Source: Diplonema papillatum
Lineage: Eukaryota > Euglenozoa > Diplonemea > Diplonemida > Diplonemidae
Assembly: GCA_030068145.1 (NCBI GenBank)
Contig: JAPJBO010000319.1
Span: 164,495 to 228,494, forward strand
Direction of reading: 5' to 3'
DNA length: 64,000 nucleotides
Position 1 is the first letter of the stretch. The number at the start of each line of letters is the position of its first letter. The position numbers and the translations under genes were made by a program. The notes beneath the pieces are model-generated. The model searched no databases and was not told where the DNA came from. It saw only the letters and a program-made list of their open reading frames with translations. This document shows positions 1 through 64,000 of this stretch, piece after piece.

Positions 1-3000
1 TATTCAGACTCTTTCACGGATAGCATGGTCTCCTCAAACGTCGCACTCCGGTCTCTCACGCTCCGACCATCCATCGGTTGCCCGATTGCCTTCGGGCAGC
101 CAGCTGCGTGTGGATACACCACCTGTACAGACCAGGCACAGTTCACGTGCGCTTCGACTTCTGTTTGCAAATGGAATGGCGCGGAGTGCCAAATGCAGGA
201 CGACCGACAAAATGTCCCGACGTACGTGACAGGCTCAGGGATCCTGGAGCAGACGAACGCGACGGATACTATTTTCTGGTTCTCGTCGGAAGTTCTGGTG
301 ACCGAACCTCGTGTCGCCAACGAGGTATGCGAGGTGCTGTGCCACAACGGTAGACGTGGGCGTTTGGCTCGCATGCTGACGGACTACGAGGCGTCGAGAC
401 TTGCTGTGTTGCGGCCAACGGCAACGAGCGCATTCATCGACGGATCGGATGTGGATGAGGAGGGCACGTGGATGTGGTCGGACGGCGTGGTTTTCTACAT
501 GACGGGCTTTGGATGTCTGCAGACAGTCTGCCCGTGGGATGGCACGCAGACTCCGTCGAGTGACTACCTGCACCTCACTGCCGACAACAAGTGGGAGGCA
601 GCAGCATCGGGAGAAGCCCCGTTTTTCTGCGAGTTTCCTTGCGTGTCGGACAGCGACTGCAACGAGAACGGAGATACGTGTCCGTATCGTTGCACCCGAC
701 ACGGACGGTGCGAGATCAGCGGGGAGTGCTGCCCTAATGTGCAGGACGAAGTTGAGTGCAGGGGACATCATCCGCACTGCGAGTGGGTTACTGTGGGTAC
801 GGCAGGGAACCAGACTAGCTACTGCACGGATGCTGGCACCGTGTGCCCCGTTGTGACGGACATCGACGAGTTGTGCGGCATGTTTGTAACGCAGCCGTGC
901 GCCGTATGGGCGGGGAATGGTTCTTCGGTTCAAACACTTCCAAGTACATGCGTTGGGACGCACGACTTCAGTTTGTCATGCACGGAAGGGGCCGACGCGC
1001 TTGCGTGCACCGGGGACTGTGTCCACGTGGGTCCGGAGAGCGAGCACGTGGAGGACGTCACTGTAACCGTCACCTCTTGCAGATTTTCTGGACAGGTGAC
1101 GATAAACGGCAAAAGAGAAGGATCGTTCACGCGCAAAGTGGTTCTGGAAGAAGTCACAATTTTTGGTGCGCTCGAACTGACCACGATACCGGATGCTGTC
1201 CTGTTCAACGTGACCGTGATCACCAACATAAGTTCGGTGCCTGGCGTCGGAATGGCCTCAGTTGACAGAGTGGTTGCGACGATGCTTGACATTCGATGTG
1301 ATGGCAGAACGATTGATCCGATGAATGGAGGCGGGTTGTACCTGTCAGAGGCGAGTCTGCTTGCCGATAGCGTCGCCATCCGGGACTGCTCGGCAAGGCA
1401 GAACGGTGGAGGTATTTACGGAGTGGACAGCGTGCTGAACGTGTCTCGGATGTTGCATGTTGACAACTGCGAAGCGAGACAGCATGGAGGAGGTATCTAC
1501 TTCCAAGACAGCTCGCTGACAACATCAGGAGATTTGAACATCGAGGATTGCTACGCTGAACAGAATGGAGGCGGGCTGTATCAGAGGTCTACTGATTTCA
1601 CGGCAAAGAATGTGAGGATCGACCGAACTTCTGCTCGCTCAAGCGGCGGAGGTATGTTGGTGACTATCAAGTCCGGAGTGACCGCCAGCTCTGTCATCTT
1701 TAGAAACTGCACCGCGTCCATGGGAGCCGGAATGATGGTGTTGGACTCGACGTTGAAGGTGGAGTCGGGTTGGTTTGAGCGATGCTCTTCGTCGTCTCAT
1801 GGAGCTGCTATCTACCTGGGCACAGTCAGCGTCGCCGAGTTTGAGGTGTTGAACACCCTGTTCTGCTCCGCTGCAACCGGCTACGGGGGTGCGATCTACG
1901 GCGCCAGTCAGGCAGTACTGGAGGCGACGACGCTGAACGCTGTCTGCAACAGAGCTTCTACGTACGGAAGTGCTATGTATGGCAGCGGCCTGAAAGCCAT
2001 CACAGTCGGGAACTCGAACATATACGTTGACGACGAAGGTACGGCAGCGAAGAACCCTGTGGCCGGTCAAGTGACGTACATCAATTTGATTACTGGTACA
2101 ATCTATACAAACAGTCTCTCGCAGCAGCAGGTGACGTCGAATGTTGCGTTGAAAGACCTGACTTTGATGCCATCACGGGGATGCCCCGTCAGTTTCGGGC
2201 AGCCCACGCAATGTGGGTTTACGACATGTGTAGACGAACCTCGCAGTCCGTGTCTTGATTACCCAGTCTGTCACTGGACGGGCGCGGAATGCGAGATGCC
2301 AAACGAGTCTGCTAGCGAGCCGACGTACACGCTCACCGACGGCATTCTCGAGGGGCGCCCGCACAGGAATGAAACGTTGTTTTGGTTCTCGAGAGGCCTT
2401 GACGCCGTTAACCCTCGCGTTGCTGGCGAGATCTGCATGGTTTTGTGTCACGATGGCAGAACTGGTCGGTTGGCCCGGATGCTCACTGAGGAAGAGGGAT
2501 TGCGCATGTTGTCGCTGCCGGGTACACCGACAAGCGCGTTTATTGATGGATCGGATATTGCAAAGACGGGTAGCTGGCAGTGGTTTGACGGGAGAACGTT
2601 GTGGACGTCTGAGCACGGCTGCTGGCAGGAGGACTGCCCGTGGGAGAGCACCCCCAAAGCTGATAGTGAGCACTACTTGCAGCTTACTGCCGACAACAAG
2701 TGGAGGCCGGAGTCTGCGGCGGCGCCGTTTTACTGCGAGTTTCCTTGCGTGTTGGATGGCGACTGCAACAACAACGAAGAGACATGCCCGTACACGTGCA
2801 ACGTCCACGGTCGGTGCGTGCCGAGTGGGGACTGCTGTGTGAATGTGAAGAGTGAGCAGACGTGCACTGGCCACCACCCGCACTGCGAGTGGGTTCCAGC
2901 AACGAGCACCGCCTCGGCGCATTGCGTCGATGCCACGGAGGCGTGTACGGTGTTCACCGGCCTCGACGAGCTTTGCACCCTGTTCCTGACGGAGTCGTGC

Positions 3001-6000
3001 GCGGTGTGGGCAGGGAACGGTTCATTGGTTCAGACGCTGCCCCAAAGATGTATTGCTCAGCATAACTTTAGTTTGAGCTGCAAGCCGTCGGCAGATGCAA
3101 TTGCTTGCGCATCGGGGGAATGCCTTGAGATTGCACCTGACAGCGGGTTTGTGACGGATGTGAAGGTTGTCATCACGTCTTGCAAGTTTTCCGGCACAGT
3201 GGGGATCACTGGCAACGCGCATGACAGTTACACACGTCATCTGTTTCTGGAGAAGATCGAGATTGAGGGTGCACTGCGTGTCACATCAGTACCAGATTTG
3301 TTCTTGTACGAAGTCACAGTGAACAGCGACGTGCTGTCGGCATCAGCTATCGCGCTTTCAGAAGTTGACCGGGTGGAGGCAACTACTGTGACCATTCAGT
3401 GCAGCAGCCCTTCGGTTGATCCAGTGAATGGCGGTGGCTTGTCGTTGGTTTTATCGCACTTGGTGGTGGCAGACGTTCTCAGTATCAGCAACTGCAGCGC
3501 CAGACAGCATGGTGGTGGCATCTACGCAGAGTTGAGCACGGTCAATGTGTCGGGCAGGTTGGACATTTGGAACTGCGTTGCTGAATCTGACGGAGGGGGT
3601 CTTTACATGCTTTCGGGACGCGCGACGGTGAACGATTTGATGATGCAGCACTGCACGGCTACGGCAGGCCGTGGCGGGGGTCTTTTCGTGAGCCCGAGTC
3701 AAGTGCTTACAGCGAACGAACTGACTGTCAGAGGCTGCAGCGCGCAAACTGGAGGCGGGCTGTTTCTCTCGAGCAGTGCGTTGCTAACCGTGAACAGTTC
3801 CGCGACGATGGATGGATGCGTTTCAAGCAGACATGGGGGGGCTATGTATCTGGACTCGGGTTCGACTGTATGGATGCAGGTTGTGCATGTTTTGTCGTGC
3901 ATGGCTCTCTCATCAAGCAACGGAGGGGCGGTGTACGCATCGAACAACGTCGCGTTTGAAGCTGACAAGTTCGTTGCGGTGTGCAACAGTGCTGCAAATC
4001 AGGGGAACGACATCCGATGGGAAAGTCAAAAGCTGTTGTCCGTGCGCGAGATGACGATCTTCGTCAACGAATCGACGACGTACGCAAACTCTCCGTTTAT
4101 GTCCAACCTGGACTACGTACAAATCGGAAACGGGGTCATCTACTCGGACAGCATAACCACCGCCCAGCAGACGTCGAATGCGGCATTGCGTCGTCTGTCT
4201 TTGGAGCCTTCACGCGGCTGTCCGAAGACGTTTGGATTGCCGAAGGCATGCGGATTCACAACATGCGCCGAAGAGCCGGAGGACACGTGTGCAGCGGCTT
4301 CTGTGTGCCAGTGGACGGGCGCCGCATGCTTGATGCAGAATAAAACGGAGAGCATGCCGACGTACACGGTGAGCAACGGGGTTGTGGAGCCCGACGCGAG
4401 GGAGAATAACACGCTATTCTGGTACTCTGGAAGCATCGAAGCTACGACGCCGAGCGTCGCGAACGAGATTTGCAAAGTGCTGTGCCAGAACGGGCGAACT
4501 GGGAGATTGGCACGGATGCTGAGTGATGCTGAAGGTGCGCGCTTGGCTTCCTTGCGCACGGACGCGGTGAGCGCGTACTTGGACGGGTCGGACAGCTCTG
4601 ATGAAGGCGTGTGGGAATGGTCCGACGGGATCGTGTTCTGGACTTCGAACGACGGTTGCTGGCAGGTGGACTGTCCTTGGAGTGGGACTGCAACCGGGAC
4701 GACAACCGACGACTACTTGGTCCTTGCACCCGACAACACGTGGCAGTCAGCCGCAGCGGCAGATGCGCCTTTCTTCTGCGAGTTTCCTTGTGTGTCGGAC
4801 AGCGACTGCAACGACGACGGCGAGGCGTGTCCGTTCACTTGCGACCTGAACGGGCGCTGTGTTACGAACGGCGAGTGCTGCATGAACGTGCAAGGCGAGG
4901 CTGCATGCAAGAACCACCGGCCTCACTGTGAGTGGGTGCCAGCGGCGAACGGCAGCGCGGAGTACTGCACGGCTGCTGACGCAGTGTGCAAAGTGGTGAC
5001 CGACATCGACGAGCTTTGCGGCATGTTCATCACGGAAACGTGCGCAATTTGGGCAGGCAACGGCTCGTCGGTGCAGGCGCTGCCGAGGACGTGTGTCGCT
5101 GTGCATGACTTTGCGTTGACGTGCACCGACACTGCCGATGCCCTGACTTGTCCGCCGGGGGCGGCTTGTTTAGGAATTGGAACCGAGAGCGGGCACATCG
5201 CCAACGTGACGGTGAGCATCGTCGGCTGCACTTTGGGCGGGATCGTTGACTTCGATGGGAGAAAGGAAGGAAGCTACACGCGGAAACTCGTGCTTGAGAA
5301 CGTGCACGTCAACGGAGCTTTGACGGTCGCGACATTCACAGAGCTTGCCCTGTACAATGTAAGCGTTGACAGCAGCGTTGCATCCTCGTCTGCGGTGAAG
5401 CTGGCGTCCGTCGACAGCGTTCGAGGAACCTCTCTGCGCATTCGGTGCAACAACCCCGTTTTTGTCCCGTACAGCGGGGGGGGGCTGTTCCTGACGGAAT
5501 CCGACCTTGAATTGGAAGAACTGGACGTTCGCAGCTGCGCGGCGAAGGACTACGGCGGGGCTGTGTTTGCAGCTGCTGGGACGACGCTCAAAGTCACGCA
5601 AATTTTGACGACACACGACTGCGACGCGCCTTCGGGAGGTGGTGCTGTGTACCTCGGCGAGAAGTCATCTTTGAACGCGAAGACTGTCCGAGCGGACCGG
5701 AACAGAGCCTTGGCGGGAATGGGCGGCGCCATCTACTTACACACGGCAGCGACGTTGACGACCGGAGATGTTGTCATCCGCAATGGCAGCGCCAAGTACA
5801 GCGGCGGCGTGTACCTGCAGTTGGACTCGACGTGGGACGGTGACTACACGTGGATAGAGCACAGCTCGTCGGAGTACAACGGAGGAGCCATGTTCCTGAA
5901 CAAGCAGGCATCTGTGACCATCCAGTCGTTGTACACGCTGTTCTGCTCTTCGAACACCGCGAGCTACGGGGGCGGCTCCGTGTACGTGAACGTGGGAGCT

Positions 6001-9000
6001 TCCTTCGCAGCAGCGAAGTGGGATGCCGTGTGCAACACAGCAAAGGGGCAGAACGGCAACGACCTGCAAGCCTCAAGGCCCGGCCCCATCACCGCTGGGT
6101 ACCTGTCGCTGTACGTTGCGGACGACAGCCCGTACCCGACGGAGCCCGTTGCTGGGGCAGTGCTGAACGCTCTGAACGGGACCATCTACTCCAACAAGCT
6201 TACACAGAGCCAGCTGTCGTCGTTGTCCGGATTGAGCAAGCTGACCCTCGCTCCTTCGCGTGGGTGCCCAGCGACGTACGGGGCTTTAACGTCGTGTGGG
6301 TACACGCCTTGCGACAAGGGGACAGAAGAGGCTTGCGAGAACGCGACGGCGTGCGAGTGGAAGGCAGGTTCGTGCGGGTTCGCAACAGAAGCGAAGACGA
6401 TGCCGGCTTACACGTTGGCCGACGGTGTCCTGGAGCAAGCGAACCGATCGGTGGTTCCGTTCTGGTACTCTGCTGGGCTGTCTGTGTTGAGCCATGCGGT
6501 CGCGAGGGAAGTGTGCGGTCTGCTGTGCCACAAGGAAAGAGTGGGCCGCCTGGCCCGTGTGTTCACCGCGGCAGACGCTTCTCGCGTGGCCGGCTTGCGG
6601 ACAGCTGCTGCAGTCTTCGTCGACGGTTCCGACAGGGAGAGGGAAGGAACGTGGCAGTGGTCCGACGGAGTGGTTTTCTGGACGATGAAGCAGGGGTGCC
6701 TGCAGAAGGAGTGCTTGTGGGAAAGTTACCCTGCGGAAGAGAATGATGTCATGCAGCTGACTGCTGGTGGCAAGTGGAAGGGTGGCAGCACGTCTCCGGC
6801 GCCGTTCCTCTGCGAGTTCCCTTGTAACTCAGACAGTGATTGCAATGAAGTAGGAGAGACTTGCCCGTACCTGTGCAACTCGCGCGGTCGGTGCGTTCTC
6901 GATCAGAAGTGCTGCGGGCTCTTAGACACGCCGGATGAATGCGGCAGCCAAGAGCCTGCGTGCGAGTGGATCGCGGGTGAGGAGGGACAGGACGGCAACG
7001 AAACTGCCGGTGTCTGCAAAAAGGTGGAGTGCCCGTTCATCCGCGACATCGAAGATCTCTGCGGGGCTTTCGTGGATCACGCGTGCGCCGTTTGGGCCGG
7101 CACGGGCTCCGTGGTGCAGACGCTTCCGCGCACATGCGTTGCTGCGCACGAGTTCAAGTTGCTGTGCGCAGACGACGCTGACGCGATCGCGTGTCCTTCG
7201 TCGAAGAACTGCTTCGCCCTTGCTCCCGCCAGCTTGCAGACCACGGACGGTGGGATCACAGTCTCTTCGTGCAGCTTTTCGGGCAGCATCGGGGTTGCGG
7301 GCCGGAAGGAAAACAACTTCGCGCGGGCGTTCGCTTTGGAGAACGTCGCTGTAGCTGGATCTCTGCGGGTAAGCGAGTTCGGAAGCTTAACCTTTGCCAA
7401 CGTCACGGTCAACGGCAATGTGTCCGGCGTGTCTGCGGTTGACCTGTCGTCGGTCGACGACGCGAACATCACTTCGCTGGACGTGTCGTGTGCTGGGAGA
7501 ACGGAAGGACCGCAATACGGAGGTGGTCTGCACCTGTCGTCGACGAACGCAGTTGCTTACTCGCTGCAGGTCAGGCATTGCTCGGCGAAGAGTCACGGAG
7601 GCGGTGTGTACCTCACCGGCAGCTCTTTGGAGGTGGCCGACCGCATGGTTGTGACGGACTGCTTCGCTTTGGTAAGCGGGGGCGGCCTGTCGCTGTCGTC
7701 TTCGACTGTAGGCGGAGCGTCTCTCGCATTTGAGCGGTGTTCGATCACGAACATGGGAGGTGCCGCCCTGTACATGGTGCAAGCTTCGCAGGTGACCGTC
7801 GACAGCATCACCGCTCGGAACTGCACGTCGCGCAACGCCGCGGCTTACGTCGGGACGGGCTGTTCGCTGGCGTCTGGCGCAGCTTTGTTTGATCAGTGCG
7901 AGTCTACAGCCAACGGGGGCGCAATGTACCTGAACACGGGAGGAATTTCGCGGATCGACCACTTGAACACTCTCGGGTGCACGACCCGCGGGACCGGCGG
8001 GTCCGTCTTTGCCGCAGGGCAGAATGTTTTCGAGGCGCGCATTTGGAACGCCGTTTGCAACACGGCCACAGCGAGCTCCGGCAACGAGTTGTACGCGTAC
8101 GATCCAGACAGGGTTGCGGTCGGCACACTGAACTTGCACGTCGCCGACGACAGCGCCGGGCCGACGAGTCCGATTCAGTACGACGGCCCGCTCACGAGGC
8201 TGAGCATAGGCGGAGGCGTCATGTACACGAACCAAATCGGGCAGTCGGAAGCTGATGTTGACGCGTACCTGATGACGCTGACCGTAGAACGGTCCCGCGG
8301 GTGCCCGTCGAGGTTCGGACAGCCAGGAAGCTGCGGGTACAAGATCTGTGACGGGTTGGCGGGGGGTGCTTGCGGGAGTGCTGCTGCCTGCCAGTTTGTT
8401 GAGGGGCAGTGCACGCTGAAAAATCAGACAACTGGCGTGCCGGCATACACGGCGACGACCGACGGCGTGTTGGAGCAGAATGTGACGAGTCTTCGGTTCT
8501 GGTACTCGGATGAGCTGCGCGCTCTGGATCTGAGTGTTGCCGGCGAGATCTGCAAGATGCTGTGCCACGGGAACACGACCGGGCGACTGGCCCGTGTGAC
8601 CACCGCGGAGGAAGCGGCTCGGCTTTCCGCCCTGCGTACGAAGCCGGAAGACGCGTTCGTGGACGGTTCCGACAGTTTCAAGGAGGGTCGCTGGCAGTGG
8701 TCCGACGGTGTCACCTACTGGACGACGTCTCAAGGCTGTGTGCAGTCGTTCTGCCCGTGGAGCAGTTCACCGGCAGCGAGCTTCCACACGATGCAAATGG
8801 CTCCGGATGGCTCGTGGAAGGGAGGCGGAGACGCCGCTCCTTTCTTTTGCGAGTTCCCGTGCGCTTCCGACAGCGACTGCAACGAGGGCGGTGAAGAGTG
8901 CCCGTACACGTGCACCGTGCAAGGTCGGTGCGAGGTGGACGCTGAGTGTTGTGCGTCGTTCACCGCCGAAGCTGCTTGCGGAGTGCACCACCCGCATTGC

Positions 9001-12000
9001 ATTTGGGACAGCTCGGCAGAATCTGAAGCTGGAAGGTGCTCGAGACCGGTGTGCCACACAGTGGACGACATCAACCATCTCTGCGCTTTGTTGCTGAAGC
9101 AGTCGTGCGTGGTGTGGACAGGCTCTGGGCAGGTGGTGCAAACTCTTCCGGACTCGTGCCTTGCCATGCACGACTTCAATCTGACGTGTGCTCCCGGCGC
9201 GGATGCTATTGCATGTCCGAAAGGCGACAGTTGCATTGCGTTCGGCCCCGAAAGCGCGCACGTGGCGGACATAGTCGCCAACGTCACGGCTTGTCGCTTC
9301 GTCGGGGCTGCGAAGTTCGCGGGAAGCGAGAGCGCGCTTCACGCGCGAAGCTTGCTGCTGGAGGATGTTGAAGTTGACGGTTCGTTGGATGTGTCTGACG
9401 TTGCGAATCTGACGCTTGTGAAGGTGTCGGTGAGCAGCAGCCAAGACGGCGTGTCAGCCGTGAGGCTTGCGCACGTAAATGCGACAGCGACGGAGGTATT
9501 CATCCAGTGCAGCAGCCTGGAGAGCAACGCGCCTTTGTACGGAGGAGGCTTGCACTTGGCGTCGGCCACGTTGGTGGCCGGCAAAGTCGACGTTCGAAAC
9601 TGCTCGGCGAAGGCGCACGGCGGTGGTGTTTACGCTGTGGAAAGTCGGTTGGATGTGACCGACGCTTTAACGGTGGTAAAATGCTTGGCCAATTCGAGCG
9701 GAGGAGGTGTGTACGCTGAGCAGAGTTCGTTCAAGGCGGAAAGCGTCGTCGTTGAGCACTGCACTGCCACGGCGGGCGGTGGAGGTGGTCTGTTCATGAG
9801 CAAACAGTCGACGCTGGAGAGCTCCTTTTTCGTAGCCCGTGGTTGCGAAGCAAGGAACGGTGGCGCTGCGCACGTCAGCGAAGACTCGGCGGTGAAGGTA
9901 GGCGAGGCTTCAGTGGAGGATTGTGAAGCCGGGTACTCTGGCGGGGCGTTGTATCTGACCACACGCGCGTTGGCGTCGTTCGACGTGCTGCAGACATTCG
10001 GATGTGCTTCGCGGTCTCCTGCCCTCGGTGGCGGCTCGTTGGGTGCGTTCGACGAGTCTTCGCTCAGAGTTGTCCTGTGGCATGCAGTGTGCAACACGGC
10101 AGAATCGACAGACGGGGGAAGCGAAATTTACGGCGACTCTCCAAACGTGATCGATGTTCAAAAGATGACCATCCATGTTTCGGACTCGGTGCGTAACCCG
10201 AAGTCGATTGTGTTTGGCTCGCTCGCCGCCGTGAACATCGGCGAAGGTGTGATTCACACGAACAAGCTGACGGTGGCCGAAGTGGCAGCAAACCCCGCTT
10301 TGGCGCGAATGTCGCTGCAGCCGTCACGCGGGTGCCCGCGTACGTTGGGGGTGGCAACGACCTGTGGGTACACGACTTGCGTTGAAGAATCGCAGGGGTC
10401 GTGTATGGAAACGCCAGTTTGCGACTGGAACGGCACCGTGTGCTCGGTCAAGGACAATCGCTCGTCAGACATCGTGCCAGTTTTCACGATTGGTGGCGGA
10501 GTGTTGGAGACGACGACCAACGCGGAAAAGGGCCCTCAGTTCTGGTACTCGAAAGAGAACGTCGCCCTCGACCCCATCGCCGCCAACGGCATCTGCGAGG
10601 TCCTGTGCACCGAGGGCAGAACGGGCCGCTTAGCTCGCATGTTGTCCGTTGCAGAAGGCGAACGGATGACGGCGCTGCAAGCAGTGCCCTCGAACGCGTT
10701 CCTTGACGGATCCGACGCCGGGGTCGAGGGAACGTGGCAGTGGGCGGACGGCATCGTTTTCTGGACATCGAGCTTGGGTTGTTTGCAGGCCGATTGTCCG
10801 TGGTCGGCCGCGCAAGTGGATGCGAACGACTACTTGCAGCTCACACCGAGCAACACGTGGTCGTCTGTGGCCGACGGGGCCGGGGCACCTTTCTACTGTG
10901 AGTTCCCGTGTGTGAACAACTCGCAGTGCAACGCAGGCGCCAACGATTGCCCTTACGTCTGCAACATGCACGGCCGCTGCGAGATCGACGCCGAGTGCTG
11001 CTCGTCGTACACGAGCCCGCCAACGTGCAACCAACACACCCCGCATTGCGAGTGGCAAGCGGCGGCGGGTGCGTGTGTCGAGGCCGATTGTCAAGTCGTG
11101 ACCGACATCAACGAGCTTAGTGTGATGTTCGTCACCGAGAAGTGCGTGATTTGGGCCGGAACTGGTTCTCAGGTGCAGACGCTGCCGCAAACCTGCGTGG
11201 CTACGCACGATTTCGAGCTGAGGTGTCAGGAAGGCGTGGATGCGATTGAGTGCCCGTCATCTGCCGATGCGTGCATCACGGTCGGACCCAAGAGCACGCA
11301 CATTACGAACGTGACGGTAACAGTACGAGGGTGCACGCTCGGCGGCAGCGTGTCGTTGATAGGCAGAAGCGAGGCAAGTCACACGCGGAAACTAGTGCTG
11401 ACAGACGTCGGCATCGATGGTTCTCTTCTCATCGAATCGTTCGACGACTTAGTTGTGAACAATGTCAGCGTCGAGAGTGGCATAACGAACGCTCCCGCTG
11501 TTCAGCTGGCGTCTGTCTCGCGCGCGAACGCGACGGGGCTCTCTGTCCGATGCCATCCAACACCGAGCGCCCCAGCCACCGGCGGGGGGATGCTGATTTC
11601 ATCGACGAGCCTGGTCGCGAGCGAGATCAGGATTCGCGCCTGCGCAGCCAGAAGCTACGGAGGAGGCATTTACGCCACGAAGAGCTACTTGAACGTGCAA
11701 ACGCTGACCGTGGAAGACTGCGAAGCCGGGCTCGGCGGTGGTGGTTTGTACGCGGATGCGGACATTGCCGTTGACGTTGGGGATGCCAGGTTTAAAGGGT
11801 GCGCGACAAAGACTGGTGGAGGCGGAGGGCTGTTCTTGCGCGAGAACTCGAGACTGCGAGCACGGTCGCTTGAGGCTCGCAACTGCAGTGCACAGAGCAA
11901 CGGAGGTGCCGTTTATTTGAACACGAACAGCTCGCTGACCAGTGGTCACGCATGGTTCGAGGCGTGCACGGTATCGCAACAAGGAGGTGCGATCTTCATG

Positions 12001-15000
12001 AACACGTTGAGCTCGTTGCATGTGACCACGCTCAACACCGTGGGTTGTGCTGCGACTTCGACCAGTGGTGTGGGTGGGTCAATCTACGCCGGAACCGAAA
12101 CCGACTTGGAAGTCGTGACGTGGAACGCTGTTTGCAACGCGGTGGGCTCGCTAGCGGCGAACGACCTTTACTGTCGATACCCGACGGAAACGAAGATCGA
12201 AACCTTCAACATCCACGTCGCCGAAGACAGCCGCAACCCGAAGTCGCCTGTGCAGATTCTGCCGAGCGACTCATCCCACATCGCAATCAACGAAGGAACA
12301 GTGTACACGAACACCATCTCGTACCCCGACCTCGCTGCGAATGCGTTCCTGAAGGCGCTGAACATAGAACCGTCGCGCGGCTGCCCTTCCACGTTCGCGG
12401 TCCCGACTGCCTGCGGGTACACCAGGTGCAACGAAACGACCGAAGAACTCTGCATGGGCACAGGGGTTTGCGACTGGACCAACGAAGCGTGCACGATAAA
12501 GAGCACGTCAGACAGCGTGCTGACGTACACCCTCGACGACGGTGTCCTGGAGGAAACCCGCGCGGGTGACACTCGGTTTTGGTACTCAGACGCGCTGGTT
12601 GCACCGAGTCCGGAGATTGCGAACGCTATCTGCACGGTGCTCTGCCACGCTGGCAAGTTCGGCCGCCTTGCCCGCACAACGACGTCTGCGGAAGTGGCTC
12701 GCCTGTCAGCTTTGCAGCCGGTGCGCAAGGACGCGATGTTGGATGGTACTGACACTGAAAACCAGGGAACGTGGAAGTGGGCCGACGGGGTGGTGTTCTG
12801 GGCGACTGACTACGGGTGCCTGCAGGTGGATTGCCCGTGGGAAGCTGTGCAAGACGCTGGTGGGGACTACTTGCAGCTTACGTCTTCGGCGCTGTGGAAG
12901 GCGGTCGTTGTGGAGTCGTCGCCGTTCTTCTGCGAGTTCTGGTGTGCTTCCGACAGCGACTGCAACGACAACGACGAAGCGTGCCCGTACAAGTGTGACT
13001 CCAACGGTCGGTGCCAGGTTAGCAGAGACTGTTGCGGGTCGCTCGATGCCGCGGGTTGCAGCGCGCACGATTCGGCTTGCTCGTGGAGTCCGAGCAGCAG
13101 CAGCTGCGAGGCGGTGGAGGCTTGCAGGACGGTGACCGACGTGTCGCAGCTGTGCGACCTCATGCTCAGCGAGGCATGCGTTGTTTGGTCCGGAAAAGGT
13201 TCAGGCTTTCAGACGCTTCCGAAGACGTGCATTGCCACGCACTCTTTCGACCTGTCGTGCAGCGAAGATGCGGATGCCCTTGCCTGTGCCAACAACGAGG
13301 ATGGCTGCTTTGTTTTTGGTCCTCAGAGCACGCACATCACCAACGTGTCGCTGGTTGTCAGTTCTTGCAAGTTCTCCGGTGTCCTCGGTGCGACCGGCAA
13401 GAAAGAGAGTCCGTTCGTGAGAGAAATCAGGTTGGCGAACGTTACCGTTGACGGAGCTCTAGCGCTCAAGGACTTCTCAAATGCCACTCTCGACCGCGTC
13501 GTCGTTACTGGGACTGTTCCCGGTGCTTCGGCTGCGAAGCTGGAGTCGATCGACTCCGTCGCAGCAACTACAGTGCACCTGAGGTGCGCAAAGAACGATT
13601 CAGCGGCGAAGCCTGACTACGGCGGGGGGTTGTACATGCTATCTTCGAACCTGAAAGCCAATGTCGTCGATATTGAAGACTGTCACGCGGAGAGCCACGG
13701 AGGAGGCGTGTACGTGACGGCGAGCGCCGTCGATGTGAAGTCCATCGACGTGAAACGGTGCACAGCTGGCACCAACGGTGGTGGTCTCTACTCCCGCGCG
13801 AGCGGAGTGACTGTGAAGTCGATGCAGATCGACGGCTGCGACGCCAGCACAGGCGGTGGAGGTGCCCTGTACCTCGATTCCGGGGCTGTCCTGGCGACTG
13901 AGTACCTGGTTTCTCGGAACACTTCTGCTCGTTATGGCGGAGCAGTGTACATGAACGTCGAGAGTTGGATGAACAGCACGTATGGATGGATTGAAGGTAG
14001 CACGGCGGAGCTGTACGGAGGAGCAATCTACATGAATGCGCGCGCTACGGCAGCTTTCGACGTGCTGAACACTCTGTTTTGCAGCTGTACGTCGGCCCAC
14101 TCGCGTGGTGGCTCGGTGTACGCCTACCTTCAAAACAGTTTTGAAGCAAGCTCGTGGAATGCGGTGTGCAACTCGGTGGCTTCGGAGCAAGCGAATGATC
14201 TTTACTGCGGCAGCCCGAGCGGCATCGTCGTGTCTCAGTTGACTCTGGACGTCAAAGAAGACAGCTTGAACCCGAAGTCACCGTTTGAGTGCCAGAACGC
14301 CGTTGTTGCGGACGGTACTCTGCACACGGACAGTCTCAGCGACGGCGAGGTCGAGTCGTCCGTTTTGAAGGCGCTGGAACTCGAGCCGTCGCGTGGGTGC
14401 GGGGCCTACGGTGGTCCCATTGTCTGCGAAGAGGGGCTCGTGTGTACCGAGAAACCGCAAGACACATGCGAAGACAACGGTGCGTGTCGGTGGATCGGCG
14501 GTGGTTGCGTACCGCTGCTCAGCGCTTACGACGGGAAGCTTGAGGAAGGAGGAAGCCGCGTTGACACGCGGTTCTGGTTCTCTGGCAGCATTGTGGCGAG
14601 TGACGTGCAAGTTGCGGGCGACATGTGCAAGAGTCTGTGCAACGAAGGCAGGACCGGCCGACTGGCACGCATGCTGTCGCCCGAAGAAATGGGCAGAATG
14701 GACGCCCTCCGGAGCACAGCGGAAGGTGCGTACACCGACGGCTCCGACACGAACGCGACGGGTACTTGGCAGTGGTCCGACGGAACCGTGTTCTGGACGA
14801 AAGGTGCGTGCCAGTCGTCGTGTTACTGGGCTGCGGCCTCGCCGACGGTCAACACGAATCACTTCCTCCAGTTCACGTCGTCGTTGGATTGGGTCCAGCA
14901 CGCTGGTGACACGCCCGCACCTTTCTACTGCGAGTTCCCGTGTGTGGCAGACTACCAGTGCAACCTGAACAGAGACGACTGCACGTACACGTGCACCTCG

Positions 15001-18000
15001 CAGGGCAGGTGCGAGCTGAGCACGACGTGCTGCGCAGCGTATGACACCGAGTTGTCGTGTACTGGAAGCACCGAAGTTGACTGCGAGTGGGCCGCCGCGG
15101 CAGCGGGTGCAGCGACGAGGGCAGTGTGTGTCGAGCGCCCCTGCAGGTCGGCGACGGAAAACGCGTGCACGGTGGATGCGCGTTGTGAGTGGTACGCTGG
15201 TTGCGGAGACGCTGCGCAGGGGACTTGCAACAAGAGGCGGTGCAGGGCGACGAGCGAACAAACGTGCGTCAAAGACGTTGCTTGTTTGTGGGACGGCACC
15301 CAGCAGACCTGCTCGATGCTGGTCTGCATGCGGTACACCGGCGCAGATTGCTGCGTTGCAAACAAGTACTGCCGCTGGTCAGGTGACGTTTGTGAGCAAA
15401 AACCGTCGTGCGTTGGTGTCGACGGCGGCGACTGGCGGTTGGTCAGGCACTTGAATGCAGGAGACGCGGCATTCTTCATGACCAACGACGATTTGGCGGG
15501 AACGTGGTCCTCCGGCACGCCAGCAGCCGACAACGTCACGGCGGAGACAACTGACGCGACGTACTCCATTCGGTACGACAAGACTGCGTTCAACCAGTTC
15601 CTGTTCTCGACGGCAACGTGCGAGACGTGGCTGGTGGTGAACAAGGACGAGCTGCTTCCCAAGCAAGACTACGAAGGCGACCGGTGCGTCGTTGCGAGCA
15701 GTTCGAAGCAGCAGCCGCATTACGCCTCGTGGCAGATGCGCGCGATGCACGCTGAAGAACCTTGGGTGTCGCTGAAAAACAGCGAACACAGCAACCGGTA
15801 CGACATCTTGTACGGAGAAGACGGGTACAGCACTGCGCTGCACGGGGCGTTGCTGCGAGCAGAAGGTGGCCTGAACGTTTGGATCCGAGACAAGGCAAAC
15901 GCGCCGTCTGCCAGCGTGTGCGAAGATACAGGAGCTGCACCCAGTCCGGTGATCGCTGACGAGTGTTTCAGACTGGCTGTCTGCTCGCCGTTCGACTCAG
16001 AAGCGAGCTGTGTGCAGCAGAAGCTCTGCAGGTGGAAGGAGGCGCCTGCGGCTCCTCCTGGACCTTCGCTGTTCGCGATTGGAGACGGTCTTGGTGGAGG
16101 GGAATGTGTGCGGCGGTACTCTGTTGGCGACGGGCTGACGGAGACACCGTCGCATTCCGATGTTGAATTCTGGTTCTCGGATACTGTGAACGCCAGCAGT
16201 GCGGACGAGGCGAGCAGGATCTGCACATTGTTGTGCAGCGACGGGGGCCGCAAGGGCCGTCTAGCGCGCACGCTGACCGCACAGGAGCTGGCTCGTCTGG
16301 CGACCTTGAGACAGTCCTCCGTCGGCAGCAACAACAACCAGACAGTGGCTTTCATTGACGGGACGGACTCAGCAGAAGAAGGCAAATGGGTGTGGTCAGA
16401 CGGTGCCACGATGTGGGACTCGCGACGAGGTTGCCAACAGGCGACGTGCCCGTGGGCTCCAGGGCAACCGGACAACGCGCAAGGAACGGAGCACTGGCTT
16501 GCTTTGTCTGCTGGCGCGGACAGCGACTGGAGCGACGTTGGCAAGGTGGCGACGCTGCCTTTCTTCTGCGAGTTCGGTTGCTTCGTTGATGCGGAGTGCT
16601 CGAACGGCGACGTGTGCCAACAGGGCCGTTGTGTACAAGGCAGTGGATGTGCGGCAACAGCGGAGGAGTGCGGACTGCTGTCTCAGACTGGCTGCGCGAG
16701 CAGTGCTGTGTGCAAGTGGGGCTCAACAACCTGCGTGGCAAAGTACACGTTAGACGGTGGCGTGTCAGAGCAGACATCGTACTCAGATATCCAGTTCTGG
16801 CACTCCGGCACTGTGGCAGTCGCAGACGTGGTGACTGCAGCAGCAGCCTGCGAGTCTTTGTGCGGCAACGACGGGGGGGCTGGGCGGCTGGCCCGTGTGC
16901 TGTCGGGCGACGAGTCTGTGCGGCTCATGGCAGTCGGCCTTGGACGAAGAGGTTGGCTCGACGGCTCTGACGGCAGCAGCGGGGCGAAAACATGGAAGTG
17001 GTCGGACGGGACAGTGTTCTGGTCTTCAGCGCAGGGCTGCTTGCAAGGCTGGTGTCCTTGGGGGAGCGAGGAGCCCAACAACCGTGGCTCGGCCGCCGTC
17101 TCGGGACGTGGAATGAAAATGTTGAGTGCGACGGGGAACTTCCTTGAGGTTGACGGGGCAGGGTCTTGGAACGACGAGAGCGGAGACACGAAGCTTTCAT
17201 TCTTCTGTGAGTTCCCGTGTGCCACAAACCACGACTGTAACCCAAAGGGCGAGTACTGCCCGTATCAGTGCAACTCGCAAGGAAGGTGCGAAGCAAACAA
17301 ACAATGCGGGGCTGCGGCAGACTGCAGCTCGCTCGAGACCGAAGCATCGTGTCTCGGCAGCAAACAACCTCTCTGCGAGTGGCACCAGAAGGCAGGCGAG
17401 AAAGGGACGTGCGCGGACTTGACCTGCCAGCACACTTCGCAGGCAACATGCAACGCGGATGCAAGCTGCGGATGGAGCACCGAGTGCTCCGAGTCAGGCA
17501 GTGGCGCATGCGTTCGGAAGCGGTGTAAAGGAGACAACGAAGCACTCTGCACTGCTGACGGCCGCTGCGTGTGGTCGAAGGTCGGCGGGTGCGGGTACGC
17601 AGCTTGCAGCCAGCACGGATTGGAGCGTTGCTGTGGTCAAGACTCGGGTTGCGAATGGGACATGACAAACGCGCCTGCGTACTGCGTGCAGAAGGCTTGT
17701 GCGGCAACGCACGAGACGAAAACAGATTGTGATGGAGATTCTTCGTGCTCGTGGGACGGACACGAACAGCAGTGCACAGACGCAGTATGCAACGCGATGG
17801 AAGAATGCGGCTGCAGGAACACCGACGGGTGCTCGTGGGACGTGAAGCTGACAAAGTGTGTGGCGTCGGAGTTCGGTTTGTGCCCGACGATGGATGTGGC
17901 GGTGCTGGTTGGCGGGCCGTCTTCGATGGGGCAGCGCTACGCACGGCACCCGCATGGCTTCTTCGCGATGACGAGGACCATCGACGATTGGTTGCGGAAG

Positions 18001-21000
18001 CTTCCTTTGACAGGCGAAGCGGCGGGGTCAACCTCTGCTGGGCCTGCTGGTCCCGCATCGGGAGGCGTGCGCGTCGCGTTGGTGCAGTACGCGGGTGTCA
18101 AGACAGGCAGCGGCCAAGGCATTCCGCTGCAGACCCAAGCGGGCCCTGGTACTGGTACCGGTGGGTTCTTCTCCGGGATTTACGACGAGCTTGCGACGGA
18201 TTTGGAGTACCTGGAGTCGCAGTTTTTGAAGGGGGACACTCTGCTGGTGCAAGAGGGGCTCCGCGCTGTGAAGCAGACGTTTGATCGCACGAGCAGCGGG
18301 CGCAAGAGGGTGCTTCTCGTGGTTGCAAATGAGGCAATTGACGACGTGCTGGACTCGAGTGTGAATACCACGCTTGGGCAGCTGAAGCAAGGATCCGACG
18401 TCGAAGTGTTCGGGATTGTGTTGCGGCAGCAGCCAACACGTGGGGTGCAGGACAACGCAGCGCGGGTGTCGGTCGAAGCGATGGTCTCCCTGCCGGGAGC
18501 AGACCACACCGTGAACGTGCAGATTGACGAAGTGGCGGGCTTGCTGTCGTCCGTGTGTGATCCGAACCACAAGTTCGGGGAGTTGTTATCCGGGGCGGCG
18601 ACGAAAACACCGGGCGAAACTGGGGCGCGTCAACCATGCAGCCTGTACCTGGACAGCACCCTTTGCGCGAAGGATGCGGGCTGCCTGTGGAGTGGTGCAG
18701 ACGAACGGTGCCTGGACTCTGCGTGCATGAAGCTGTGCACCCAAGAACAGTGCCAAGTGGCAGAGGCGAAGCACCTGTGCGTTTGGGACGCGGAAAACGG
18801 TTGCCTGAAGGAGTCGGAGTGTGCGTTTACGGACAAGAGTTCGTGCGAAGCCGCTACCCCGGGAGACTGCACGTGGACGACAGCCGGCGAGTGCGAACGG
18901 GCGCCGTGTACGTGGAACAACGACGAATATGATTGCGTCGCAGACAGTACCGCGAGTTGCACGTGGTGGGACAGAAACGGGGAAACGGGCTGCATTGTGA
19001 GACCTTGCGTCGGAAACTCGAGGGTCCAGTGCATGATGGCCGAGAAGTGCGACTGGAAGGTCGACGCGTGCGAGGCCTTGACCGGGTCCACCGCTTCGTC
19101 GTGCAGTGTCGCCGGGTGCTCCGTGTACGACCTGCCGGCAAACTGCGCGACGGATCCGCGTTGTGAGTGGACAGGCCAATGCGAAACGAAACCATGCTCT
19201 CAGTATGAGGATGAGGTCTGCTGCGACAACCAGGCGGAATGCGAGTGGGACACGACCACGGCGCCGGCTACGTGTCAACGCAACATTTGCTACTCGCTTG
19301 CTGCGTCAGAGTCTCAGTGCAAAGCCCACGCCCAGTGTTTGTGGTCTTCGGATTCCACCTGCGTCGAGCTCAACTGCAAGTTGTTGGAGTCGCGGTGCGA
19401 GTGTGACCAGAGGGAGGAGTGCTTCTGGAAGCGCGACTTGGCATCGGGTGACTGGAATAGCACGACAAATGCTGGACAGTGCGTGTCAGCTCATTTCGGA
19501 ATGTGTCCAACAATGGATGTTGTTGTCGTCTTCGATGGATCGTCGCGAGCAAGCAGTCAGTACGGCCGGCACCCCAGTGGGTTTAACGCGGTAGTTGAAG
19601 CCATGCGCAAGTGGGCGGTGAAGCTGCCGCTAAGCTACAATACCGAGAAGTATTCGTCTTCTGTAGTTCGACTGTCCTTGGTGCAGTCGGCTGGTGTCAG
19701 CTCGTCAGCAATGGCTGCGGTTGCCCCCGACGGCGGACAACTGACCGGGAACTGGTCCCAGTTGGCAACTGACTTGGCTTGGCACGAGGACAACCCTCTG
19801 GGGGGCAGTGCAGCTATAGCCGGAGGGTTAGACAAAGCAGCTTTGCTGTTTCAAGACTTGCCTGCTGCTGGAAGCAGACAGCGAGTATTGGTGATGGTGG
19901 TCGCGGGAGACTTCGAACACGGTGAGGTAAAGGACGCACTTGACACGATGGATGTGCTCGGTGTCCAGCGCTTTGGTTTGGTTGTCCGGAAGTCGTTGAC
20001 TGAAAGTAGTTCCGAGGTGACTGCATTGGGGAAGCTGGGGTTGCTGGCGTCGGCAGTGCAAGTGAACCACACTTCGAGCGTAACAATCGATGGCTTGGGC
20101 GAAGTTTTAAATAGTCTGTGCGGTGTTCATGCAGAGTGGGGCCAGTATGTTGTGAAGCAGTCGCCTGCGATGCCGTCTGATGAGAACCTGCCATGCTTTG
20201 TTTATTGGACGAAGACGCCTTGCGAAGCAGACAGCGGGTGCGCGTGGGACGACGCAAGCGGGGCGTGCTCAAAATCCGAGTGTGTGTCTGCATGTCAGTC
20301 CGCTACATGTGACGGCATCACGTCGGAGAGCTGCTCTTGGGCCGGCGGGGGTTGCGTGAAGACGCCTGTCGTAGACTGCCACTGCAAGTACGACAGTGCG
20401 GACGTTGCAGCGAACAAGGATCTGTGTCAAAATGACGCGGCTTGCTGGTGGAATGCCACATCTTTGAGCTGTAAGGTAGACGACTGTCGGGTGGGTTCTA
20501 CCGGGTACGAAGCATGCTTACAAGTGGAGCAAGTGTGCATCGATGACAATCACGAACCGTGCAGTGACGACTGGTACTGTGAGTGCAGTGCTCCGTTATT
20601 GAGCAGCGGGGTGACGAAGCACGGGGCAGCTGAGTGTCATTTATACGAGTGCACAGCAACGTGTCCAACTTGTGCCGAAGGAAAGTGTGGCACTGGGCAG
20701 GTATGCAATGACCCTGACACGTCCCGAACGTCGACGGCGGATTGGAAGTGTAGCTGTCAATTACCATACTCAGGGTCAGCTGTAGGGGCAGCGGCAGTGT
20801 GTCGTATCAACGAATGCACGGAGACGTGTGGGCATTGCGAGAACAATGCGTGCGACGGGGCTCTGCAGCAGACATGCGTGGATCCCGACCACACGAAGCA
20901 CGGCGACTGGATGTGCGTGTGTCCGCCACCAGGCAGCAAATCGCAGGTGGGACTGGCTGTATCGGATTGCAACTTCGACGAGTGCCAGCGTCACAACGCA

Positions 21001-24000
21001 ACGTGTACTGCTGCGGGTCAAGAGTGCTGGGACCCCGATGAGTCAAAAGTTGGCGACTGGACGTGTGAATGCAAGTCACCTGCCACCGGCTTTAGCACAG
21101 CGCAACGTGCGAACTGCACCATCGATGAATGCGAAGCTGAGTGCGAGACGTGCGAGGCAGACCTGTGCAAAACGGGACCCCAGCAACAAACGTGCAACGA
21201 TCCCGATACGAGAACATTGTCAGACTGGACGTGCACGTGCAGCACGACATCCGAGAAGGGAATCGTGGGCCTGGCCAACTGTCCTTTCGACGAATGCCTC
21301 GAGGCATGTGCTTCGTGCGCTAATGAAACGTGCACAATCGCGGACCAGCTGTGTCACGATCCGAATCCGATGTCGAAGTCGTTGTCCGATTGGACGTGCA
21401 ATTGTCACTCTCCAATAGTTGGCTCTTCTCCTTTGTCGCCGGTGTCTTCGTGTGGTGTGAACGAGTGCGAACTGTTCGAGCCGTCGCATACGTGCAGCGG
21501 CAACCAGAAGTGCGTCGACACGAACGCATCGACGACCGGCGACTGGCGTTGTGAATGTGTACCCCCGTTCAATGGTAGTTCTGTGGCTGGCTGGGCCTTC
21601 TGTGAAATCGACGAGTGCGTCGCGGAGTGTGACACGTGCGAGAAAGGCGCGTGCAACAGCAACAGTCCTGTGCGGCAGACGTGTACCGATCCTGACAAAG
21701 GGGAAAATTCGTTGTCTGACTGGATTTGCACGTGCGATGACAGTAGCAGCAGCAGTGTTATGCAGGCAGCAAACTGTGATTTTGACGAATGTGCGGCCGA
21801 CTGCACGGGATGCGCACGCGGAGTTTGCGTGGAACACGGGCAGGCATGCGAAGACATCCGAAAGAAATCGAAGTCACTTGGTGACTGGTTTTGTTCGTGT
21901 CCAGCACCCTCGCAAGCCATTCAAATGGGTGGACCCGTTGCGTCATGTGGGTTCGACGAATGCTTGTTGCACAATGCGACGTGCTCAAACGTAGATCAAG
22001 ACTGTGTCGACATGGGAGTGGGGGCAGATGATTGGGAATGCGTGTGCAGATCGCCGGCAGAAGGACGAGCCGGAGCTGCTGTTGCGATTTGCATCATTGA
22101 CGAGTGCGAAGCCGAATGCGATTCTTGCGAAAACGACACTTGCTCAAATACGGAGCCCGTGCAGATGTGTGAAGACACAGATACCGCGGCGCGATCACTT
22201 TCTGACTGGGTGTGTAAATGCGGACCTGGAGACGATAACAAGAGCGCAATCACTGGGTTGGCAGCATGTCTACTGGACGAGTGTGACATTGACTGTCTCA
22301 CTTGCTCGAATGCGACGTGCGAAACTGCCGGGCAACGATGCCATGACCCGCGACCTACAGCCTTGTCTCTTGGCGACTGGATGTGCACGTGTACCGAAGG
22401 AGGATCAAACAAGTCGGCTGTTGCAGGAGCTGTCACTAATTGCACATTCGACGAGTGTGACCATGCATGGGTGGCGTGCAACTACGCAGGGCAGACCTGC
22501 TTCGATGCGAACCAATCTCATGCGAACGATTGGCAGTGCGTGTGCCCACCACCGTCAGAAGGTTCAGCAACCATGAGTGTAACGACATGCGTACTCAACG
22601 AGTGCGAAGCCAACTGCACCACGTGTGCGAACGGGGCGTGTGACTCGACAGATTTCGCAAAGCAGACGTGCAGTGATCCCGACACCGATGTGCGGTCGGT
22701 GTCCGATTGGACGTGCACGTGCGACGATGCGTCCAATAGAACGGCTATCGGCGCTGCAGCGGCCTGTCTGTTCGACGAGTGCACGGCGACATGTGACGGC
22801 TGCGCCAACAACACTTGTTCTGCTGCTAATCAGACCTGCGTCGACGCTCATGCTATGTCCAGCTCGCTTGGTGACTGGATGTGTGTATGCAAAGGGCCAG
22901 CAAAGGGCAAGAGGGAGACAGCAGCTGTGGTGCAGGATTGTGCGTACGATGAGTGCACCGAACCTCAGTACTCGTCATTGTGCGAAGCAGCTCATCAAAG
23001 GTGTGAAGATGTAAACAAATTCACCATGGGAGACTGGTTGTGCGTTTGTCAGGAGCCGTTCGTGGGGCAAGCGACGACAGAAATAGCAGCGTGCTTCGTC
23101 GATGAGTGTGTGACGACTTGTAACACGTGCCACGACGGTGAGTGCACGAATGCAGGCCAAGACTGCGACGACGCGAACAACAGTTCCCAGGCACTGTCGG
23201 ACTGGACGTGCATGTGCAGGGAGCCGAGCGTTGGCCACGCAGTGGCAAAAGTCGCACACTGTGTGCTCGATGAATGCGAAGTTGACTGCATGCACTGCGA
23301 GCGTGGCGAGTGTTTGAAGGCCGACCAAATCTGCAACGACCCGAACACTACAACATCGGCTGAATCAGACTGGACTTGCACGTGCCGTCTGCCGGCTAGG
23401 GGCAGCAGCAAACAAGGTGCTGTCGCCTCCTGTACTGTCGACGAATGCGCGTTAGCAGAAAATGCGGGATTGTGCCTCAACGAAGGGCAAGAATGCATCG
23501 ACCCGCAGCCTACGGCGAGCAGCATGAATGATTGGGAATGTCACTGCGTGGCGCCTCCTGCTGCACAGGCGTCGAAGAATGTCGCAGCCGCAGCAGAATG
23601 CGTGTACTTGGGTGAATGTGCGACAAACAGCAACGCGAAGCTGTGTCTACAGTTTGGGCACTTGTGCATGGACCCTGACACAAGTAACTCGTCGACCGGC
23701 GACTGGCAGTGCCAATGTCAGCATCCACTCACGGGTGCCAGTGGAAAAGCGACGTACAATATTGACTGCTCGCTGGATGAGTGCACCGAGACCTGCAGCA
23801 CGTGTGCGTCGACACCAACATCGCCGTCTAATGCGTGCGAAGTTGAAGGACAAACATGCTTTGATCCTGACAAGAAGCAGCTTCATGATTGGATTTGCCA
23901 GTGTCCGGCCCCATCGACGACGTCGGGGGTGGCACGTCCTGCTTCTGAATGTTTAATCAATGAGTGTGACGAGCCGTGTGCCACGTGCGCCAACAACACG

Positions 24001-27000
24001 TGCTCAGACGTGAACCAACTCTGCGAGGACTCCGACACCAATGTTACTTCGTTATCTGACTGGATATGCTCGTGCAAATTAGGTATCGGACGGGCCACGG
24101 CTCAGGCGGCGCTGTGCGTGTGTGACGAGTGTGTCACAACGCAGACTTGCACGGGTGCAGACCAGAGATGCTTTGACATTAACACGACTTGCACTGCGAA
24201 CGACGAGGCCAACAAAGAAGACTTTATCTGTGAGTGCAAGACTCCGTTTTTTGGATTTGAGATCGGCATGGCTGTTGGGTCATGCGAAATGAACGAATGT
24301 GACGACCACAACGTGACGTGTTTCGCGCAGGGGCAGGTGTGCTACGATCCTGATCTGTCGTCGCTCGGCGACTGGGGGTGCGAGTGCGTCAGTCCGGCAT
24401 CCGGCTCTGCAAAAGGGGGAGTTGCTGACTGCTTCCTCGACGAGTGTATCGAGGATTGCTCGCATTGCGCTAACGGTGCGTGCCAACCCGATGACAGCAC
24501 ATGGCGTCAGGTATGCCATGACCCAGACACGAAGGCGACTTCGATCGACGATTGGACGTGCAAATGCGCAGAGCCTGCTGTGGGTAAAGCTACGGGCAGA
24601 GCGGCTCTTTGTATTTGTGACGAATGTCAGACCTCGGACCTGTGCGATCAAGCCGACCAGTCGTGTCGTGACCCAGACACGACTTGTCACGCGGACTCAA
24701 CCAACGACTTTTTGTGCGTGTGCCTACCGCCGAAGACAGGACAGGCTATGGCTCAGCCAGCCACGTGCGATATTGATGAATGTTTGGCAAACAAAAATAT
24801 TTGCACGGAACAGGGCCAAGCATGCCGCGATCCGGATGTGGGCGAGATAAACGATTGGGTGTGCGAGTGCCCACTACCGGCAACGGGCTTTGGAAAAATG
24901 AAGCCTGCGATCTGCTTGCTGAACGAGTGCCTGCAAAACTGCACCCATTGCTCGAACGGTGCGTGTGCGGCTGCGGGACAGACGTGTGACGATCCTGACG
25001 AGTTAGCTAAGAACGACTGGACATGCACGTGTGCGTCACCAGCCACGAATCAAGCAAGAGCCCGGATTGCCAAGTGTGTTTGTGACGAATGCTTGACGAG
25101 CACTCTTTGCGTAGACGCAGCCCAGACGTGCTACGATCGAAACACAACCTGCCACGCAGGACTCGCACCTGATTTTGAGTGCAGCTGCAAAACGCCGCTG
25201 TCTGGACTCGCAACTGCTGCGGTGGCAGTGTGCGTGCACGACGAGTGTCTTTCAAACGCGTCGACGTGTATTAATGCAGGGCAAAGATGTGAAGACAACG
25301 ATCGGACCTTACTAGACACTTGGCTGTGCGTGTGCCCTGAGCCAGCCTCAGGCGTCGAACTGATGGCACCGGCCAAGTGTACTCTGGATGAGTGTGAAGC
25401 AGCTTGCGAACACTGTGCAAAGTGCTCGGAAGGGCAGTCTTGCAAAGACCTCGACACAAGCTACGAATCGATAGGCGACTGGACGTGTTCGTGTGATGAG
25501 GGGGTTGGACAAGCAACGGGAGCGGCGGCTGAATGCGTGTGCAACGATTGTTTGTCCGACACCCCGTGCGAAGATGCAGGCCAGCGTTGTATAGACACAA
25601 ACACGACATGTCACGGTGGCACAGCTCCGGACTTTGTGTGTGAGTGCCAACTGCCACAGGTTGGGTCTGCGGCGAATCAGGTTGCTGCATGCGAGCTCGA
25701 CGAATGCCATGCCAATGAAGCGACTTGCACTCAGGTTGGCCAGGCGTGTTTCGATCCAGACAGGACGGTCGAGAACAACTGGGAGTGTCACTGCCCCTTG
25801 CCGTCAAGCTCGCTGGCAACGATGGGGCCAGCGATGTGCGCATTTACGCTTGACGAGTGCGTCGAGACGTGCGAGCACTGCGCCAACCAAACTTGCAGCG
25901 CGGCCGGTCAGGATTGCCATGATCCGGACAACAGCTCGCTTGTGACTCATGACTGGACTTGCTCCTGTAGAGATCCTGCTGTCGGCATTGCTACGGGCAA
26001 GGTCGCTCGGTGTTCGTGCAACGAGTGCGTGCACGACACCGTATGCAAAGAGGCGGGACAGACATGCATTGATACCAACCCGGAGTGCGGGGCGGCAAGC
26101 GACTTCGTATGCGCATGCGACTTGCCGTATTCAGGGGCTGCCACTGGGGAAGCTGCTGATTGTGGAGAAGATGAGTGCGCAATATACGGGAACACGTGCG
26201 CCCGGGTAGGTCAGGTATGCGTGGAGCCCAACGTTTCCCGCCTCTTTGATTGGGAATGTCACTGCCCTGCTGAAACTGGCGATGAAACTGTCGGGTTGCA
26301 AACTGCTGTCGATATGTGCCACCTAGACGAGTGCGACGGCAGCTGTCCGACGTGCGCCAACAGAACGTGCTCCGGTGTGGGACAGAGTTGCCACGATACC
26401 GATACTGACATGTTCAGTTTGAACGACTGGTCTTGCAAGTGTCCAGCGCCTTCGGCAAGCCAAGCTTCGCTAAAACCTGCAGTCTGCCTTGTTGATGAAT
26501 GCTCTGCTGGAAGTCCATGTGTTGAAGACTGTGAGGCCGGGTCTTTGAACTGCTTACAGACCTGTCGCGATACCAACACGAGCCTTTCCAGTCTGGGTGA
26601 CTTCTGGTGTACGTGTCCATCGTCCAATGTTACTGCTGTTGGCGGTCCTGCTGATTGCGGGGAATTGCCGGGCTCAACTCTCACACCTGGCGCGACGTGG
26701 TCTCCTACTACAGCTTCGCCATCTGCTGTTGACTGCGCGCTCGAAGACACGCAAGAAAAGTGCATGTCAAAGTCGCAGTACTGCGAATGGAAGGAGAACA
26801 GCTGCCACAACCCGACAGACTGCAAGTCGTTGCTGACGGAAGGCAACTGTAGCTCGTCGTCCTGGTGTCAGTGGGTCGACAACACGTGCGTAGCAATCGA
26901 TTGTCACTTGGAAGAGGCGGACTGCGACAAAAGCGCGCTGTGTGAGTGGGTCGATGATGAGTGCACAGTATCGAAACCTTGCACAGCGCGTGACGAGGGT

Positions 27001-28002
27001 GCGTGTTCTGTCGGAGAACGCTGCCGTATTGTGGAAGGCAGGTGTGCAGTGAACCCGGAACACGGATCTTGCACAGTCGGCTGCGGCTGCCAGTGCAAAG
27101 ACGGCTGGATCGGGCAGGAGTGCAGCTTGTGCAACTTCGCGCGAGCATCCGACGGGCAATGTATCGTGTGTTCCAGAGAAGACACGTGCAGCGGACACGG
27201 ATCGTGCAGTCAAAGCAAGTTGTGCATCTGTGATGCAGGCTGGGTCGGAGCTGACTGCGGGCAACGCGCGTGGTGCAGCCCCGAAGGAGCCCTGTGGTAC
27301 ACGTCGTACCCCAATCAACCGCTGCAAGGACGCCTGTTCACGCTCATTGTACATGGGTGTTTCTCGGGTGGTTCCCACAAACTAAAGATGGTTAACGCCT
27401 CATCCGATTGCGAGCACGACACTGTCCCACCTGAATGCGCTGCGTCTAGTGACGCTCTTTCACTAAGCTCAACGTGCAGTGATGCGGTGTCGACAGACAG
27501 TCCAAGGCTCGAGCCGAAGGCAAGACAAGAACTGCTAGTTGATGTGAAGGCGACTTTTGAAGACGACTCGAAACAGTATCGCGTTTGCTGGTACAGCAAC
27601 AAGGGGTGGATGCCTCTACAGACGCATACGAGAACCGGAGCCCGTAGCTCTGTTTTTGATGTTCGTAGGGACGCGACGCCTGATTCTGGATCCATCAGTA
27701 AGTCGGCACAGATAACGGAGCGACTGTGCTGTGAAGGAGTTGCACTAGGTGAGGCGTGCTTGCCGAGTAGTCTGGTCGCTATCTTGTACCTTTTTTGCGT
27801 CTGTTTTCTTGCTCTGTCTGTGGTGTCCTTGATGAAGATGCGCCGACAGCTTACAAACGAGAAACCTCACACACTGTCGGTCTTTGACGATTTTGAAGTG
27901 GAAATGGACCGCTCGATGTGGCTTATGTCCGAAACTTCGAGCGCCACCCTGGCAACATCTTTGAATCCACGAACTGTGTCCAGCTTGACAGACCGGCAGT
28001 AG
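1..28002 (+). CDS. Giant modular cell-surface protein, 5' partial (lectin-like/beta-helix/VWA/EGF, type I membrane)
   Basis: One uninterrupted frame enters at base 1 and stops with TAG at 28000-28002, giving 9333 residues in the window. The ATG at 25 is not the real start: the residues before it align with the corresponding part of later repeat units, so the N-terminus lies to the left. Order: seven tandem units with a C-type lectin-like module (FWFS, WQWSDG, CPW, FFCEFPC motifs) and a GGG(I/L)Y-rich beta-helix-like section; an eighth unit without the helix; PSI-like Cys/Trp modules; a WRLVRH-type module (about 15410-15930); two more lectin-like modules (about 16120-17220); two VWA-like domains; 35-40 EGF-like repeats; a short Pro/Thr linker; PSI-like and EGF modules; a juxtamembrane domain; one TM helix (about 27772-27831) and a ~55-residue cytoplasmic tail. 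N-glycosylation sequons are frequent. By architecture it is an adhesion or recognition protein; no specific function can be assigned. No intron is visible. Confidence 0.9.
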   Translation, partial: YSDSFTDSMVSSNVALRSLTLRPSIGCPIAFGQPAACGYTTCTDQAQFTCASTSVCKWNGAECQMQDDRQNVPTYVTGSGILEQTNATDTIFWFSSEVLVTEPRVANEVCEVLCHNGRRGRLARMLTDYEASRLAVLRPTATSAFIDGSDVDEEGTWMWSDGVVFYMTGFGCLQTVCPWDGTQTPSSDYLHLTADNKWEAAASGEAPFFCEFPCVSDSDCNENGDTCPYRCTRHGRCEISGECCPNVQDEVECRGHHPHCEWVTVGTAGNQTSYCTDAGTVCPVVTDIDELCGMFVTQPCAVWAGNGSSVQTLPSTCVGTHDFSLSCTEGADALACTGDCVHVGPESEHVEDVTVTVTSCRFSGQVTINGKREGSFTRKVVLEEVTIFGALELTTIPDAVLFNVTVITNISSVPGVGMASVDRVVATMLDIRCDGRTIDPMNGGGLYLSEASLLADSVAIRDCSARQNGGGIYGVDSVLNVSRMLHVDNCEARQHGGGIYFQDSSLTTSGDLNIEDCYAEQNGGGLYQRSTDFTAKNVRIDRTSARSSGGGMLVTIKSGVTASSVIFRNCTASMGAGMMVLDSTLKVESGWFERCSSSSHGAAIYLGTVSVAEFEVLNTLFCSAATGYGGAIYGASQAVLEATTLNAVCNRASTYGSAMYGSGLKAITVGNSNIYVDDEGTAAKNPVAGQVTYINLITGTIYTNSLSQQQVTSNVALKDLTLMPSRGCPVSFGQPTQCGFTTCVDEPRSPCLDYPVCHWTGAECEMPNESASEPTYTLTDGILEGRPHRNETLFWFSRGLDAVNPRVAGEICMVLCHDGRTGRLARMLTEEEGLRMLSLPGTPTSAFIDGSDIAKTGSWQWFDGRTLWTSEHGCWQEDCPWESTPKADSEHYLQLTADNKWRPESAAAPFYCEFPCVLDGDCNNNEETCPYTCNVHGRCVPSGDCCVNVKSEQTCTGHHPHCEWVPATSTASAHCVDATEACTVFTGLDELCTLFLTESCAVWAGNGSLVQTLPQRCIAQHNFSLSCKPSADAIACASGECLEIAPDSGFVTDVKVVITSCKFSGTVGITGNAHDSYTRHLFLEKIEIEGALRVTSVPDLFLYEVTVNSDVLSASAIALSEVDRVEATTVTIQCSSPSVDPVNGGGLSLVLSHLVVADVLSISNCSARQHGGGIYAELSTVNVSGRLDIWNCVAESDGGGLYMLSGRATVNDLMMQHCTATAGRGGGLFVSPSQVLTANELTVRGCSAQTGGGLFLSSSALLTVNSSATMDGCVSSRHGGAMYLDSGSTVWMQVVHVLSCMALSSSNGGAVYASNNVAFEADKFVAVCNSAANQGNDIRWESQKLLSVREMTIFVNESTTYANSPFMSNLDYVQIGNGVIYSDSITTAQQTSNAALRRLSLEPSRGCPKTFGLPKACGFTTCAEEPEDTCAAASVCQWTGAACLMQNKTESMPTYTVSNGVVEPDARENNTLFWYSGSIEATTPSVANEICKVLCQNGRTGRLARMLSDAEGARLASLRTDAVSAYLDGSDSSDEGVWEWSDGIVFWTSNDGCWQVDCPWSGTATGTTTDDYLVLAPDNTWQSAAAADAPFFCEFPCVSDSDCNDDGEACPFTCDLNGRCVTNGECCMNVQGEAACKNHRPHCEWVPAANGSAEYCTAADAVCKVVTDIDELCGMFITETCAIWAGNGSSVQALPRTCVAVHDFALTCTDTADALTCPPGAACLGIGTESGHIANVTVSIVGCTLGGIVDFDGRKEGSYTRKLVLENVHVNGALTVATFTELALYNVSVDSSVASSSAVKLASVDSVRGTSLRIRCNNPVFVPYSGGGLFLTESDLELEELDVRSCAAKDYGGAVFAAAGTTLKVTQILTTHDCDAPSGGGAVYLGEKSSLNAKTVRADRNRALAGMGGAIYLHTAATLTTGDVVIRNGSAKYSGGVYLQLDSTWDGDYTWIEHSSSEYNGGAMFLNKQASVTIQSLYTLFCSSNTASYGGGSVYVNVGASFAAAKWDAVCNTAKGQNGNDLQASRPGPITAGYLSLYVADDSPYPTEPVAGAVLNALNGTIYSNKLTQSQLSSLSGLSKLTLAPSRGCPATYGALTSCGYTPCDKGTEEACENATACEWKAGSCGFATEAKTMPAYTLADGVLEQANRSVVPFWYSAGLSVLSHAVAREVCGLLCHKERVGRLARVFTAADASRVAGLRTAAAVFVDGSDREREGTWQWSDGVVFWTMKQGCLQKECLWESYPAEENDVMQLTAGGKWKGGSTSPAPFLCEFPCNSDSDCNEVGETCPYLCNSRGRCVLDQKCCGLLDTPDECGSQEPACEWIAGEEGQDGNETAGVCKKVECPFIRDIEDLCGAFVDHACAVWAGTGSVVQTLPRTCVAAHEFKLLCADDADAIACPSSKNCFALAPASLQTTDGGITVSSCSFSGSIGVAGRKENNFARAFALENVAVAGSLRVSEFGSLTFANVTVNGNVSGVSAVDLSSVDDANITSLDVSCAGRTEGPQYGGGLHLSSTNAVAYSLQVRHCSAKSHGGGVYLTGSSLEVADRMVVTDCFALVSGGGLSLSSSTVGGASLAFERCSITNMGGAALYMVQASQVTVDSITARNCTSRNAAAYVGTGCSLASGAALFDQCESTANGGAMYLNTGGISRIDHLNTLGCTTRGTGGSVFAAGQNVFEARIWNAVCNTATASSGNELYAYDPDRVAVGTLNLHVADDSAGPTSPIQYDGPLTRLSIGGGVMYTNQIGQSEADVDAYLMTLTVERSRGCPSRFGQPGSCGYKICDGLAGGACGSAAACQFVEGQCTLKNQTTGVPAYTATTDGVLEQNVTSLRFWYSDELRALDLSVAGEICKMLCHGNTTGRLARVTTAEEAARLSALRTKPEDAFVDGSDSFKEGRWQWSDGVTYWTTSQGCVQSFCPWSSSPAASFHTMQMAPDGSWKGGGDAAPFFCEFPCASDSDCNEGGEECPYTCTVQGRCEVDAECCASFTAEAACGVHHPHCIWDSSAESEAGRCSRPVCHTVDDINHLCALLLKQSCVVWTGSGQVVQTLPDSCLAMHDFNLTCAPGADAIACPKGDSCIAFGPESAHVADIVANVTACRFVGAAKFAGSESALHARSLLLEDVEVDGSLDVSDVANLTLVKVSVSSSQDGVSAVRLAHVNATATEVFIQCSSLESNAPLYGGGLHLASATLVAGKVDVRNCSAKAHGGGVYAVESRLDVTDALTVVKCLANSSGGGVYAEQSSFKAESVVVEHCTATAGGGGGLFMSKQSTLESSFFVARGCEARNGGAAHVSEDSAVKVGEASVEDCEAGYSGGALYLTTRALASFDVLQTFGCASRSPALGGGSLGAFDESSLRVVLWHAVCNTAESTDGGSEIYGDSPNVIDVQKMTIHVSDSVRNPKSIVFGSLAAVNIGEGVIHTNKLTVAEVAANPALARMSLQPSRGCPRTLGVATTCGYTTCVEESQGSCMETPVCDWNGTVCSVKDNRSSDIVPVFTIGGGVLETTTNAEKGPQFWYSKENVALDPIAANGICEVLCTEGRTGRLARMLSVAEGERMTALQAVPSNAFLDGSDAGVEGTWQWADGIVFWTSSLGCLQADCPWSAAQVDANDYLQLTPSNTWSSVADGAGAPFYCEFPCVNNSQCNAGANDCPYVCNMHGRCEIDAECCSSYTSPPTCNQHTPHCEWQAAAGACVEADCQVVTDINELSVMFVTEKCVIWAGTGSQVQTLPQTCVATHDFELRCQEGVDAIECPSSADACITVGPKSTHITNVTVTVRGCTLGGSVSLIGRSEASHTRKLVLTDVGIDGSLLIESFDDLVVNNVSVESGITNAPAVQLASVSRANATGLSVRCHPTPSAPATGGGMLISSTSLVASEIRIRACAARSYGGGIYATKSYLNVQTLTVEDCEAGLGGGGLYADADIAVDVGDARFKGCATKTGGGGGLFLRENSRLRARSLEARNCSAQSNGGAVYLNTNSSLTSGHAWFEACTVSQQGGAIFMNTLSSLHVTTLNTVGCAATSTSGVGGSIYAGTETDLEVVTWNAVCNAVGSLAANDLYCRYPTETKIETFNIHVAEDSRNPKSPVQILPSDSSHIAINEGTVYTNTISYPDLAANAFLKALNIEPSRGCPSTFAVPTACGYTRCNETTEELCMGTGVCDWTNEACTIKSTSDSVLTYTLDDGVLEETRAGDTRFWYSDALVAPSPEIANAICTVLCHAGKFGRLARTTTSAEVARLSALQPVRKDAMLDGTDTENQGTWKWADGVVFWATDYGCLQVDCPWEAVQDAGGDYLQLTSSALWKAVVVESSPFFCEFWCASDSDCNDNDEACPYKCDSNGRCQVSRDCCGSLDAAGCSAHDSACSWSPSSSSCEAVEACRTVTDVSQLCDLMLSEACVVWSGKGSGFQTLPKTCIATHSFDLSCSEDADALACANNEDGCFVFGPQSTHITNVSLVVSSCKFSGVLGATGKKESPFVREIRLANVTVDGALALKDFSNATLDRVVVTGTVPGASAAKLESIDSVAATTVHLRCAKNDSAAKPDYGGGLYMLSSNLKANVVDIEDCHAESHGGGVYVTASAVDVKSIDVKRCTAGTNGGGLYSRASGVTVKSMQIDGCDASTGGGGALYLDSGAVLATEYLVSRNTSARYGGAVYMNVESWMNSTYGWIEGSTAELYGGAIYMNARATAAFDVLNTLFCSCTSAHSRGGSVYAYLQNSFEASSWNAVCNSVASEQANDLYCGSPSGIVVSQLTLDVKEDSLNPKSPFECQNAVVADGTLHTDSLSDGEVESSVLKALELEPSRGCGAYGGPIVCEEGLVCTEKPQDTCEDNGACRWIGGGCVPLLSAYDGKLEEGGSRVDTRFWFSGSIVASDVQVAGDMCKSLCNEGRTGRLARMLSPEEMGRMDALRSTAEGAYTDGSDTNATGTWQWSDGTVFWTKGACQSSCYWAAASPTVNTNHFLQFTSSLDWVQHAGDTPAPFYCEFPCVADYQCNLNRDDCTYTCTSQGRCELSTTCCAAYDTELSCTGSTEVDCEWAAAAAGAATRAVCVERPCRSATENACTVDARCEWYAGCGDAAQGTCNKRRCRATSEQTCVKDVACLWDGTQQTCSMLVCMRYTGADCCVANKYCRWSGDVCEQKPSCVGVDGGDWRLVRHLNAGDAAFFMTNDDLAGTWSSGTPAADNVTAETTDATYSIRYDKTAFNQFLFSTATCETWLVVNKDELLPKQDYEGDRCVVASSSKQQPHYASWQMRAMHAEEPWVSLKNSEHSNRYDILYGEDGYSTALHGALLRAEGGLNVWIRDKANAPSASVCEDTGAAPSPVIADECFRLAVCSPFDSEASCVQQKLCRWKEAPAAPPGPSLFAIGDGLGGGECVRRYSVGDGLTETPSHSDVEFWFSDTVNASSADEASRICTLLCSDGGRKGRLARTLTAQELARLATLRQSSVGSNNNQTVAFIDGTDSAEEGKWVWSDGATMWDSRRGCQQATCPWAPGQPDNAQGTEHWLALSAGADSDWSDVGKVATLPFFCEFGCFVDAECSNGDVCQQGRCVQGSGCAATAEECGLLSQTGCASSAVCKWGSTTCVAKYTLDGGVSEQTSYSDIQFWHSGTVAVADVVTAAAACESLCGNDGGAGRLARVLSGDESVRLMAVGLGRRGWLDGSDGSSGAKTWKWSDGTVFWSSAQGCLQGWCPWGSEEPNNRGSAAVSGRGMKMLSATGNFLEVDGAGSWNDESGDTKLSFFCEFPCATNHDCNPKGEYCPYQCNSQGRCEANKQCGAAADCSSLETEASCLGSKQPLCEWHQKAGEKGTCADLTCQHTSQATCNADASCGWSTECSESGSGACVRKRCKGDNEALCTADGRCVWSKVGGCGYAACSQHGLERCCGQDSGCEWDMTNAPAYCVQKACAATHETKTDCDGDSSCSWDGHEQQCTDAVCNAMEECGCRNTDGCSWDVKLTKCVASEFGLCPTMDVAVLVGGPSSMGQRYARHPHGFFAMTRTIDDWLRKLPLTGEAAGSTSAGPAGPASGGVRVALVQYAGVKTGSGQGIPLQTQAGPGTGTGGFFSGIYDELATDLEYLESQFLKGDTLLVQEGLRAVKQTFDRTSSGRKRVLLVVANEAIDDVLDSSVNTTLGQLKQGSDVEVFGIVLRQQPTRGVQDNAARVSVEAMVSLPGADHTVNVQIDEVAGLLSSVCDPNHKFGELLSGAATKTPGETGARQPCSLYLDSTLCAKDAGCLWSGADERCLDSACMKLCTQEQCQVAEAKHLCVWDAENGCLKESECAFTDKSSCEAATPGDCTWTTAGECERAPCTWNNDEYDCVADSTASCTWWDRNGETGCIVRPCVGNSRVQCMMAEKCDWKVDACEALTGSTASSCSVAGCSVYDLPANCATDPRCEWTGQCETKPCSQYEDEVCCDNQAECEWDTTTAPATCQRNICYSLAASESQCKAHAQCLWSSDSTCVELNCKLLESRCECDQREECFWKRDLASGDWNSTTNAGQCVSAHFGMCPTMDVVVVFDGSSRASSQYGRHPSGFNAVVEAMRKWAVKLPLSYNTEKYSSSVVRLSLVQSAGVSSSAMAAVAPDGGQLTGNWSQLATDLAWHEDNPLGGSAAIAGGLDKAALLFQDLPAAGSRQRVLVMVVAGDFEHGEVKDALDTMDVLGVQRFGLVVRKSLTESSSEVTALGKLGLLASAVQVNHTSSVTIDGLGEVLNSLCGVHAEWGQYVVKQSPAMPSDENLPCFVYWTKTPCEADSGCAWDDASGACSKSECVSACQSATCDGITSESCSWAGGGCVKTPVVDCHCKYDSADVAANKDLCQNDAACWWNATSLSCKVDDCRVGSTGYEACLQVEQVCIDDNHEPCSDDWYCECSAPLLSSGVTKHGAAECHLYECTATCPTCAEGKCGTGQVCNDPDTSRTSTADWKCSCQLPYSGSAVGAAAVCRINECTETCGHCENNACDGALQQTCVDPDHTKHGDWMCVCPPPGSKSQVGLAVSDCNFDECQRHNATCTAAGQECWDPDESKVGDWTCECKSPATGFSTAQRANCTIDECEAECETCEADLCKTGPQQQTCNDPDTRTLSDWTCTCSTTSEKGIVGLANCPFDECLEACASCANETCTIADQLCHDPNPMSKSLSDWTCNCHSPIVGSSPLSPVSSCGVNECELFEPSHTCSGNQKCVDTNASTTGDWRCECVPPFNGSSVAGWAFCEIDECVAECDTCEKGACNSNSPVRQTCTDPDKGENSLSDWICTCDDSSSSSVMQAANCDFDECAADCTGCARGVCVEHGQACEDIRKKSKSLGDWFCSCPAPSQAIQMGGPVASCGFDECLLHNATCSNVDQDCVDMGVGADDWECVCRSPAEGRAGAAVAICIIDECEAECDSCENDTCSNTEPVQMCEDTDTAARSLSDWVCKCGPGDDNKSAITGLAACLLDECDIDCLTCSNATCETAGQRCHDPRPTALSLGDWMCTCTEGGSNKSAVAGAVTNCTFDECDHAWVACNYAGQTCFDANQSHANDWQCVCPPPSEGSATMSVTTCVLNECEANCTTCANGACDSTDFAKQTCSDPDTDVRSVSDWTCTCDDASNRTAIGAAAACLFDECTATCDGCANNTCSAANQTCVDAHAMSSSLGDWMCVCKGPAKGKRETAAVVQDCAYDECTEPQYSSLCEAAHQRCEDVNKFTMGDWLCVCQEPFVGQATTEIAACFVDECVTTCNTCHDGECTNAGQDCDDANNSSQALSDWTCMCREPSVGHAVAKVAHCVLDECEVDCMHCERGECLKADQICNDPNTTTSAESDWTCTCRLPARGSSKQGAVASCTVDECALAENAGLCLNEGQECIDPQPTASSMNDWECHCVAPPAAQASKNVAAAAECVYLGECATNSNAKLCLQFGHLCMDPDTSNSSTGDWQCQCQHPLTGASGKATYNIDCSLDECTETCSTCASTPTSPSNACEVEGQTCFDPDKKQLHDWICQCPAPSTTSGVARPASECLINECDEPCATCANNTCSDVNQLCEDSDTNVTSLSDWICSCKLGIGRATAQAALCVCDECVTTQTCTGADQRCFDINTTCTANDEANKEDFICECKTPFFGFEIGMAVGSCEMNECDDHNVTCFAQGQVCYDPDLSSLGDWGCECVSPASGSAKGGVADCFLDECIEDCSHCANGACQPDDSTWRQVCHDPDTKATSIDDWTCKCAEPAVGKATGRAALCICDECQTSDLCDQADQSCRDPDTTCHADSTNDFLCVCLPPKTGQAMAQPATCDIDECLANKNICTEQGQACRDPDVGEINDWVCECPLPATGFGKMKPAICLLNECLQNCTHCSNGACAAAGQTCDDPDELAKNDWTCTCASPATNQARARIAKCVCDECLTSTLCVDAAQTCYDRNTTCHAGLAPDFECSCKTPLSGLATAAVAVCVHDECLSNASTCINAGQRCEDNDRTLLDTWLCVCPEPASGVELMAPAKCTLDECEAACEHCAKCSEGQSCKDLDTSYESIGDWTCSCDEGVGQATGAAAECVCNDCLSDTPCEDAGQRCIDTNTTCHGGTAPDFVCECQLPQVGSAANQVAACELDECHANEATCTQVGQACFDPDRTVENNWECHCPLPSSSLATMGPAMCAFTLDECVETCEHCANQTCSAAGQDCHDPDNSSLVTHDWTCSCRDPAVGIATGKVARCSCNECVHDTVCKEAGQTCIDTNPECGAASDFVCACDLPYSGAATGEAADCGEDECAIYGNTCARVGQVCVEPNVSRLFDWECHCPAETGDETVGLQTAVDMCHLDECDGSCPTCANRTCSGVGQSCHDTDTDMFSLNDWSCKCPAPSASQASLKPAVCLVDECSAGSPCVEDCEAGSLNCLQTCRDTNTSLSSLGDFWCTCPSSNVTAVGGPADCGELPGSTLTPGATWSPTTASPSAVDCALEDTQEKCMSKSQYCEWKENSCHNPTDCKSLLTEGNCSSSSWCQWVDNTCVAIDCHLEEADCDKSALCEWVDDECTVSKPCTARDEGACSVGERCRIVEGRCAVNPEHGSCTVGCGCQCKDGWIGQECSLCNFARASDGQCIVCSREDTCSGHGSCSQSKLCICDAGWVGADCGQRAWCSPEGALWYTSYPNQPLQGRLFTLIVHGCFSGGSHKLKMVNASSDCEHDTVPPECAASSDALSLSSTCSDAVSTDSPRLEPKARQELLVDVKATFEDDSKQYRVCWYSNKGWMPLQTHTRTGARSSVFDVRRDATPDSGSISKSAQITERLCCEGVALGEACLPSSLVAILYLFCVCFLALSVVSLMKMRRQLTNEKPHTLSVFDDFEVEMDRSMWLMSETSSATLATSLNPRTVSSLTDRQ
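67..14385 (+). repeat. Seven tandem ~2.04 kb coding units: lectin-like module plus beta-helix-like section
   Basis: A P-S-R-G-C-P type motif recurs at 67, 2170, 4207, 6253, 8290, 10321, 12370 and 14386, giving periods of 2103, 2037, 2046, 2037, 2031, 2049 and 2016 nt. Each unit opens with a Cys-rich PSI-like segment. A C-type lectin-like domain follows (GRLARM, DGSD, WQWSDG, CPW, C-E-F-P-C), then a Cys cluster ending in HPHCEW and a conserved WAG-G-S--QTLP block. The rest is about 300-400 residues of short repeats with NCSA--(G/H)GGGIY-like cores, which resemble right-handed parallel beta-helix repeats of the Pmp/pectin-lyase type. Units are clearly diverged, so the array is old. The eighth unit (from 14386) keeps only the first half. 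Confidence 0.9.
17875..18570 (+). other. VWA-like domain 1 within the giant protein
   Basis: The segment after FGLCPTMDV reads like a von Willebrand factor A domain. It has a hydrophobic first strand, an amphipathic helix with a Trp, a second strand RVALVQYAG, a helix region with LATDLEYLE, a strand RVLLVVANE and a strand VEVFGIVLR. The MIDAS position (normally D-x-S-x-S) reads V-G-G-P-S-S, so the metal-binding Asp is missing and metal-dependent ligand binding is probably lost. The fold assignment rests on pattern only. Confidence 0.65.
19495..20140 (+). other. VWA-like domain 2 within the giant protein
   Basis: This is a second copy with the same leader (FGMCPTMDV) and the same order of strands and helices: RLSLVQSAG, QRVLVMVVAG, VQRFGLVVRK. 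Its MIDAS-like motif is F-D-G-S-S-R. It keeps the Asp and first Ser but has Arg where the second Ser of D-x-S-x-S is expected. The two VWA-like domains are separated by about 900 nt of PSI-like Cys/Trp modules, which suggests duplication of a VWA+PSI block. Confidence 0.65.
20480..26664 (+). repeat. Array of about 35-40 EGF-like repeats within the giant protein
   Basis: Repeats of about 45-60 residues begin D/N-E-C and contain C--C, GQ-C-DPD, a conserved D-W-C-C and A-C at the end (six-Cys EGF-like spacing). DEC starts followed by DPD/DTN are typical of calcium-binding EGF domains. Two or three subtypes alternate: one with a C-x-x-C-A-N-x-T-C insert, one with a short T-C, and one with CDECxxxxxC-DxxTTCH. 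This suggests the array grew by duplication of a multi-domain block. It would form a long stalk in the extracellular part. Confidence 0.85.
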
Positions 28003-30534
28003 TCGGGCGGTCTCGTGGCTGTGGGATTATTGGATGACATCCACATGACGAAGGGCTTTGGAAGTTTTAGCCGCAATGTGCTACACAGACCATTTGAACT
28101 ATGGTCAGCTGCGTGATCCGCATCAAGTCGCTCAAGACGACCACAGATGTGGAGTGACCACGAGGTCATCGACGGTGGTCTGTTCGCAATTAGTGTTGGC
28201 ACCAACCTAAAGATCGCCCTGTGCTATGGTGGTCGCGACCGTCCGTTTAGGGCCCTTTACTGTTGACGGGCGCACAGTGCGTTGCTCAGGGTAGTCGAAG
28301 GGCTGGCAAACACACTAATGCAACAAACAAGCAGTCACCACTTACGGAAAAAGAATCTTTTAACAACAAACAGTTCACACATAAACTACAGCTAGGTCTA
28401 CAAGCAGTTGCTGAGTTTTCACCACTACTACTACACCTGCTGTTGTCAATCCTTCTCTTTTTACTACCCGACCCTCCTCACCGCACGTCCTCCTCAACCC
28501 AAAGGAAGTAAGAACGCATATTACAGACCGATACGAGCTGCATGGCAACCCCTGCTCAACATGCATGCGCCCAAGACTAAATTCAAAGCGAATTTCTTCT
28601 TGGTGTCGGTCGCAACACTTACAAACATGGCTAGCCGTAATTAAAGTGTATAAGCATACCTACTACCCTCATACCACCCGCCTAATGGTCAACCGGAGAC
28701 CCGAAAACACCGAACCTCTAAACCACAATAAACGCTACAAAATTACAACTACTGTTGACGGGCGTGACAGTCTTTTCGTCCGATGCCTCATCGAAAACTC
28801 AGCCCGGGAACCAAAGAGTGAACCGGCGGAGGAAAGAATGAAAGGAAACAACACGCCAATGTTCACAGGAAACTGCGCGACAAGCTCAAGCAAGTCTAAA
28901 CATTTAGTCAAGATAAAGCCATCAAGCAATCAAGGAACTGCAAATACACCAACCAGCGACGGCAAAATTCACCCAGAGAGGCATTGCCAACAAACTGCCG
29001 TTGTTTCTCCCCTCCGAAGTAAGCACAAAGCAGCCCCTCGAGTATTTTATGGTTTGCCGTGCCGCCATATGTCCGCCACCGGGATAAAAAGGGGGGGTGG
29101 GGGGGTGAAGGGCGTCAGCCACAGTAGCCTATAGGACTAAGCCATGGTTTGCCATGCCGTCATTCGTCCGTCAAAAAATATGAAGGTGGGGGAGGTGGGG
29201 GGTTCTCCGCTATGCCAGCAAGTGTCCGCCAGAGTTTAACTGACACGTTCCCCGATTGGGAAAATTAAGTTTCCGAGGCTAGAAACAAAAACATTGCCAC
29301 GTTGCTACAGGACGGCGTGACATTCTGAGGTCGCGGAGAAGTTGGTGTCGTAGTTTGCAACGCGAGTGCACGGGCGCTTGCACGTGCACAGCAGGTGATC
29401 AGCAAATGTACACTTAGTCAGGTTGCTACAAGTCGAGTTGCAAGGACAATGCGGATGAACTCAGACAAGCTTCAGAACTCCAGTGTTAGGCAAACTAACA
29501 TTTGGTGTTGCAACGAGACTTAAACACGTTGAAACCGGTACAAGTTGATTTTCCTGAAAACTTCTCTTAACTCCAAAGGCACCCATTCGGTCAATCACCC
29601 CTCGCAAACCTTCGTGATGAGCAAGTCGCCCTGCTTAGTACTGATGCAAGGTGTTCCAAAACGTAAGTCTGCATGAGCGAACTAACATTATGCCGAAGAT
29701 TGTTCTCTGGTTCAGTTTACGTGATTGTGCTGAGAGCCAAACAGCAAACGGGAAAATATACGTGCGAAAAGGTCCCAAATACTCCTCCACAAGCACCCGG
29801 CTCTATCGCAGCGGCGCGAAACCTTGAATACCCCGTCGCAAAGAATCATCAGACACCGATCAAGAAACGGTAAAAAGAATGCAAAGCTGCCTAAGAAACA
29901 CACATCAGCCATCTGCTGGTCGTTGCCAAGCAATCGTCAACCTCTTGCAGCAGCAAGAGAACAAAAGGTTAAGATTAGTCCTGACAAGCAACAAAGGTGC
30001 AGCTTCGGGCCGGTTTTTGCACTTCTCTGCGAGAATCTGTCTGTTGCAACACCACCCTCCCCTCCAATGGGCCCTTGACCTGGGCCCTCAGGGAAAGCCG
30101 TTTTTTGGTGGCCCCTGCTGTACAGCCACCTGCACAAGCAACTGGGGTCCCGGGAATATCGCCCCCCGCGCACGGTCCGGTACATCAGGGAGGGGTACAG
30201 ATACATGTACCTCGACGTACGATTTCTCCGTGGTGAAGGGCGACGGGCAAGTTATGCTTTTATCATATTCATCCTACCGCAGGGAAGCCTGTTAGCCATG
30301 AGGTGTACCGTACTGTTCGCTGGGGGGGCGAAGCCTCTCGGACTCTCCCCCCCCCGCCCCCCTCGTTACCTACACACTGCACCAGGCTTACAAACGGCCC
30401 TTTCGTGTACTAGCTGGGCCCTTAACCCGGGGTCAGGATCTTATAAACAACACTGGCCCGCCCAGTGTTGATACGAAGGTGGTCGGACTCGACATCGTTG
30501 CCAGCCGGGCAGTTGGGGTGGGTGGATACACCCC
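28003..30534. other. Intergenic region downstream of the giant gene; no supported gene
   Basis: No reading frame here has recognisable domains or repeats of the neighbouring genes. Visible features are a G-rich tract near 29089-29106, a CA/CT-rich stretch near 28410-28500 and a C-tract near 30346-30362. Short ORFs on both strands, up to 189 codons, have no recognisable motif, and I do not call them genes. The 3' UTR of the giant gene must begin here, but no polyadenylation signal stands out. Confidence 0.5.
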
Positions 30535-31506
30535 CTAGTCATACATCCGATCCGACTCATATGCGAGAATGATTCTCGCATTCTCGCATATTCTCGCATG
30601 CGAGAATGATACGAGTGAAATACGAGAATGTGTAAACCACTCAAGAACCATGTATTTGACCCGTATGCGAGGCTCCGACAGGAATACCAATTGAAGATAG
30701 CAAAAGAACGAAATAACGCTGCGCCAACTGCAGCTTTGTAGCTGGCATTGTGTCCTGCTTTCAAGACAAGGACACCTCAACACATTATGTTGTCCACAAC
30801 AACTCTGGTTGCTCCTTGGTATTCTTTCAATGCTTGAATAATGGTCGAAAACACGCTTCACAACATATGCTCCGTCCGCCACCGTGCCTGCAACTTCTCC
30901 AGCGGCTTCTTGCGTTTTCTTCTACGATTTCCTCTGGCTCGTTTCGTGAAGCTGGCAGCTACCATTCAGTTGCCGCTGACTTAGGAGGCACCGGCTTTTC
31001 GAATATTAGCCTCGGGGCCGTTTGCAGGTGCATTATTAGGTTGCAGGTGGCAACGGTCCGCAGGTACGTCCGCGAGCCCTTGGAATCTAGCGAGCCCAGC
31101 GACAGCGAGTCAAGGAGACCTAATCCTCAACTAACGCTAAAAGTACAAGCAATTTCGGTTCCCGAGTTCATAAACAGCTTTGAAAGCCTGCATCCACGAA
31201 CAGACGAAACGAACTGTGGCAGAGGAGGAAAGGAAAGTTCACTACACGGAGGAAGCTGCATCTGGAGAAGTTCGGAGGCCCAGTGGCGGCAAAATGCGCG
31301 CGGAAGCCTCGGAGACGACCTAAAACGTTGATTCTTGCCGGTTTCTCATGTGTTCAAGCATGCTGTACTGTGAGTTATCTCATTCTCGCATTTTCTCGCA
31401 CGTGCGAGAATATGCGAGAATATGCGAGAATTTTGCGAGAATCGGGGCCGCGACCCCCCAATACGAGAATATGCGAGAATACGAGTCGTATCGGATGTAT
31501 GCCTAG
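30535..31506. mobile_element. DNA-transposon-like element with terminal inverted repeats
   Basis: The two ends are imperfect inverted copies. The left end (30539 onward) reads TCATACATCCGATCCGACTC. The complement of the right end (to 31502) reads GCATACATCCGATACGACTC. Both are followed inward by clusters of GCGAGAAT or its complement (30565-30630 and 31380-31485). CTAG flanks both ends (30535-30538 and 31503-31506), so it may be a 4-bp target-site duplication, though CTAG is itself palindromic and could belong to the termini. Size is about 964 bp. It is a non-autonomous or decayed cut-and-paste element. Confidence 0.7.
30750..31331 (+). pseudogene. Possible transposase remnant inside the inverted-repeat element
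   Basis: A 193-codon frame lies inside the element. Its residues about 41-110 contain LLAF-S-SSGSFRE, VAADLGG--FSNIS and RRYVREP. This order resembles the N-terminal helix region of PIF/Harbinger transposases, where a G-S-F---GD---S---VSR block precedes a Y-(V/I)-x-x-P motif. No DDE catalytic region is visible, so this would be a remnant at best. The similarity is weak and judged by eye. PIF/Harbinger elements usually have 3-bp target duplications, which fits a CTAG flank imperfectly. Confidence 0.3.
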
Positions 31507-31788
31507 AGTTGGTCAGTGAGTGATTGGTGCGCACGCATGCATGGCGGCCGCATGCTAGTTGGAAGAAGGCCCACAGTGTGCGGCGCCGTGCGCCATACGG
31601 ATTTTATTGACACTACCCCCCGCATTGCACCCCCCGCATTGCATTCCGACGGATTCCGTCGGACTCACACGGAATAGCAATACTCCTGCACAGACACACG
31701 GATTCCCGTGATTTTTAGGAGTCACACGGGTTGGGAGCTGTCGGAGTAAAGAAATAAATCAGCGCACTCGTCATTCGTACAAATGCAC

Positions 31789-31816
31789 TAGTAAGAATGA
31801 CTAGTCATTCTTACTA
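31789..31816. repeat. Perfect 28-bp palindrome
   Basis: The sequence is identical to its reverse complement, centred on GACT/AGTC, with arms reading TAGTAAGAATGACT. It could extrude as a cruciform or be the fused ends of an excised or head-to-head inverted-repeat element. No gene is adjacent. Confidence 0.8.
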
Positions 31817-31864
31817 ATGCACTGGCACCGTGCTCATCACTGCCCCCACCCCCTACCTGTAACT

Positions 31865-32430
31865 CAGGGCCCGGGCCCTGGAAAAATTTCCCGGGTTTTT
31901 GGCCCTGAACGATTACCAAAAAAAAAACTCTCTGGCACGAGATGCATTTCGTTCACTATTCCATTCCAGGGCCCCAGACTGTCCTTGAGCTCAACGGATT
32001 CCAAAGCGTTCAAAAACGTCCTCGGAATGTATTTTTCGACACAGCCACGAAACCTGAAGGAGGTTTTCAGGCTCTGGCAGGTCTAGCAGGCTGCCGAAAG
32101 GGTAAACCACGGCTGTCACCCAAGGTGGGCGTCGAAAAAAACTTTTTTGGGCCAGAATCCCTAAAAACCCGCATTTCGGAAGGTTTTTGTCCCACATGGG
32201 CATTTTGACCATTTCACTTACTTAGAGCCTCCGCCCGCTCAGCCCCTATGGTAAATGCACAACTGTGAGCTTTTAATCAATTTATCAAGTATATTTCTTG
32301 ATTTTTCCTCGTCTTGCTCTCCGCTTGTTGTGGAAGCTGCAATATTGAAGACTCCGTCCTTAGATGGCGTGATTACCGTGGGCCTGGACCCTATCTGGAC
32401 CCTAGCGCTAACCCGGGGCCCGGGCCCCGG
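31865..32430. repeat. Pair of GC-rich palindromes sharing GGGCCCGGGCCC
   Basis: A 16-bp palindrome lies at 31865-31880 and an 18-bp palindrome at 32413-32430, with the same 12-bp core. The DNA between them is unique. They may be remains of one repeat family; no function can be assigned. Confidence 0.5.
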
Positions 32431-34569
32431 AGACCCTGGATTTGCAGGTACCCTTGCCCCCCGCCCCTCCCCTAAGTAAGTACCTGTCCAATTAGAACCG
32501 CTTACCGTGCCGGAGTGAGACCTTTCGGGAGAAGACGGAGCGCGATTCGATCAAGTCGACCACCCGCAACAAGGTGCAACGGAAGGTTTGGATGCGCCTG
32601 CCTCCCTGCTTCGTGTTTCACCACCCTGCTCTGAGAGCGTGATCCTTGCGGTGGCTTGGTTTCGCGGCGTGGTGTTCGGCATTCGATCGCGACTGGTTTC
32701 TCCCTTCGTTCCCTTTGGCGGCGGTGAATCCCCTCTACAACGAAAACCCCAGAATTGAGTCCGCTTGCTCGAAGCAGCAACCACATCTACAATCAACGAA
32801 CATTTGAATCTTACAAACGTGACACAGAAGGTCGCTCACACAGAGGCTCGTAATCCAGCGGACTTCTGTTTGTTTTCAGCCGTCTGTTCCCCGTGCACGC
32901 GCGATTGTGCACTTGTAACATGTCCCTGCACCCTGAGCAGGTTTTGACAGCTACCGCGCCTCGCGTCGATGCACCGGGGCTACACAATTCTATTGTTTTC
33001 CTATGTCCCAGTCCACCCGTTCATCTTCCTCCCTCTTTCACCGTAACATTCTACATCTGCGGACAGGTTTGCCGCGTTGCTTTCCCACTTCGGCTCTTAT
33101 TTTGCTCGCGGATCAAACCACAGAAGGTACAAAGCGCACCATACGGCAGGGTCGTCCGTTCGCAGTTGTGACACATTTTATTCATGCCGCAAAGTTTTGT
33201 TCGAGTTCCGTGCACTGTAAGGAGCCAATCCAAGATACCACAGCTCGCTAGGCGAATGCGAAGAAGAAAGGTTTCACAAGTCGCCATCAGGCGAAGTGTG
33301 TAGCTGGCTTTTCTCAGTCAGGAACTACGCACCCATCTAGTTTTGAGTGTGCACTCAATTCTTACTTTTCCTTCCAGCCTACCTCATTTCTTGGCCGCTG
33401 CTGCAGACTTTCACTCAAAACAAATGTGGAGCTGCTTGCCCCAAGCTGCGGCTGCCTTTCAGTCGTCAGCACAACATGCAGGACTGCAGAAGAACAACAA
33501 GGAAGCTCCCAGACTAACTAAATTCGGGTGTTCCTCATGAACAGCGTTCTATGAGGTTGGGAAGGTGGAGCACAGCTGCTGAGGGATGGGGCAGTGCAAG
33601 GGTAAGGTGAATGACTCCCCTCCTTGTGGTGGGTATGCACGAAAGTTCGTGTTATATATGCCCGCATGCCCCTATCCTTCGTTGACTGCGGGCTGGCACC
33701 TGCTGGATCCGCCTGCAGTCATATGTGATTGAATTCCACGCCCTGCGAAACAAGCACCTCGTAGGAAAGACCTGACCTCTGTTTGTGCTGTCTAACGAAA
33801 AAGACGACGTGCTGTCTTTTTTTAATGGTAGGAACTGCGATACTCAACGATTCTGCGGCTGTTTGGGGGTTTAAGAAGCAGCCGTGTTTGCGAGCAGGAA
33901 GTGTTTGAAATGCTAGGGGTGCAAAGGTTTCTCGTGTACAGCAGGGCAAACTCCCTCTAACAGCACCTTTCCTGGATTTGACTTGAAGCCAGATTTTGAC
34001 GCCCGCAACCTACAATTCGCAGCGCCTCTTGAACTCGACACCTTTTTCAATGCATTCCTGGCGGCGACCTCAAGGAGCACCCTTTTCCCGTGGCCATGAG
34101 GAAGTTCAAGGCAGCAAACCCCTCCCAACGATAAGTTGCTAAAACTGTGTCACCAATCAAAAGTTTCTGAAGCTAGTCTTTTTGTTGCAGCTCTTTCGCG
34201 GCTTCGAAGTATGCAGTGGAAAGATTGCCGTTGAGTCGACCTATTTCCTTCCCAGCCGCAGCTCTTTTACGTTTGCAGGACGTTCCTGCTGCATTCTCTC
34301 AATGGCACTGGTTTCTTGCGTTTCTTTTGTAAATACGGAGGCGCGAACGGGCGTTAACAAACATAAACAAAAGGCTGGAGGTGATTAGCAAACCCCTAAT
34401 ACCGACGACAATTATCGAGTTGATCGCCATGTACCCCGAACCAGCAATCTCCGAGCAGCATCTTCGCCTCCACCCTGCAGAACGGGAAGTTATAGACAGA
34501 CGGGCGGATGCGATGGGAACCTATCTGGCACTCGTTCGAACACTACTACTTTCAGTTGTCAGGTTCGTA

Positions 34570-35668
34570 ACCTGTGCTTGTCCGCTAGTCACTGATATCA
34601 ATTCTCTCTGTGCGGCGTTTGCATCGGACAGTTGTGCTGCGGCACAGGTAAAGGACAGCAGACGTTGCTGACACTGCACTGCCATCCAGGATTTCACTGT
34701 CTACTGTGCACCTGGTAGTGACGCAATCGCTTGCCTGAACGGCCTCTGCTTCAAGTTTTCCACGGCTGTTTCGCAGAATATCACGGAACAGTTCAAACAA
34801 ACCGCCTCACGCAGGGCAGATGTCATCGCATCTGACGTTGAAGAGTCTGTCCCTGCTGCCGTCCCGTGGATGTCCTGTGACTTGCGCGGTTCCAACGGAG
34901 TGCGGGTACACGACGTGTCTAGAAGAGCCTGAAGATTCCTGTAGGATCACAGATGACTGTCACTGGACAGGGTCTGAGAGCCTTGTGCGGGACGACAGCG
35001 AAAGTGTTCCTTCGTATACTCTCAACAGCGGAATGATGGAGTCTCCTACCTCACACAATTCGACCGACACTTTGTTTGGGTTCTCGCTGAAGACCGAAGT
35101 CGCGAGCCCGCGTGTTGCCAGCGAAATCTGTAAGACATTGTTTCACGAGGGCCGGATCGGACGCTTGGCCCGCATGTTGTCCGAAGAAGAAATCGCGCGG
35201 GCATCGCATTGACACCGGCGGCCGTCGACGCGTTTATGGACGGCAACGACGTGGCGGACGAGGGCATATGGGTGTGGTCCGATAGTGTTCCGTTCTTTTC
35301 GGCGGCTCACGGATGCTTCCAACCTTGTTCTTGGGACGGCCTGCAGACGGCCAATGATTACCGTTCTTCTGCGAGTTTCCGTGTGTTCGGACACCGATTG
35401 CAACGAAAAGGGGATGTGCCCATACAAATGCACTGTTCACGGACGGTGCGAGATCAGTCGAGATTGCTGTCCGAACGTTGTCGAAGAGGAAGACTGCCTG
35501 CGTCACCATCCTCACTGCGAGTGGGTGCCCTTGCGTTACGTGGGCGGGAAAGGGGTCTAGTGTGCAGACACTGCAGTCCAAGTGCATGGCCACGAGTGAT
35601 CTCACAGTCTACTGTGCACCTGGTAGTGACGCAATCGCGTGTAAAGATGGTGCTTGCTTCGGGTTCTG
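34570..35668 (+). pseudogene. Frameshifted fragment of the giant gene's lectin-like repeat unit
   Basis: Several frames here match the giant protein's repeat unit in order. 34573-34640 matches the VTDI--LC block. 34686-34750 matches the VYCAPGSDAIAC block. 34820-35212 matches the unit start (PSRGCPVT) through GRIGRLARML. 35209-35330 matches DG-D---EG-W-WSD. 35370-35540 matches CSDTDCNE through HHPHCEW. 35540-35668 matches TWAGKGSSVQTL and the CAPGSDAIAC block again. Frameshifts and stops separate the pieces, and the whole beta-helix section is missing. It lies on the same strand between the giant gene and its smaller paralogue. An exon-intron structure was considered, but the breaks do not fall at matching splice sites and conserved residues are lost at them. 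Confidence 0.8.
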
Positions 35669-36465
35669 ACTGGGTTCTGGTTTGGAGGCGCTTGGTGGTC
35701 ATAGTCGGTAACACTGGTCGAACAATCTAGCGTTATTTGTGGGTTAGAAAGTCGGTATTGTAAAGTCTCCGGTTGACCGTAGAGGCTTGGGTAAGGAGGG
35801 GGGTTGAGAGGGTTGAGAAAAGTGGAGGGTGCTAATCGCAGAGAACCAGGGACTAGAAACGGGAGTTCCGCTCGTACTACCCCGATAGCAACTGCTGGAA
35901 TGCGCTGGCCCGAACTTAGCACCAGGTCCCCGAACTTGCCACCAAACGCCGAGCTTGGCATCAGGGTTCAACGGGGCAGAAGGTCCGGGTTGCACAAACG
36001 CCGGACTGGACAAAGGTGCGGGTTTGCACAAACGCCGGCTTGGACAAAACGGTTCGGGTTTGCACCAACGCCGGTATATAGGCTCTCTCCATCAGTAGGG
36101 TGAACCGAATCTGTCTCACGACCCACTACCGGTCAGGTTGTCCTTGATTTTCGGCTTTCTGACACCTTCATACACGTTTCGTACGTCCACTGCCACAGCT
36201 CATTTCAGCTGGTCAACATGTGACCGACACTAGGATCGGGGTTCGCCGCTTTTTAAAAGCGGTGTTTAGCCAAACTCCCCGCTATTCTTGAGCAAAGCTC
36301 CCTGTTGCTGGTCACGGGTTGCGGGCCTCCTCGAGGATTTCCTGCGAAGCAAGCGCGTTCGTTCAAAACGGAAGCCTCGCCAAAAACTCTTAAAGGAGGA
36401 CGAAGGTTCGATATTTGAGAGTCTCTGATCTGAGGAGAAGTGGTGTAAGAGGCACCGCGATATAA
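35669..36465. other. Intergenic region with a short tandem repeat
   Basis: No gene is supported. It includes about three ~30-bp units (see 35985-36077) and a hairpin around 36247-36263 (CCGCTTTTTAAAAGCGG). The right end abuts the truncated reverse transcriptase. Confidence 0.5.
35985..36077. repeat. Three-copy ~30-bp tandem repeat
   Basis: CGGGTTTGCACAAACGCCGG-type units recur three times, joined by CTTGGACAAA-like spacers with small differences. This is a short minisatellite upstream of the retrotransposon fragment. Confidence 0.7.
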
Positions 36466-38523
36466 TCTTCCTATACCTACGGAATTCTCCAGGGCTGCCC
36501 GATATCAGTGGTCCTGATCAACGCGCTCCTCTCTGTTCTCTCGAAGGCCTTGGTCAGCCGAGCTCGGGTGAGTCCGAAGTCGTTCGCCGACGATCTGTAC
36601 CTGCTGTCGCAACTTGCGAGGCTACTCCAAGAGGGAATTCGAACCACAGAGGTGTTCGACAGCCTGACAGGCTTTGCCCTCAACGAGGACAAGTCGGTCT
36701 CCTTCTCGACGTCCCCAGAGCCTCCTCGCCTCGTGATCGGTCGCAAAATAATTCGATCGAGCAAAATAGTGAAGGTTTTGGGTGTCCCCCTGGGCACAGA
36801 GGGACCCGTTGACAACCGCAGGGCCAACGCCACGGTCGAGGCCGCGGCCAGACTTGAGGCGGCGCCGCTCATGCATCGCACGAAGTTCCGCATAATGCAG
36901 ACGATCGCAGCCTCCGCGTATTACGGGGCGGCCTACTGCACGAATACAACAGGTGGCTTCGTCAACAGCTCAACGCTCCGAACGGCACTCTCCGCTTGCG
37001 TGATCCCTCGATCTAACCGGGCGAAGAGCCCTCTTGCGGTTCTCTCCCTGGTTGCAAAAGCACACCTGTGTGATCCGGCATGCGCCTCAGGTTTCAGCTT
37101 ATTCCGCACGTTCGTGAAACAATACGGGAAAGAGAGGTTTCGGGTGAGGATGGACGCTCTCCTTCGCGTGGGAGCCGACTCGTCTATCAAGGGTCCCGTA
37201 GGTCTTATGGCTAATCTTCTGCGGGAGATAAGATTCCTACGGGCCACGCAGCACAGCTTCCAGTCCCTGTCTTTCGACGGGACTCCCGTGTCGCTACTCG
37301 GTAAAGAAGCCCCACACCTCTTTCGTGAGGGCCTGCGTCTGCGCGCGTGGCGTTACTTGACCACACAGAGACAAGGATTTGACGGAATCGAAGGAGGGGT
37401 GGACGTACGTGCCATGAATCGGCTTTGGCTGAACCGCGCGACGGACCACAAATTGAGTTCCGCGATCAGTCGATGTATTGGGGGAGCGGTGTACTCACGG
37501 GAATGGTGCCGCAGGAAGTGGGGTTCGGGGAGCGGCGACTGCGAGTTCTGCGACAGCGGTGCGACGGGGACCCTGTGGCATTACTACTGGCAATGTCCGG
37601 GCCCAGGTTGTAGATGGAACGAGCTGCGATCCCGGTTTTGCATTGCTGAGGCGATGGTCCGGGACATGCCCCAGTGCTTGTGCATTAGAGGGATACCCCC
37701 CTACGGGACCCCTCCTGACCTCCTGGAGAAGATCCAGAGGCTGATCGGTACGATCTCAATCGAGATGGCGCAGGCGCAGCGGAGCCTTGCGGCAACACGC
37801 CCTTGGGAACTCGCCTCAGGTGCGTCGACGAAATACGACGTACACTTAGCAACGGACAGTCGTAAGTTGCTAACGACCAACATCGGAACCCGCTTCGCAG
37901 CGACGTTGGTCTTCTGGCTGCGGAGTCTATCATGGGTCAGCTCCAACCCTCTCCCGACGACAGGCGTGGAACTCGCGCTTGATTTTGAGGCATTTACGCG
38001 TTCGAAGCTCCCAGGGAGAACCTTCGCCGAGAAGGGGCTGCAAATTGGGTACCTTATGCGAGCTATCAACGACCTGTGCTGCGCCGACTCAGGAGTCGCC
38101 TCCTTCCCTGGGAAGTGGCGGCAGGGGGTCTGTTCCCTCCGCTGTTTTGGTGCGCCGGCTATGCCGGGTTGTACCCACCGCCCACGCTTTGCGGCTGGAC
38201 GGAAGACCGAGTGGATGTTGGGCAAGCTGGAAACAATTTGCGCCCGTAACAGCTGGAACGATGCCGTGCCTGAATATCCGCACGACGTACCCTATGTTCA
38301 GTGGGAGTTGAGATTCTCTGTCAAGATGCTAGCCGCCGCCATAGGGCGGGCTATTGCCAAAAGGAGGAGAGCCCGCGAAACAACGTGCCAACACACGCCT
38401 GCCAGGCGGTCTCGTCCGCCAGTCAGAACGCCCCCGGCTGCGCCACCATCGGTGCAACAATCATCTTTGACAGGGCCACGGCTCGCTCCGCGCCCACGGC
38501 GCAACGACTTGCGCCCGCCGTAG
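36466..38523 (+). pseudogene. 5'-truncated non-LTR retrotransposon reverse transcriptase
   Basis: The frame is open from just after a TAA at 36463 to TAG at 38521-38523. It starts inside the RT domain: G-I-L-Q-G-C-P-I-S (from 36481) is the conserved RT block before the active site. F-A-D-D-L (from about 36582) is the catalytic YxDD-type motif. The upstream RT blocks, with the first catalytic Asp, are absent, which is typical LINE-style 5' truncation. Further on, C-E-F-C ... H-Y-Y-W-Q-C (about 37540-37600) is a CCHC zinc knuckle placed after the thumb as in R2/NeSL-like and related elements. The Arg/Pro-rich C-terminus follows. No in-frame stop interrupts the 3' two thirds, so the insertion is fairly young. 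It is probably not functional. Confidence 0.8.
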
Positions 38524-39219
38524 TAGTACGGGATAGTAGTGGGGCGACCGGATACTCCTCGGAGAGATGGTCCCTGCACTCTAACTCGTCTCTCTCTCTC
38601 TCTCTCTCTTCCTCCGCGTGCCAGAAACCAGCTTACGAACCTTAGTTTTGCATTACTTTGTCTCCAGGTTTGACATGTGAGGGTTTGCGGTTCAGCGGTT
38701 AGGAGACTGAGAAGGAATAGAGAAGAAGCATCGGCACGGGATATAGCCTTGGTGGATTCGTGTTCATTTTGGGACCTCTGGAGGACATGTCTGCAGTGCT
38801 GATGCATACTCTAACGTGCAGTAGGAACCTCGAGAAGACTACCCTTCTTCTCCAGTACCATCACCATGTTGGTGTTGGCACTACTGACCTCTGTGCCTAG
38901 GCTTGCCCTTACAGTCCACGTTTCCGAGGCAAACAGGAACACACGAAGCACGGGGCCAGACCTCAAGCCAAAACCAGCCAGCGCTAAGATACATTCTTGT
39001 CGATACTTGCTCGTTTCTCACAGGCAACTGTCAATGACAGAGCTGCCAAGGCCAAGCGGGCCAAACATAGCAACCTGTCACAGGAGATCATCCACCCCCG
39101 GGGGTGGGCTGCTAGTTTGACACTTACTTTTCTACACGTCGGGGGACGAAATTGAAAAGAAAACGACACTAGTCTGCACGCCCACACGGGGTCGTCAGAA
39201 ATATAAAGCAAACTAGCAA
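38524..39219. other. Intergenic region upstream of the paralogue, with a (TC)n microsatellite
   Basis: There is a TC microsatellite at about 38588-38611. An AATATAAAG stretch lies some 15 bases before the ATG at 39220, too close for a normal TATA box unless the 5' UTR is extremely short. An in-frame TAG at 39214-39216 fixes 39220 as the first possible Met. No other gene is seen. Confidence 0.5.
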
Positions 39220-42200
39220 ATGAGTGCAGCCGGGATCGTGCTTATTGGAGTGACTCTATCGTATGCTGCTGACAGTGATGACGGGCTGTCGGATGGGACA
39301 GCAATAGTTGCTACAGGAAGATTATCTGCATCACACAACGATGAGAACCCATCGATGCTGCTCTCGGAATCGAGAGATCGCAGAGGATCTGTTCAGGAAA
39401 GCGCGATGTCAGTCCTCTTTCCTGCCTCTCAGAATGATCCGCTCGAAAGGTCTGAGACCCTTGAGTTCACAAAATGTAGCTCCGAGATCTGCGAGGCGGG
39501 CCAAGAACAAGATTTGTGCTTGAGCAACGTCCAGTGTATATGGAATGGCACCTCATGTTTGCTGAACACAGCGTATTCTGCAGGTGGGGTCCTGGAAGGA
39601 ACGAATCTTACAGATATTACCTTTTGGTTTTCAGCAAGCACCAATGCTCCCGATTCTCATGCTGCCCACAGTATTTGCAGTACTTTGTGTCACAACGGTT
39701 TACTTGGACGCTTAGCTCGCATGCTCACGTCATACGAGGCGTTGCGGATGACAGCGCTGCAGCCGAAGGCAACAAATGCCTACATAGATGGGACAAATGA
39801 GGCGAACGAGTCTACTTGGCAGTGGTCAAACGAAATAGCATTCTGGACAACCACTGATGAATGCCTTCAGGCAGATTGCCCCTGGCTTAGTTTCCAGAAT
39901 ACCAGCGAGCACTACCTGCAGATGACTTCGAATGGAAGCTGGGAAGCCGCAAGTGGAGCTGTCCCATTCTTTTGTGAGTTTCCATGCCTCGCAGACACAG
40001 ACTGCGACATGCATGGTGCTAGCTGCCCATTCAAGTGTAATGTTCATGGCCGCTGTGAGTGTCTGGTCGATGAATGCCTGGAGTATCAGGCAGTTTGTAG
40101 CGAGGCTCAACAAATCTGCAATGACACTCAAATTGCTGCACCGAATACATGGCATTGCGTGTGCCCACCCCCTTCGTACGGAGAGGCACTGATGAAACCA
40201 GCAGAATGCGTGTTTGATGAGTGCACCGCTACTTGTTCGCACTGCGCAAATGGGACATGTGATGCTGCAGAACAGGTTTGTAGCGACCCTGACACAAGCC
40301 GAACTTCGGAGAATGATTGGACTTGTGTTTGTGTTGCGGAAGGTATCGGAAAAGCAACCGCGCGGCCTGCCGAGTGCATTTGCGACGACTGCTTGTCGGT
40401 ATCTCTGTGCCTGGTTGCGGGTCAGTTCTGCATGGACTACAATACAACATGCCACAATGGCACAGCACCGGACTTTTTTTGCGAATGCAAATCCCCAGCT
40501 GAAGGTTCAGCGCTTGGGCATGCGGCCTTATGCGAGCTTGAAGAGTGCTCAGTCCATGAGTCGACATGTACAGCTGCTAATCAAACGTGTTACGACCCGA
40601 GCATTACAGAGTTTGACAACTGGGAATGCCACTGCCCGCCGTGGTCAGACGCTGTAGAAGTTGGGAAGCCCGCCACATGTATGGTAGACGAATGTGAAAA
40701 CCATCCTTGCATAAAAGACTGCGTACCTGGATCGCTAGGATGCCAGCAGCTTTGCTTTGATGCAAACAGAAGCTCTTCCAGTCTCGGGGATTGGACGTGC
40801 TCATGTCCAGAACCTCTCACCTCTTCTTCTGTTGGCAAGCCTGCTCTGTGTTTCATCACACAAGTCCCAGACACGGATACGCCCGATACGTCAAGCCCTC
40901 CAACTGACGCACCCGAAACGCATGCCCCGGCCACACGAGCTCCGCCCACGAGCCCTCCTCCTACCTTAGCCCCAACACATGCCCCTGCAACAGAAGCACC
41001 TTCCACTCAAGCCCCGCCATCATTTGCACCAGCCACCCTTTCACCCCCAACAGAGTCTCCACCTACTCAAGCCCCACCAACAGAACCTCCACCCACACAC
41101 GCACCTCCAACAGCATCGCCACCCACACAAGCACCGGCAACAGAATCACCGCCCACACATGCACCTCCGACAGCATCGCCACCCACACAAGCACCAGCAA
41201 CAGGATCACCGCCCACACATGCACCTCCGACAGCATCGCCACCCACACAAGCACCGGCAACAGAATCACCGCCCACACATGCACCTCCGACAGCATCGCC
41301 ACCCACACAAGCACCAGCAACAGGATCACCGCCCACACATGCACCTCCGACAGCATCGCCACCCACACAAGCACCAGCAACAGGATCACCGCCCACACAT
41401 GCACCTCCGACAGCATCGCCACCCACACAAGCACCAGCAACAGAATCACCGCCCACACATGCACCTCCGACAGCATCGCCACCCACACAAGCACCAGCAA
41501 CAGGATCACCGCCCACACAAGCACCAGCAACAGAATCTCCACCCACACAGGCACCACCAACAGGGTCTCCACCCACACAAGCACCAGCAACAGTGTCTCC
41601 GCCCACACATGCACCTCTGACCGCATCACCACCTACACAAGCACCGTCAACAGAATCTCCACCCACACAAGCACCAGCAACAGAGTCTCCACCCACACAA
41701 GCACCAGCAACAGAGTCTCCACCCACACAAGCACCATCAACGGAGTCTCCACCTACACAAGCACCTTTTACAACGTCTCCACCCACACAAGCACCTCTCA
41801 CTTCAGCTCCTATCACACTATCACCTTTGACATCTGCACCACCGACTCAGTCCCCATCCACAATCGCCCCAATCACACGATCTCCACCCACAGCAGGGCC
41901 ACCTACAGTCTCACCAACACAAGCACCGCCTACCGCAGGCCCAGGCACTAATTGCACCGTTTTCAAAACTGAGGTGCTATGTTCTAATGTTTCCCATTGC
42001 AAATGGCGTGATGCATGTACAGATGTGTGCTCTACCGCGAACGACATGATTTCTTGTAACGAAAGCCCTTGGTGCGAATGGGTGAACGAAACCTGCCTAA
42101 TTGCTGTGCCATGCAGAGACCGCAAGTATGACGAATGTGAAAGTGGTGATTCCTGCCGTATCGTCGACGGGATGTGCATCGTAAATCCGGAGCATGGGTT

Positions 42201-43044
42201 TTGTGAACCAAACAAATGTTGTTCATGTCAAAACGGCTGGAGTGGGTATCAGTGCAGTCGGTGCGACATTGGTGCGAGGCCCAGTGGAGTATGTTCCATT
42301 TGTTCGCGCAAACACACATGCAGTAGTCACGGAAGATGCACCAAAGACCATCTGTGTTTATGCGATGCTGGCTGGAGTGGTGCTGGCTGCGATCAGCTTG
42401 TCTGTCTGCCTTCCCGGGCTGTCTGGTTTACGGCATATCCGAACAAACCGCTGCAAGGCCACAACTTTACTCTAATCATTCATGGTTGCTTTACCCAAAA
42501 GGTGGCCCGCGTGCAAAGTGTGAAAGTTGTTTCTGCCACCTTGTCATGTGCGACATCAGTTGGCGGTTGTGAAGTTGAGAACAACTTCATAGTCATGGAC
42601 GGTGTTTGCAACAGTGCTGTGCAAACAAATAGGCCATCCATCGAATCGACAGCACACCAGGAATTACTCGTAGCTGTTCATGCGAAGCAGGGTGGCAATC
42701 AGTTGAAGGTGTGTTGGCTGAACGATACAGGGGAGTGGGAAGAACTGCCTACACACGACCGAGCAGGTAGCCTTACCTACGTCCTCAATTTGACTGCGAG
42801 CGTCCAGTCCTGCTGCAGCGGCTTACAGGTAAAAGATGCATGCTTGCCCGATTATGTTATCATCATTTCCTGGGTAGCAGCTTGGTGTGCAATCTTGTGC
42901 ATCATGTGCTATGCTGTCAAAAGCCGTAGTGAGTTGCGAGAACTGCAGCACACACTCGAGCTGGAAATTGACGAAATATCAGCTCACATGGAAACAACAG
43001 TGCAAGGTTTGTCCGACAGCACCAGCCCTTACACGAAAACGTGA
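39220..43044 (+). CDS. Lectin-like/EGF/mucin-like type I membrane protein, paralogue of the giant protein
   Basis: 1274 residues, complete. The start is the first ATG after an in-frame TAG at 39214. Residues 1-17 form a short hydrophobic signal peptide with a plausible S-Y-A cut. A PSI-like Cys segment follows, then a C-type lectin-like module at about 118-256 (FWFS, GRLARML, WQWSN, CPW, FFCEFPC). EGF-like repeats occupy about 280-546, including the DEC, DPDT and DYNTTCH subtypes of the giant protein. A Pro/Thr/Ser/Ala mucin-like stalk spans about 547-908. PSI-like and EGF modules lie at about 910-1065, and a juxtamembrane domain (V-W-F-T-A-Y-P-N-K-P-L-Q-G) at about 1061-1205. One TM helix lies at about 1212-1233, followed by a 41-residue tail with an acidic coiled-coil-like stretch. 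Module order matches the giant protein with the lectin array cut to one, so both belong to one family. It is likely an adhesion or recognition protein. The exact ligand is unknown. Confidence 0.9.
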   Translation: MSAAGIVLIGVTLSYAADSDDGLSDGTAIVATGRLSASHNDENPSMLLSESRDRRGSVQESAMSVLFPASQNDPLERSETLEFTKCSSEICEAGQEQDLCLSNVQCIWNGTSCLLNTAYSAGGVLEGTNLTDITFWFSASTNAPDSHAAHSICSTLCHNGLLGRLARMLTSYEALRMTALQPKATNAYIDGTNEANESTWQWSNEIAFWTTTDECLQADCPWLSFQNTSEHYLQMTSNGSWEAASGAVPFFCEFPCLADTDCDMHGASCPFKCNVHGRCECLVDECLEYQAVCSEAQQICNDTQIAAPNTWHCVCPPPSYGEALMKPAECVFDECTATCSHCANGTCDAAEQVCSDPDTSRTSENDWTCVCVAEGIGKATARPAECICDDCLSVSLCLVAGQFCMDYNTTCHNGTAPDFFCECKSPAEGSALGHAALCELEECSVHESTCTAANQTCYDPSITEFDNWECHCPPWSDAVEVGKPATCMVDECENHPCIKDCVPGSLGCQQLCFDANRSSSSLGDWTCSCPEPLTSSSVGKPALCFITQVPDTDTPDTSSPPTDAPETHAPATRAPPTSPPPTLAPTHAPATEAPSTQAPPSFAPATLSPPTESPPTQAPPTEPPPTHAPPTASPPTQAPATESPPTHAPPTASPPTQAPATGSPPTHAPPTASPPTQAPATESPPTHAPPTASPPTQAPATGSPPTHAPPTASPPTQAPATGSPPTHAPPTASPPTQAPATESPPTHAPPTASPPTQAPATGSPPTQAPATESPPTQAPPTGSPPTQAPATVSPPTHAPLTASPPTQAPSTESPPTQAPATESPPTQAPATESPPTQAPSTESPPTQAPFTTSPPTQAPLTSAPITLSPLTSAPPTQSPSTIAPITRSPPTAGPPTVSPTQAPPTAGPGTNCTVFKTEVLCSNVSHCKWRDACTDVCSTANDMISCNESPWCEWVNETCLIAVPCRDRKYDECESGDSCRIVDGMCIVNPEHGFCEPNKCCSCQNGWSGYQCSRCDIGARPSGVCSICSRKHTCSSHGRCTKDHLCLCDAGWSGAGCDQLVCLPSRAVWFTAYPNKPLQGHNFTLIIHGCFTQKVARVQSVKVVSATLSCATSVGGCEVENNFIVMDGVCNSAVQTNRPSIESTAHQELLVAVHAKQGGNQLKVCWLNDTGEWEELPTHDRAGSLTYVLNLTASVQSCCSGLQVKDACLPDYVIIISWVAAWCAILCIMCYAVKSRSELRELQHTLELEIDEISAHMETTVQGLSDSTSPYTKT
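40862..41945 (+). repeat. Pro/Thr-rich stalk repeats with a 60-bp higher-order array
   Basis: Ten-residue S-P-P-T-(Q/H)-A-P-(A/P)-T-x units fill this stretch. From 41101 to about 41520 the DNA forms seven nearly identical 60-bp copies (two units each), differing at a few positions such as gaa/gga and cca/cga. Outside that core the units are more diverged. The product would be a heavily O-glycosylated extended stalk. The high identity of the 60-bp copies indicates recent expansion, so length polymorphism is likely. Confidence 0.9.
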
Positions 43045-43317
43045 TTGTCCTGTGTACCTCATCCTCTTTCATGGTGGCAGCCCTATTCACAGGATGAAAG
43101 TATTGTACCATCGTCTCAAGTCTTCCGAGTACCCTCCGTTTACTGTTTTTCTTCTGGTGTGTTCTAACCTGCCTGTTTCGAACTTCCAGCAGTGCCCTTC
43201 TATTTTTAGCCACATACAATGTGTGAGGAAACTGAACCGTCCAAGTAGGAGCTTCTGATCGTGATCATTTGCCAAAAACCACGTCCAGGATTTGGGCTCA
43301 GGGTACTGCGGTAAACA
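43045..43317. other. 3' flank of the paralogue gene
   Basis: This is presumed 3' UTR and spacer up to the first repeat cassette. No motif is recognised. Confidence 0.4.
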
Positions 43318-44250
43318 CACCCGCAAACCCGCACTCGGTGGCCCTAGCGGGCCCCCTCGTGAATCCCGAACCTTTGAAAGAAGGCGGCCGTCTTGTCCAG
43401 GAAAGGGGGCCTCTCATCTATGGGAGGCCCGACTCGAGCAAGAAGAAGTTGAAACCATTCAAATTGAAACGACAAAAAAGGTAATAAAAACAACCGGAAG
43501 AACATGACACCAAAATAAAAGATGGCGGGGTGACGAGGTTCAATGCCGGTTGTTTTGGCGCCCACCGGAAACAATGAAGTATGCCTTTTTTTTTGCGATT
43601 AAGTGAACAAGTGCAGAGAGCGGTGCGCGTGCTCAATTTGATGATGGTTTTGACCGATGCATCTGAAGAAACCCTCACAGGAATTCGAAGTACAGACGAA
43701 CGACGTTCTTTCGAAGATCGGAACTTCTTCCCCATTTCGACATCAGGGGCACTCATCGCATTGTTGAGAGCTCCTTTGGCAAGGTGGCGCTGTGAACTGC
43801 AGGAAACTCTTCAAAGGGATCAAGAGTCACACAAAGGATATTCCTCATCATCCTCCGCTTCGAAGTCCAGACGATGGCTCATTGCTTGTTTTTGACATGA
43901 GGGACAAAAATCTGACCTGCACCTCCTCGTGGTGTTCCTCGGAAACGCGCTGCAAGCGCGGCCGACGCAGGCAGTCTTTGTTGTTTATCCAACTGTCTTT
44001 GCCTGATGATTGATCAGGATTCTTTGACAGGTTTGGACAGTTTCCTGTTCAGCCAAACAACACCATTCACGTGTCACGCTGTTCGTTAATTCTGGTGCCA
44101 ATCCTTGGCCATTGGCTGTCAACCTGGCACCGTTCTGCAGTCCTTCAAACAAAGGTGCTTTGGAGATTTGCAGTCGCTCTAGTACCGCTCTTTGGCGCGG
44201 TTCGCCGTCATTCAGGCGCGGCTCTTTGGGCATTTTTGGTCATTCTAGCA
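43318..44250 (+). repeat. Segmental repeat A, copy 1
   Basis: It begins with an ACCCGCACTCGGTGGCCCT motif and contains the core GACCGATGCATCTGAAGAAA, a ribozyme (43899-43974) and a stretch ending at the purine-rich array. It is nearly identical to 53438-54371, and over its first ~820 bases to 45400-46177. ORFs on both strands are shared by the copies only because the DNA is, with no sign of coding constraint. Confidence 0.85.
43899..43974 (+). ncRNA. HDV-like self-cleaving ribozyme, copy 1
   Basis: P1 GAGGGAC pairs with GTTCCTC (7 bp, one G-U). P2 CTGACCTGC pairs with GCAGGCAG (bulged A). P3 ACC/GGT closes loop TCCTCGT. GG follows P1 for P1.1, and P4 is CGCGC-TGCAA-GCGCG. J4/2 reads GCCGA, fitting the CNRA consensus with the catalytic C. 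Predicted cleavage is just 5' of G43899, after ACAT. All helices of the HDV-family double pseudoknot are present. Confidence 0.85.
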
Positions 44251-45058
44251 GCTCGAGCAGCAGCTAGAGGATAGAACAGCTAGAGGGGCAGCAGATAGAG
44301 GAGCAGAAGCAGGAGGAAGAGCTACAGCAAGAGGGAAGAAGGAAGATGAGCAGGAACAAGATGAGCAGCAGCTCGAGGAGCAGCAGCAAGAGGAAAGAAG
44401 CAAGATGAGCAGCAGCTAGAGGATAGAACAGCTAGAGGGGCAGCAGATAGAGGAGCAGAAGCAGGAGGAAGAGCTGCAGCAAAAAGAGAGAAAGAAGTAA
44501 GATGAGCAGCAGCTAGAGGATAGAACAGCTAGAGGGGCAGCAGATAGAGGAGCAGAAGCAGGAGGAAGAGCTACAGCAAGAGGGAAGAAGGAAGATGAGC
44601 AGCAGCTAGAGGATAGAACAGCTAGAGGGGCAGCAGATAGAGGAGCAGAAGCAGGAGGAAGAGCTACAGCAAGAGGGAAGAAGGAAGATGAGCAGCAGCT
44701 AGAGGATAGAACAGCTAGAGGGACAGCAGATAGAGGAGCAGAAGCAGGAGGAAGAGCTACAGCAAGAGAGAAGAAGGAAGATGGGCAGGAGCAAGATGAG
44801 CAGCAGCTCGAGGAGCCGCAAAGAGGGAAGAAGCAAGATGAGTAGCAGCTAGAGGAGCCGCAAAGAGGGACGAAGCAAGATGAGTGCAGCTGGAGGAGCA
44901 ACAGCTAGAGGGGCAGCAGCAGCTGCATCAACAGGGGAATAAGCAAGATGAGCATCAGCTAGGAGGGGCAGCCAGGGTAACAGCTGGCAGCAGCAGGGGC
45001 AGCAGATAGAGAAGCAGAAGATGAGGGGGGAGCGTCAGCAGGAGTCAGGAAGCAGAAA
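44247..45058 (+). repeat. Purine-rich minisatellite B, copy 1
   Basis: Variants of a ~100-bp unit made of GAGGAGCAGCAGCTAGAGGA-like and GCAGATAGAGGAGCAGAAGC-like blocks. The 3' part (about 44865-45058) is shared almost exactly with copies 2 and 3. Long ORFs on the opposite strand (Leu/Ser/Cys-rich) come from the composition alone. Confidence 0.85.
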
Positions 45059-45080
45059 CAAACACATACCATTGCCCAAG

Positions 45081-45378
45081 CACCAACAGCACCAACAGCA
45101 CCAACAGCACCAACAGAACAGCACCAACAGCACCAACAGCACCAACAGCACCAACAGCACCAACAGCACCAACAGCACCAACAGCACCAACAGCACCAAC
45201 AGCACCAACAGCACCAACAGCACCAACAGCACCTACAGCAGCAACAGCACCAACAGCAGCAACAGCAGCAACAGCAGCAACAGCAGCAACAGCATCAACA
45301 GCATCAACAGCATCAACAGCATCAACAGCATCAACAGCATCAACAGCATCAACAGCATCAACAGCACCAACAGCAACC
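45081..45378 (+). repeat. CAACAGCAN nonamer array C, copy 1
   Basis: Tandem CAACAGCAN 9-mers arranged in blocks (mainly N=C, then G, then T). A 134-codon frame begins at 45021 in a leader conserved in all three arrays (M-R-G-E-R-Q-Q-E). It reads HQQ, then shifts to NST/NSI repeats after a short indel. The frame loss argues against a maintained protein. Confidence 0.85.
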
Positions 45379-45399
45379 GCACCAACCCGCAAACCCCCC

Positions 45400-46177
45400 C
45401 GCAAACCCGCACTCGGTGGCCCTAGCGGGCCCCCTCGTGAATCCCGAACCTTTGAAAGAAGGCGGCCGTCTTGTCCAGGAAAGGGGGCCTCTCATCTATG
45501 GGAGGCCCGACTCGAGCAAGAAGAAGTTGAAACCATTCAAATTGAAACGACAAAAAAGGTAATAAAAACAACCGGAAGAACATGACACCAAAATAAAAGA
45601 TGGCGGGGTGACGAGGTTCAATGCCGGTTGTTTTGGCGCCCACCGGAAACAATGAAGTATGCCATTTTTTTTGCGATTAAGTGAACAAGTGCAGAGAGCG
45701 GTGCGCGTGCTCAATTTGATGATGGTTTTGACCGATGCATCTGAAGAAACCCTCACAGGAATTCGAAGTACAGACGAACGACGTTCTTTCGAAGATCGGA
45801 ACTTCTTCCCCATTTCGACATCAGGGGCACTCATCGCATTGTTGAGAGCTCCTTTGGCAAGGTGGCGCTGTGAACTGCAGGAAACTCTTCAAAGGGATCA
45901 AGAGTCACACAAAGGATATTCCTCATCATCCTCCGCTTCGAAGTCCAGACGATGGCTCATTGCTTGTTTTTGACATGAGGGACAAAAATCTGACCTGCAC
46001 CTCCTCGTGGTGTTCCTCGGAAACGCGCTGCAAGCGCGGCCGACGCAGGCAGTCTTTGTTGTTTATCCAACTGTCTTTGCCTGATGATTGATCAGGATTC
46101 TTTGACAGGTTTGGACAGTTTCCTGTTCAGCCAAACGATACCATTCACGTGTCACGCTGTTCGTTAATTCTGGTGCC
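45400..46177 (+). repeat. Segmental repeat A, copy 2
   Basis: Nearly identical to 43318-44100, starting with the same CCCGCACTCGG motif and carrying a ribozyme at 45977-46052. After 46177 it passes into the minisatellite at 46178-47630 instead of the purine array. Confidence 0.85.
45977..46052 (+). ncRNA. HDV-like self-cleaving ribozyme, copy 2
   Basis: Identical to the copy at 43899-43974 in all helices and core positions (P1 GAGGGAC/GTTCCTC, P4 CGCGC/GCGCG, J4/2 GCCGA). It lies in a segmental duplicate of the same flanks and is therefore not independent evidence. Confidence 0.85.
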
Positions 46178-47630
46178 GCTTGCTGGTCATTCATTGGCTG
46201 TCATTCTTGGAACGATCTCTGGCGATTGGCAGTCGTTCTGGTGCCAATCCTTGGCCATTGGCTGTCAATCTGGCACCGTTCTGCAGTCATTTGCCGTCCT
46301 TCAAACAAAGGTGCTTTGGACATTTGCAGTCGCTCTAGTACCGCTCTTTGGCGGTTCGCTGTCATTCAGGCGCGGCTCTTTGGGCATTTGTGGTCATTCT
46401 AGCTCTGTTCTTTGGTCGTTGGCAGTCATTCTGGTGCCGCTTGCTGGTCATTGGCTGTCAGTCTGGCACCGTTCTGCGGTCATTTGCCGTCCCTCAAGCA
46501 AGGTGATTTAGACATTTGCAGTCGTTCTCGTACCACTCTGTGGCTGTTCACTGTCATTCTGGTGCCGCTCTTTGGTCATTGGCTGTCATTCCTGGGCGGT
46601 CTCCAGCCTGTTGCAGTCGTTCTCGCGCCGCAGTTTGGCCATTTTCAGTCATGCTGGCGCTGCTCTTGGGCAATTTGCAGTCGTTCAAGCGCCGTTCTTT
46701 GGACATTTGCAGTCGTTCTAGCGCCGCTCTTTGGCCGACCGCCGTCATTCAGGCTCTATGGGCATTTGTAGTCGTTCTGGCGCCGCTCCTTGGCCATTTG
46801 CTGGCATTCTGGCACAGTCGTTCTGGTACCGCTCTATGGCCGTTCACTGTCATTCTGGTACCGCTCGTTGGTCATTGGCTGTCCTTCCTGGGCGATCTCC
46901 GGCCAGTTGTAGTCGTTCTCGTTCCGCAGTTTGGCCATTGCAGTCGTTTCAGCGCCGCTCTTGGTCCGTCATTCAGGTGTGGCTCATGGGCATTTGTGGT
47001 CATTTTAGCGCCGTTCGTTGGTCATAGGCAGTCATTCTAGTGCCGCTTGCGGGTCATTGGCTGTCTTCATTGGCCATTGGCTGGCATTCTGGCACAGTCG
47101 TTCTGGTACCGCTCTATGGCCGTTCACTGTCATTCTGGTGCCGCTCTTTGGTCATTGGCTGTCCTTCCTGGGCGATCTCCGGCCAGTTGCAGTCGTTCTC
47201 GTTCCGTAGTTTGGCCATTGCAGTCGTTCTAGCGCCGCTCTTTTGCCCGTTCACTGTCATTCAGGCGTGGCTCATGGGCATTTGTGTAATTCTAACGCTG
47301 TTCATTGGTCAATGGCTGTCATTCTTGGGGCAATCCCTGGCGATCTGCAGTCGTTCTGGCGCCGCTCCTTGGACATTGGCTGTCATTCTGGCACCGTTCT
47401 GCGGTCATCTGCTGTCCTTGAAGGAAAAAAAGACAGGTGTTATGGACATTTGCAGTCGTTCTCGTACCGCACTTTGGCCGTTTGCTGTCATTCAGGCATG
47501 GCTCTTTGGACATTTGTGGTCTAGCTCCGTTCGTGCCGCTGTTTGATTAGCGGCCAATTTGCAGTCGTTCTTGTGCCGCTCTTTATCATTCAGACGCGAC
47601 TCTTGGGGAATTTGAGGTCTTGCTATCGAG
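46178..47630 (+). repeat. Degenerate ~35-bp minisatellite
   Basis: GCCGCTCTTTGG, TCATTGGCTGTCATTC and CAGTCGTTCT recur many times with variable spacing. Longer blocks recur too, for example GGGCGATCTCCGGCCAGTTG at about 46890 and 47171. The family also appears as a short stretch at 44097-44240 and 54220-54365. Overlapping ORFs in all frames are by-products. Confidence 0.75.
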
Positions 47631-47639
47631 CTGTAGCGT

Positions 47640-48964
47640 GATGAGCAGCAGACAGGAGGAGCAGCAGCTAGAAGATAAAACAGCTAGAGGGGCAGCAGAT
47701 AGAGGAGCAGAAGCAGGAGGAAGAGCTACAGCAAGAGGGAAGAAGGAAGACGAGCCAGAGCAAGATGAGCAGCAGCTCGAGGAGCAGCAGCAAGAGGAAA
47801 GAAGCAAGATGAGCAGCAGCTAGAGGCAAGAGAGGAGCAGCAGATGGAGCAGCAGAAGCAGAGGAAAAGCTACAGGAAGAGGGGAAGAAGGAAGATGAGC
47901 AGGAACAAGATGAGCAGCAGCTCGAGGAGCAGCAGCTCGAGGAGCAGCAGCAAGAGGAAAGAAGCAAGATGAGCAGCAGCTAGAGGATAGAACAGCTAGA
48001 GGGGCAGCAGATAGAGGAGCAGAAGCAGGAGGAAGAGCTACAGCAAGAGGGAAGAAGGAAGATGAGCAGGAGCAAGATGAGCAGCAGCTCGAGGAGCAGC
48101 AAAGAGGGAAGAAGCAAGATGAGTAGCAGCTAGAGGAGCAGCAGCTAGGATAAAACAGCTAGAGGGGCAACAGAAAGAGGAGCAGAAGCAGGAGGAAGAG
48201 CTGCAGCAAGAGAGAAAGAAGCAAGATGAGCAGCAGCTAGAGGATAGAACAGCTAGAGGGGCAGCAGATAGAGGAGCAGAAGCAGGAGGAAGAGCTACAG
48301 CAAGAGGGAAGAAGGAAGATGAGCAGCAGCTAGAGGATAGAACAGCTAGAGGGGTAGCAGATAGAGGAGCAGAAGCAGGAGGAAGAGCTACAGCAAGAGG
48401 GAAGAAGGAAGATGAGCAGGAGCAAGATGAGCAGCAGCTCGAGGAGCAGCAAAGAGGGAAGAAGCAAGATGAGTAGCAGCTAGAGGAGCAGCAGCTAGGA
48501 TAAATCAGCTAGAGGGGCAACAGAAAGAGGAGCAGAAGCAGGAGGAAGAGAGAAAGAAGCAAGATGAGCAGCAGCTAGAGGATAGAACAGCTAGAGGGGC
48601 GGCAGATAGAGGAGCAGAAGCAGGAGGAAGAGCTACAGCAAGAGGGAAGAAGGAAGATGAGCAGCAGCTCGAGGAGCAGCAGCAAGAAGGAAGCAAGATG
48701 AGCAACCACTGGAGGCAAGACAGGAGCAGCTAGAGGAGCAGCAGCTAGAGGAGCCGCAAAGAGGGACGAAGCAAGATGAGTGCAGCTGGAGGAGCAACAG
48801 CTAGAGGGGCAGCAGATAGAGGAGCAGCAGCAGCTGCATCAACAGGGGAATAAGCAAGATGAGCATCAGCTAGGAGGGGCAGCCAGGGTAACAGCTGGCA
48901 GCAGCAGGGGCAGCAGATAGAGAAGCAGAAGATGAGGGGGGAGCGTCAGCAGGAGTCAGGAAGC
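47640..48964 (+). repeat. Purine-rich minisatellite B, copy 2
   Basis: Same units as 44247-45058, longer (about 1.3 kb), ending in the same leader before a CAACAGCAN array. From about 48060 it is nearly identical to 54466-55384. Confidence 0.85.
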
Positions 48965-48991
48965 AGAAACAAACACATACCATTGCCCAAG

Positions 48992-49440
48992 CACCAACAG
49001 CACCAACAGCACCAACAGCACCAACAGCACCAACAGCACCAACAGCACCAACAGCACCAACAGCACCAACAGCACCAACAGCACCAACAGCACCAACAGC
49101 AGCAACAGCAGCAACAGCAGCAACAGCAGCAACAGCAGCAACAGCAGCAACAGCAGCAACAGCAGCAACAGCAGCAACAGCATCAACAGCATCAACAGCA
49201 TCAACAGCACCAACAGCACCAACAGCACCAACAGCACCAACAGCACCAACAGCACCAACAGCACCAACAGCACCAACAGCACCAACAGCATCAACAGCAC
49301 CAACAGCACCAACAGCACCTACAGCACCTACAGCAGCAGCAACAGCAGCAACAGCAGCAACAGCAGCAACAGCATCAACAGCATCAACAGCATCAACAGC
49401 ATCAACAGCATCAACAGCATCAACAGCATCAACAGCACCT
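48992..49440 (+). repeat. CAACAGCAN nonamer array C, copy 2
   Basis: Blocks run CAC, CAG, CAT, CAC, CAG, CAT. A 185-codon frame from 48932 with the shared leader reads HQQ/QQQ repeats throughout and ends after a short tail. The 3' flank (49441-49600) is shared with copy 3 but translates in a different frame, so a conserved protein is unlikely. Confidence 0.85.
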
Positions 49441-49608
49441 ACAACAAACAGTGGCAGAACGAAAGGAGTGTTGTTTGCATTGCACTTAGGATCCAGCTTG
49501 CTGCACAAGAAGTCAACAAAGAAATGCAAAGCAATAGATGAAGCAATGAATCGATGAAGCAATATATCGATGAAGCGATGCACAAAAGGGGGAAGCCACA
49601 AGAGTGCG

Positions 49609-49687
49609 GGGGGACAAAATCTGACTTGCCACCTCCTCGCGGTGTCCCCTGGAAACGTGTTTTTCGAAACGCGGCCAAGGCAAGCAG
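49609..49687 (+). ncRNA. HDV-like self-cleaving ribozyme, copy 3 (second subfamily)
   Basis: P1 GGGGGAC pairs with GTCCCCT (7 bp with a G-U at the cleavage end, as in HDV). P2 is CTGACTTGCC/GGCAAGCAG and P3 ACC/GGT with loop TCCTCGC. GG follows P1, P4 is CGTGTTT-TTCG-AAACGCG, and J4/2 is GCCAA. Relative to copies 1-2, P2 and P4 change on both strands while keeping pairing. The ~70 bases after it match those after the copy at 52198. Confidence 0.85.
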
Positions 49688-50427
49688 TACCTTTGCTGTG
49701 GGTGAAAGCCCCTTACTTCGTATCTGGCGTCCGAGCTGCGCACCTACCCTTCCCGGGCGTAAAAGATCCTGCCCCAAGCTGCCCAGCAGGAACGGGGGGG
49801 GCGGTGCAAAGAGGCACCTTCCAGGTGAGCCTTGCCAAGTTTGACTCCCTTGTGGCCCTCTCATCGTGAAGGCGGGGTAAAATCGGGATGGTTACCAATG
49901 TGCCCCCGGTTTTTTGAATTAGTTGGCCCCAGTCTGAGTGACAGGTGGCGGCTTGTGGCTGAGCCGCGGCCTTTCCAGGCCCTTAGCCGACTCTCCTTTC
50001 GTTTTTCTGAGTCCCCAGTGCCGTGGGGCAGGCGCCGGTTGCAGTGTGCAACTGGTGCGGGTTCAAACCGCGCCTGTCTGTGTTCGTGGTTGTGCCGTTT
50101 TTCGTTGTGAAGAAGTGAACCCGGAGAACCCACCAGGTCAGGCACCAGGTTTCTTGTCTGGCAAACTGTACGGCCTGGTGTTTAAAAAAAAATTAAGGCT
50201 GTCTGTGCGGTTGGCTGTGACAAGTCCACTCCTGCATTTCACAAAATTTGCAGCAGGAGGGACTGAGTCACACCAATCGAAAAGACACCGGAGAATACCC
50301 GAGTGTCGGCCCACAAACGAAGTATTTGAACTTCCCCTTTTGGAACTTGCTTGTCTTGCCCATTTTTCCCAGTTTGCCTCGAAGGCCCCTGTACGATTCT
50401 TCCAAAAAAAAAAAGGAATGTGAGTAC
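49688..50427. other. Non-coding repeat-derived DNA with a diverged family E copy
   Basis: 49960-50190 is a diverged relative of 50990-51425 (shared GGCGCCGGTT, GCGCCTGTC, GGTTGTGCC and CCAGGCACCAGGT blocks). A-runs occur near 50184 and 50403. No gene is supported. Confidence 0.55.
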
Positions 50428-50585
50428 AGTATGTCGAATTCTTCCTTTAATTTTTTAATTCCCAAATCGGGGGGCACTTGGACTGCCCCTGGATTCTTCA
50501 AAGCAGTACCTGTAAGTAAGTTTGAGAGTCGTTGGTGCGGTGCACAAAAACATTACAAACCTGTGCTGCAAACCCGACCAATCCT
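50428..50585 (+). repeat. Repeat segment H, copy 1
   Basis: TGTGAGTACAGTATGTCGAA through GCTGCAAACCCGACCAATCC matches 56256-56411 closely. Here it is followed directly by a ribozyme; at the other site by unrelated sequence. Confidence 0.8.
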
Positions 50586-50664
50586 GGGGGACAAAATCTG
50601 ACTTGCCACCTCCTCGCGGTGTCCCCTGGAAACGTGTTTTTCGAAACGCGGCCAAGGCAAGCAG
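50586..50664 (+). ncRNA. HDV-like self-cleaving ribozyme, copy 4 (second subfamily)
   Basis: Core identical to the copy at 49609-49687 (P1 GGGGGAC/GTCCCCT, P4 with TTCG tetraloop, J4/2 GCCAA). Upstream is segment H, which ends exactly at the predicted cleavage site. Downstream sequence differs from that of 49609. Confidence 0.85.
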
Positions 50665-50840
50665 TACCTCTCTGCTCCCTCGTGGGGCGGAAAGGTTGAA
50701 GATCGAAGGCTCGAAGGCAGAAGCGGCTTGACAAACCGTTTCCTCACCCGAAGGCTGGTTCTGCCCCCTTGTGGGGCGGAGAGGTTGAATATCGAAGGCT
50801 CGAAGGCAGAAGCGGCTTGACAAACCGTTTCCGTTTCCGG
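50665..50840 (+). repeat. Two-copy ~86-bp tandem repeat
   Basis: CTCGTGGGGCGGAAAGGTTG ... GGCTTGACAAACCGTTTCC occurs at about 50678-50745 and again, slightly changed, at about 50764-50833. Confidence 0.75.
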
Positions 50841-51059
50841 AAGGCTGGACTCCCCGGTGGGTCTTTCTTGCTGCGAAGGCGAGGTTGCTTTGGTGCTTGG
50901 CTTTTCTTGCGGGGCCAAAGTTGTGGAATTTCCTGTGTCTGTGCGAGAAAGGGTTGCTTGTGGCGAAGCGGCGGCCTTTCCAGGCTCCCAGCTGAACCCC
51001 CAGAAAGAAAAAAGAAGGGGTTCCCCAGTGCCGTGTGGCAGGCGCCGGTTCAATGTGAA

Positions 51060-51425
51060 CCGGTGCGGTCAAAAACTGCGCCTGTCAGTGGTGTGGTTGT
51101 GCCTTTTGCTGTTGTGATGAACCGAAAAGAACACGGAGAACACCGACCAGGCACCAGGTAGACGTCTGGAAACAGTACGGCGGTGCATTTTTATTCCCAG
51201 GAGACTTGCTCCCAAGAGACTTTCCTTCACTCCAAGCGCCGATTCACAAAATGACATGGCCGCTTGGTGAAGGAACTTCTCTTCGGGTGTAAGATCTTCC
51301 CCGCGGGTGGACGCGGAGGAAGAGGGTTCTTCTCGTATCCCACGAGAAAATTGAAAAGGAACTAGCCCAACACACCCCTAGCCCCATTTGTTTCCCGTAC
51401 GATGCTCCCAGTTGAAAAAAAAAAA
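51060..51425 (+). repeat. Poly(A)-ended repeat E, copy 1
   Basis: 366 bases nearly identical to 53012-53380, ending in an 11-A run. The A run at the shared 3' end, with different sequence beyond, suggests retroposition. Homology continues upstream to about 50990 in this copy only. Confidence 0.75.
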
Positions 51426-51809
51426 GGAGCAGCCTCCAACCGAAGCGGCGAGGGATCCACCACGGTGAGCTCCCCTAGCTGCGTGATCTTGGTCGACTCA
51501 CCCAGCAAGGGGGGGGCAGGCGGGGTGAGCAGCCCCGTCTCCCCAGCGATCCTGGTGGGACCCTATTGAATTTTTTTTTTTTGAGTTTTATAAAAATTTT
51601 CGACGAAGGTGAATTTTAAACAAGGAAAATCTTACTGTGACGGACGGACGGGTTTTGAAGCCACAAATATTTATAGTAACCCGCACTCGGTGGCCCTCGT
51701 GCATTTGATGGATTCTTAGTGCTTCGATGTGGGCCTTCTTGTCCAGGTTCGGCCTCTTGTGTGAAGAGGCCGACTCGAAAGAAACAGGATTCAGCACACA
51801 CAACGCAAA
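51426..51809. other. Repeat-junction region
   Basis: Contains GGGACCCTATTGAATTTTT through ATTTTCGAC, shared with 56453-56500, and a CCCGCACTCGGTGGCCCT motif at about 51680. The AT-rich part (51566-51680) resembles the 214-bp unit at 61281 in layout: T-run, AAGGTGAA, a GTGACxxACGGAC stretch, then TTATAGTAAC. No gene. Confidence 0.5.
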
Positions 51810-52177
51810 CAGGAACTAGAAGAAGAAAAGAAATTCACAAGATGGTTCGGGTCGGAGTTGTGCTTGAAAAATCTGGTGTTCGAGAGTTCGTGTGGAAGCA
51901 GTCAAGGTATGTGAAGTTCCGAGTCAGCGAAAAGGTTCTGACAGAGCTATGGGTACATATTTTTGTTGATATTTTGACCGATGCATCCAACGAAACCGTC
52001 ACAGGAATTCGAAGCTCCTACGAACGACGTTCTTTCAAGGGTCGCAACTTCGGGAGAACGTGCCCCCCCATTTCGACATGCAACAGTTGCCTATCACGTT
52101 TTCGGTGTTCCTTCAGCAAAGTGCTCCTGAGAGGTCGTGAAGTCCAAGAAGCTGGCCATCAAAGGCCCCGGAATTCT
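51810..52177 (+). repeat. Repeat F, copy 1
   Basis: 368 bases, 98% or more like 52634-53002 by eye. It contains the core GACCGATGCATCCAACGAAA ... GGTCGCAACTTCGGG that recurs in segmental repeat A and in the 59-60 kb units. A frame from 51719 spans it (peptide L-T-D-A-S-N-E-T-V-T-G-I-R-S-S). Copy 2 has a one-base insertion that shifts the frame. Confidence 0.75.
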
Positions 52178-52197
52178 CAATAGGTGGTCTTGGGGTT

Positions 52198-52264
52198 GAG
52201 GGACAAAATCTGACTTGCCACCTCCTCGCGGTGTCCCCTGGAAACGTGCGGCCAAGGCAAGCAG
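52198..52264 (+). ncRNA. Defective HDV-like ribozyme, copy 5 (P4 deleted)
   Basis: Second-subfamily sequence with P2, P3, L3 TCCTCGC and J4/2 GCCAA intact, but 12 bases of the P4 hairpin are missing (GGAAACGTGCGGCCAAGG). P1 has an A-C mismatch at its second pair. It is probably inactive. The next ~70 bases match those after 49687. Confidence 0.75.
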
Positions 52265-52354
52265 TTCCTTTGCTGTGGGTGAAAGCCCCTAACTTCGTAT
52301 CTGGCCTCCGAGCTGTGCACCTACTCTTCCCAGGCGTAAAAAAGGTCGGCAAGA

Positions 52355-52632
52355 AAGCAGCAGCAGCAGCAAGGCAGCAGCAGCAAGGCAGCAGCAGCAA
52401 GGCAGGCAGCAGTAGACGCAAGGCAGCAGCAGCAAGGCAGCCACGGCAAGGCAGCCGTGGCAAGGCAGCAACGGCAATGCAGCAGCAGAAGCAAGACAGC
52501 AGCGGCAAGGCAGCAGCAGCAAGGCAAGACAGCAGCGGCAAGGCAGGAGCGGCAGCAGGACAGCAGCAGCAAGGCAGCAGCAGCAAGGCAGCAGCGGCAA
52601 GGCAGCAGCAGCAAGGCAGCCAGAGCAAGACA
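52355..52632 (+). repeat. GCAGCAGCAAGGCA-type array
   Basis: Irregular tandem GCAGCAGCAAG/GCAGCGGCAAG units between the defective ribozyme's downstream piece and repeat F copy 2. ORFs through it (Ala/Ser/Lys/Arg/Gln-rich) are composition-driven. Confidence 0.8.
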
Positions 52633-52633
52633 G

Positions 52634-53002
52634 CAGGAACTAGAAGAAGAAAAGAAATTCACAAGATGGTTCGGGTCGGAGTTGTGCTTGAAAAATCTGG
52701 TGTTCGAGAGTTCGTGTGGAAGCAGTCAAGGTATGTGAAGTTCCGAGTCAGCGAAAAGGTTCTGACAGAGCTATGGGTACATATTTTCGTTGATATTTTG
52801 ACCGATGCATCCAACGAAACCGTCACAGGAATTCGAAGCTCCTACGAACGACGTTCTTTCAAGGGTCGCAACTTCGGGAGAACGTGCCCCCCCCATTTCG
52901 ACATGCAACAGTTGCCTATCACGTTTTCGGTGTTCCTTCAGCAAAGTGCTCCTGAGAGGTCGTGAAGTCCAAGAAGCTGGCCATCAAAGGCCCCGGAATT
53001 CT
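52634..53002 (+). repeat. Repeat F, copy 2
   Basis: Near-identical to 51810-52177 with one extra C in the C-run near 52890. It is followed by repeat E copy 2, not by a ribozyme. Confidence 0.8.
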
Positions 53003-53011
53003 GCAAACAAC

Positions 53012-53380
53012 CGGTGCGGTCAAAAACTGCGCCTGTCAGTGGTGTGGTTGTGCCTTTTGCTGTTGTGTTGAACCGAAAAAAACACGGAGAACACCGACCA
53101 GGCACCAGGTAGACGTCTGGAAACAGTACGGCGGTGCATTTTTATTCCCAGGAGACTTGCTCCCAAGAGACTTTCCTTCACTCCAAGCGCCGATTCGCAA
53201 AATGACATGGCCGCTTGGTGAAGGAACTTCTCTTCGGGTGTAAGATCTTCCCCGCGGGTGGACGCGGAGGAAGAGGGTTCTTCTCGTATCCCACGAGAAA
53301 ATTGAAAAGGAACTAGCCCAACACACCCCTAGCCCCATTTGTTTCCCGTACGATGCTCCCAGTTGAAAAAAAAAAAAAAA
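53012..53380 (+). repeat. Poly(A)-ended repeat E, copy 2
   Basis: Same as 51060-51425 but with a 15-A run at the end. It is followed by GACACACAGGACTCC, a short string also found near 61071. Confidence 0.75.
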
Positions 53381-53437
53381 GACACACAGGACTCCAAAAA
53401 AAAAAACAAGCCCGAAAACCCGCAAACCCGCCCGCAA

Positions 53438-54371
53438 ACCCGCAAACCCGCACTCGGTGGCCCTAGCGGGCCCCCTCGTGAATCCCGAACCTTTGAAAGA
53501 AGGCGGCCGTCTTGTCCAGGAAAGGGGGCCTCTCATCTATGGGAGGCCCGACTCGAGCAAGAAGAAGTTGAAACCATTCAAATTGAAACGACAAAAAAGG
53601 TAATAAAAACAACTGGAAGAACATGACACCAAAATAAAAGATGGCGGGATGACGAGGTTCAATGACAGTTGTTTTGGCGCCCACCGGAAACAATGAAGTA
53701 TGCCATTTTTTTTTGCGATTAAGTGAACAGGTGCAGATAGCGGTGTGTGTGCTCAATTTGATGATGGTTTTGACCGATGCATCTGAAGAAACCCTCACAG
53801 GAATTCGAAGTTCAGACGAACGACGTTCTTTCGAAGATCGGAACTTCCCCCCCATTTCGACATCAGGAGAGCGGGTACTCATCGCATTGTTGAGAGCTCC
53901 TTTGGCAAGGTGGCCCTGTGAACTGCAGAAAACTCTTCAAAGGGATCAAGAGTCACACAAAGGATATTCCTCATCATCCTCCGCTTCTAAGTCCAGACGA
54001 TGGCTCATTGCTTGTTTGACATGAGGGACAAAAATCTGACCTGCACCTCCTGGTGGTGTTCCTCGGAAACGCGCTGCAAGCGCGGCAGACGCAGGCAGTC
54101 TTTGTTGTTTATCCAACTGTCTTTGCCTGATGATTGATCAGGATTCTTTGACAGGTTTGGACAGTTTCCTGTTCAGCCAAACAACACCATTCACGTGTCA
54201 CGCTGTTCGTTAATTCTGGTGCCAATCCTTGGCCATTGGCTGTCAACCTGGCACCGTTCTGCAGTCCTTCAAACAAAGGTGCTTTGGAGATTTGCAGTCG
54301 CTCTAGTACCGCTCTTTGGCGCGGTTCGCCGTCATTCAGGCGCGGCTCTTTGGGCATTTTTGGTCATTCTA
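53438..54371 (+). repeat. Segmental repeat A, copy 3
   Basis: Closely matches 43318-44250 over its full length, with scattered substitutions and a short insertion after the TTTCGACATCAGG block. It carries a ribozyme at 54023-54098 and leads into the purine array as copy 1 does. Confidence 0.85.
54023..54098 (+). ncRNA. HDV-like self-cleaving ribozyme, copy 6
   Basis: First-subfamily copy in segmental repeat A copy 3. P1, P2, P3 and P4 are as at 43899. L3 is TCCTGGT (one change) and J4/2 is GCAGA, which still fits CNRA. Confidence 0.8.
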
Positions 54372-55384
54372 GCAGCTCGAGCAGCAGCTAGAGGATAGAA
54401 CAGCTAGAGGGGCAGCAGATAGAGGAGCAGAAGCAGGAGGAAGAGCTACAGCAAGAGGGAAGAAGGAAGATGAGCAGGAGCAAGAAGAGCAGCAGCTCGA
54501 GGAGCAGCAAAGAGGGAAGAAGCAAGATGAGTAGCAGCTAGAGGAGCAGCAGCTAGGATAAAACAGCTAGAGGGGCAACAGAAAGAGGAGCAGAAGCAGG
54601 AGGAAGAGCTGCAGCAAGAGAGAAAGAAGCAAGATGAGCAGCAGCTAGAGGATAGAACAGCTAGAGGGGCAGCAGATAGAGGAGCAGAAGCAGGAGGAAG
54701 AGCTACAGCAAGAGGGAAGAAGGAAGATGAGCAGCAGCTAGAGGATAGAACAGCTAGAGGGGCAGCAGATAGAGGAGCAGAAGCAGGAGGAAGAGCTACA
54801 GCAAGAGGGAAGAAGGAAGATGAGCAGGAGCAAGATGAGCAGCAGCTCGAGGAGCAGCAAAGAGGGAAGAAGCAAGATGAGTAGCAGCTAGAGGAGCAGC
54901 AGCTAGGATAAAACAGCTAGAGGGGCAACAGAAAGAGGAGCAGAAGCAGGAGGAAGAGCTGCAGCAAGAGAGAAAGAAGCAAGATGAGCAGCAGCTAGAG
55001 GATAGAACAGCTAGAGGGGCGGCAGATAGAGGAGCAGAAGCAGGAGGAAGAGCTACAGCAAGAGGGAAGAAGGAAGATGAGCAGCAGCTCGAGGAGCAGC
55101 AGCAAGAAGGAAGCAAGATGAGCAACCACTGGAGGCAAGACAGGAGCAGCTAGAGGAGCAGCAGCTAGAGGAGCCGCAAAGAGGGACGAAGCAAGATGAG
55201 TGCAGCTGGAGGAGCAACAGCTAGAGGGGCAGCAGATAGAGGAGCAGCAGCAGCTGCATCAACAGGGGAATAAGCAAGATGAGCATCAGCTAGGAGGGGC
55301 AGCCAGGGTAACAGCTGGCAGCAGCAGGGGCAGCAGATAGAGAAGCAGAAGATGAGGGGGGAGCGTCAGCAGGAGTCAGGAAGC
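54371..55384 (+). repeat. Purine-rich minisatellite B, copy 3
   Basis: Same family as 44247 and 47640. The last ~900 bases are nearly identical to 48060-48964. Confidence 0.85.
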
Positions 55385-55411
55385 AGAAACAAACACATAC
55401 CATTGCCCAAG

Positions 55412-56104
55412 CACCAACAGCACCAACAGCACCAACAGCACCAACAGCACCAACAGCACCAACAGCACCAACAGCACCAACAGCACCAACAGCACCAACA
55501 GCACCAACAGCACCAACAGCACCAACAGCACCAACAGCACCAACAGCACCAACAGCACCAACAGCACCAACAGCACCAACAGCACCTACAGCACCTACAG
55601 CACCTACAGCAGCAACAGCAGCAACAGCAGCAACAGCAGCAACAGCATCAACAGCATCAACAGCATCAACAGCATCAACAGCATCAACAGCATCAACAGC
55701 ATCAACAGCACCAACAGCACCAACAGCACCAACAGCACCAACAGCACCAACAGCACCAACAGCACCAACAGCACCAACAGCACCTACAGCACCTACAGCA
55801 CCTACAGCAGCAACAGCAGCAACAGCAGCAACAGCAGCAACAGCATCAACAGCATCAACAGCATCAACAGCATCAACAGCATCAACAGCAGCACCAACAG
55901 CACCAACAGCACCAACAGCACCAACAGCACCAACAGCACCAACAGCACCAACAGCACCTACAGCACCTACAGCACCTACAGCAGCAACAGCAGCAACAGC
56001 AGCAACAGCATCAACAGCATCAACAGCATCAACAGCATCAACAGCATCAACAGCATCAACAGCATCAACAGCATCAACAGCATCAACAGCATCAACAGCA
56101 TCAA
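55412..56104 (+). repeat. CAACAGCAN nonamer array C, copy 3
   Basis: The longest of the three. The block order CAC, CTA-containing spacer, CAG, CAT repeats about three times as a higher-order unit. A 290-codon His/Gln frame from 55352 with the shared leader runs through it to 56224. It is the only copy with an uninterrupted frame into the flank, and I do not regard it as a proven gene. Confidence 0.85.
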
Positions 56105-56255
56105 CCTACAACAAACAGTGGCAGAACAAAAGGTGTGTTGTTTGCATTGCACTTAGGGTCCAGCTTGCTGCACAAGAAGTCAACAAAGAAACGCAAAGCA
56201 ATAGATGAAGCAATGAATCGATGAAGCGATGCGCAAAAGGGGGAAGCCACAAGAG

Positions 56256-56411
56256 TGTGAGTACAGTATGTCGAATTCTTCCTTTAATTTTTTAATTCCC
56301 AAATCGGGGGGCACTTGGACTGCCCCTGGATTCTTCAAAGCAGTACCTGTAAGTGAGGTGGTGCTGTGCACAAAAACGTTACAAACCTGTGCTGCAAACC
56401 CGACCAATCCT
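56256..56411 (+). repeat. Repeat segment H, copy 2
   Basis: Matches 50428-50585, but the 3' boundary is followed by GACACCTGGACTG instead of a ribozyme. Confidence 0.8.
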
Positions 56412-56699
56412 GACACCTGGACTGTTATAGGCTATTTCACGGATTTCTGTAGGGGACCCTATTGAATTTTTTTTTTTGAGTTTTATAAAAATTTTCGACC
56501 CGCAAACCCGCACTCGGTTGCCCTGCGGGCCCCCTCGTGTATTGGATTGATTCTCAGTGTGTTTCAGCCTTCCTTCTAGAAACAGCCTCTTTGTGAAGAG
56601 GCCGACTCGAAAGAGAGCGAAAAACGCAACAAAAACAGGAAAATTTAGTACCAAAAAAGTACGTGCGCTCGGCTAAGGCCGGCGCGTGGCGAGACTGGA
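56412..56699. other. Repeat-junction region before the 16-bp satellite
   Basis: Contains the GGGACCCTATTGAATTTTT block shared with 51557 and a CCCGCACTCGGTTGCCCTGC motif. No gene. Confidence 0.5.
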
Positions 56700-57736
56700 G
56701 GCAGCAGTTAAAGTTCGGGGAACAGCAAAGTTCGGGCGAAGCTAAGTTCGGGCAATGCTAAGTTCTGGTGAAGCAAAGTTCGGGTGAAGCTAAGTTCGGG
56801 CGAAACAAAGTTCGGGCGAAGCAAAGTTCGGGCGAAGCTAAGTTCGGGTGAGCAAAGTTCTGGTGAAGCAAAGTTCGGGCGAAGGTGAAGCTAAGTTCGG
56901 GCGAAACAAAGTCCGGGCGAAGCTAAGTTCTGGGTGAAGCAAAGTTCGGACGTTCTGGTGAAGCTAAGATCGGGCGAAACAAAGTTCGGCGAAGCTAAGT
57001 TCGGGTGAAGCAAAGTTCGGGCGAAGCTAAGTTCGGGTGAAGCAAAGTTCTGGTGAAGCTAAGTTCGGGCGAAACAAAGTTCGGGCGAAGCAAAGTTCTG
57101 GGCGAAGCTAAGTTCGGATGAAGCAAAGTTCTGGTGAAGCAAAGTTCGGGCGAAACAAAGTTCTGGGGGAAGCAAAGTTCGGGCGAAGCAAAGTTCGGGC
57201 GAAGCTAAGTTCTGGTGAAGCAAAGTTCGGGCGAAGCAAAGTTCGGGTCAAGCTAAGTTCGGGCGAAACAAAGTGCGGGCGAAGCTAAGTTCTGGGGAAG
57301 CAAAGTTCGGATGAAGCAAAGTTCTGGTGAAGCAAAGTTCGGGCGAAACAAAGTTCTGGGGGAAGCAAAGTTCGGGCGAAGCAAAGTTCGGGCGAAGCTA
57401 AGTTCTGGGTGAAGCAAAGTTCGGGCGAAGCTAAGTTCGGGTCAAGCAAAGTTCGGGCGAAGCAAAGTTCGGGCGAAGCAAAGTTCGGGGGGAAGCAAAG
57501 TTCGGGTGAAGCTAAGTTCGGGCGAAGCAAAGTTCTGGTGAAGCAAAGTTCGGGCGAAGCAAAGTTCGGGTCAAGCTAAGTTCGGGCGAAACAAAGTCCG
57601 GGCGAAGCTAAGTTCTGGGGGAAGCAAAGTTCGGGTGAAGCAAAGTTCTGGTGTAGCTAAGATCGGGCGAAACTAAGTTCGGGTGAAGCTAAGTTCGGGT
57701 TCTGTGAAGCTAAGTTCGGGTGAAGCAAAGTTCTGG
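56700..57736. repeat. 16-bp satellite, block 1
   Basis: About 60 tandem variants of GAAGCAAAGTTCGGGC. Common variants are CAAAG/CTAAG and TTCGGGC/TTCTGGT/TTCGGGT. The 16-bp period is not a multiple of three, so ORFs across it are by-products. Confidence 0.9.
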
Positions 57737-57947
57737 TGAACATTGCATGTTCATAGGACCTCCAGTCTCGAAAAATTCTCAAAAACTTCAAACCGAAAAA
57801 AACACTTCGCGCGGGGATCGAACCGCGGACCTGTGGGTCCGGAGACCGTCGCACTGTTGAAGTGGACCATACAGGCATGAAATCCGAAAAACGGAAAAAG
57901 CCAGCTCCGCGCTATTATCTAGTTCAAAAACAGTACATTTTTAAAAG
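57737..57947 (-). mobile_element. tRNA-like/SINE-like insert, copy 1
   Basis: A 211-bp unit interrupts the satellite and recurs at 58689-58893. On the minus strand its centre (57876 to 57803) carries GGTTCGATCCC, a match to the Pol III B box/T-arm. A run of seven T follows (57802-57796), the usual Pol III terminator. The 5' and 3' ends of the tRNA-like body do not form a 7-bp acceptor stem. It is therefore not a functional tRNA but could be a tRNA-derived SINE or decayed tRNA. Confidence 0.5.
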
Positions 57948-58688
57948 CGGGGAACAGCAAAGTTCGGGCGAAGCGAAGTTCGGGCAATGCTAAGTTCTGG
58001 TGAAGCAAAGTTCGGGTGAAGCTAAGTTCGGGCGAAGCAAAGTTCGGGCGAAACAAAGTCCGGGCGAAGCTAAGTTCTGGGTGAAGCAAAGTTCGGACGT
58101 TCTGGTGAAGCTAAGATCGGGCGAAAAAGTTCGGCGAAGCTAAGTTCGGGTGAAGCAAAGTTCGGGCGAAGCTAAGTTCTGGTGAAGCAAAGTTCGGGCG
58201 AAGCAAAGTTCGGGTCAAGCTAAGTTCGGGCGAAACAAAGTGCGGGCGAAGCTAAGTTCTGGGGGAAGCGAAGTTCGGATGAAGCAAAGTTCTGGTGAAG
58301 CAAAGTTCTGGTGAAGCAAAGTTCGGGCGAAGCAAAGTTCGGGTCAAGCTAAGTTCGGGCGAAACAAAGTCCGGGCGAAGCTAAGTTCTGGGGGAAGCAA
58401 AGTTCGGGTGAAGCAAAGTTCTGGTGAAGCTAAGATCGGGCGAAACAAAGTTCGGGCGAAGCTAAGTTCGGGTGAAGCTAAGTTCGGGTGAAGCAAAGTT
58501 CTGGTGAAGCAAAGTTCGGGCGAAGCAAAGTTCGGGTCAAGCTAAGTTCGGGCGAAACAAAGTCCGGGCGAAGCTAAGTTCTGGGGGAAGCAAAGTTCGG
58601 GTGAAGCATGAAGCTAAGATCGGGCGAAACAAAGTTCGGGCGAAGCTAAGTTCGGGTGAAGCTAAGTTCGGGTGAAGCAAAGTTCTGG
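57948..58688. repeat. 16-bp satellite, block 2
   Basis: About 45 copies of the same GAAGCAAAGTTCGGGC family. Longer stretches match block 1, for example GTTCGGACGTTCTGGTGAAG, so the satellite-plus-insert forms a higher-order repeat of roughly 950 bp. Confidence 0.9.
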
Positions 58689-58893
58689 TGAACATTGCAT
58701 GTTCATAGGACTCCAGTCTCGAAAAATTCTCAAAAATTTCAAACCGAAAAAAACACTTCGCGCGGGGATCGAACCGCGGACCTGTGGGTCCGGAGACCGT
58801 CGCACTGTTGAAGTGGACCATACAGGCATGAAATCCGAAAAACGAAAAAAGCCAGCTCCGCGCTATTATCTAGTACAAAACAGTACAGTAAGT
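58689..58893 (-). mobile_element. tRNA-like/SINE-like insert, copy 2
   Basis: Nearly identical to copy 1, with B-box GGTTCGATCCC on the minus strand inside 58754-58827 and the T7 run at 58753-58747. A fragment of the same unit (CATTGCATGTTCATAGGACC) follows at 58926-58967. Confidence 0.5.
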
Positions 58894-59240
58894 AAAAGTG
58901 GGGTTGGCTCGAATAGAGGCTATTCACATTGCATGTTCATAGGACCTCCAGTCTCGAACAAGTTCACAATGTATAGCGACAATGTCGGACGAATTTGGTG
59001 ATCCGAAAAGCTGGTCTTTGAAGTTTCGCGCGAAACCAACCAAGGTATGCCTCATCGAAGAGGTTCTGGGAGAGCTATGGGTACCCGTTTTCTCGAATTT
59101 TTGACCAATTCATCCAAAGAAACCCTCACAGGAATTCGTAGCTCATACGAACAGTGTTCTTTCGCCGGTCGGAACTTCGGAAGTACAAGCCCCCCCCCTT
59201 TTGAAAGGGAGAAGGTCTCTTATCATGCGTTTCTTTACAT

Positions 59241-59316
59241 GAGGGACAAGAATCTGACCTGCACCTCCTCGTGGTGTCCCTCGGAAACGTGCTGAACGCG
59301 CGGCCGACGCAGGCAG
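59241..59316 (+). ncRNA. HDV-like self-cleaving ribozyme, copy 7
   Basis: P1 GAGGGAC/GTCCCTC has seven Watson-Crick pairs. P2 is CTGACCTGC/GCAGGCAG, P3 ACC/GGT with loop TCCTCGT, then GG. P4 is CGTGC-TGAAC-GCGCG, with base changes relative to copies 1-2 that keep pairing. J4/2 is GCCGA. This is the best-formed copy by eye. Confidence 0.87.
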
Positions 59317-60536
59317 TCTTTGATATTGTTTCCCCAGTTGGTTGGTCAACAATGACCGTGTGTTTGGTTGATTGGAAAAGCTCTTCTTGCGGAAACCGTC
59401 AAAGCATGCGGATTTGCGAGTCATTGAAGAGGTTTTGGGAGAGCTATGGGTACCCGTTTTCTTCCGTTTTTGACCGATTCATCCAAAGAAGCCCTCACAG
59501 GAATTCGAAGCTCAGACAAACGTCATTCTTTGAAGGGTCGGAACTTCGGGGAACAAGCCCCCCCGAATTCGACATCAGGAGAAGGTCGCGTGTTGCCGTT
59601 TTTGACGTTCCTCGAACAAGATGGCCCTTAAAGTCCAGGAAGTGAAGAAGACTGGCCTCCGGAGGCCCAGGGGTTATCAATGAGTGGTTCTGCGGGTCTC
59701 GTGTGGAAACAATCTGGGTATGCGGATTTGCGAGTCATTGAAGAAGTTGTGAGAAAGCTATGGGTACCCGTTTTCTTCCATTTTAGACCGATGCATCCAA
59801 AGAAGCCCTCACAGGAATTCTTAGCTCAGACAAACGTCATTCTTTTAAGGTCGGAACTTCGGGGAATTCGACATCAGGAGAAGGTCGCGGATTGCCGTTT
59901 TTGACGTTCCTTGAACAAGATGGCCCCTAAAGACCAGGAAGTGAAGAAGACTGGCCTCCGGAGGCCCAGGGGTTATTGATGAGTGGTTCTGCGGGTCTCG
60001 TGTGGAAACAATCAGCGTCATGCGGATTTTCTAGTCATTGAAGAGGTTGTGAGAGAGCTATGGGTACCCATTTTCTTCCATTTTTGACCGATTCATCCAA
60101 AGAAGCCCTCACAGGAATTCGAAGCTCAGACGAACGATGTTCTTTCGAGGGTCGGAACTTCGGGGAAGAAGCCCCTCCGAATTCAAGAACAGGAGAAAGT
60201 CGCGTATTGCCGTTTTTGGCGTTCCTTGAACAAGATGGCCCCTAAAGACCAGGAAGTGAAGAAGACTGGCCTCCGGGGCCAAGGGTTATTGATGAGTGGT
60301 TCTGCGGGTCTCGTGTGGAAACTATCTGGGTATGTGGAGTTGTGAGTCATTGAAGAGGTTATGAGAGAGCTATGGGTACCCGTTTTCTTCCATTTCGGAC
60401 CGATGCATCCAAAGAAACCCCCACAGGAATTCGATGCTCATGCGAACAGTGTTATTTCGATGGTCAGAACTTCGGAAGTACAAGCCCCCCTTTTTGAAAG
60501 CGAGAAGGTCTCATATCTCGTGTTTCCTTACTACAT

Positions 60537-60612
60537 GAGGGACAAGAATCTGACCTGCACCTCCTCGTGGTGTCCCTCGGAAACATGCTCAACGCGCTGC
60601 CGATGCAGGCAG
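60537..60612 (+). ncRNA. HDV-like ribozyme, copy 8 (weakened P4)
   Basis: P1 GAGGGAC/GTCCCTC, L3 TCCTCGT and J4/2 CCGA are intact. P2 gains an A-T pair (CTGACCTGCA with TGCAGGCAG). P4 (CATGC-TCAAC-GCGCT) keeps only about three pairs, so activity may be reduced. Confidence 0.8.
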
Positions 60613-60740
60613 TCTTAGATGTTGTTTCCCCAATTGGTTGGTCAACAATGACCGTGTGTTTGGTTGATTGGAAAAGCTCGTCTTGCTTTGGGCGTTCCTC
60701 ACAACCGGCCGAAAAAACTTTGTCTCACAACATTGTATGT

Positions 60741-61280
60741 GGCCAACTGTAGTGGAAACAAAACAGGGGGAAGCAAACCTTTCGAGGTCTGTGTGTTCAA
60801 AGTTCTGATGGTCCTTAATCGGTGGAAGTTTTGGGCAGATTAGAGACAGACAAAGCACATGCATAGCAACAATCTTTGGCATGGGATGTGATTCTTGAAC
60901 TTTCCTCCTCAAATTTGCGGTTTTTGGAAACTTTTTGAAATAGCCAGGAAAGCGAAAGCAGAAAACAGCAGCCAAAATCAGCAGCAGAGACCAGCAGCAG
61001 CTCCAAGAGGGCCCCAGCAAGACCAAGAGAATGCCTTGACAGGATTCCTTGGTTGAAGAAAGAGAATGTAGACACACAGGACTCCAACACTATCCATTTG
61101 CTTCCCGTTCTGCGCCGTTCCTTCTGGAGTCCTGTGTTTGCCCCGCCTGAAATTGCAAAAGTGGGATGCCAAGCCCGAAAAAGCAGAAGCCAAAGGTTTA
61201 AGGAAAAGAGGGTTGGGGTGAGAGCAGAACCGGAAATGGCAGGTCCAGGGGACCAACGCGCTGCAAACCCGACCAAACCT
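60741..61280. other. Apparently single-copy spacer; no supported gene
   Basis: Does not repeat elsewhere in the window except for short strings (GACACACAGGACTCCAA at about 61070, and GCTGCAAACCCGACCAAACC at its right end, shared with segment H). No coding motif. Confidence 0.5.
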
Positions 61281-62197
61281 GGTCTGATCATCTTGGGGTC
61301 TGACCCGCTAGAATTGGATGCTGCCAAAATTTTGCAGTTTTCCTAAAGGAAATTGCCTAGGAAAATGGATTTTTGGATTTTTTTTTTCAGGAATTTTTTG
61401 GAATTTTTTTTTCTACAAAGGTGAAATTTTTGCTTGGAGTTTTTCATTGTGACACACGGACAGATTCTTAACCCGCATATTTATATAGTAACCTGGTCTG
61501 ATCATCTTGGGGTCTGACCCGCTAGAATTGGATGCTGCCAAAATTTTGCAGTTTTCCTAAAGGAAATTGCCTAGGAAAATGGATTTTTGGATTTTTTTTT
61601 TCAGGAATTTTTTGGAATTTTTTTTTCTACAAAGGTGAAATTTTTGCTTGGAGTTTTTCATTGTGACACACGGACAGATTCTTAACCCGCATATTTGTAT
61701 AGTAACCTGGTCTGATCATCTTGGGGTCTGACCCGCTAGAATTGGATGCTGCCAAAATTTTGCAGTTTTCCTAAAGGAAATTGCCTAGGAAAATGGATTT
61801 TTGGATTTTTTTTTTCAGGAATTTTTTGGAATTTTTTTTTCTACAAAGGTGAAATTTTTGCTTGGAGTTTTTCATTGTGACACACGGACAGATTCTTAAC
61901 CCGCATATTTGTATAGTAACCTGGTCTGATCATCTTGGGGTCTGACCCGCTAGAATTGGATGCTGCCAAAATTTTGCAGTTTTCCTAAAGGAAATTGCCT
62001 AGGAAAATGGATTTTTGGATTTTTTTTTTCAGGAATTTTTTGGAATTTTTTTTTCTACAAAGGTGAAATTTTTGCTTGGAGTTTTTCATTGTGACACACG
62101 GACAGATTCTTAACCCGCATATTTGTATAGTAACCTGGTCTGATCATCTTGGGGTCTGACCCGCTAGAATTGGATGCTGCCAAAATTTTGCAGTTTT
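61281..62197. repeat. 214-bp tandem array, 4.3 copies
   Basis: GGTCTGATCATCTTGGGGTC starts at 61281, 61495, 61709, 61923 and 62137, an exact 214-bp period. Copies are nearly identical (a TATATAG/TGTATAG difference sets copy 1 apart). Each has an inverted repeat TTTTCCTA ... TAGGAAAA and two T runs. The fifth copy stops after 61 bases where retrotransposon-like coding sequence begins. Confidence 0.95.
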
Positions 62198-63174
62198 GTG
62201 GGACGGCTCGTGGCTGACGGCCGTCCCCTACACAGGAAAGGACATGGAGCCTCAAGAGTTCGAAGTAGCAGTCAAGATGTGGCTGGGCTCGGCGGTATTT
62301 GAGGCGGGCCAGACATGCGAGGTGTGCAAAAAAGACGGCCTTGACAGGCTCGGCCACCATGCGTTGAGCTGCCGCCACGGTGGGGACTGGACAGCAAAGC
62401 ATCATGCGGTGAGGGACGAGCTGTACATGGCGTGCTTGGACGCGGCCCTGGAGCCGAAGAAGGAGGAGAAGGGCACAGTGGGCACAAAGCCAGGGATAAT
62501 CCCGGGGGACGTTTCCCTCCCGCGAGGAGTGAACGAGCGGCGCCCCAGATCCATCGACGTCACAATCGTCAATCCCCAGCGCATCCATCTGCCAGGAAGC
62601 GGCAATCTCACAAGGGTACGCGGCCAGGAAGGGGGAGGCGACCAAGTACACAAAGTACGCGGAGGAGCTGCAGAAGAACAACCGGCGCTTCACGGCGTTT
62701 GCCCTCGAGTCCATGGGCGGCTTCGGAGCAGAGGCCCGGAGCTTCCTCTGGAGAGTGGCTGCCGAAGCAGCTGACCGGGCCAGGAGAAACAAAGCAGAGG
62801 TTTTCCGCGACTACGCAGAAAGGATCTCCATACAGGTGGTCAAAGGGGCAGCCAGGGCAGCGATCCGCAGAGGGACAATAACAGACAGGAACTCCATCGG
62901 AGTGGAACCCGGAAACATCAGGGAAAAGCCAGTGGAGTACGTTTCGCTGGATGTGGAGATTTGGCAAGAGGAGTGTGAGGCCCTGGGCAAGGCGGTTCAG
63001 CAGAAAGCCAGGGAAGACGCGGAGAGAAAGACGAGTAGGTCTGGTCAGGGGACAGGACGGACACTGCCCCCGATTTGGCCGCCGCCAGATCCAGCATCAC
63101 CGACACCAACACCGCGATCGACAGGCATGGATGAAGAAGGGTCGAAGGCCACACATGGTACACCAGGTCCATGA
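62198..63174 (+). pseudogene. Non-LTR retrotransposon C-terminal fragment (zinc knuckle plus nuclease-like), one frameshift
   Basis: The first frame (62199 to about 62590) has C-E-V-C-K ... H-H-A-L-S-C-R-H-G-G-D, a CCHC knuckle followed by the RHGGD signature. P-G-D-V-S-L-P ... R-S-I-D-V-T-I-V-N-P resembles the restriction-like endonuclease core found at the C-terminus of many non-LTR elements. Similarity continues in another frame from about 62590 (Y-A-A-R-K-G-E-A-T-K-Y-T-K-Y-A, then F-A-L-E-S-M-G-G-F-G) to the stop at 63172-63174. A single indel around 62575-62605 therefore breaks the gene. The RT domain is absent because the fragment begins at the 214-bp array. Confidence 0.75.
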
Positions 63175-63718
63175 CGCCCCGGCAGACGCCTCAGCAGTAC
63201 GCGACGCACCGGAATGGGTGCACCCCAACCGCACAGAGAGAGAGATGCCGCCCGATCCTCCCCTCATGTCCGAACTCTCGCTGTCGGGGGACACACACAT
63301 GAGGGGGCAGAGTCAGGACGCCTCGCCAAGATCGACAGCAGCCCCCGCATCACCGGGAGAAGGACTCGCCGACAGCACTGCTCAGGCTGAGCTCGCCCCC
63401 TCCCTCGGTACAGGGGCCCCAACAACGGATGACTCTCACATGAGGGGGCAGGGCCAAGGCGCCCCGGCCGAGGCATTAACAGCCCCTGCAGAAACGGAGG
63501 GGGGCCACGCAGGTGCCACAGAGAGACCGAAGGCTCCGCTGGCTTCACCACCCAGGGCCGAGCCTCCTGTGGGAGACACGCACCAGGGGACACAGGGTCA
63601 GGAAGCCACCACGGTCGGGAAGGAAGGCCCCACAGCGCCGAGAGGCCACACCCTCCAAGGGAGGCCAAGCAGCCAGGGGCATGCCGACCCCCCACTCCGT
63701 TCCGATGGCAACAGATGA
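63155..63718 (+). CDS. Uncharacterised Pro/Ala-rich ORF with three D-T-H-M-R-G-Q-like repeats
   Basis: The ATG at 63155 overlaps the end of the preceding frame by 20 bases. The product is low in complexity, rich in Pro, Ala, Gly, Glu and Gln, with repeats D-T-H-M-R-G-Q-S-Q, D-S-H-M-R-G-Q-G-Q and D-T-H-Q-G-T-Q-G-Q about 45 residues apart. No known domain is recognised. It may be part of the retroelement (linker or next ORF) or a chance frame in GC-rich DNA. Confidence is low. Confidence 0.25.
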   Translation: MVHQVHDAPADASAVRDAPEWVHPNRTEREMPPDPPLMSELSLSGDTHMRGQSQDASPRSTAAPASPGEGLADSTAQAELAPSLGTGAPTTDDSHMRGQGQGAPAEALTAPAETEGGHAGATERPKAPLASPPRAEPPVGDTHQGTQGQEATTVGKEGPTAPRGHTLQGRPSSQGHADPPLRSDGNR

Positions 63719-64000
63719 GACCGAGGGCGAGTCTTCCGGGGAAGGACAGGCAGTCCAGCGAAGGGGTGACCCCGGAAGATACCTCAAGAAGCTTCAGCAG
63801 ATCAAAAGCATGCCGATGCGGAGAAGAAGAGCGGAGAGGTGGGCAAAAAGCCGGGAAAGCACAGCACAGCGGGGGAGCGACGCCCTCCCAACTCCATCAG
63901 ATCCGCCCCGGAGCTTCATTCAGGAGGAAAAGCGCACAATGTCGGTGACGCAGTACTTGCAAGCGGTGTCGCCGGCGAGAGACGGCGAACACCGAGATCT
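63681..64000 (+). CDS. Open frame running off the right edge, uncharacterised
   Basis: A frame from ATG 63681 stays open to the window end (about 106 codons). It is Arg/Ser/Glu-rich, ends in M-S-V-T-Q-Y-L-Q-A-V-S-P, and overlaps the end of the 63155 ORF in another frame. It could be the true continuation of that ORF after a frameshift. No domain is recognised. Confidence 0.25.
   Translation, partial: MPTPHSVPMATDETEGESSGEGQAVQRRGDPGRYLKKLQQIKSMPMRRRRAERWAKSRESTAQRGSDALPTPSDPPRSFIQEEKRTMSVTQYLQAVSPARDGEHRD

Follow-up and report, generated by a model that had tools for sequence, protein, structure and literature searches.

HDV-like ribozymes at the heads of short putative retroelements and within duplicated repeats of Diplonema papillatum

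Eight plus-strand motifs, set in a repeat mosaic within a 64-kb stretch of Diplonema papillatum DNA (contig JAPJBO010000319.1; the whole stretch is referred to as the window, and coordinates are counted within it), raise the question of whether they are HDV-like self-cleaving ribozymes and what such ribozymes would do there. Diplonemids are abundant marine flagellates. No report of HDV-like ribozymes in diplonemids was found among the titles and abstracts of open-licence papers, and the word 'ribozyme' is absent from the main text of the D. papillatum genome paper. In the accessible parts of two diplonemid papers (PMC12621601, PMC12699882), the mentions of ribozymes are unrelated. The copies described here would place HDV-like ribozymes in diplonemids, and in large number.

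The initial annotation had assigned the eight copies their 5' ends and a double-pseudoknot order, and the Rfam model RF02682 (HDV-F-prausnitzii), scanned over 17.4 kb, matches 8/8 sites and starts at exactly the claimed coordinate in each case. The covariance-model check proposed at that time returned HDV-class matches at all eight sites, but every score is below the gathering threshold: RF02682 reaches at best 33.6 bits against 44 (E 0.0052 to 8.4), RF01787 (drz-agam-1), which matches 3/8 sites, reaches 28.9 bits at 49609 against 37, and RF00094 (HDV_ribozyme), aligned across the entire 50586 copy scanned alone, reaches 21.1 bits against 50 (E 0.24). A model match at 62872 (16.7 bits, E 0.26) was set aside as weak; this region recurs in L014 and L053. 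As judged from model matches and predicted fold, the eight sites are confirmed as HDV-like ribozyme copies, and the earlier interpretation is supported, with self-cleavage presumed. The predicted ribozymes, the elements and units that hold them, and the helices of the 50586 copy are as follows.

43899..43975, plus strand: type-A1 ribozyme, well formed (RF02682 33.6 bits; model R1 97.5 bits)
45977..46053, plus strand: type-A1 ribozyme, identical in sequence to 43899, inside a duplicated unit (RF02682 33.6 bits)
43313-44099 and 45391-46177: duplicated unit holding the 43899 and 45977 copies (99.4% identity)
49609..49688, plus strand: type-B ribozyme forming the first bases of SINE1, at the element boundary (RF02682 32.6 bits, RF01787 28.9 bits)
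49609..50414, plus strand: SINE1, putative non-autonomous retroelement with ribozyme head and poly(A) end
50586..50665, plus strand: type-B ribozyme forming the first bases of SINE2 (RF02682 32.6 bits; three Rfam HDV-class models in one register)
50586..51425, plus strand: SINE2, putatively non-autonomous, with ribozyme head and poly(A) end; body 61% like SINE1
52198..52265, plus strand: type-B1 ribozyme, damaged, inside a repeat unit (RF02682 21.4 bits)
54023..54099, plus strand: type-A1 ribozyme with L3 change, in a unit duplicated from that of 43899 (RF02682 28.6 bits)
59241..59317, plus strand: type-A2 ribozyme, well formed (RF02682 30.9 bits; model R1 100.6 bits)
60537..60613, plus strand: type-A3 ribozyme, two P4 pairs broken (RF02682 19.8 bits)
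56239..56412, plus strand: host-repeat relative without SINE1 or SINE2, for empty-site comparison
50586-50592/50621-50627, plus strand: P1 of the 50586 copy
50602-50607/50656-50661, plus strand: P2 of the 50586 copy
50608-50610/50618-50620, plus strand: P3 of the 50586 copy, with L3 at 50611-50617
50612-50613/50628-50629, plus strand: P1.1 of the 50586 copy
50633-50639/50644-50650, plus strand: P4 of the 50586 copy, with J4/2 CCAA at 50652-50655

The fold follows the nested double-pseudoknot order P1, P2, P3, P1.1, P4, with 24 pairs in five helices and a 7-bp P1 that starts with G (GGGGGAC or GAGGGAC). HDV-class ribozymes carry a catalytic C in a J4/2 of CNRA form, and the L3 loop belongs to the catalytic core of the class. 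The CNRA form claimed for J4/2 is seen as CCAA, CCGA or CAGA, and the claimed L3, TCCTCG(T/C), fails at 54023, where C is changed to G in L3 and J4/2 is CAGA. The match of L3 to that of HDV itself fits the Rfam alignment; since L3 is part of the core of the class, this likeness is no evidence for descent from the virus. Five of the eight copies are well formed, but a 12-nt deletion at 52198 has removed the P4 hairpin, alongside an A-C mismatch in P1, and the 60537 copy has two broken P4 pairs; both are probably dead copies.

The two subfamilies and their register agree with Rfam models made independently of the window and with copies from across the genome. In an alignment of 18 of 30 distinct sequences, for which intact rows were chosen, 98.0% of 400 pair cells hold standard pairs, compared with 32.0-52.9% once the pairing is slid. 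The paired changes between subfamilies are real but few: both-sided changes occur in P1, P2 and P4, at 3/24 pairs in total, a level of three covarying pairs that shuffles reach in 139/500 cases, and the further pair types number 10, below the shuffled mean of 12.0. Plain folding, a method that cannot form the pseudoknot, gave energies no better than those of shuffled sequences (z 0.25, -0.98, -1.02, 0.01). The copies occupy at least four separate contexts, as had been proposed, namely 49609, 50586, 52198 (in a B1 unit) and the type-A unit.

Two of these contexts, 49609 and 50586, point to mobile elements. The ribozyme forms a 5' module common to two SINE families with diverged bodies: the ribozyme regions of SINE1 and SINE2 share 84/84 bases, and their bodies 389/641 (61%). 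Among 23 SINE1/SINE2 copies in fetched DNA, 21 different 5' flanks are present, the ribozymes are intact and near-identical, and the element starts exactly at the first G of the ribozyme, the expected cleavage position, in 20. Of the 17 copies with an available 3' end, nearly all finish in poly(A), and two have a divergent 3' end. With a length of ~800-940 bp, which leaves no room for a reverse transcriptase gene, SINE1 and SINE2 are, to judge from their DNA, non-autonomous and without a reverse transcriptase of their own. The flanks of SINE1 match the SINE-free relative at 56239 in 54/60 positions on the 5' side and 99/100 on the 3' side, and the 5' flank of SINE2 recurs without the element at 56392, where the 3' flank differs. 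Target-site duplications, where they exist at all, measure 2-5 bp; a script found 3-4 nt candidates in 5/17 copies, and candidates of 2-3 bp are present at the two sites that have an empty relative. Many predicted ribozyme copies in the D. papillatum genome are the heads of short mobile elements. An autonomous element carrying this ribozyme was looked for and none was found. One candidate long partner, L020, was rejected, as it consists of a ~160-nt SINE1 head followed by part of another retroelement; among 40 scored matches to that other part, 27 further ones are good (26 at 97-99%, one partial at 99%) and the others are weaker.

We consider it probable that an HDV-class self-cleaving ribozyme forms the 5' end of the poly(A)-ended non-autonomous retroelements SINE1 and SINE2, with older copies in the duplicated A and B1 units, and that cleavage frees the element RNA from a longer transcript before retrotransposition. 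The element would be transcribed inside a longer, probably read-through RNA, in which the ribozyme would fold and cut just 5' of its first G to give the element RNA an exact 5' end; a putative non-LTR reverse transcriptase would then start at the poly(A) end of this RNA and copy it into a new site. We infer cleavage, read-through transcription, target-primed reverse transcription and the partner enzyme, and the role in releasing the element at its 5' end is likely by analogy with R2 and trypanosomatid elements.

One alternative, chance resemblance or a low-complexity repeat artefact, might be suspected in a region rich in tandem repeats, where a loose home-made descriptor gives 28 plus-strand and 18 minus-strand matches in 64 kb; it recovers 7/8 claimed sites (52198 is missed), but proves nothing by itself because it also fires at 21 other plus-strand and 18 minus-strand positions. 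Chance is nevertheless untenable given the counts: the exact P3-L3-P3' core CACCTCCTCGYGGTG occurs 741+773 = 1,514 times in the genome and its backwards pattern 3+1 = 4 times, the 40-nt type-B pattern with at most one mismatch occurs 374+355 = 729 times and backwards 0+0 times, and a scan of the entire 64 kb against 4227 Rfam families gives no match at E<=0.1 outside the eight ribozyme sites, five of which reach that level. The ribozyme pattern gave 0 matches in a viral collection and 0 in a GTDB collection. That the copies are catalytically dead remnants spread by repeat duplication alone would suit the two of eight window copies that look broken and the many that lie inside duplicated units, but is very improbable in view of the varied flanks and intact, near-identical ribozymes of SINE1 and SINE2.

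The duplicated units also bear on host use, in which the ribozymes would either divide terminal-array RNAs unit by unit or shorten polycistronic transcripts in their 3' parts, retroelements having merely delivered them. The six window copies other than 49609 and 50586 all sit in duplicated repeat units and, genome-wide, ~750 type-A cores (754) and the B1 copies, 16/17 of which have one common 5' flank, are found in such units and not as fresh insertions. When A1 and A2 units are compared, conservation centres on the ribozyme (73/78 positions alike, against 15/27 and 15/32 in the adjoining flanks). This conservation peak is seen in sequence comparisons of A1 with A2 and A3, and not between A2 and A3, because the flanks of the latter agree as well (22/30 and 29/32). 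The arrays also face outward and, wherever the direction of nearby genes could be assigned, run the same way as those genes. Copies in duplicated units, however, multiply without selection, and several are broken in P4, P1 or 3' parts, and we regard host use as improbable. With two sites heading retroelements and the other six placed in duplicated units, the repeat mosaic of the window is, by its sequence, a retroelement landscape.

Among known systems, HDV-like ribozymes of R2, R4, L1 and RTE elements are described as cleaving at the 5' junction (PMC3774820, as far as accessible), and the available part of PMC4035085 places the HDV-like ribozyme L1TcRz in the Pr77 region of trypanosomatid L1Tc/ingi, NARTc, RIME and SIDER elements. 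The trypanosomatid elements, L1Tc/ingi and its short forms, share with those of D. papillatum a host that belongs to the Euglenozoa and transcribes its genes polycistronically, short non-autonomous members with a 5' HDV-like ribozyme, a poly(A) tail (PMC12278014, accessible portion) and the use of one 5' module across several families. In contrast, no long partner was found in D. papillatum, target-site duplications are few and very short, and the elements face outward near contig ends, whereas those of trypanosomatids are concentrated where the coding strand switches, according to the accessible text of PMC4748587. R2 and R2 SIDEs also have an HDV-like ribozyme at the element 5' junction, and R2 shares with SINE1/SINE2 5' junctions at which bases have been added or lost and, additionally, has short internally deleted forms (accessible parts of PMC3774820 and PMC3414825). 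However, R2 resides in 28S rRNA genes, the insertion site that serves as criterion for the R2 clade, and the poly(A)-ended SINE1/SINE2 copies have their many different 5' flanks instead. The mosquito ribozyme drz-agam-1 aligns with type B over its full length, with ACAAAAUC in J1/2 and ACCUCCUCG.GGUGUC in common; it differs in P4 and scores below gathering, and the likeness need not mean kinship. RF02682 and RF00094 resemble the window copies in L3 and in the register of P1, P3, P4 and J4/2, but come from bacterial and viral settings, unlike the retroelements of D. papillatum.

More than 1,000 ribozyme-like motif copies lie in repeats near contig ends, and 90/91 near-end copies of one family, among 100 copies listed, face outward from their contigs. 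A subtelomeric location of these repeats is presumed. In a telomere test (TTAGGG)4 had 0 occurrences; (TTTGCGGG)n is abundant (2587+1705), but was rejected as the telomere repeat, as it lies on the minus strand at the right end of C22, opposite to a G-rich telomere end. One speculative and rather doubtful extension is that insertion or survival of ribozyme-headed elements is almost confined to the direction of transcription, at sites that lie near chromosome ends and downstream of unidirectional gene clusters, so that the ribozyme exploits polycistronic read-through. In this view the older types A and B1 became fixed in terminal repeats, and hundreds of ribozymes would divide the long RNAs of these repeats into units. 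Through the near one-way orientation, a connection of ribozyme-led elements with polycistronic transcription becomes testable. As further observations, ARAGORN detected no tRNA genes in the window, and a spliced-leader pattern gave 634 matches.

Retroelements led by HDV-like ribozymes, known elsewhere, are now found in a diplonemid, a well-founded finding that extends the known class of such elements and in which self-cleavage is predicted. The initial annotation had proposed eight HDV-like copies on the + strand of 43899-60612, and each is matched by the Rfam model HDV-F-prausnitzii (RF02682) from exactly the claimed start. They are of type A1 at 43899, 45977 and 54023, A2 at 59241, A3 at 60537, B at 49609 and 50586, and B1 at 52198. 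The parts of the 50586 copy, and those of type A that are compared with it, are as follows.

50586, + strand, helix P1: GGGGGAC/GTCCCCT
50586, + strand, helix P2: CTTGCC/GGCAAG
50586, + strand, helix P3: ACC/GGT, enclosing TCCTCGC
50586, + strand, helix P1.1: CC/GG
50586, + strand, helix P4: CGTGTTT/AAACGCG
50586, + strand, joining strand J4/2: CCAA
Type A copies, + strand, helix P2: CCTGC/GCAGG
Type A1 copies, + strand, helix P4: CGCGC/GCGCG

All eight sites were matched in a scan of 43600-61000 thresholded on E-value instead of gathering score, but none reached the latter (HDV-F-prausnitzii, by position: 33.6, 33.6, 32.6, 32.6, 21.4, 28.6, 30.9 and 19.8 bits; gathering 44), and the window holds no Rfam match at gathering score. 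In the same scan drz-agam-1 (RF01787) matches three of the sites: 49609, 50586 and 52198, the last with its match starting at 52200. When 50586 is scanned alone, HDV-F-prausnitzii and drz-agam-1 give E 6.8e-5 and 2.2e-4, respectively, and HDV_ribozyme (RF00094) aligns along its length (21.1 bits, E 0.24). With all 4227 families and the whole window, matches at E<=0.1 comprise five of the eight sites and nothing else. Plain thermodynamic folding, a method that cannot form the pseudoknot, is not better for four copies than for shuffles (z 0.25, -0.98, -1.02 and 0.01), but it recovers P1 and P4 for 50586 and 59241.

The covariation is small but real. Eighteen rows were aligned from 30 distinct pattern-found sequences in fetched DNA and the window, leaving out two unrelated pattern matches, nine copies with truncations, rearrangements or other alterations, and a B row identical over the ribozyme. 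Standard pairs fill 98.0% of 400 cells, a value inflated by picking mostly intact rows and in which the deleted P4 of 52198 still scores as three pairs though without a hairpin loop, compared with 32.0-52.9% with partners slid. The paired changes that the initial annotation had described between subfamilies are real but few: both sides change in three pairs, 2-42 in P1, 19-76 in P2 and 53-62 in P4; P3, P1.1 and four of the five P2 pairs are invariant and hence uninformative for or against pairing. In 139/500 shuffles at least as many pairs change on both sides, and the alignment has fewer further pair types than shuffled data (10 versus 12.0); all 500 shuffles stay below the observed count of doubly changed cells and below the observed covariation score.

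Related sequences are abundant in the genome searched (271.4 Mb, 2,910 contigs). Exact CACCTCCTCGYGGTG occurs 741+773 times (backwards control 3+1), a type-B 40-mer with at most one mismatch 374+355 times (backwards 0+0), the SINE1 head with at most one mismatch, which thereby includes B1, 344+352 times, the SINE2 head 39+33 times and the type-A core 347+407 times (backwards 0 for each of these three). A model built from the 18 aligned rows, which match by construction, detects 66 copies across 46 sources at E<1e-6, including all eight window sites, and three further weak matches (E 0.26). A 29-nt stretch of the diplonemid spliced leader is found 335+299 times with at most two mismatches (backwards control 0). 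The Diplonema papillatum genome paper (PMC10161547) reports 52% repeats and about 2,500 retroelement-type gene models, and the word 'ribozyme' is absent from its main text.

SINE1 (49609..50414) and SINE2 (50586..51425) are the ribozyme-headed elements of the window. Type-B copies in the window and in fetched stretches L009-L050 number 43, comprising 15 SINE1, 8 SINE2, 17 B1 and three that fit none of these classes (a B1-like copy, a rearranged one and one cut short by a CAAACCCG array). Among the 23 SINE1/SINE2 copies the 12-nt 5' flank takes 21 different forms (in one copy only 4 nt is available), and 20 start with intact GGGGGA. With 3' ends available for 17 of the 23, SINE1 measures ~795 nt and ends in GATTCTTCC-poly(A), two copies having other ends, and SINE2 measures about 760-920 nt and ends in CCCAGTTGA-poly(A). 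The filled target at 49609, ...CCACAAGAGTG-CG-[SINE1]-GGAA-TGTGAGTACAG, has a SINE1-free relative at 56239, ...CCACAAGAGTG/TGAGTACAG (flank identity 54/60 on the 5' side and 99/100 on the 3' side). A second filled/empty pair consists of the fetched stretch L032 and the repeat at 51830 in the window, and SINE2 at 50586 has an element-free counterpart, at 56392, for its 5' side only. At the two paired sites the target-site duplication spans 2-3 bp, and a scripted search gave candidates of 3-4 nt in 5/17 copies.

In R2 (Drosophila), R4, L1 and RTE elements, HDV-like ribozymes located at the 5' end cut at the 5' junction of the element (PMC3774820), and active ones are present in trypanosomatid L1Tc/NARTc/SIDER elements (PMC4035085). 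Since the expected cleavage site is the element's 5' end across many unrelated flanks, the ribozymes of SINE1 and SINE2 are likely to have the same role and would cleave at the 5' junction, as predicted by analogy. An RT gene in the fetched stretch L020 (PF00078, 44.8 bits) lacks any tie to the SINEs. A retroelement-like coding region lies in L053, L054 and window 62800-63720, and also in L014 and others; near it, in L052-L054, is sequence resembling, by eye, a ubiquitin-specific protease.

The first 84 nt are identical between SINE1 and SINE2, and their bodies agree at 389/641 aligned positions (shuffled 40-46%). Because the identity extends to unpaired positions, exchange of a 5' module, e.g. 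by template switching, is likelier than selection alone. L020, where a SINE1 head of ~160 nt is joined to part of another retroelement and a run of A, is an example of such a joint. The type A and B1 ribozymes sit in duplicated units, with the flank GTGGTCTTGGGGTT common to 16/17 B1 copies. Identity between A1 and A2 units is 73/78 over the ribozyme, 15/27 just upstream and 15/32 just downstream; between A1 and A3 units it is 69/78, with 15/30 and 14/32 in the adjoining flanks; A2 and A3 are similar throughout (74/78; flanks 22/30 and 29/32). Between A1 and A2/A3 the ribozyme is therefore the conserved part, through selection or renewed insertion.

Both SINE bodies retain a GC-rich hairpin region (50030-50090 in SINE1, 51040-51095 in SINE2), which in SINE1 includes GGTTCAAACC, a sequence resembling a pol III B box and altered in SINE2. 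The 8-bp repeat TTTGCGGG has 2587+1705 genome matches to four units, in thousands of places (e.g. C22:625487-625678, on one contig); one such array hosts a SINE2 insertion (L050, seen in the upstream flank), and in L019 a ribozyme copy leads into such an array. The window also carries a 214-bp unit in 4.3 near-identical copies (99%; 61276-62197) and a 16-bp repeat, AAAGTTCGGGCGAAGC, in >100 degenerate copies (56710-58685).

The most surprising part of the finding is orientation. Among the first 100 of 1,514 core (P3-L3-P3' pattern) places, the distance to a contig end is at most 60 kb for 88, of which 83 point outward; 8 of the remaining 12 point toward the nearer end, and 20/23 contig ends are uniform in ribozyme direction. 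SINE1 heads number 696 when one mismatch is allowed; of the 100 exact ones listed, 49 fall in the first 60 kb (48 '-', 1 '+'), 42 are no more than 60 kb from the right end and are all '+', and the other 9 are located elsewhere. In both counts the lengths of unfetched contigs are bounded or interpolated. The orientation is relative to contig ends, not established chromosome ends: (TTAGGG)4 has 0 matches in the genome, and repeat arrays also break assemblies. Coding strands were assigned by codon-usage score in 1.8-kb samples from 12 contigs. By a cut-off chosen after the scores were seen (best score >=15, difference >=5), the strand is clear in 7/12 contigs, and 7/7 agree with ribozyme direction; among the other five, two agree (one a tie) and three disagree. 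The genome has unidirectional gene clusters, likely co-transcribed, and spliced-leader trans-splicing (PMC10161547). The two longest ORFs of the window are on the + strand, upstream of the ribozymes. The very long ORFs at 25-28002 and 39220-43044 (+) encode Cys-rich products of 9,325 and 1,274 aa, the latter matching extensin-like and EGF-like Pfam families and containing a 60-bp tandem repeat.
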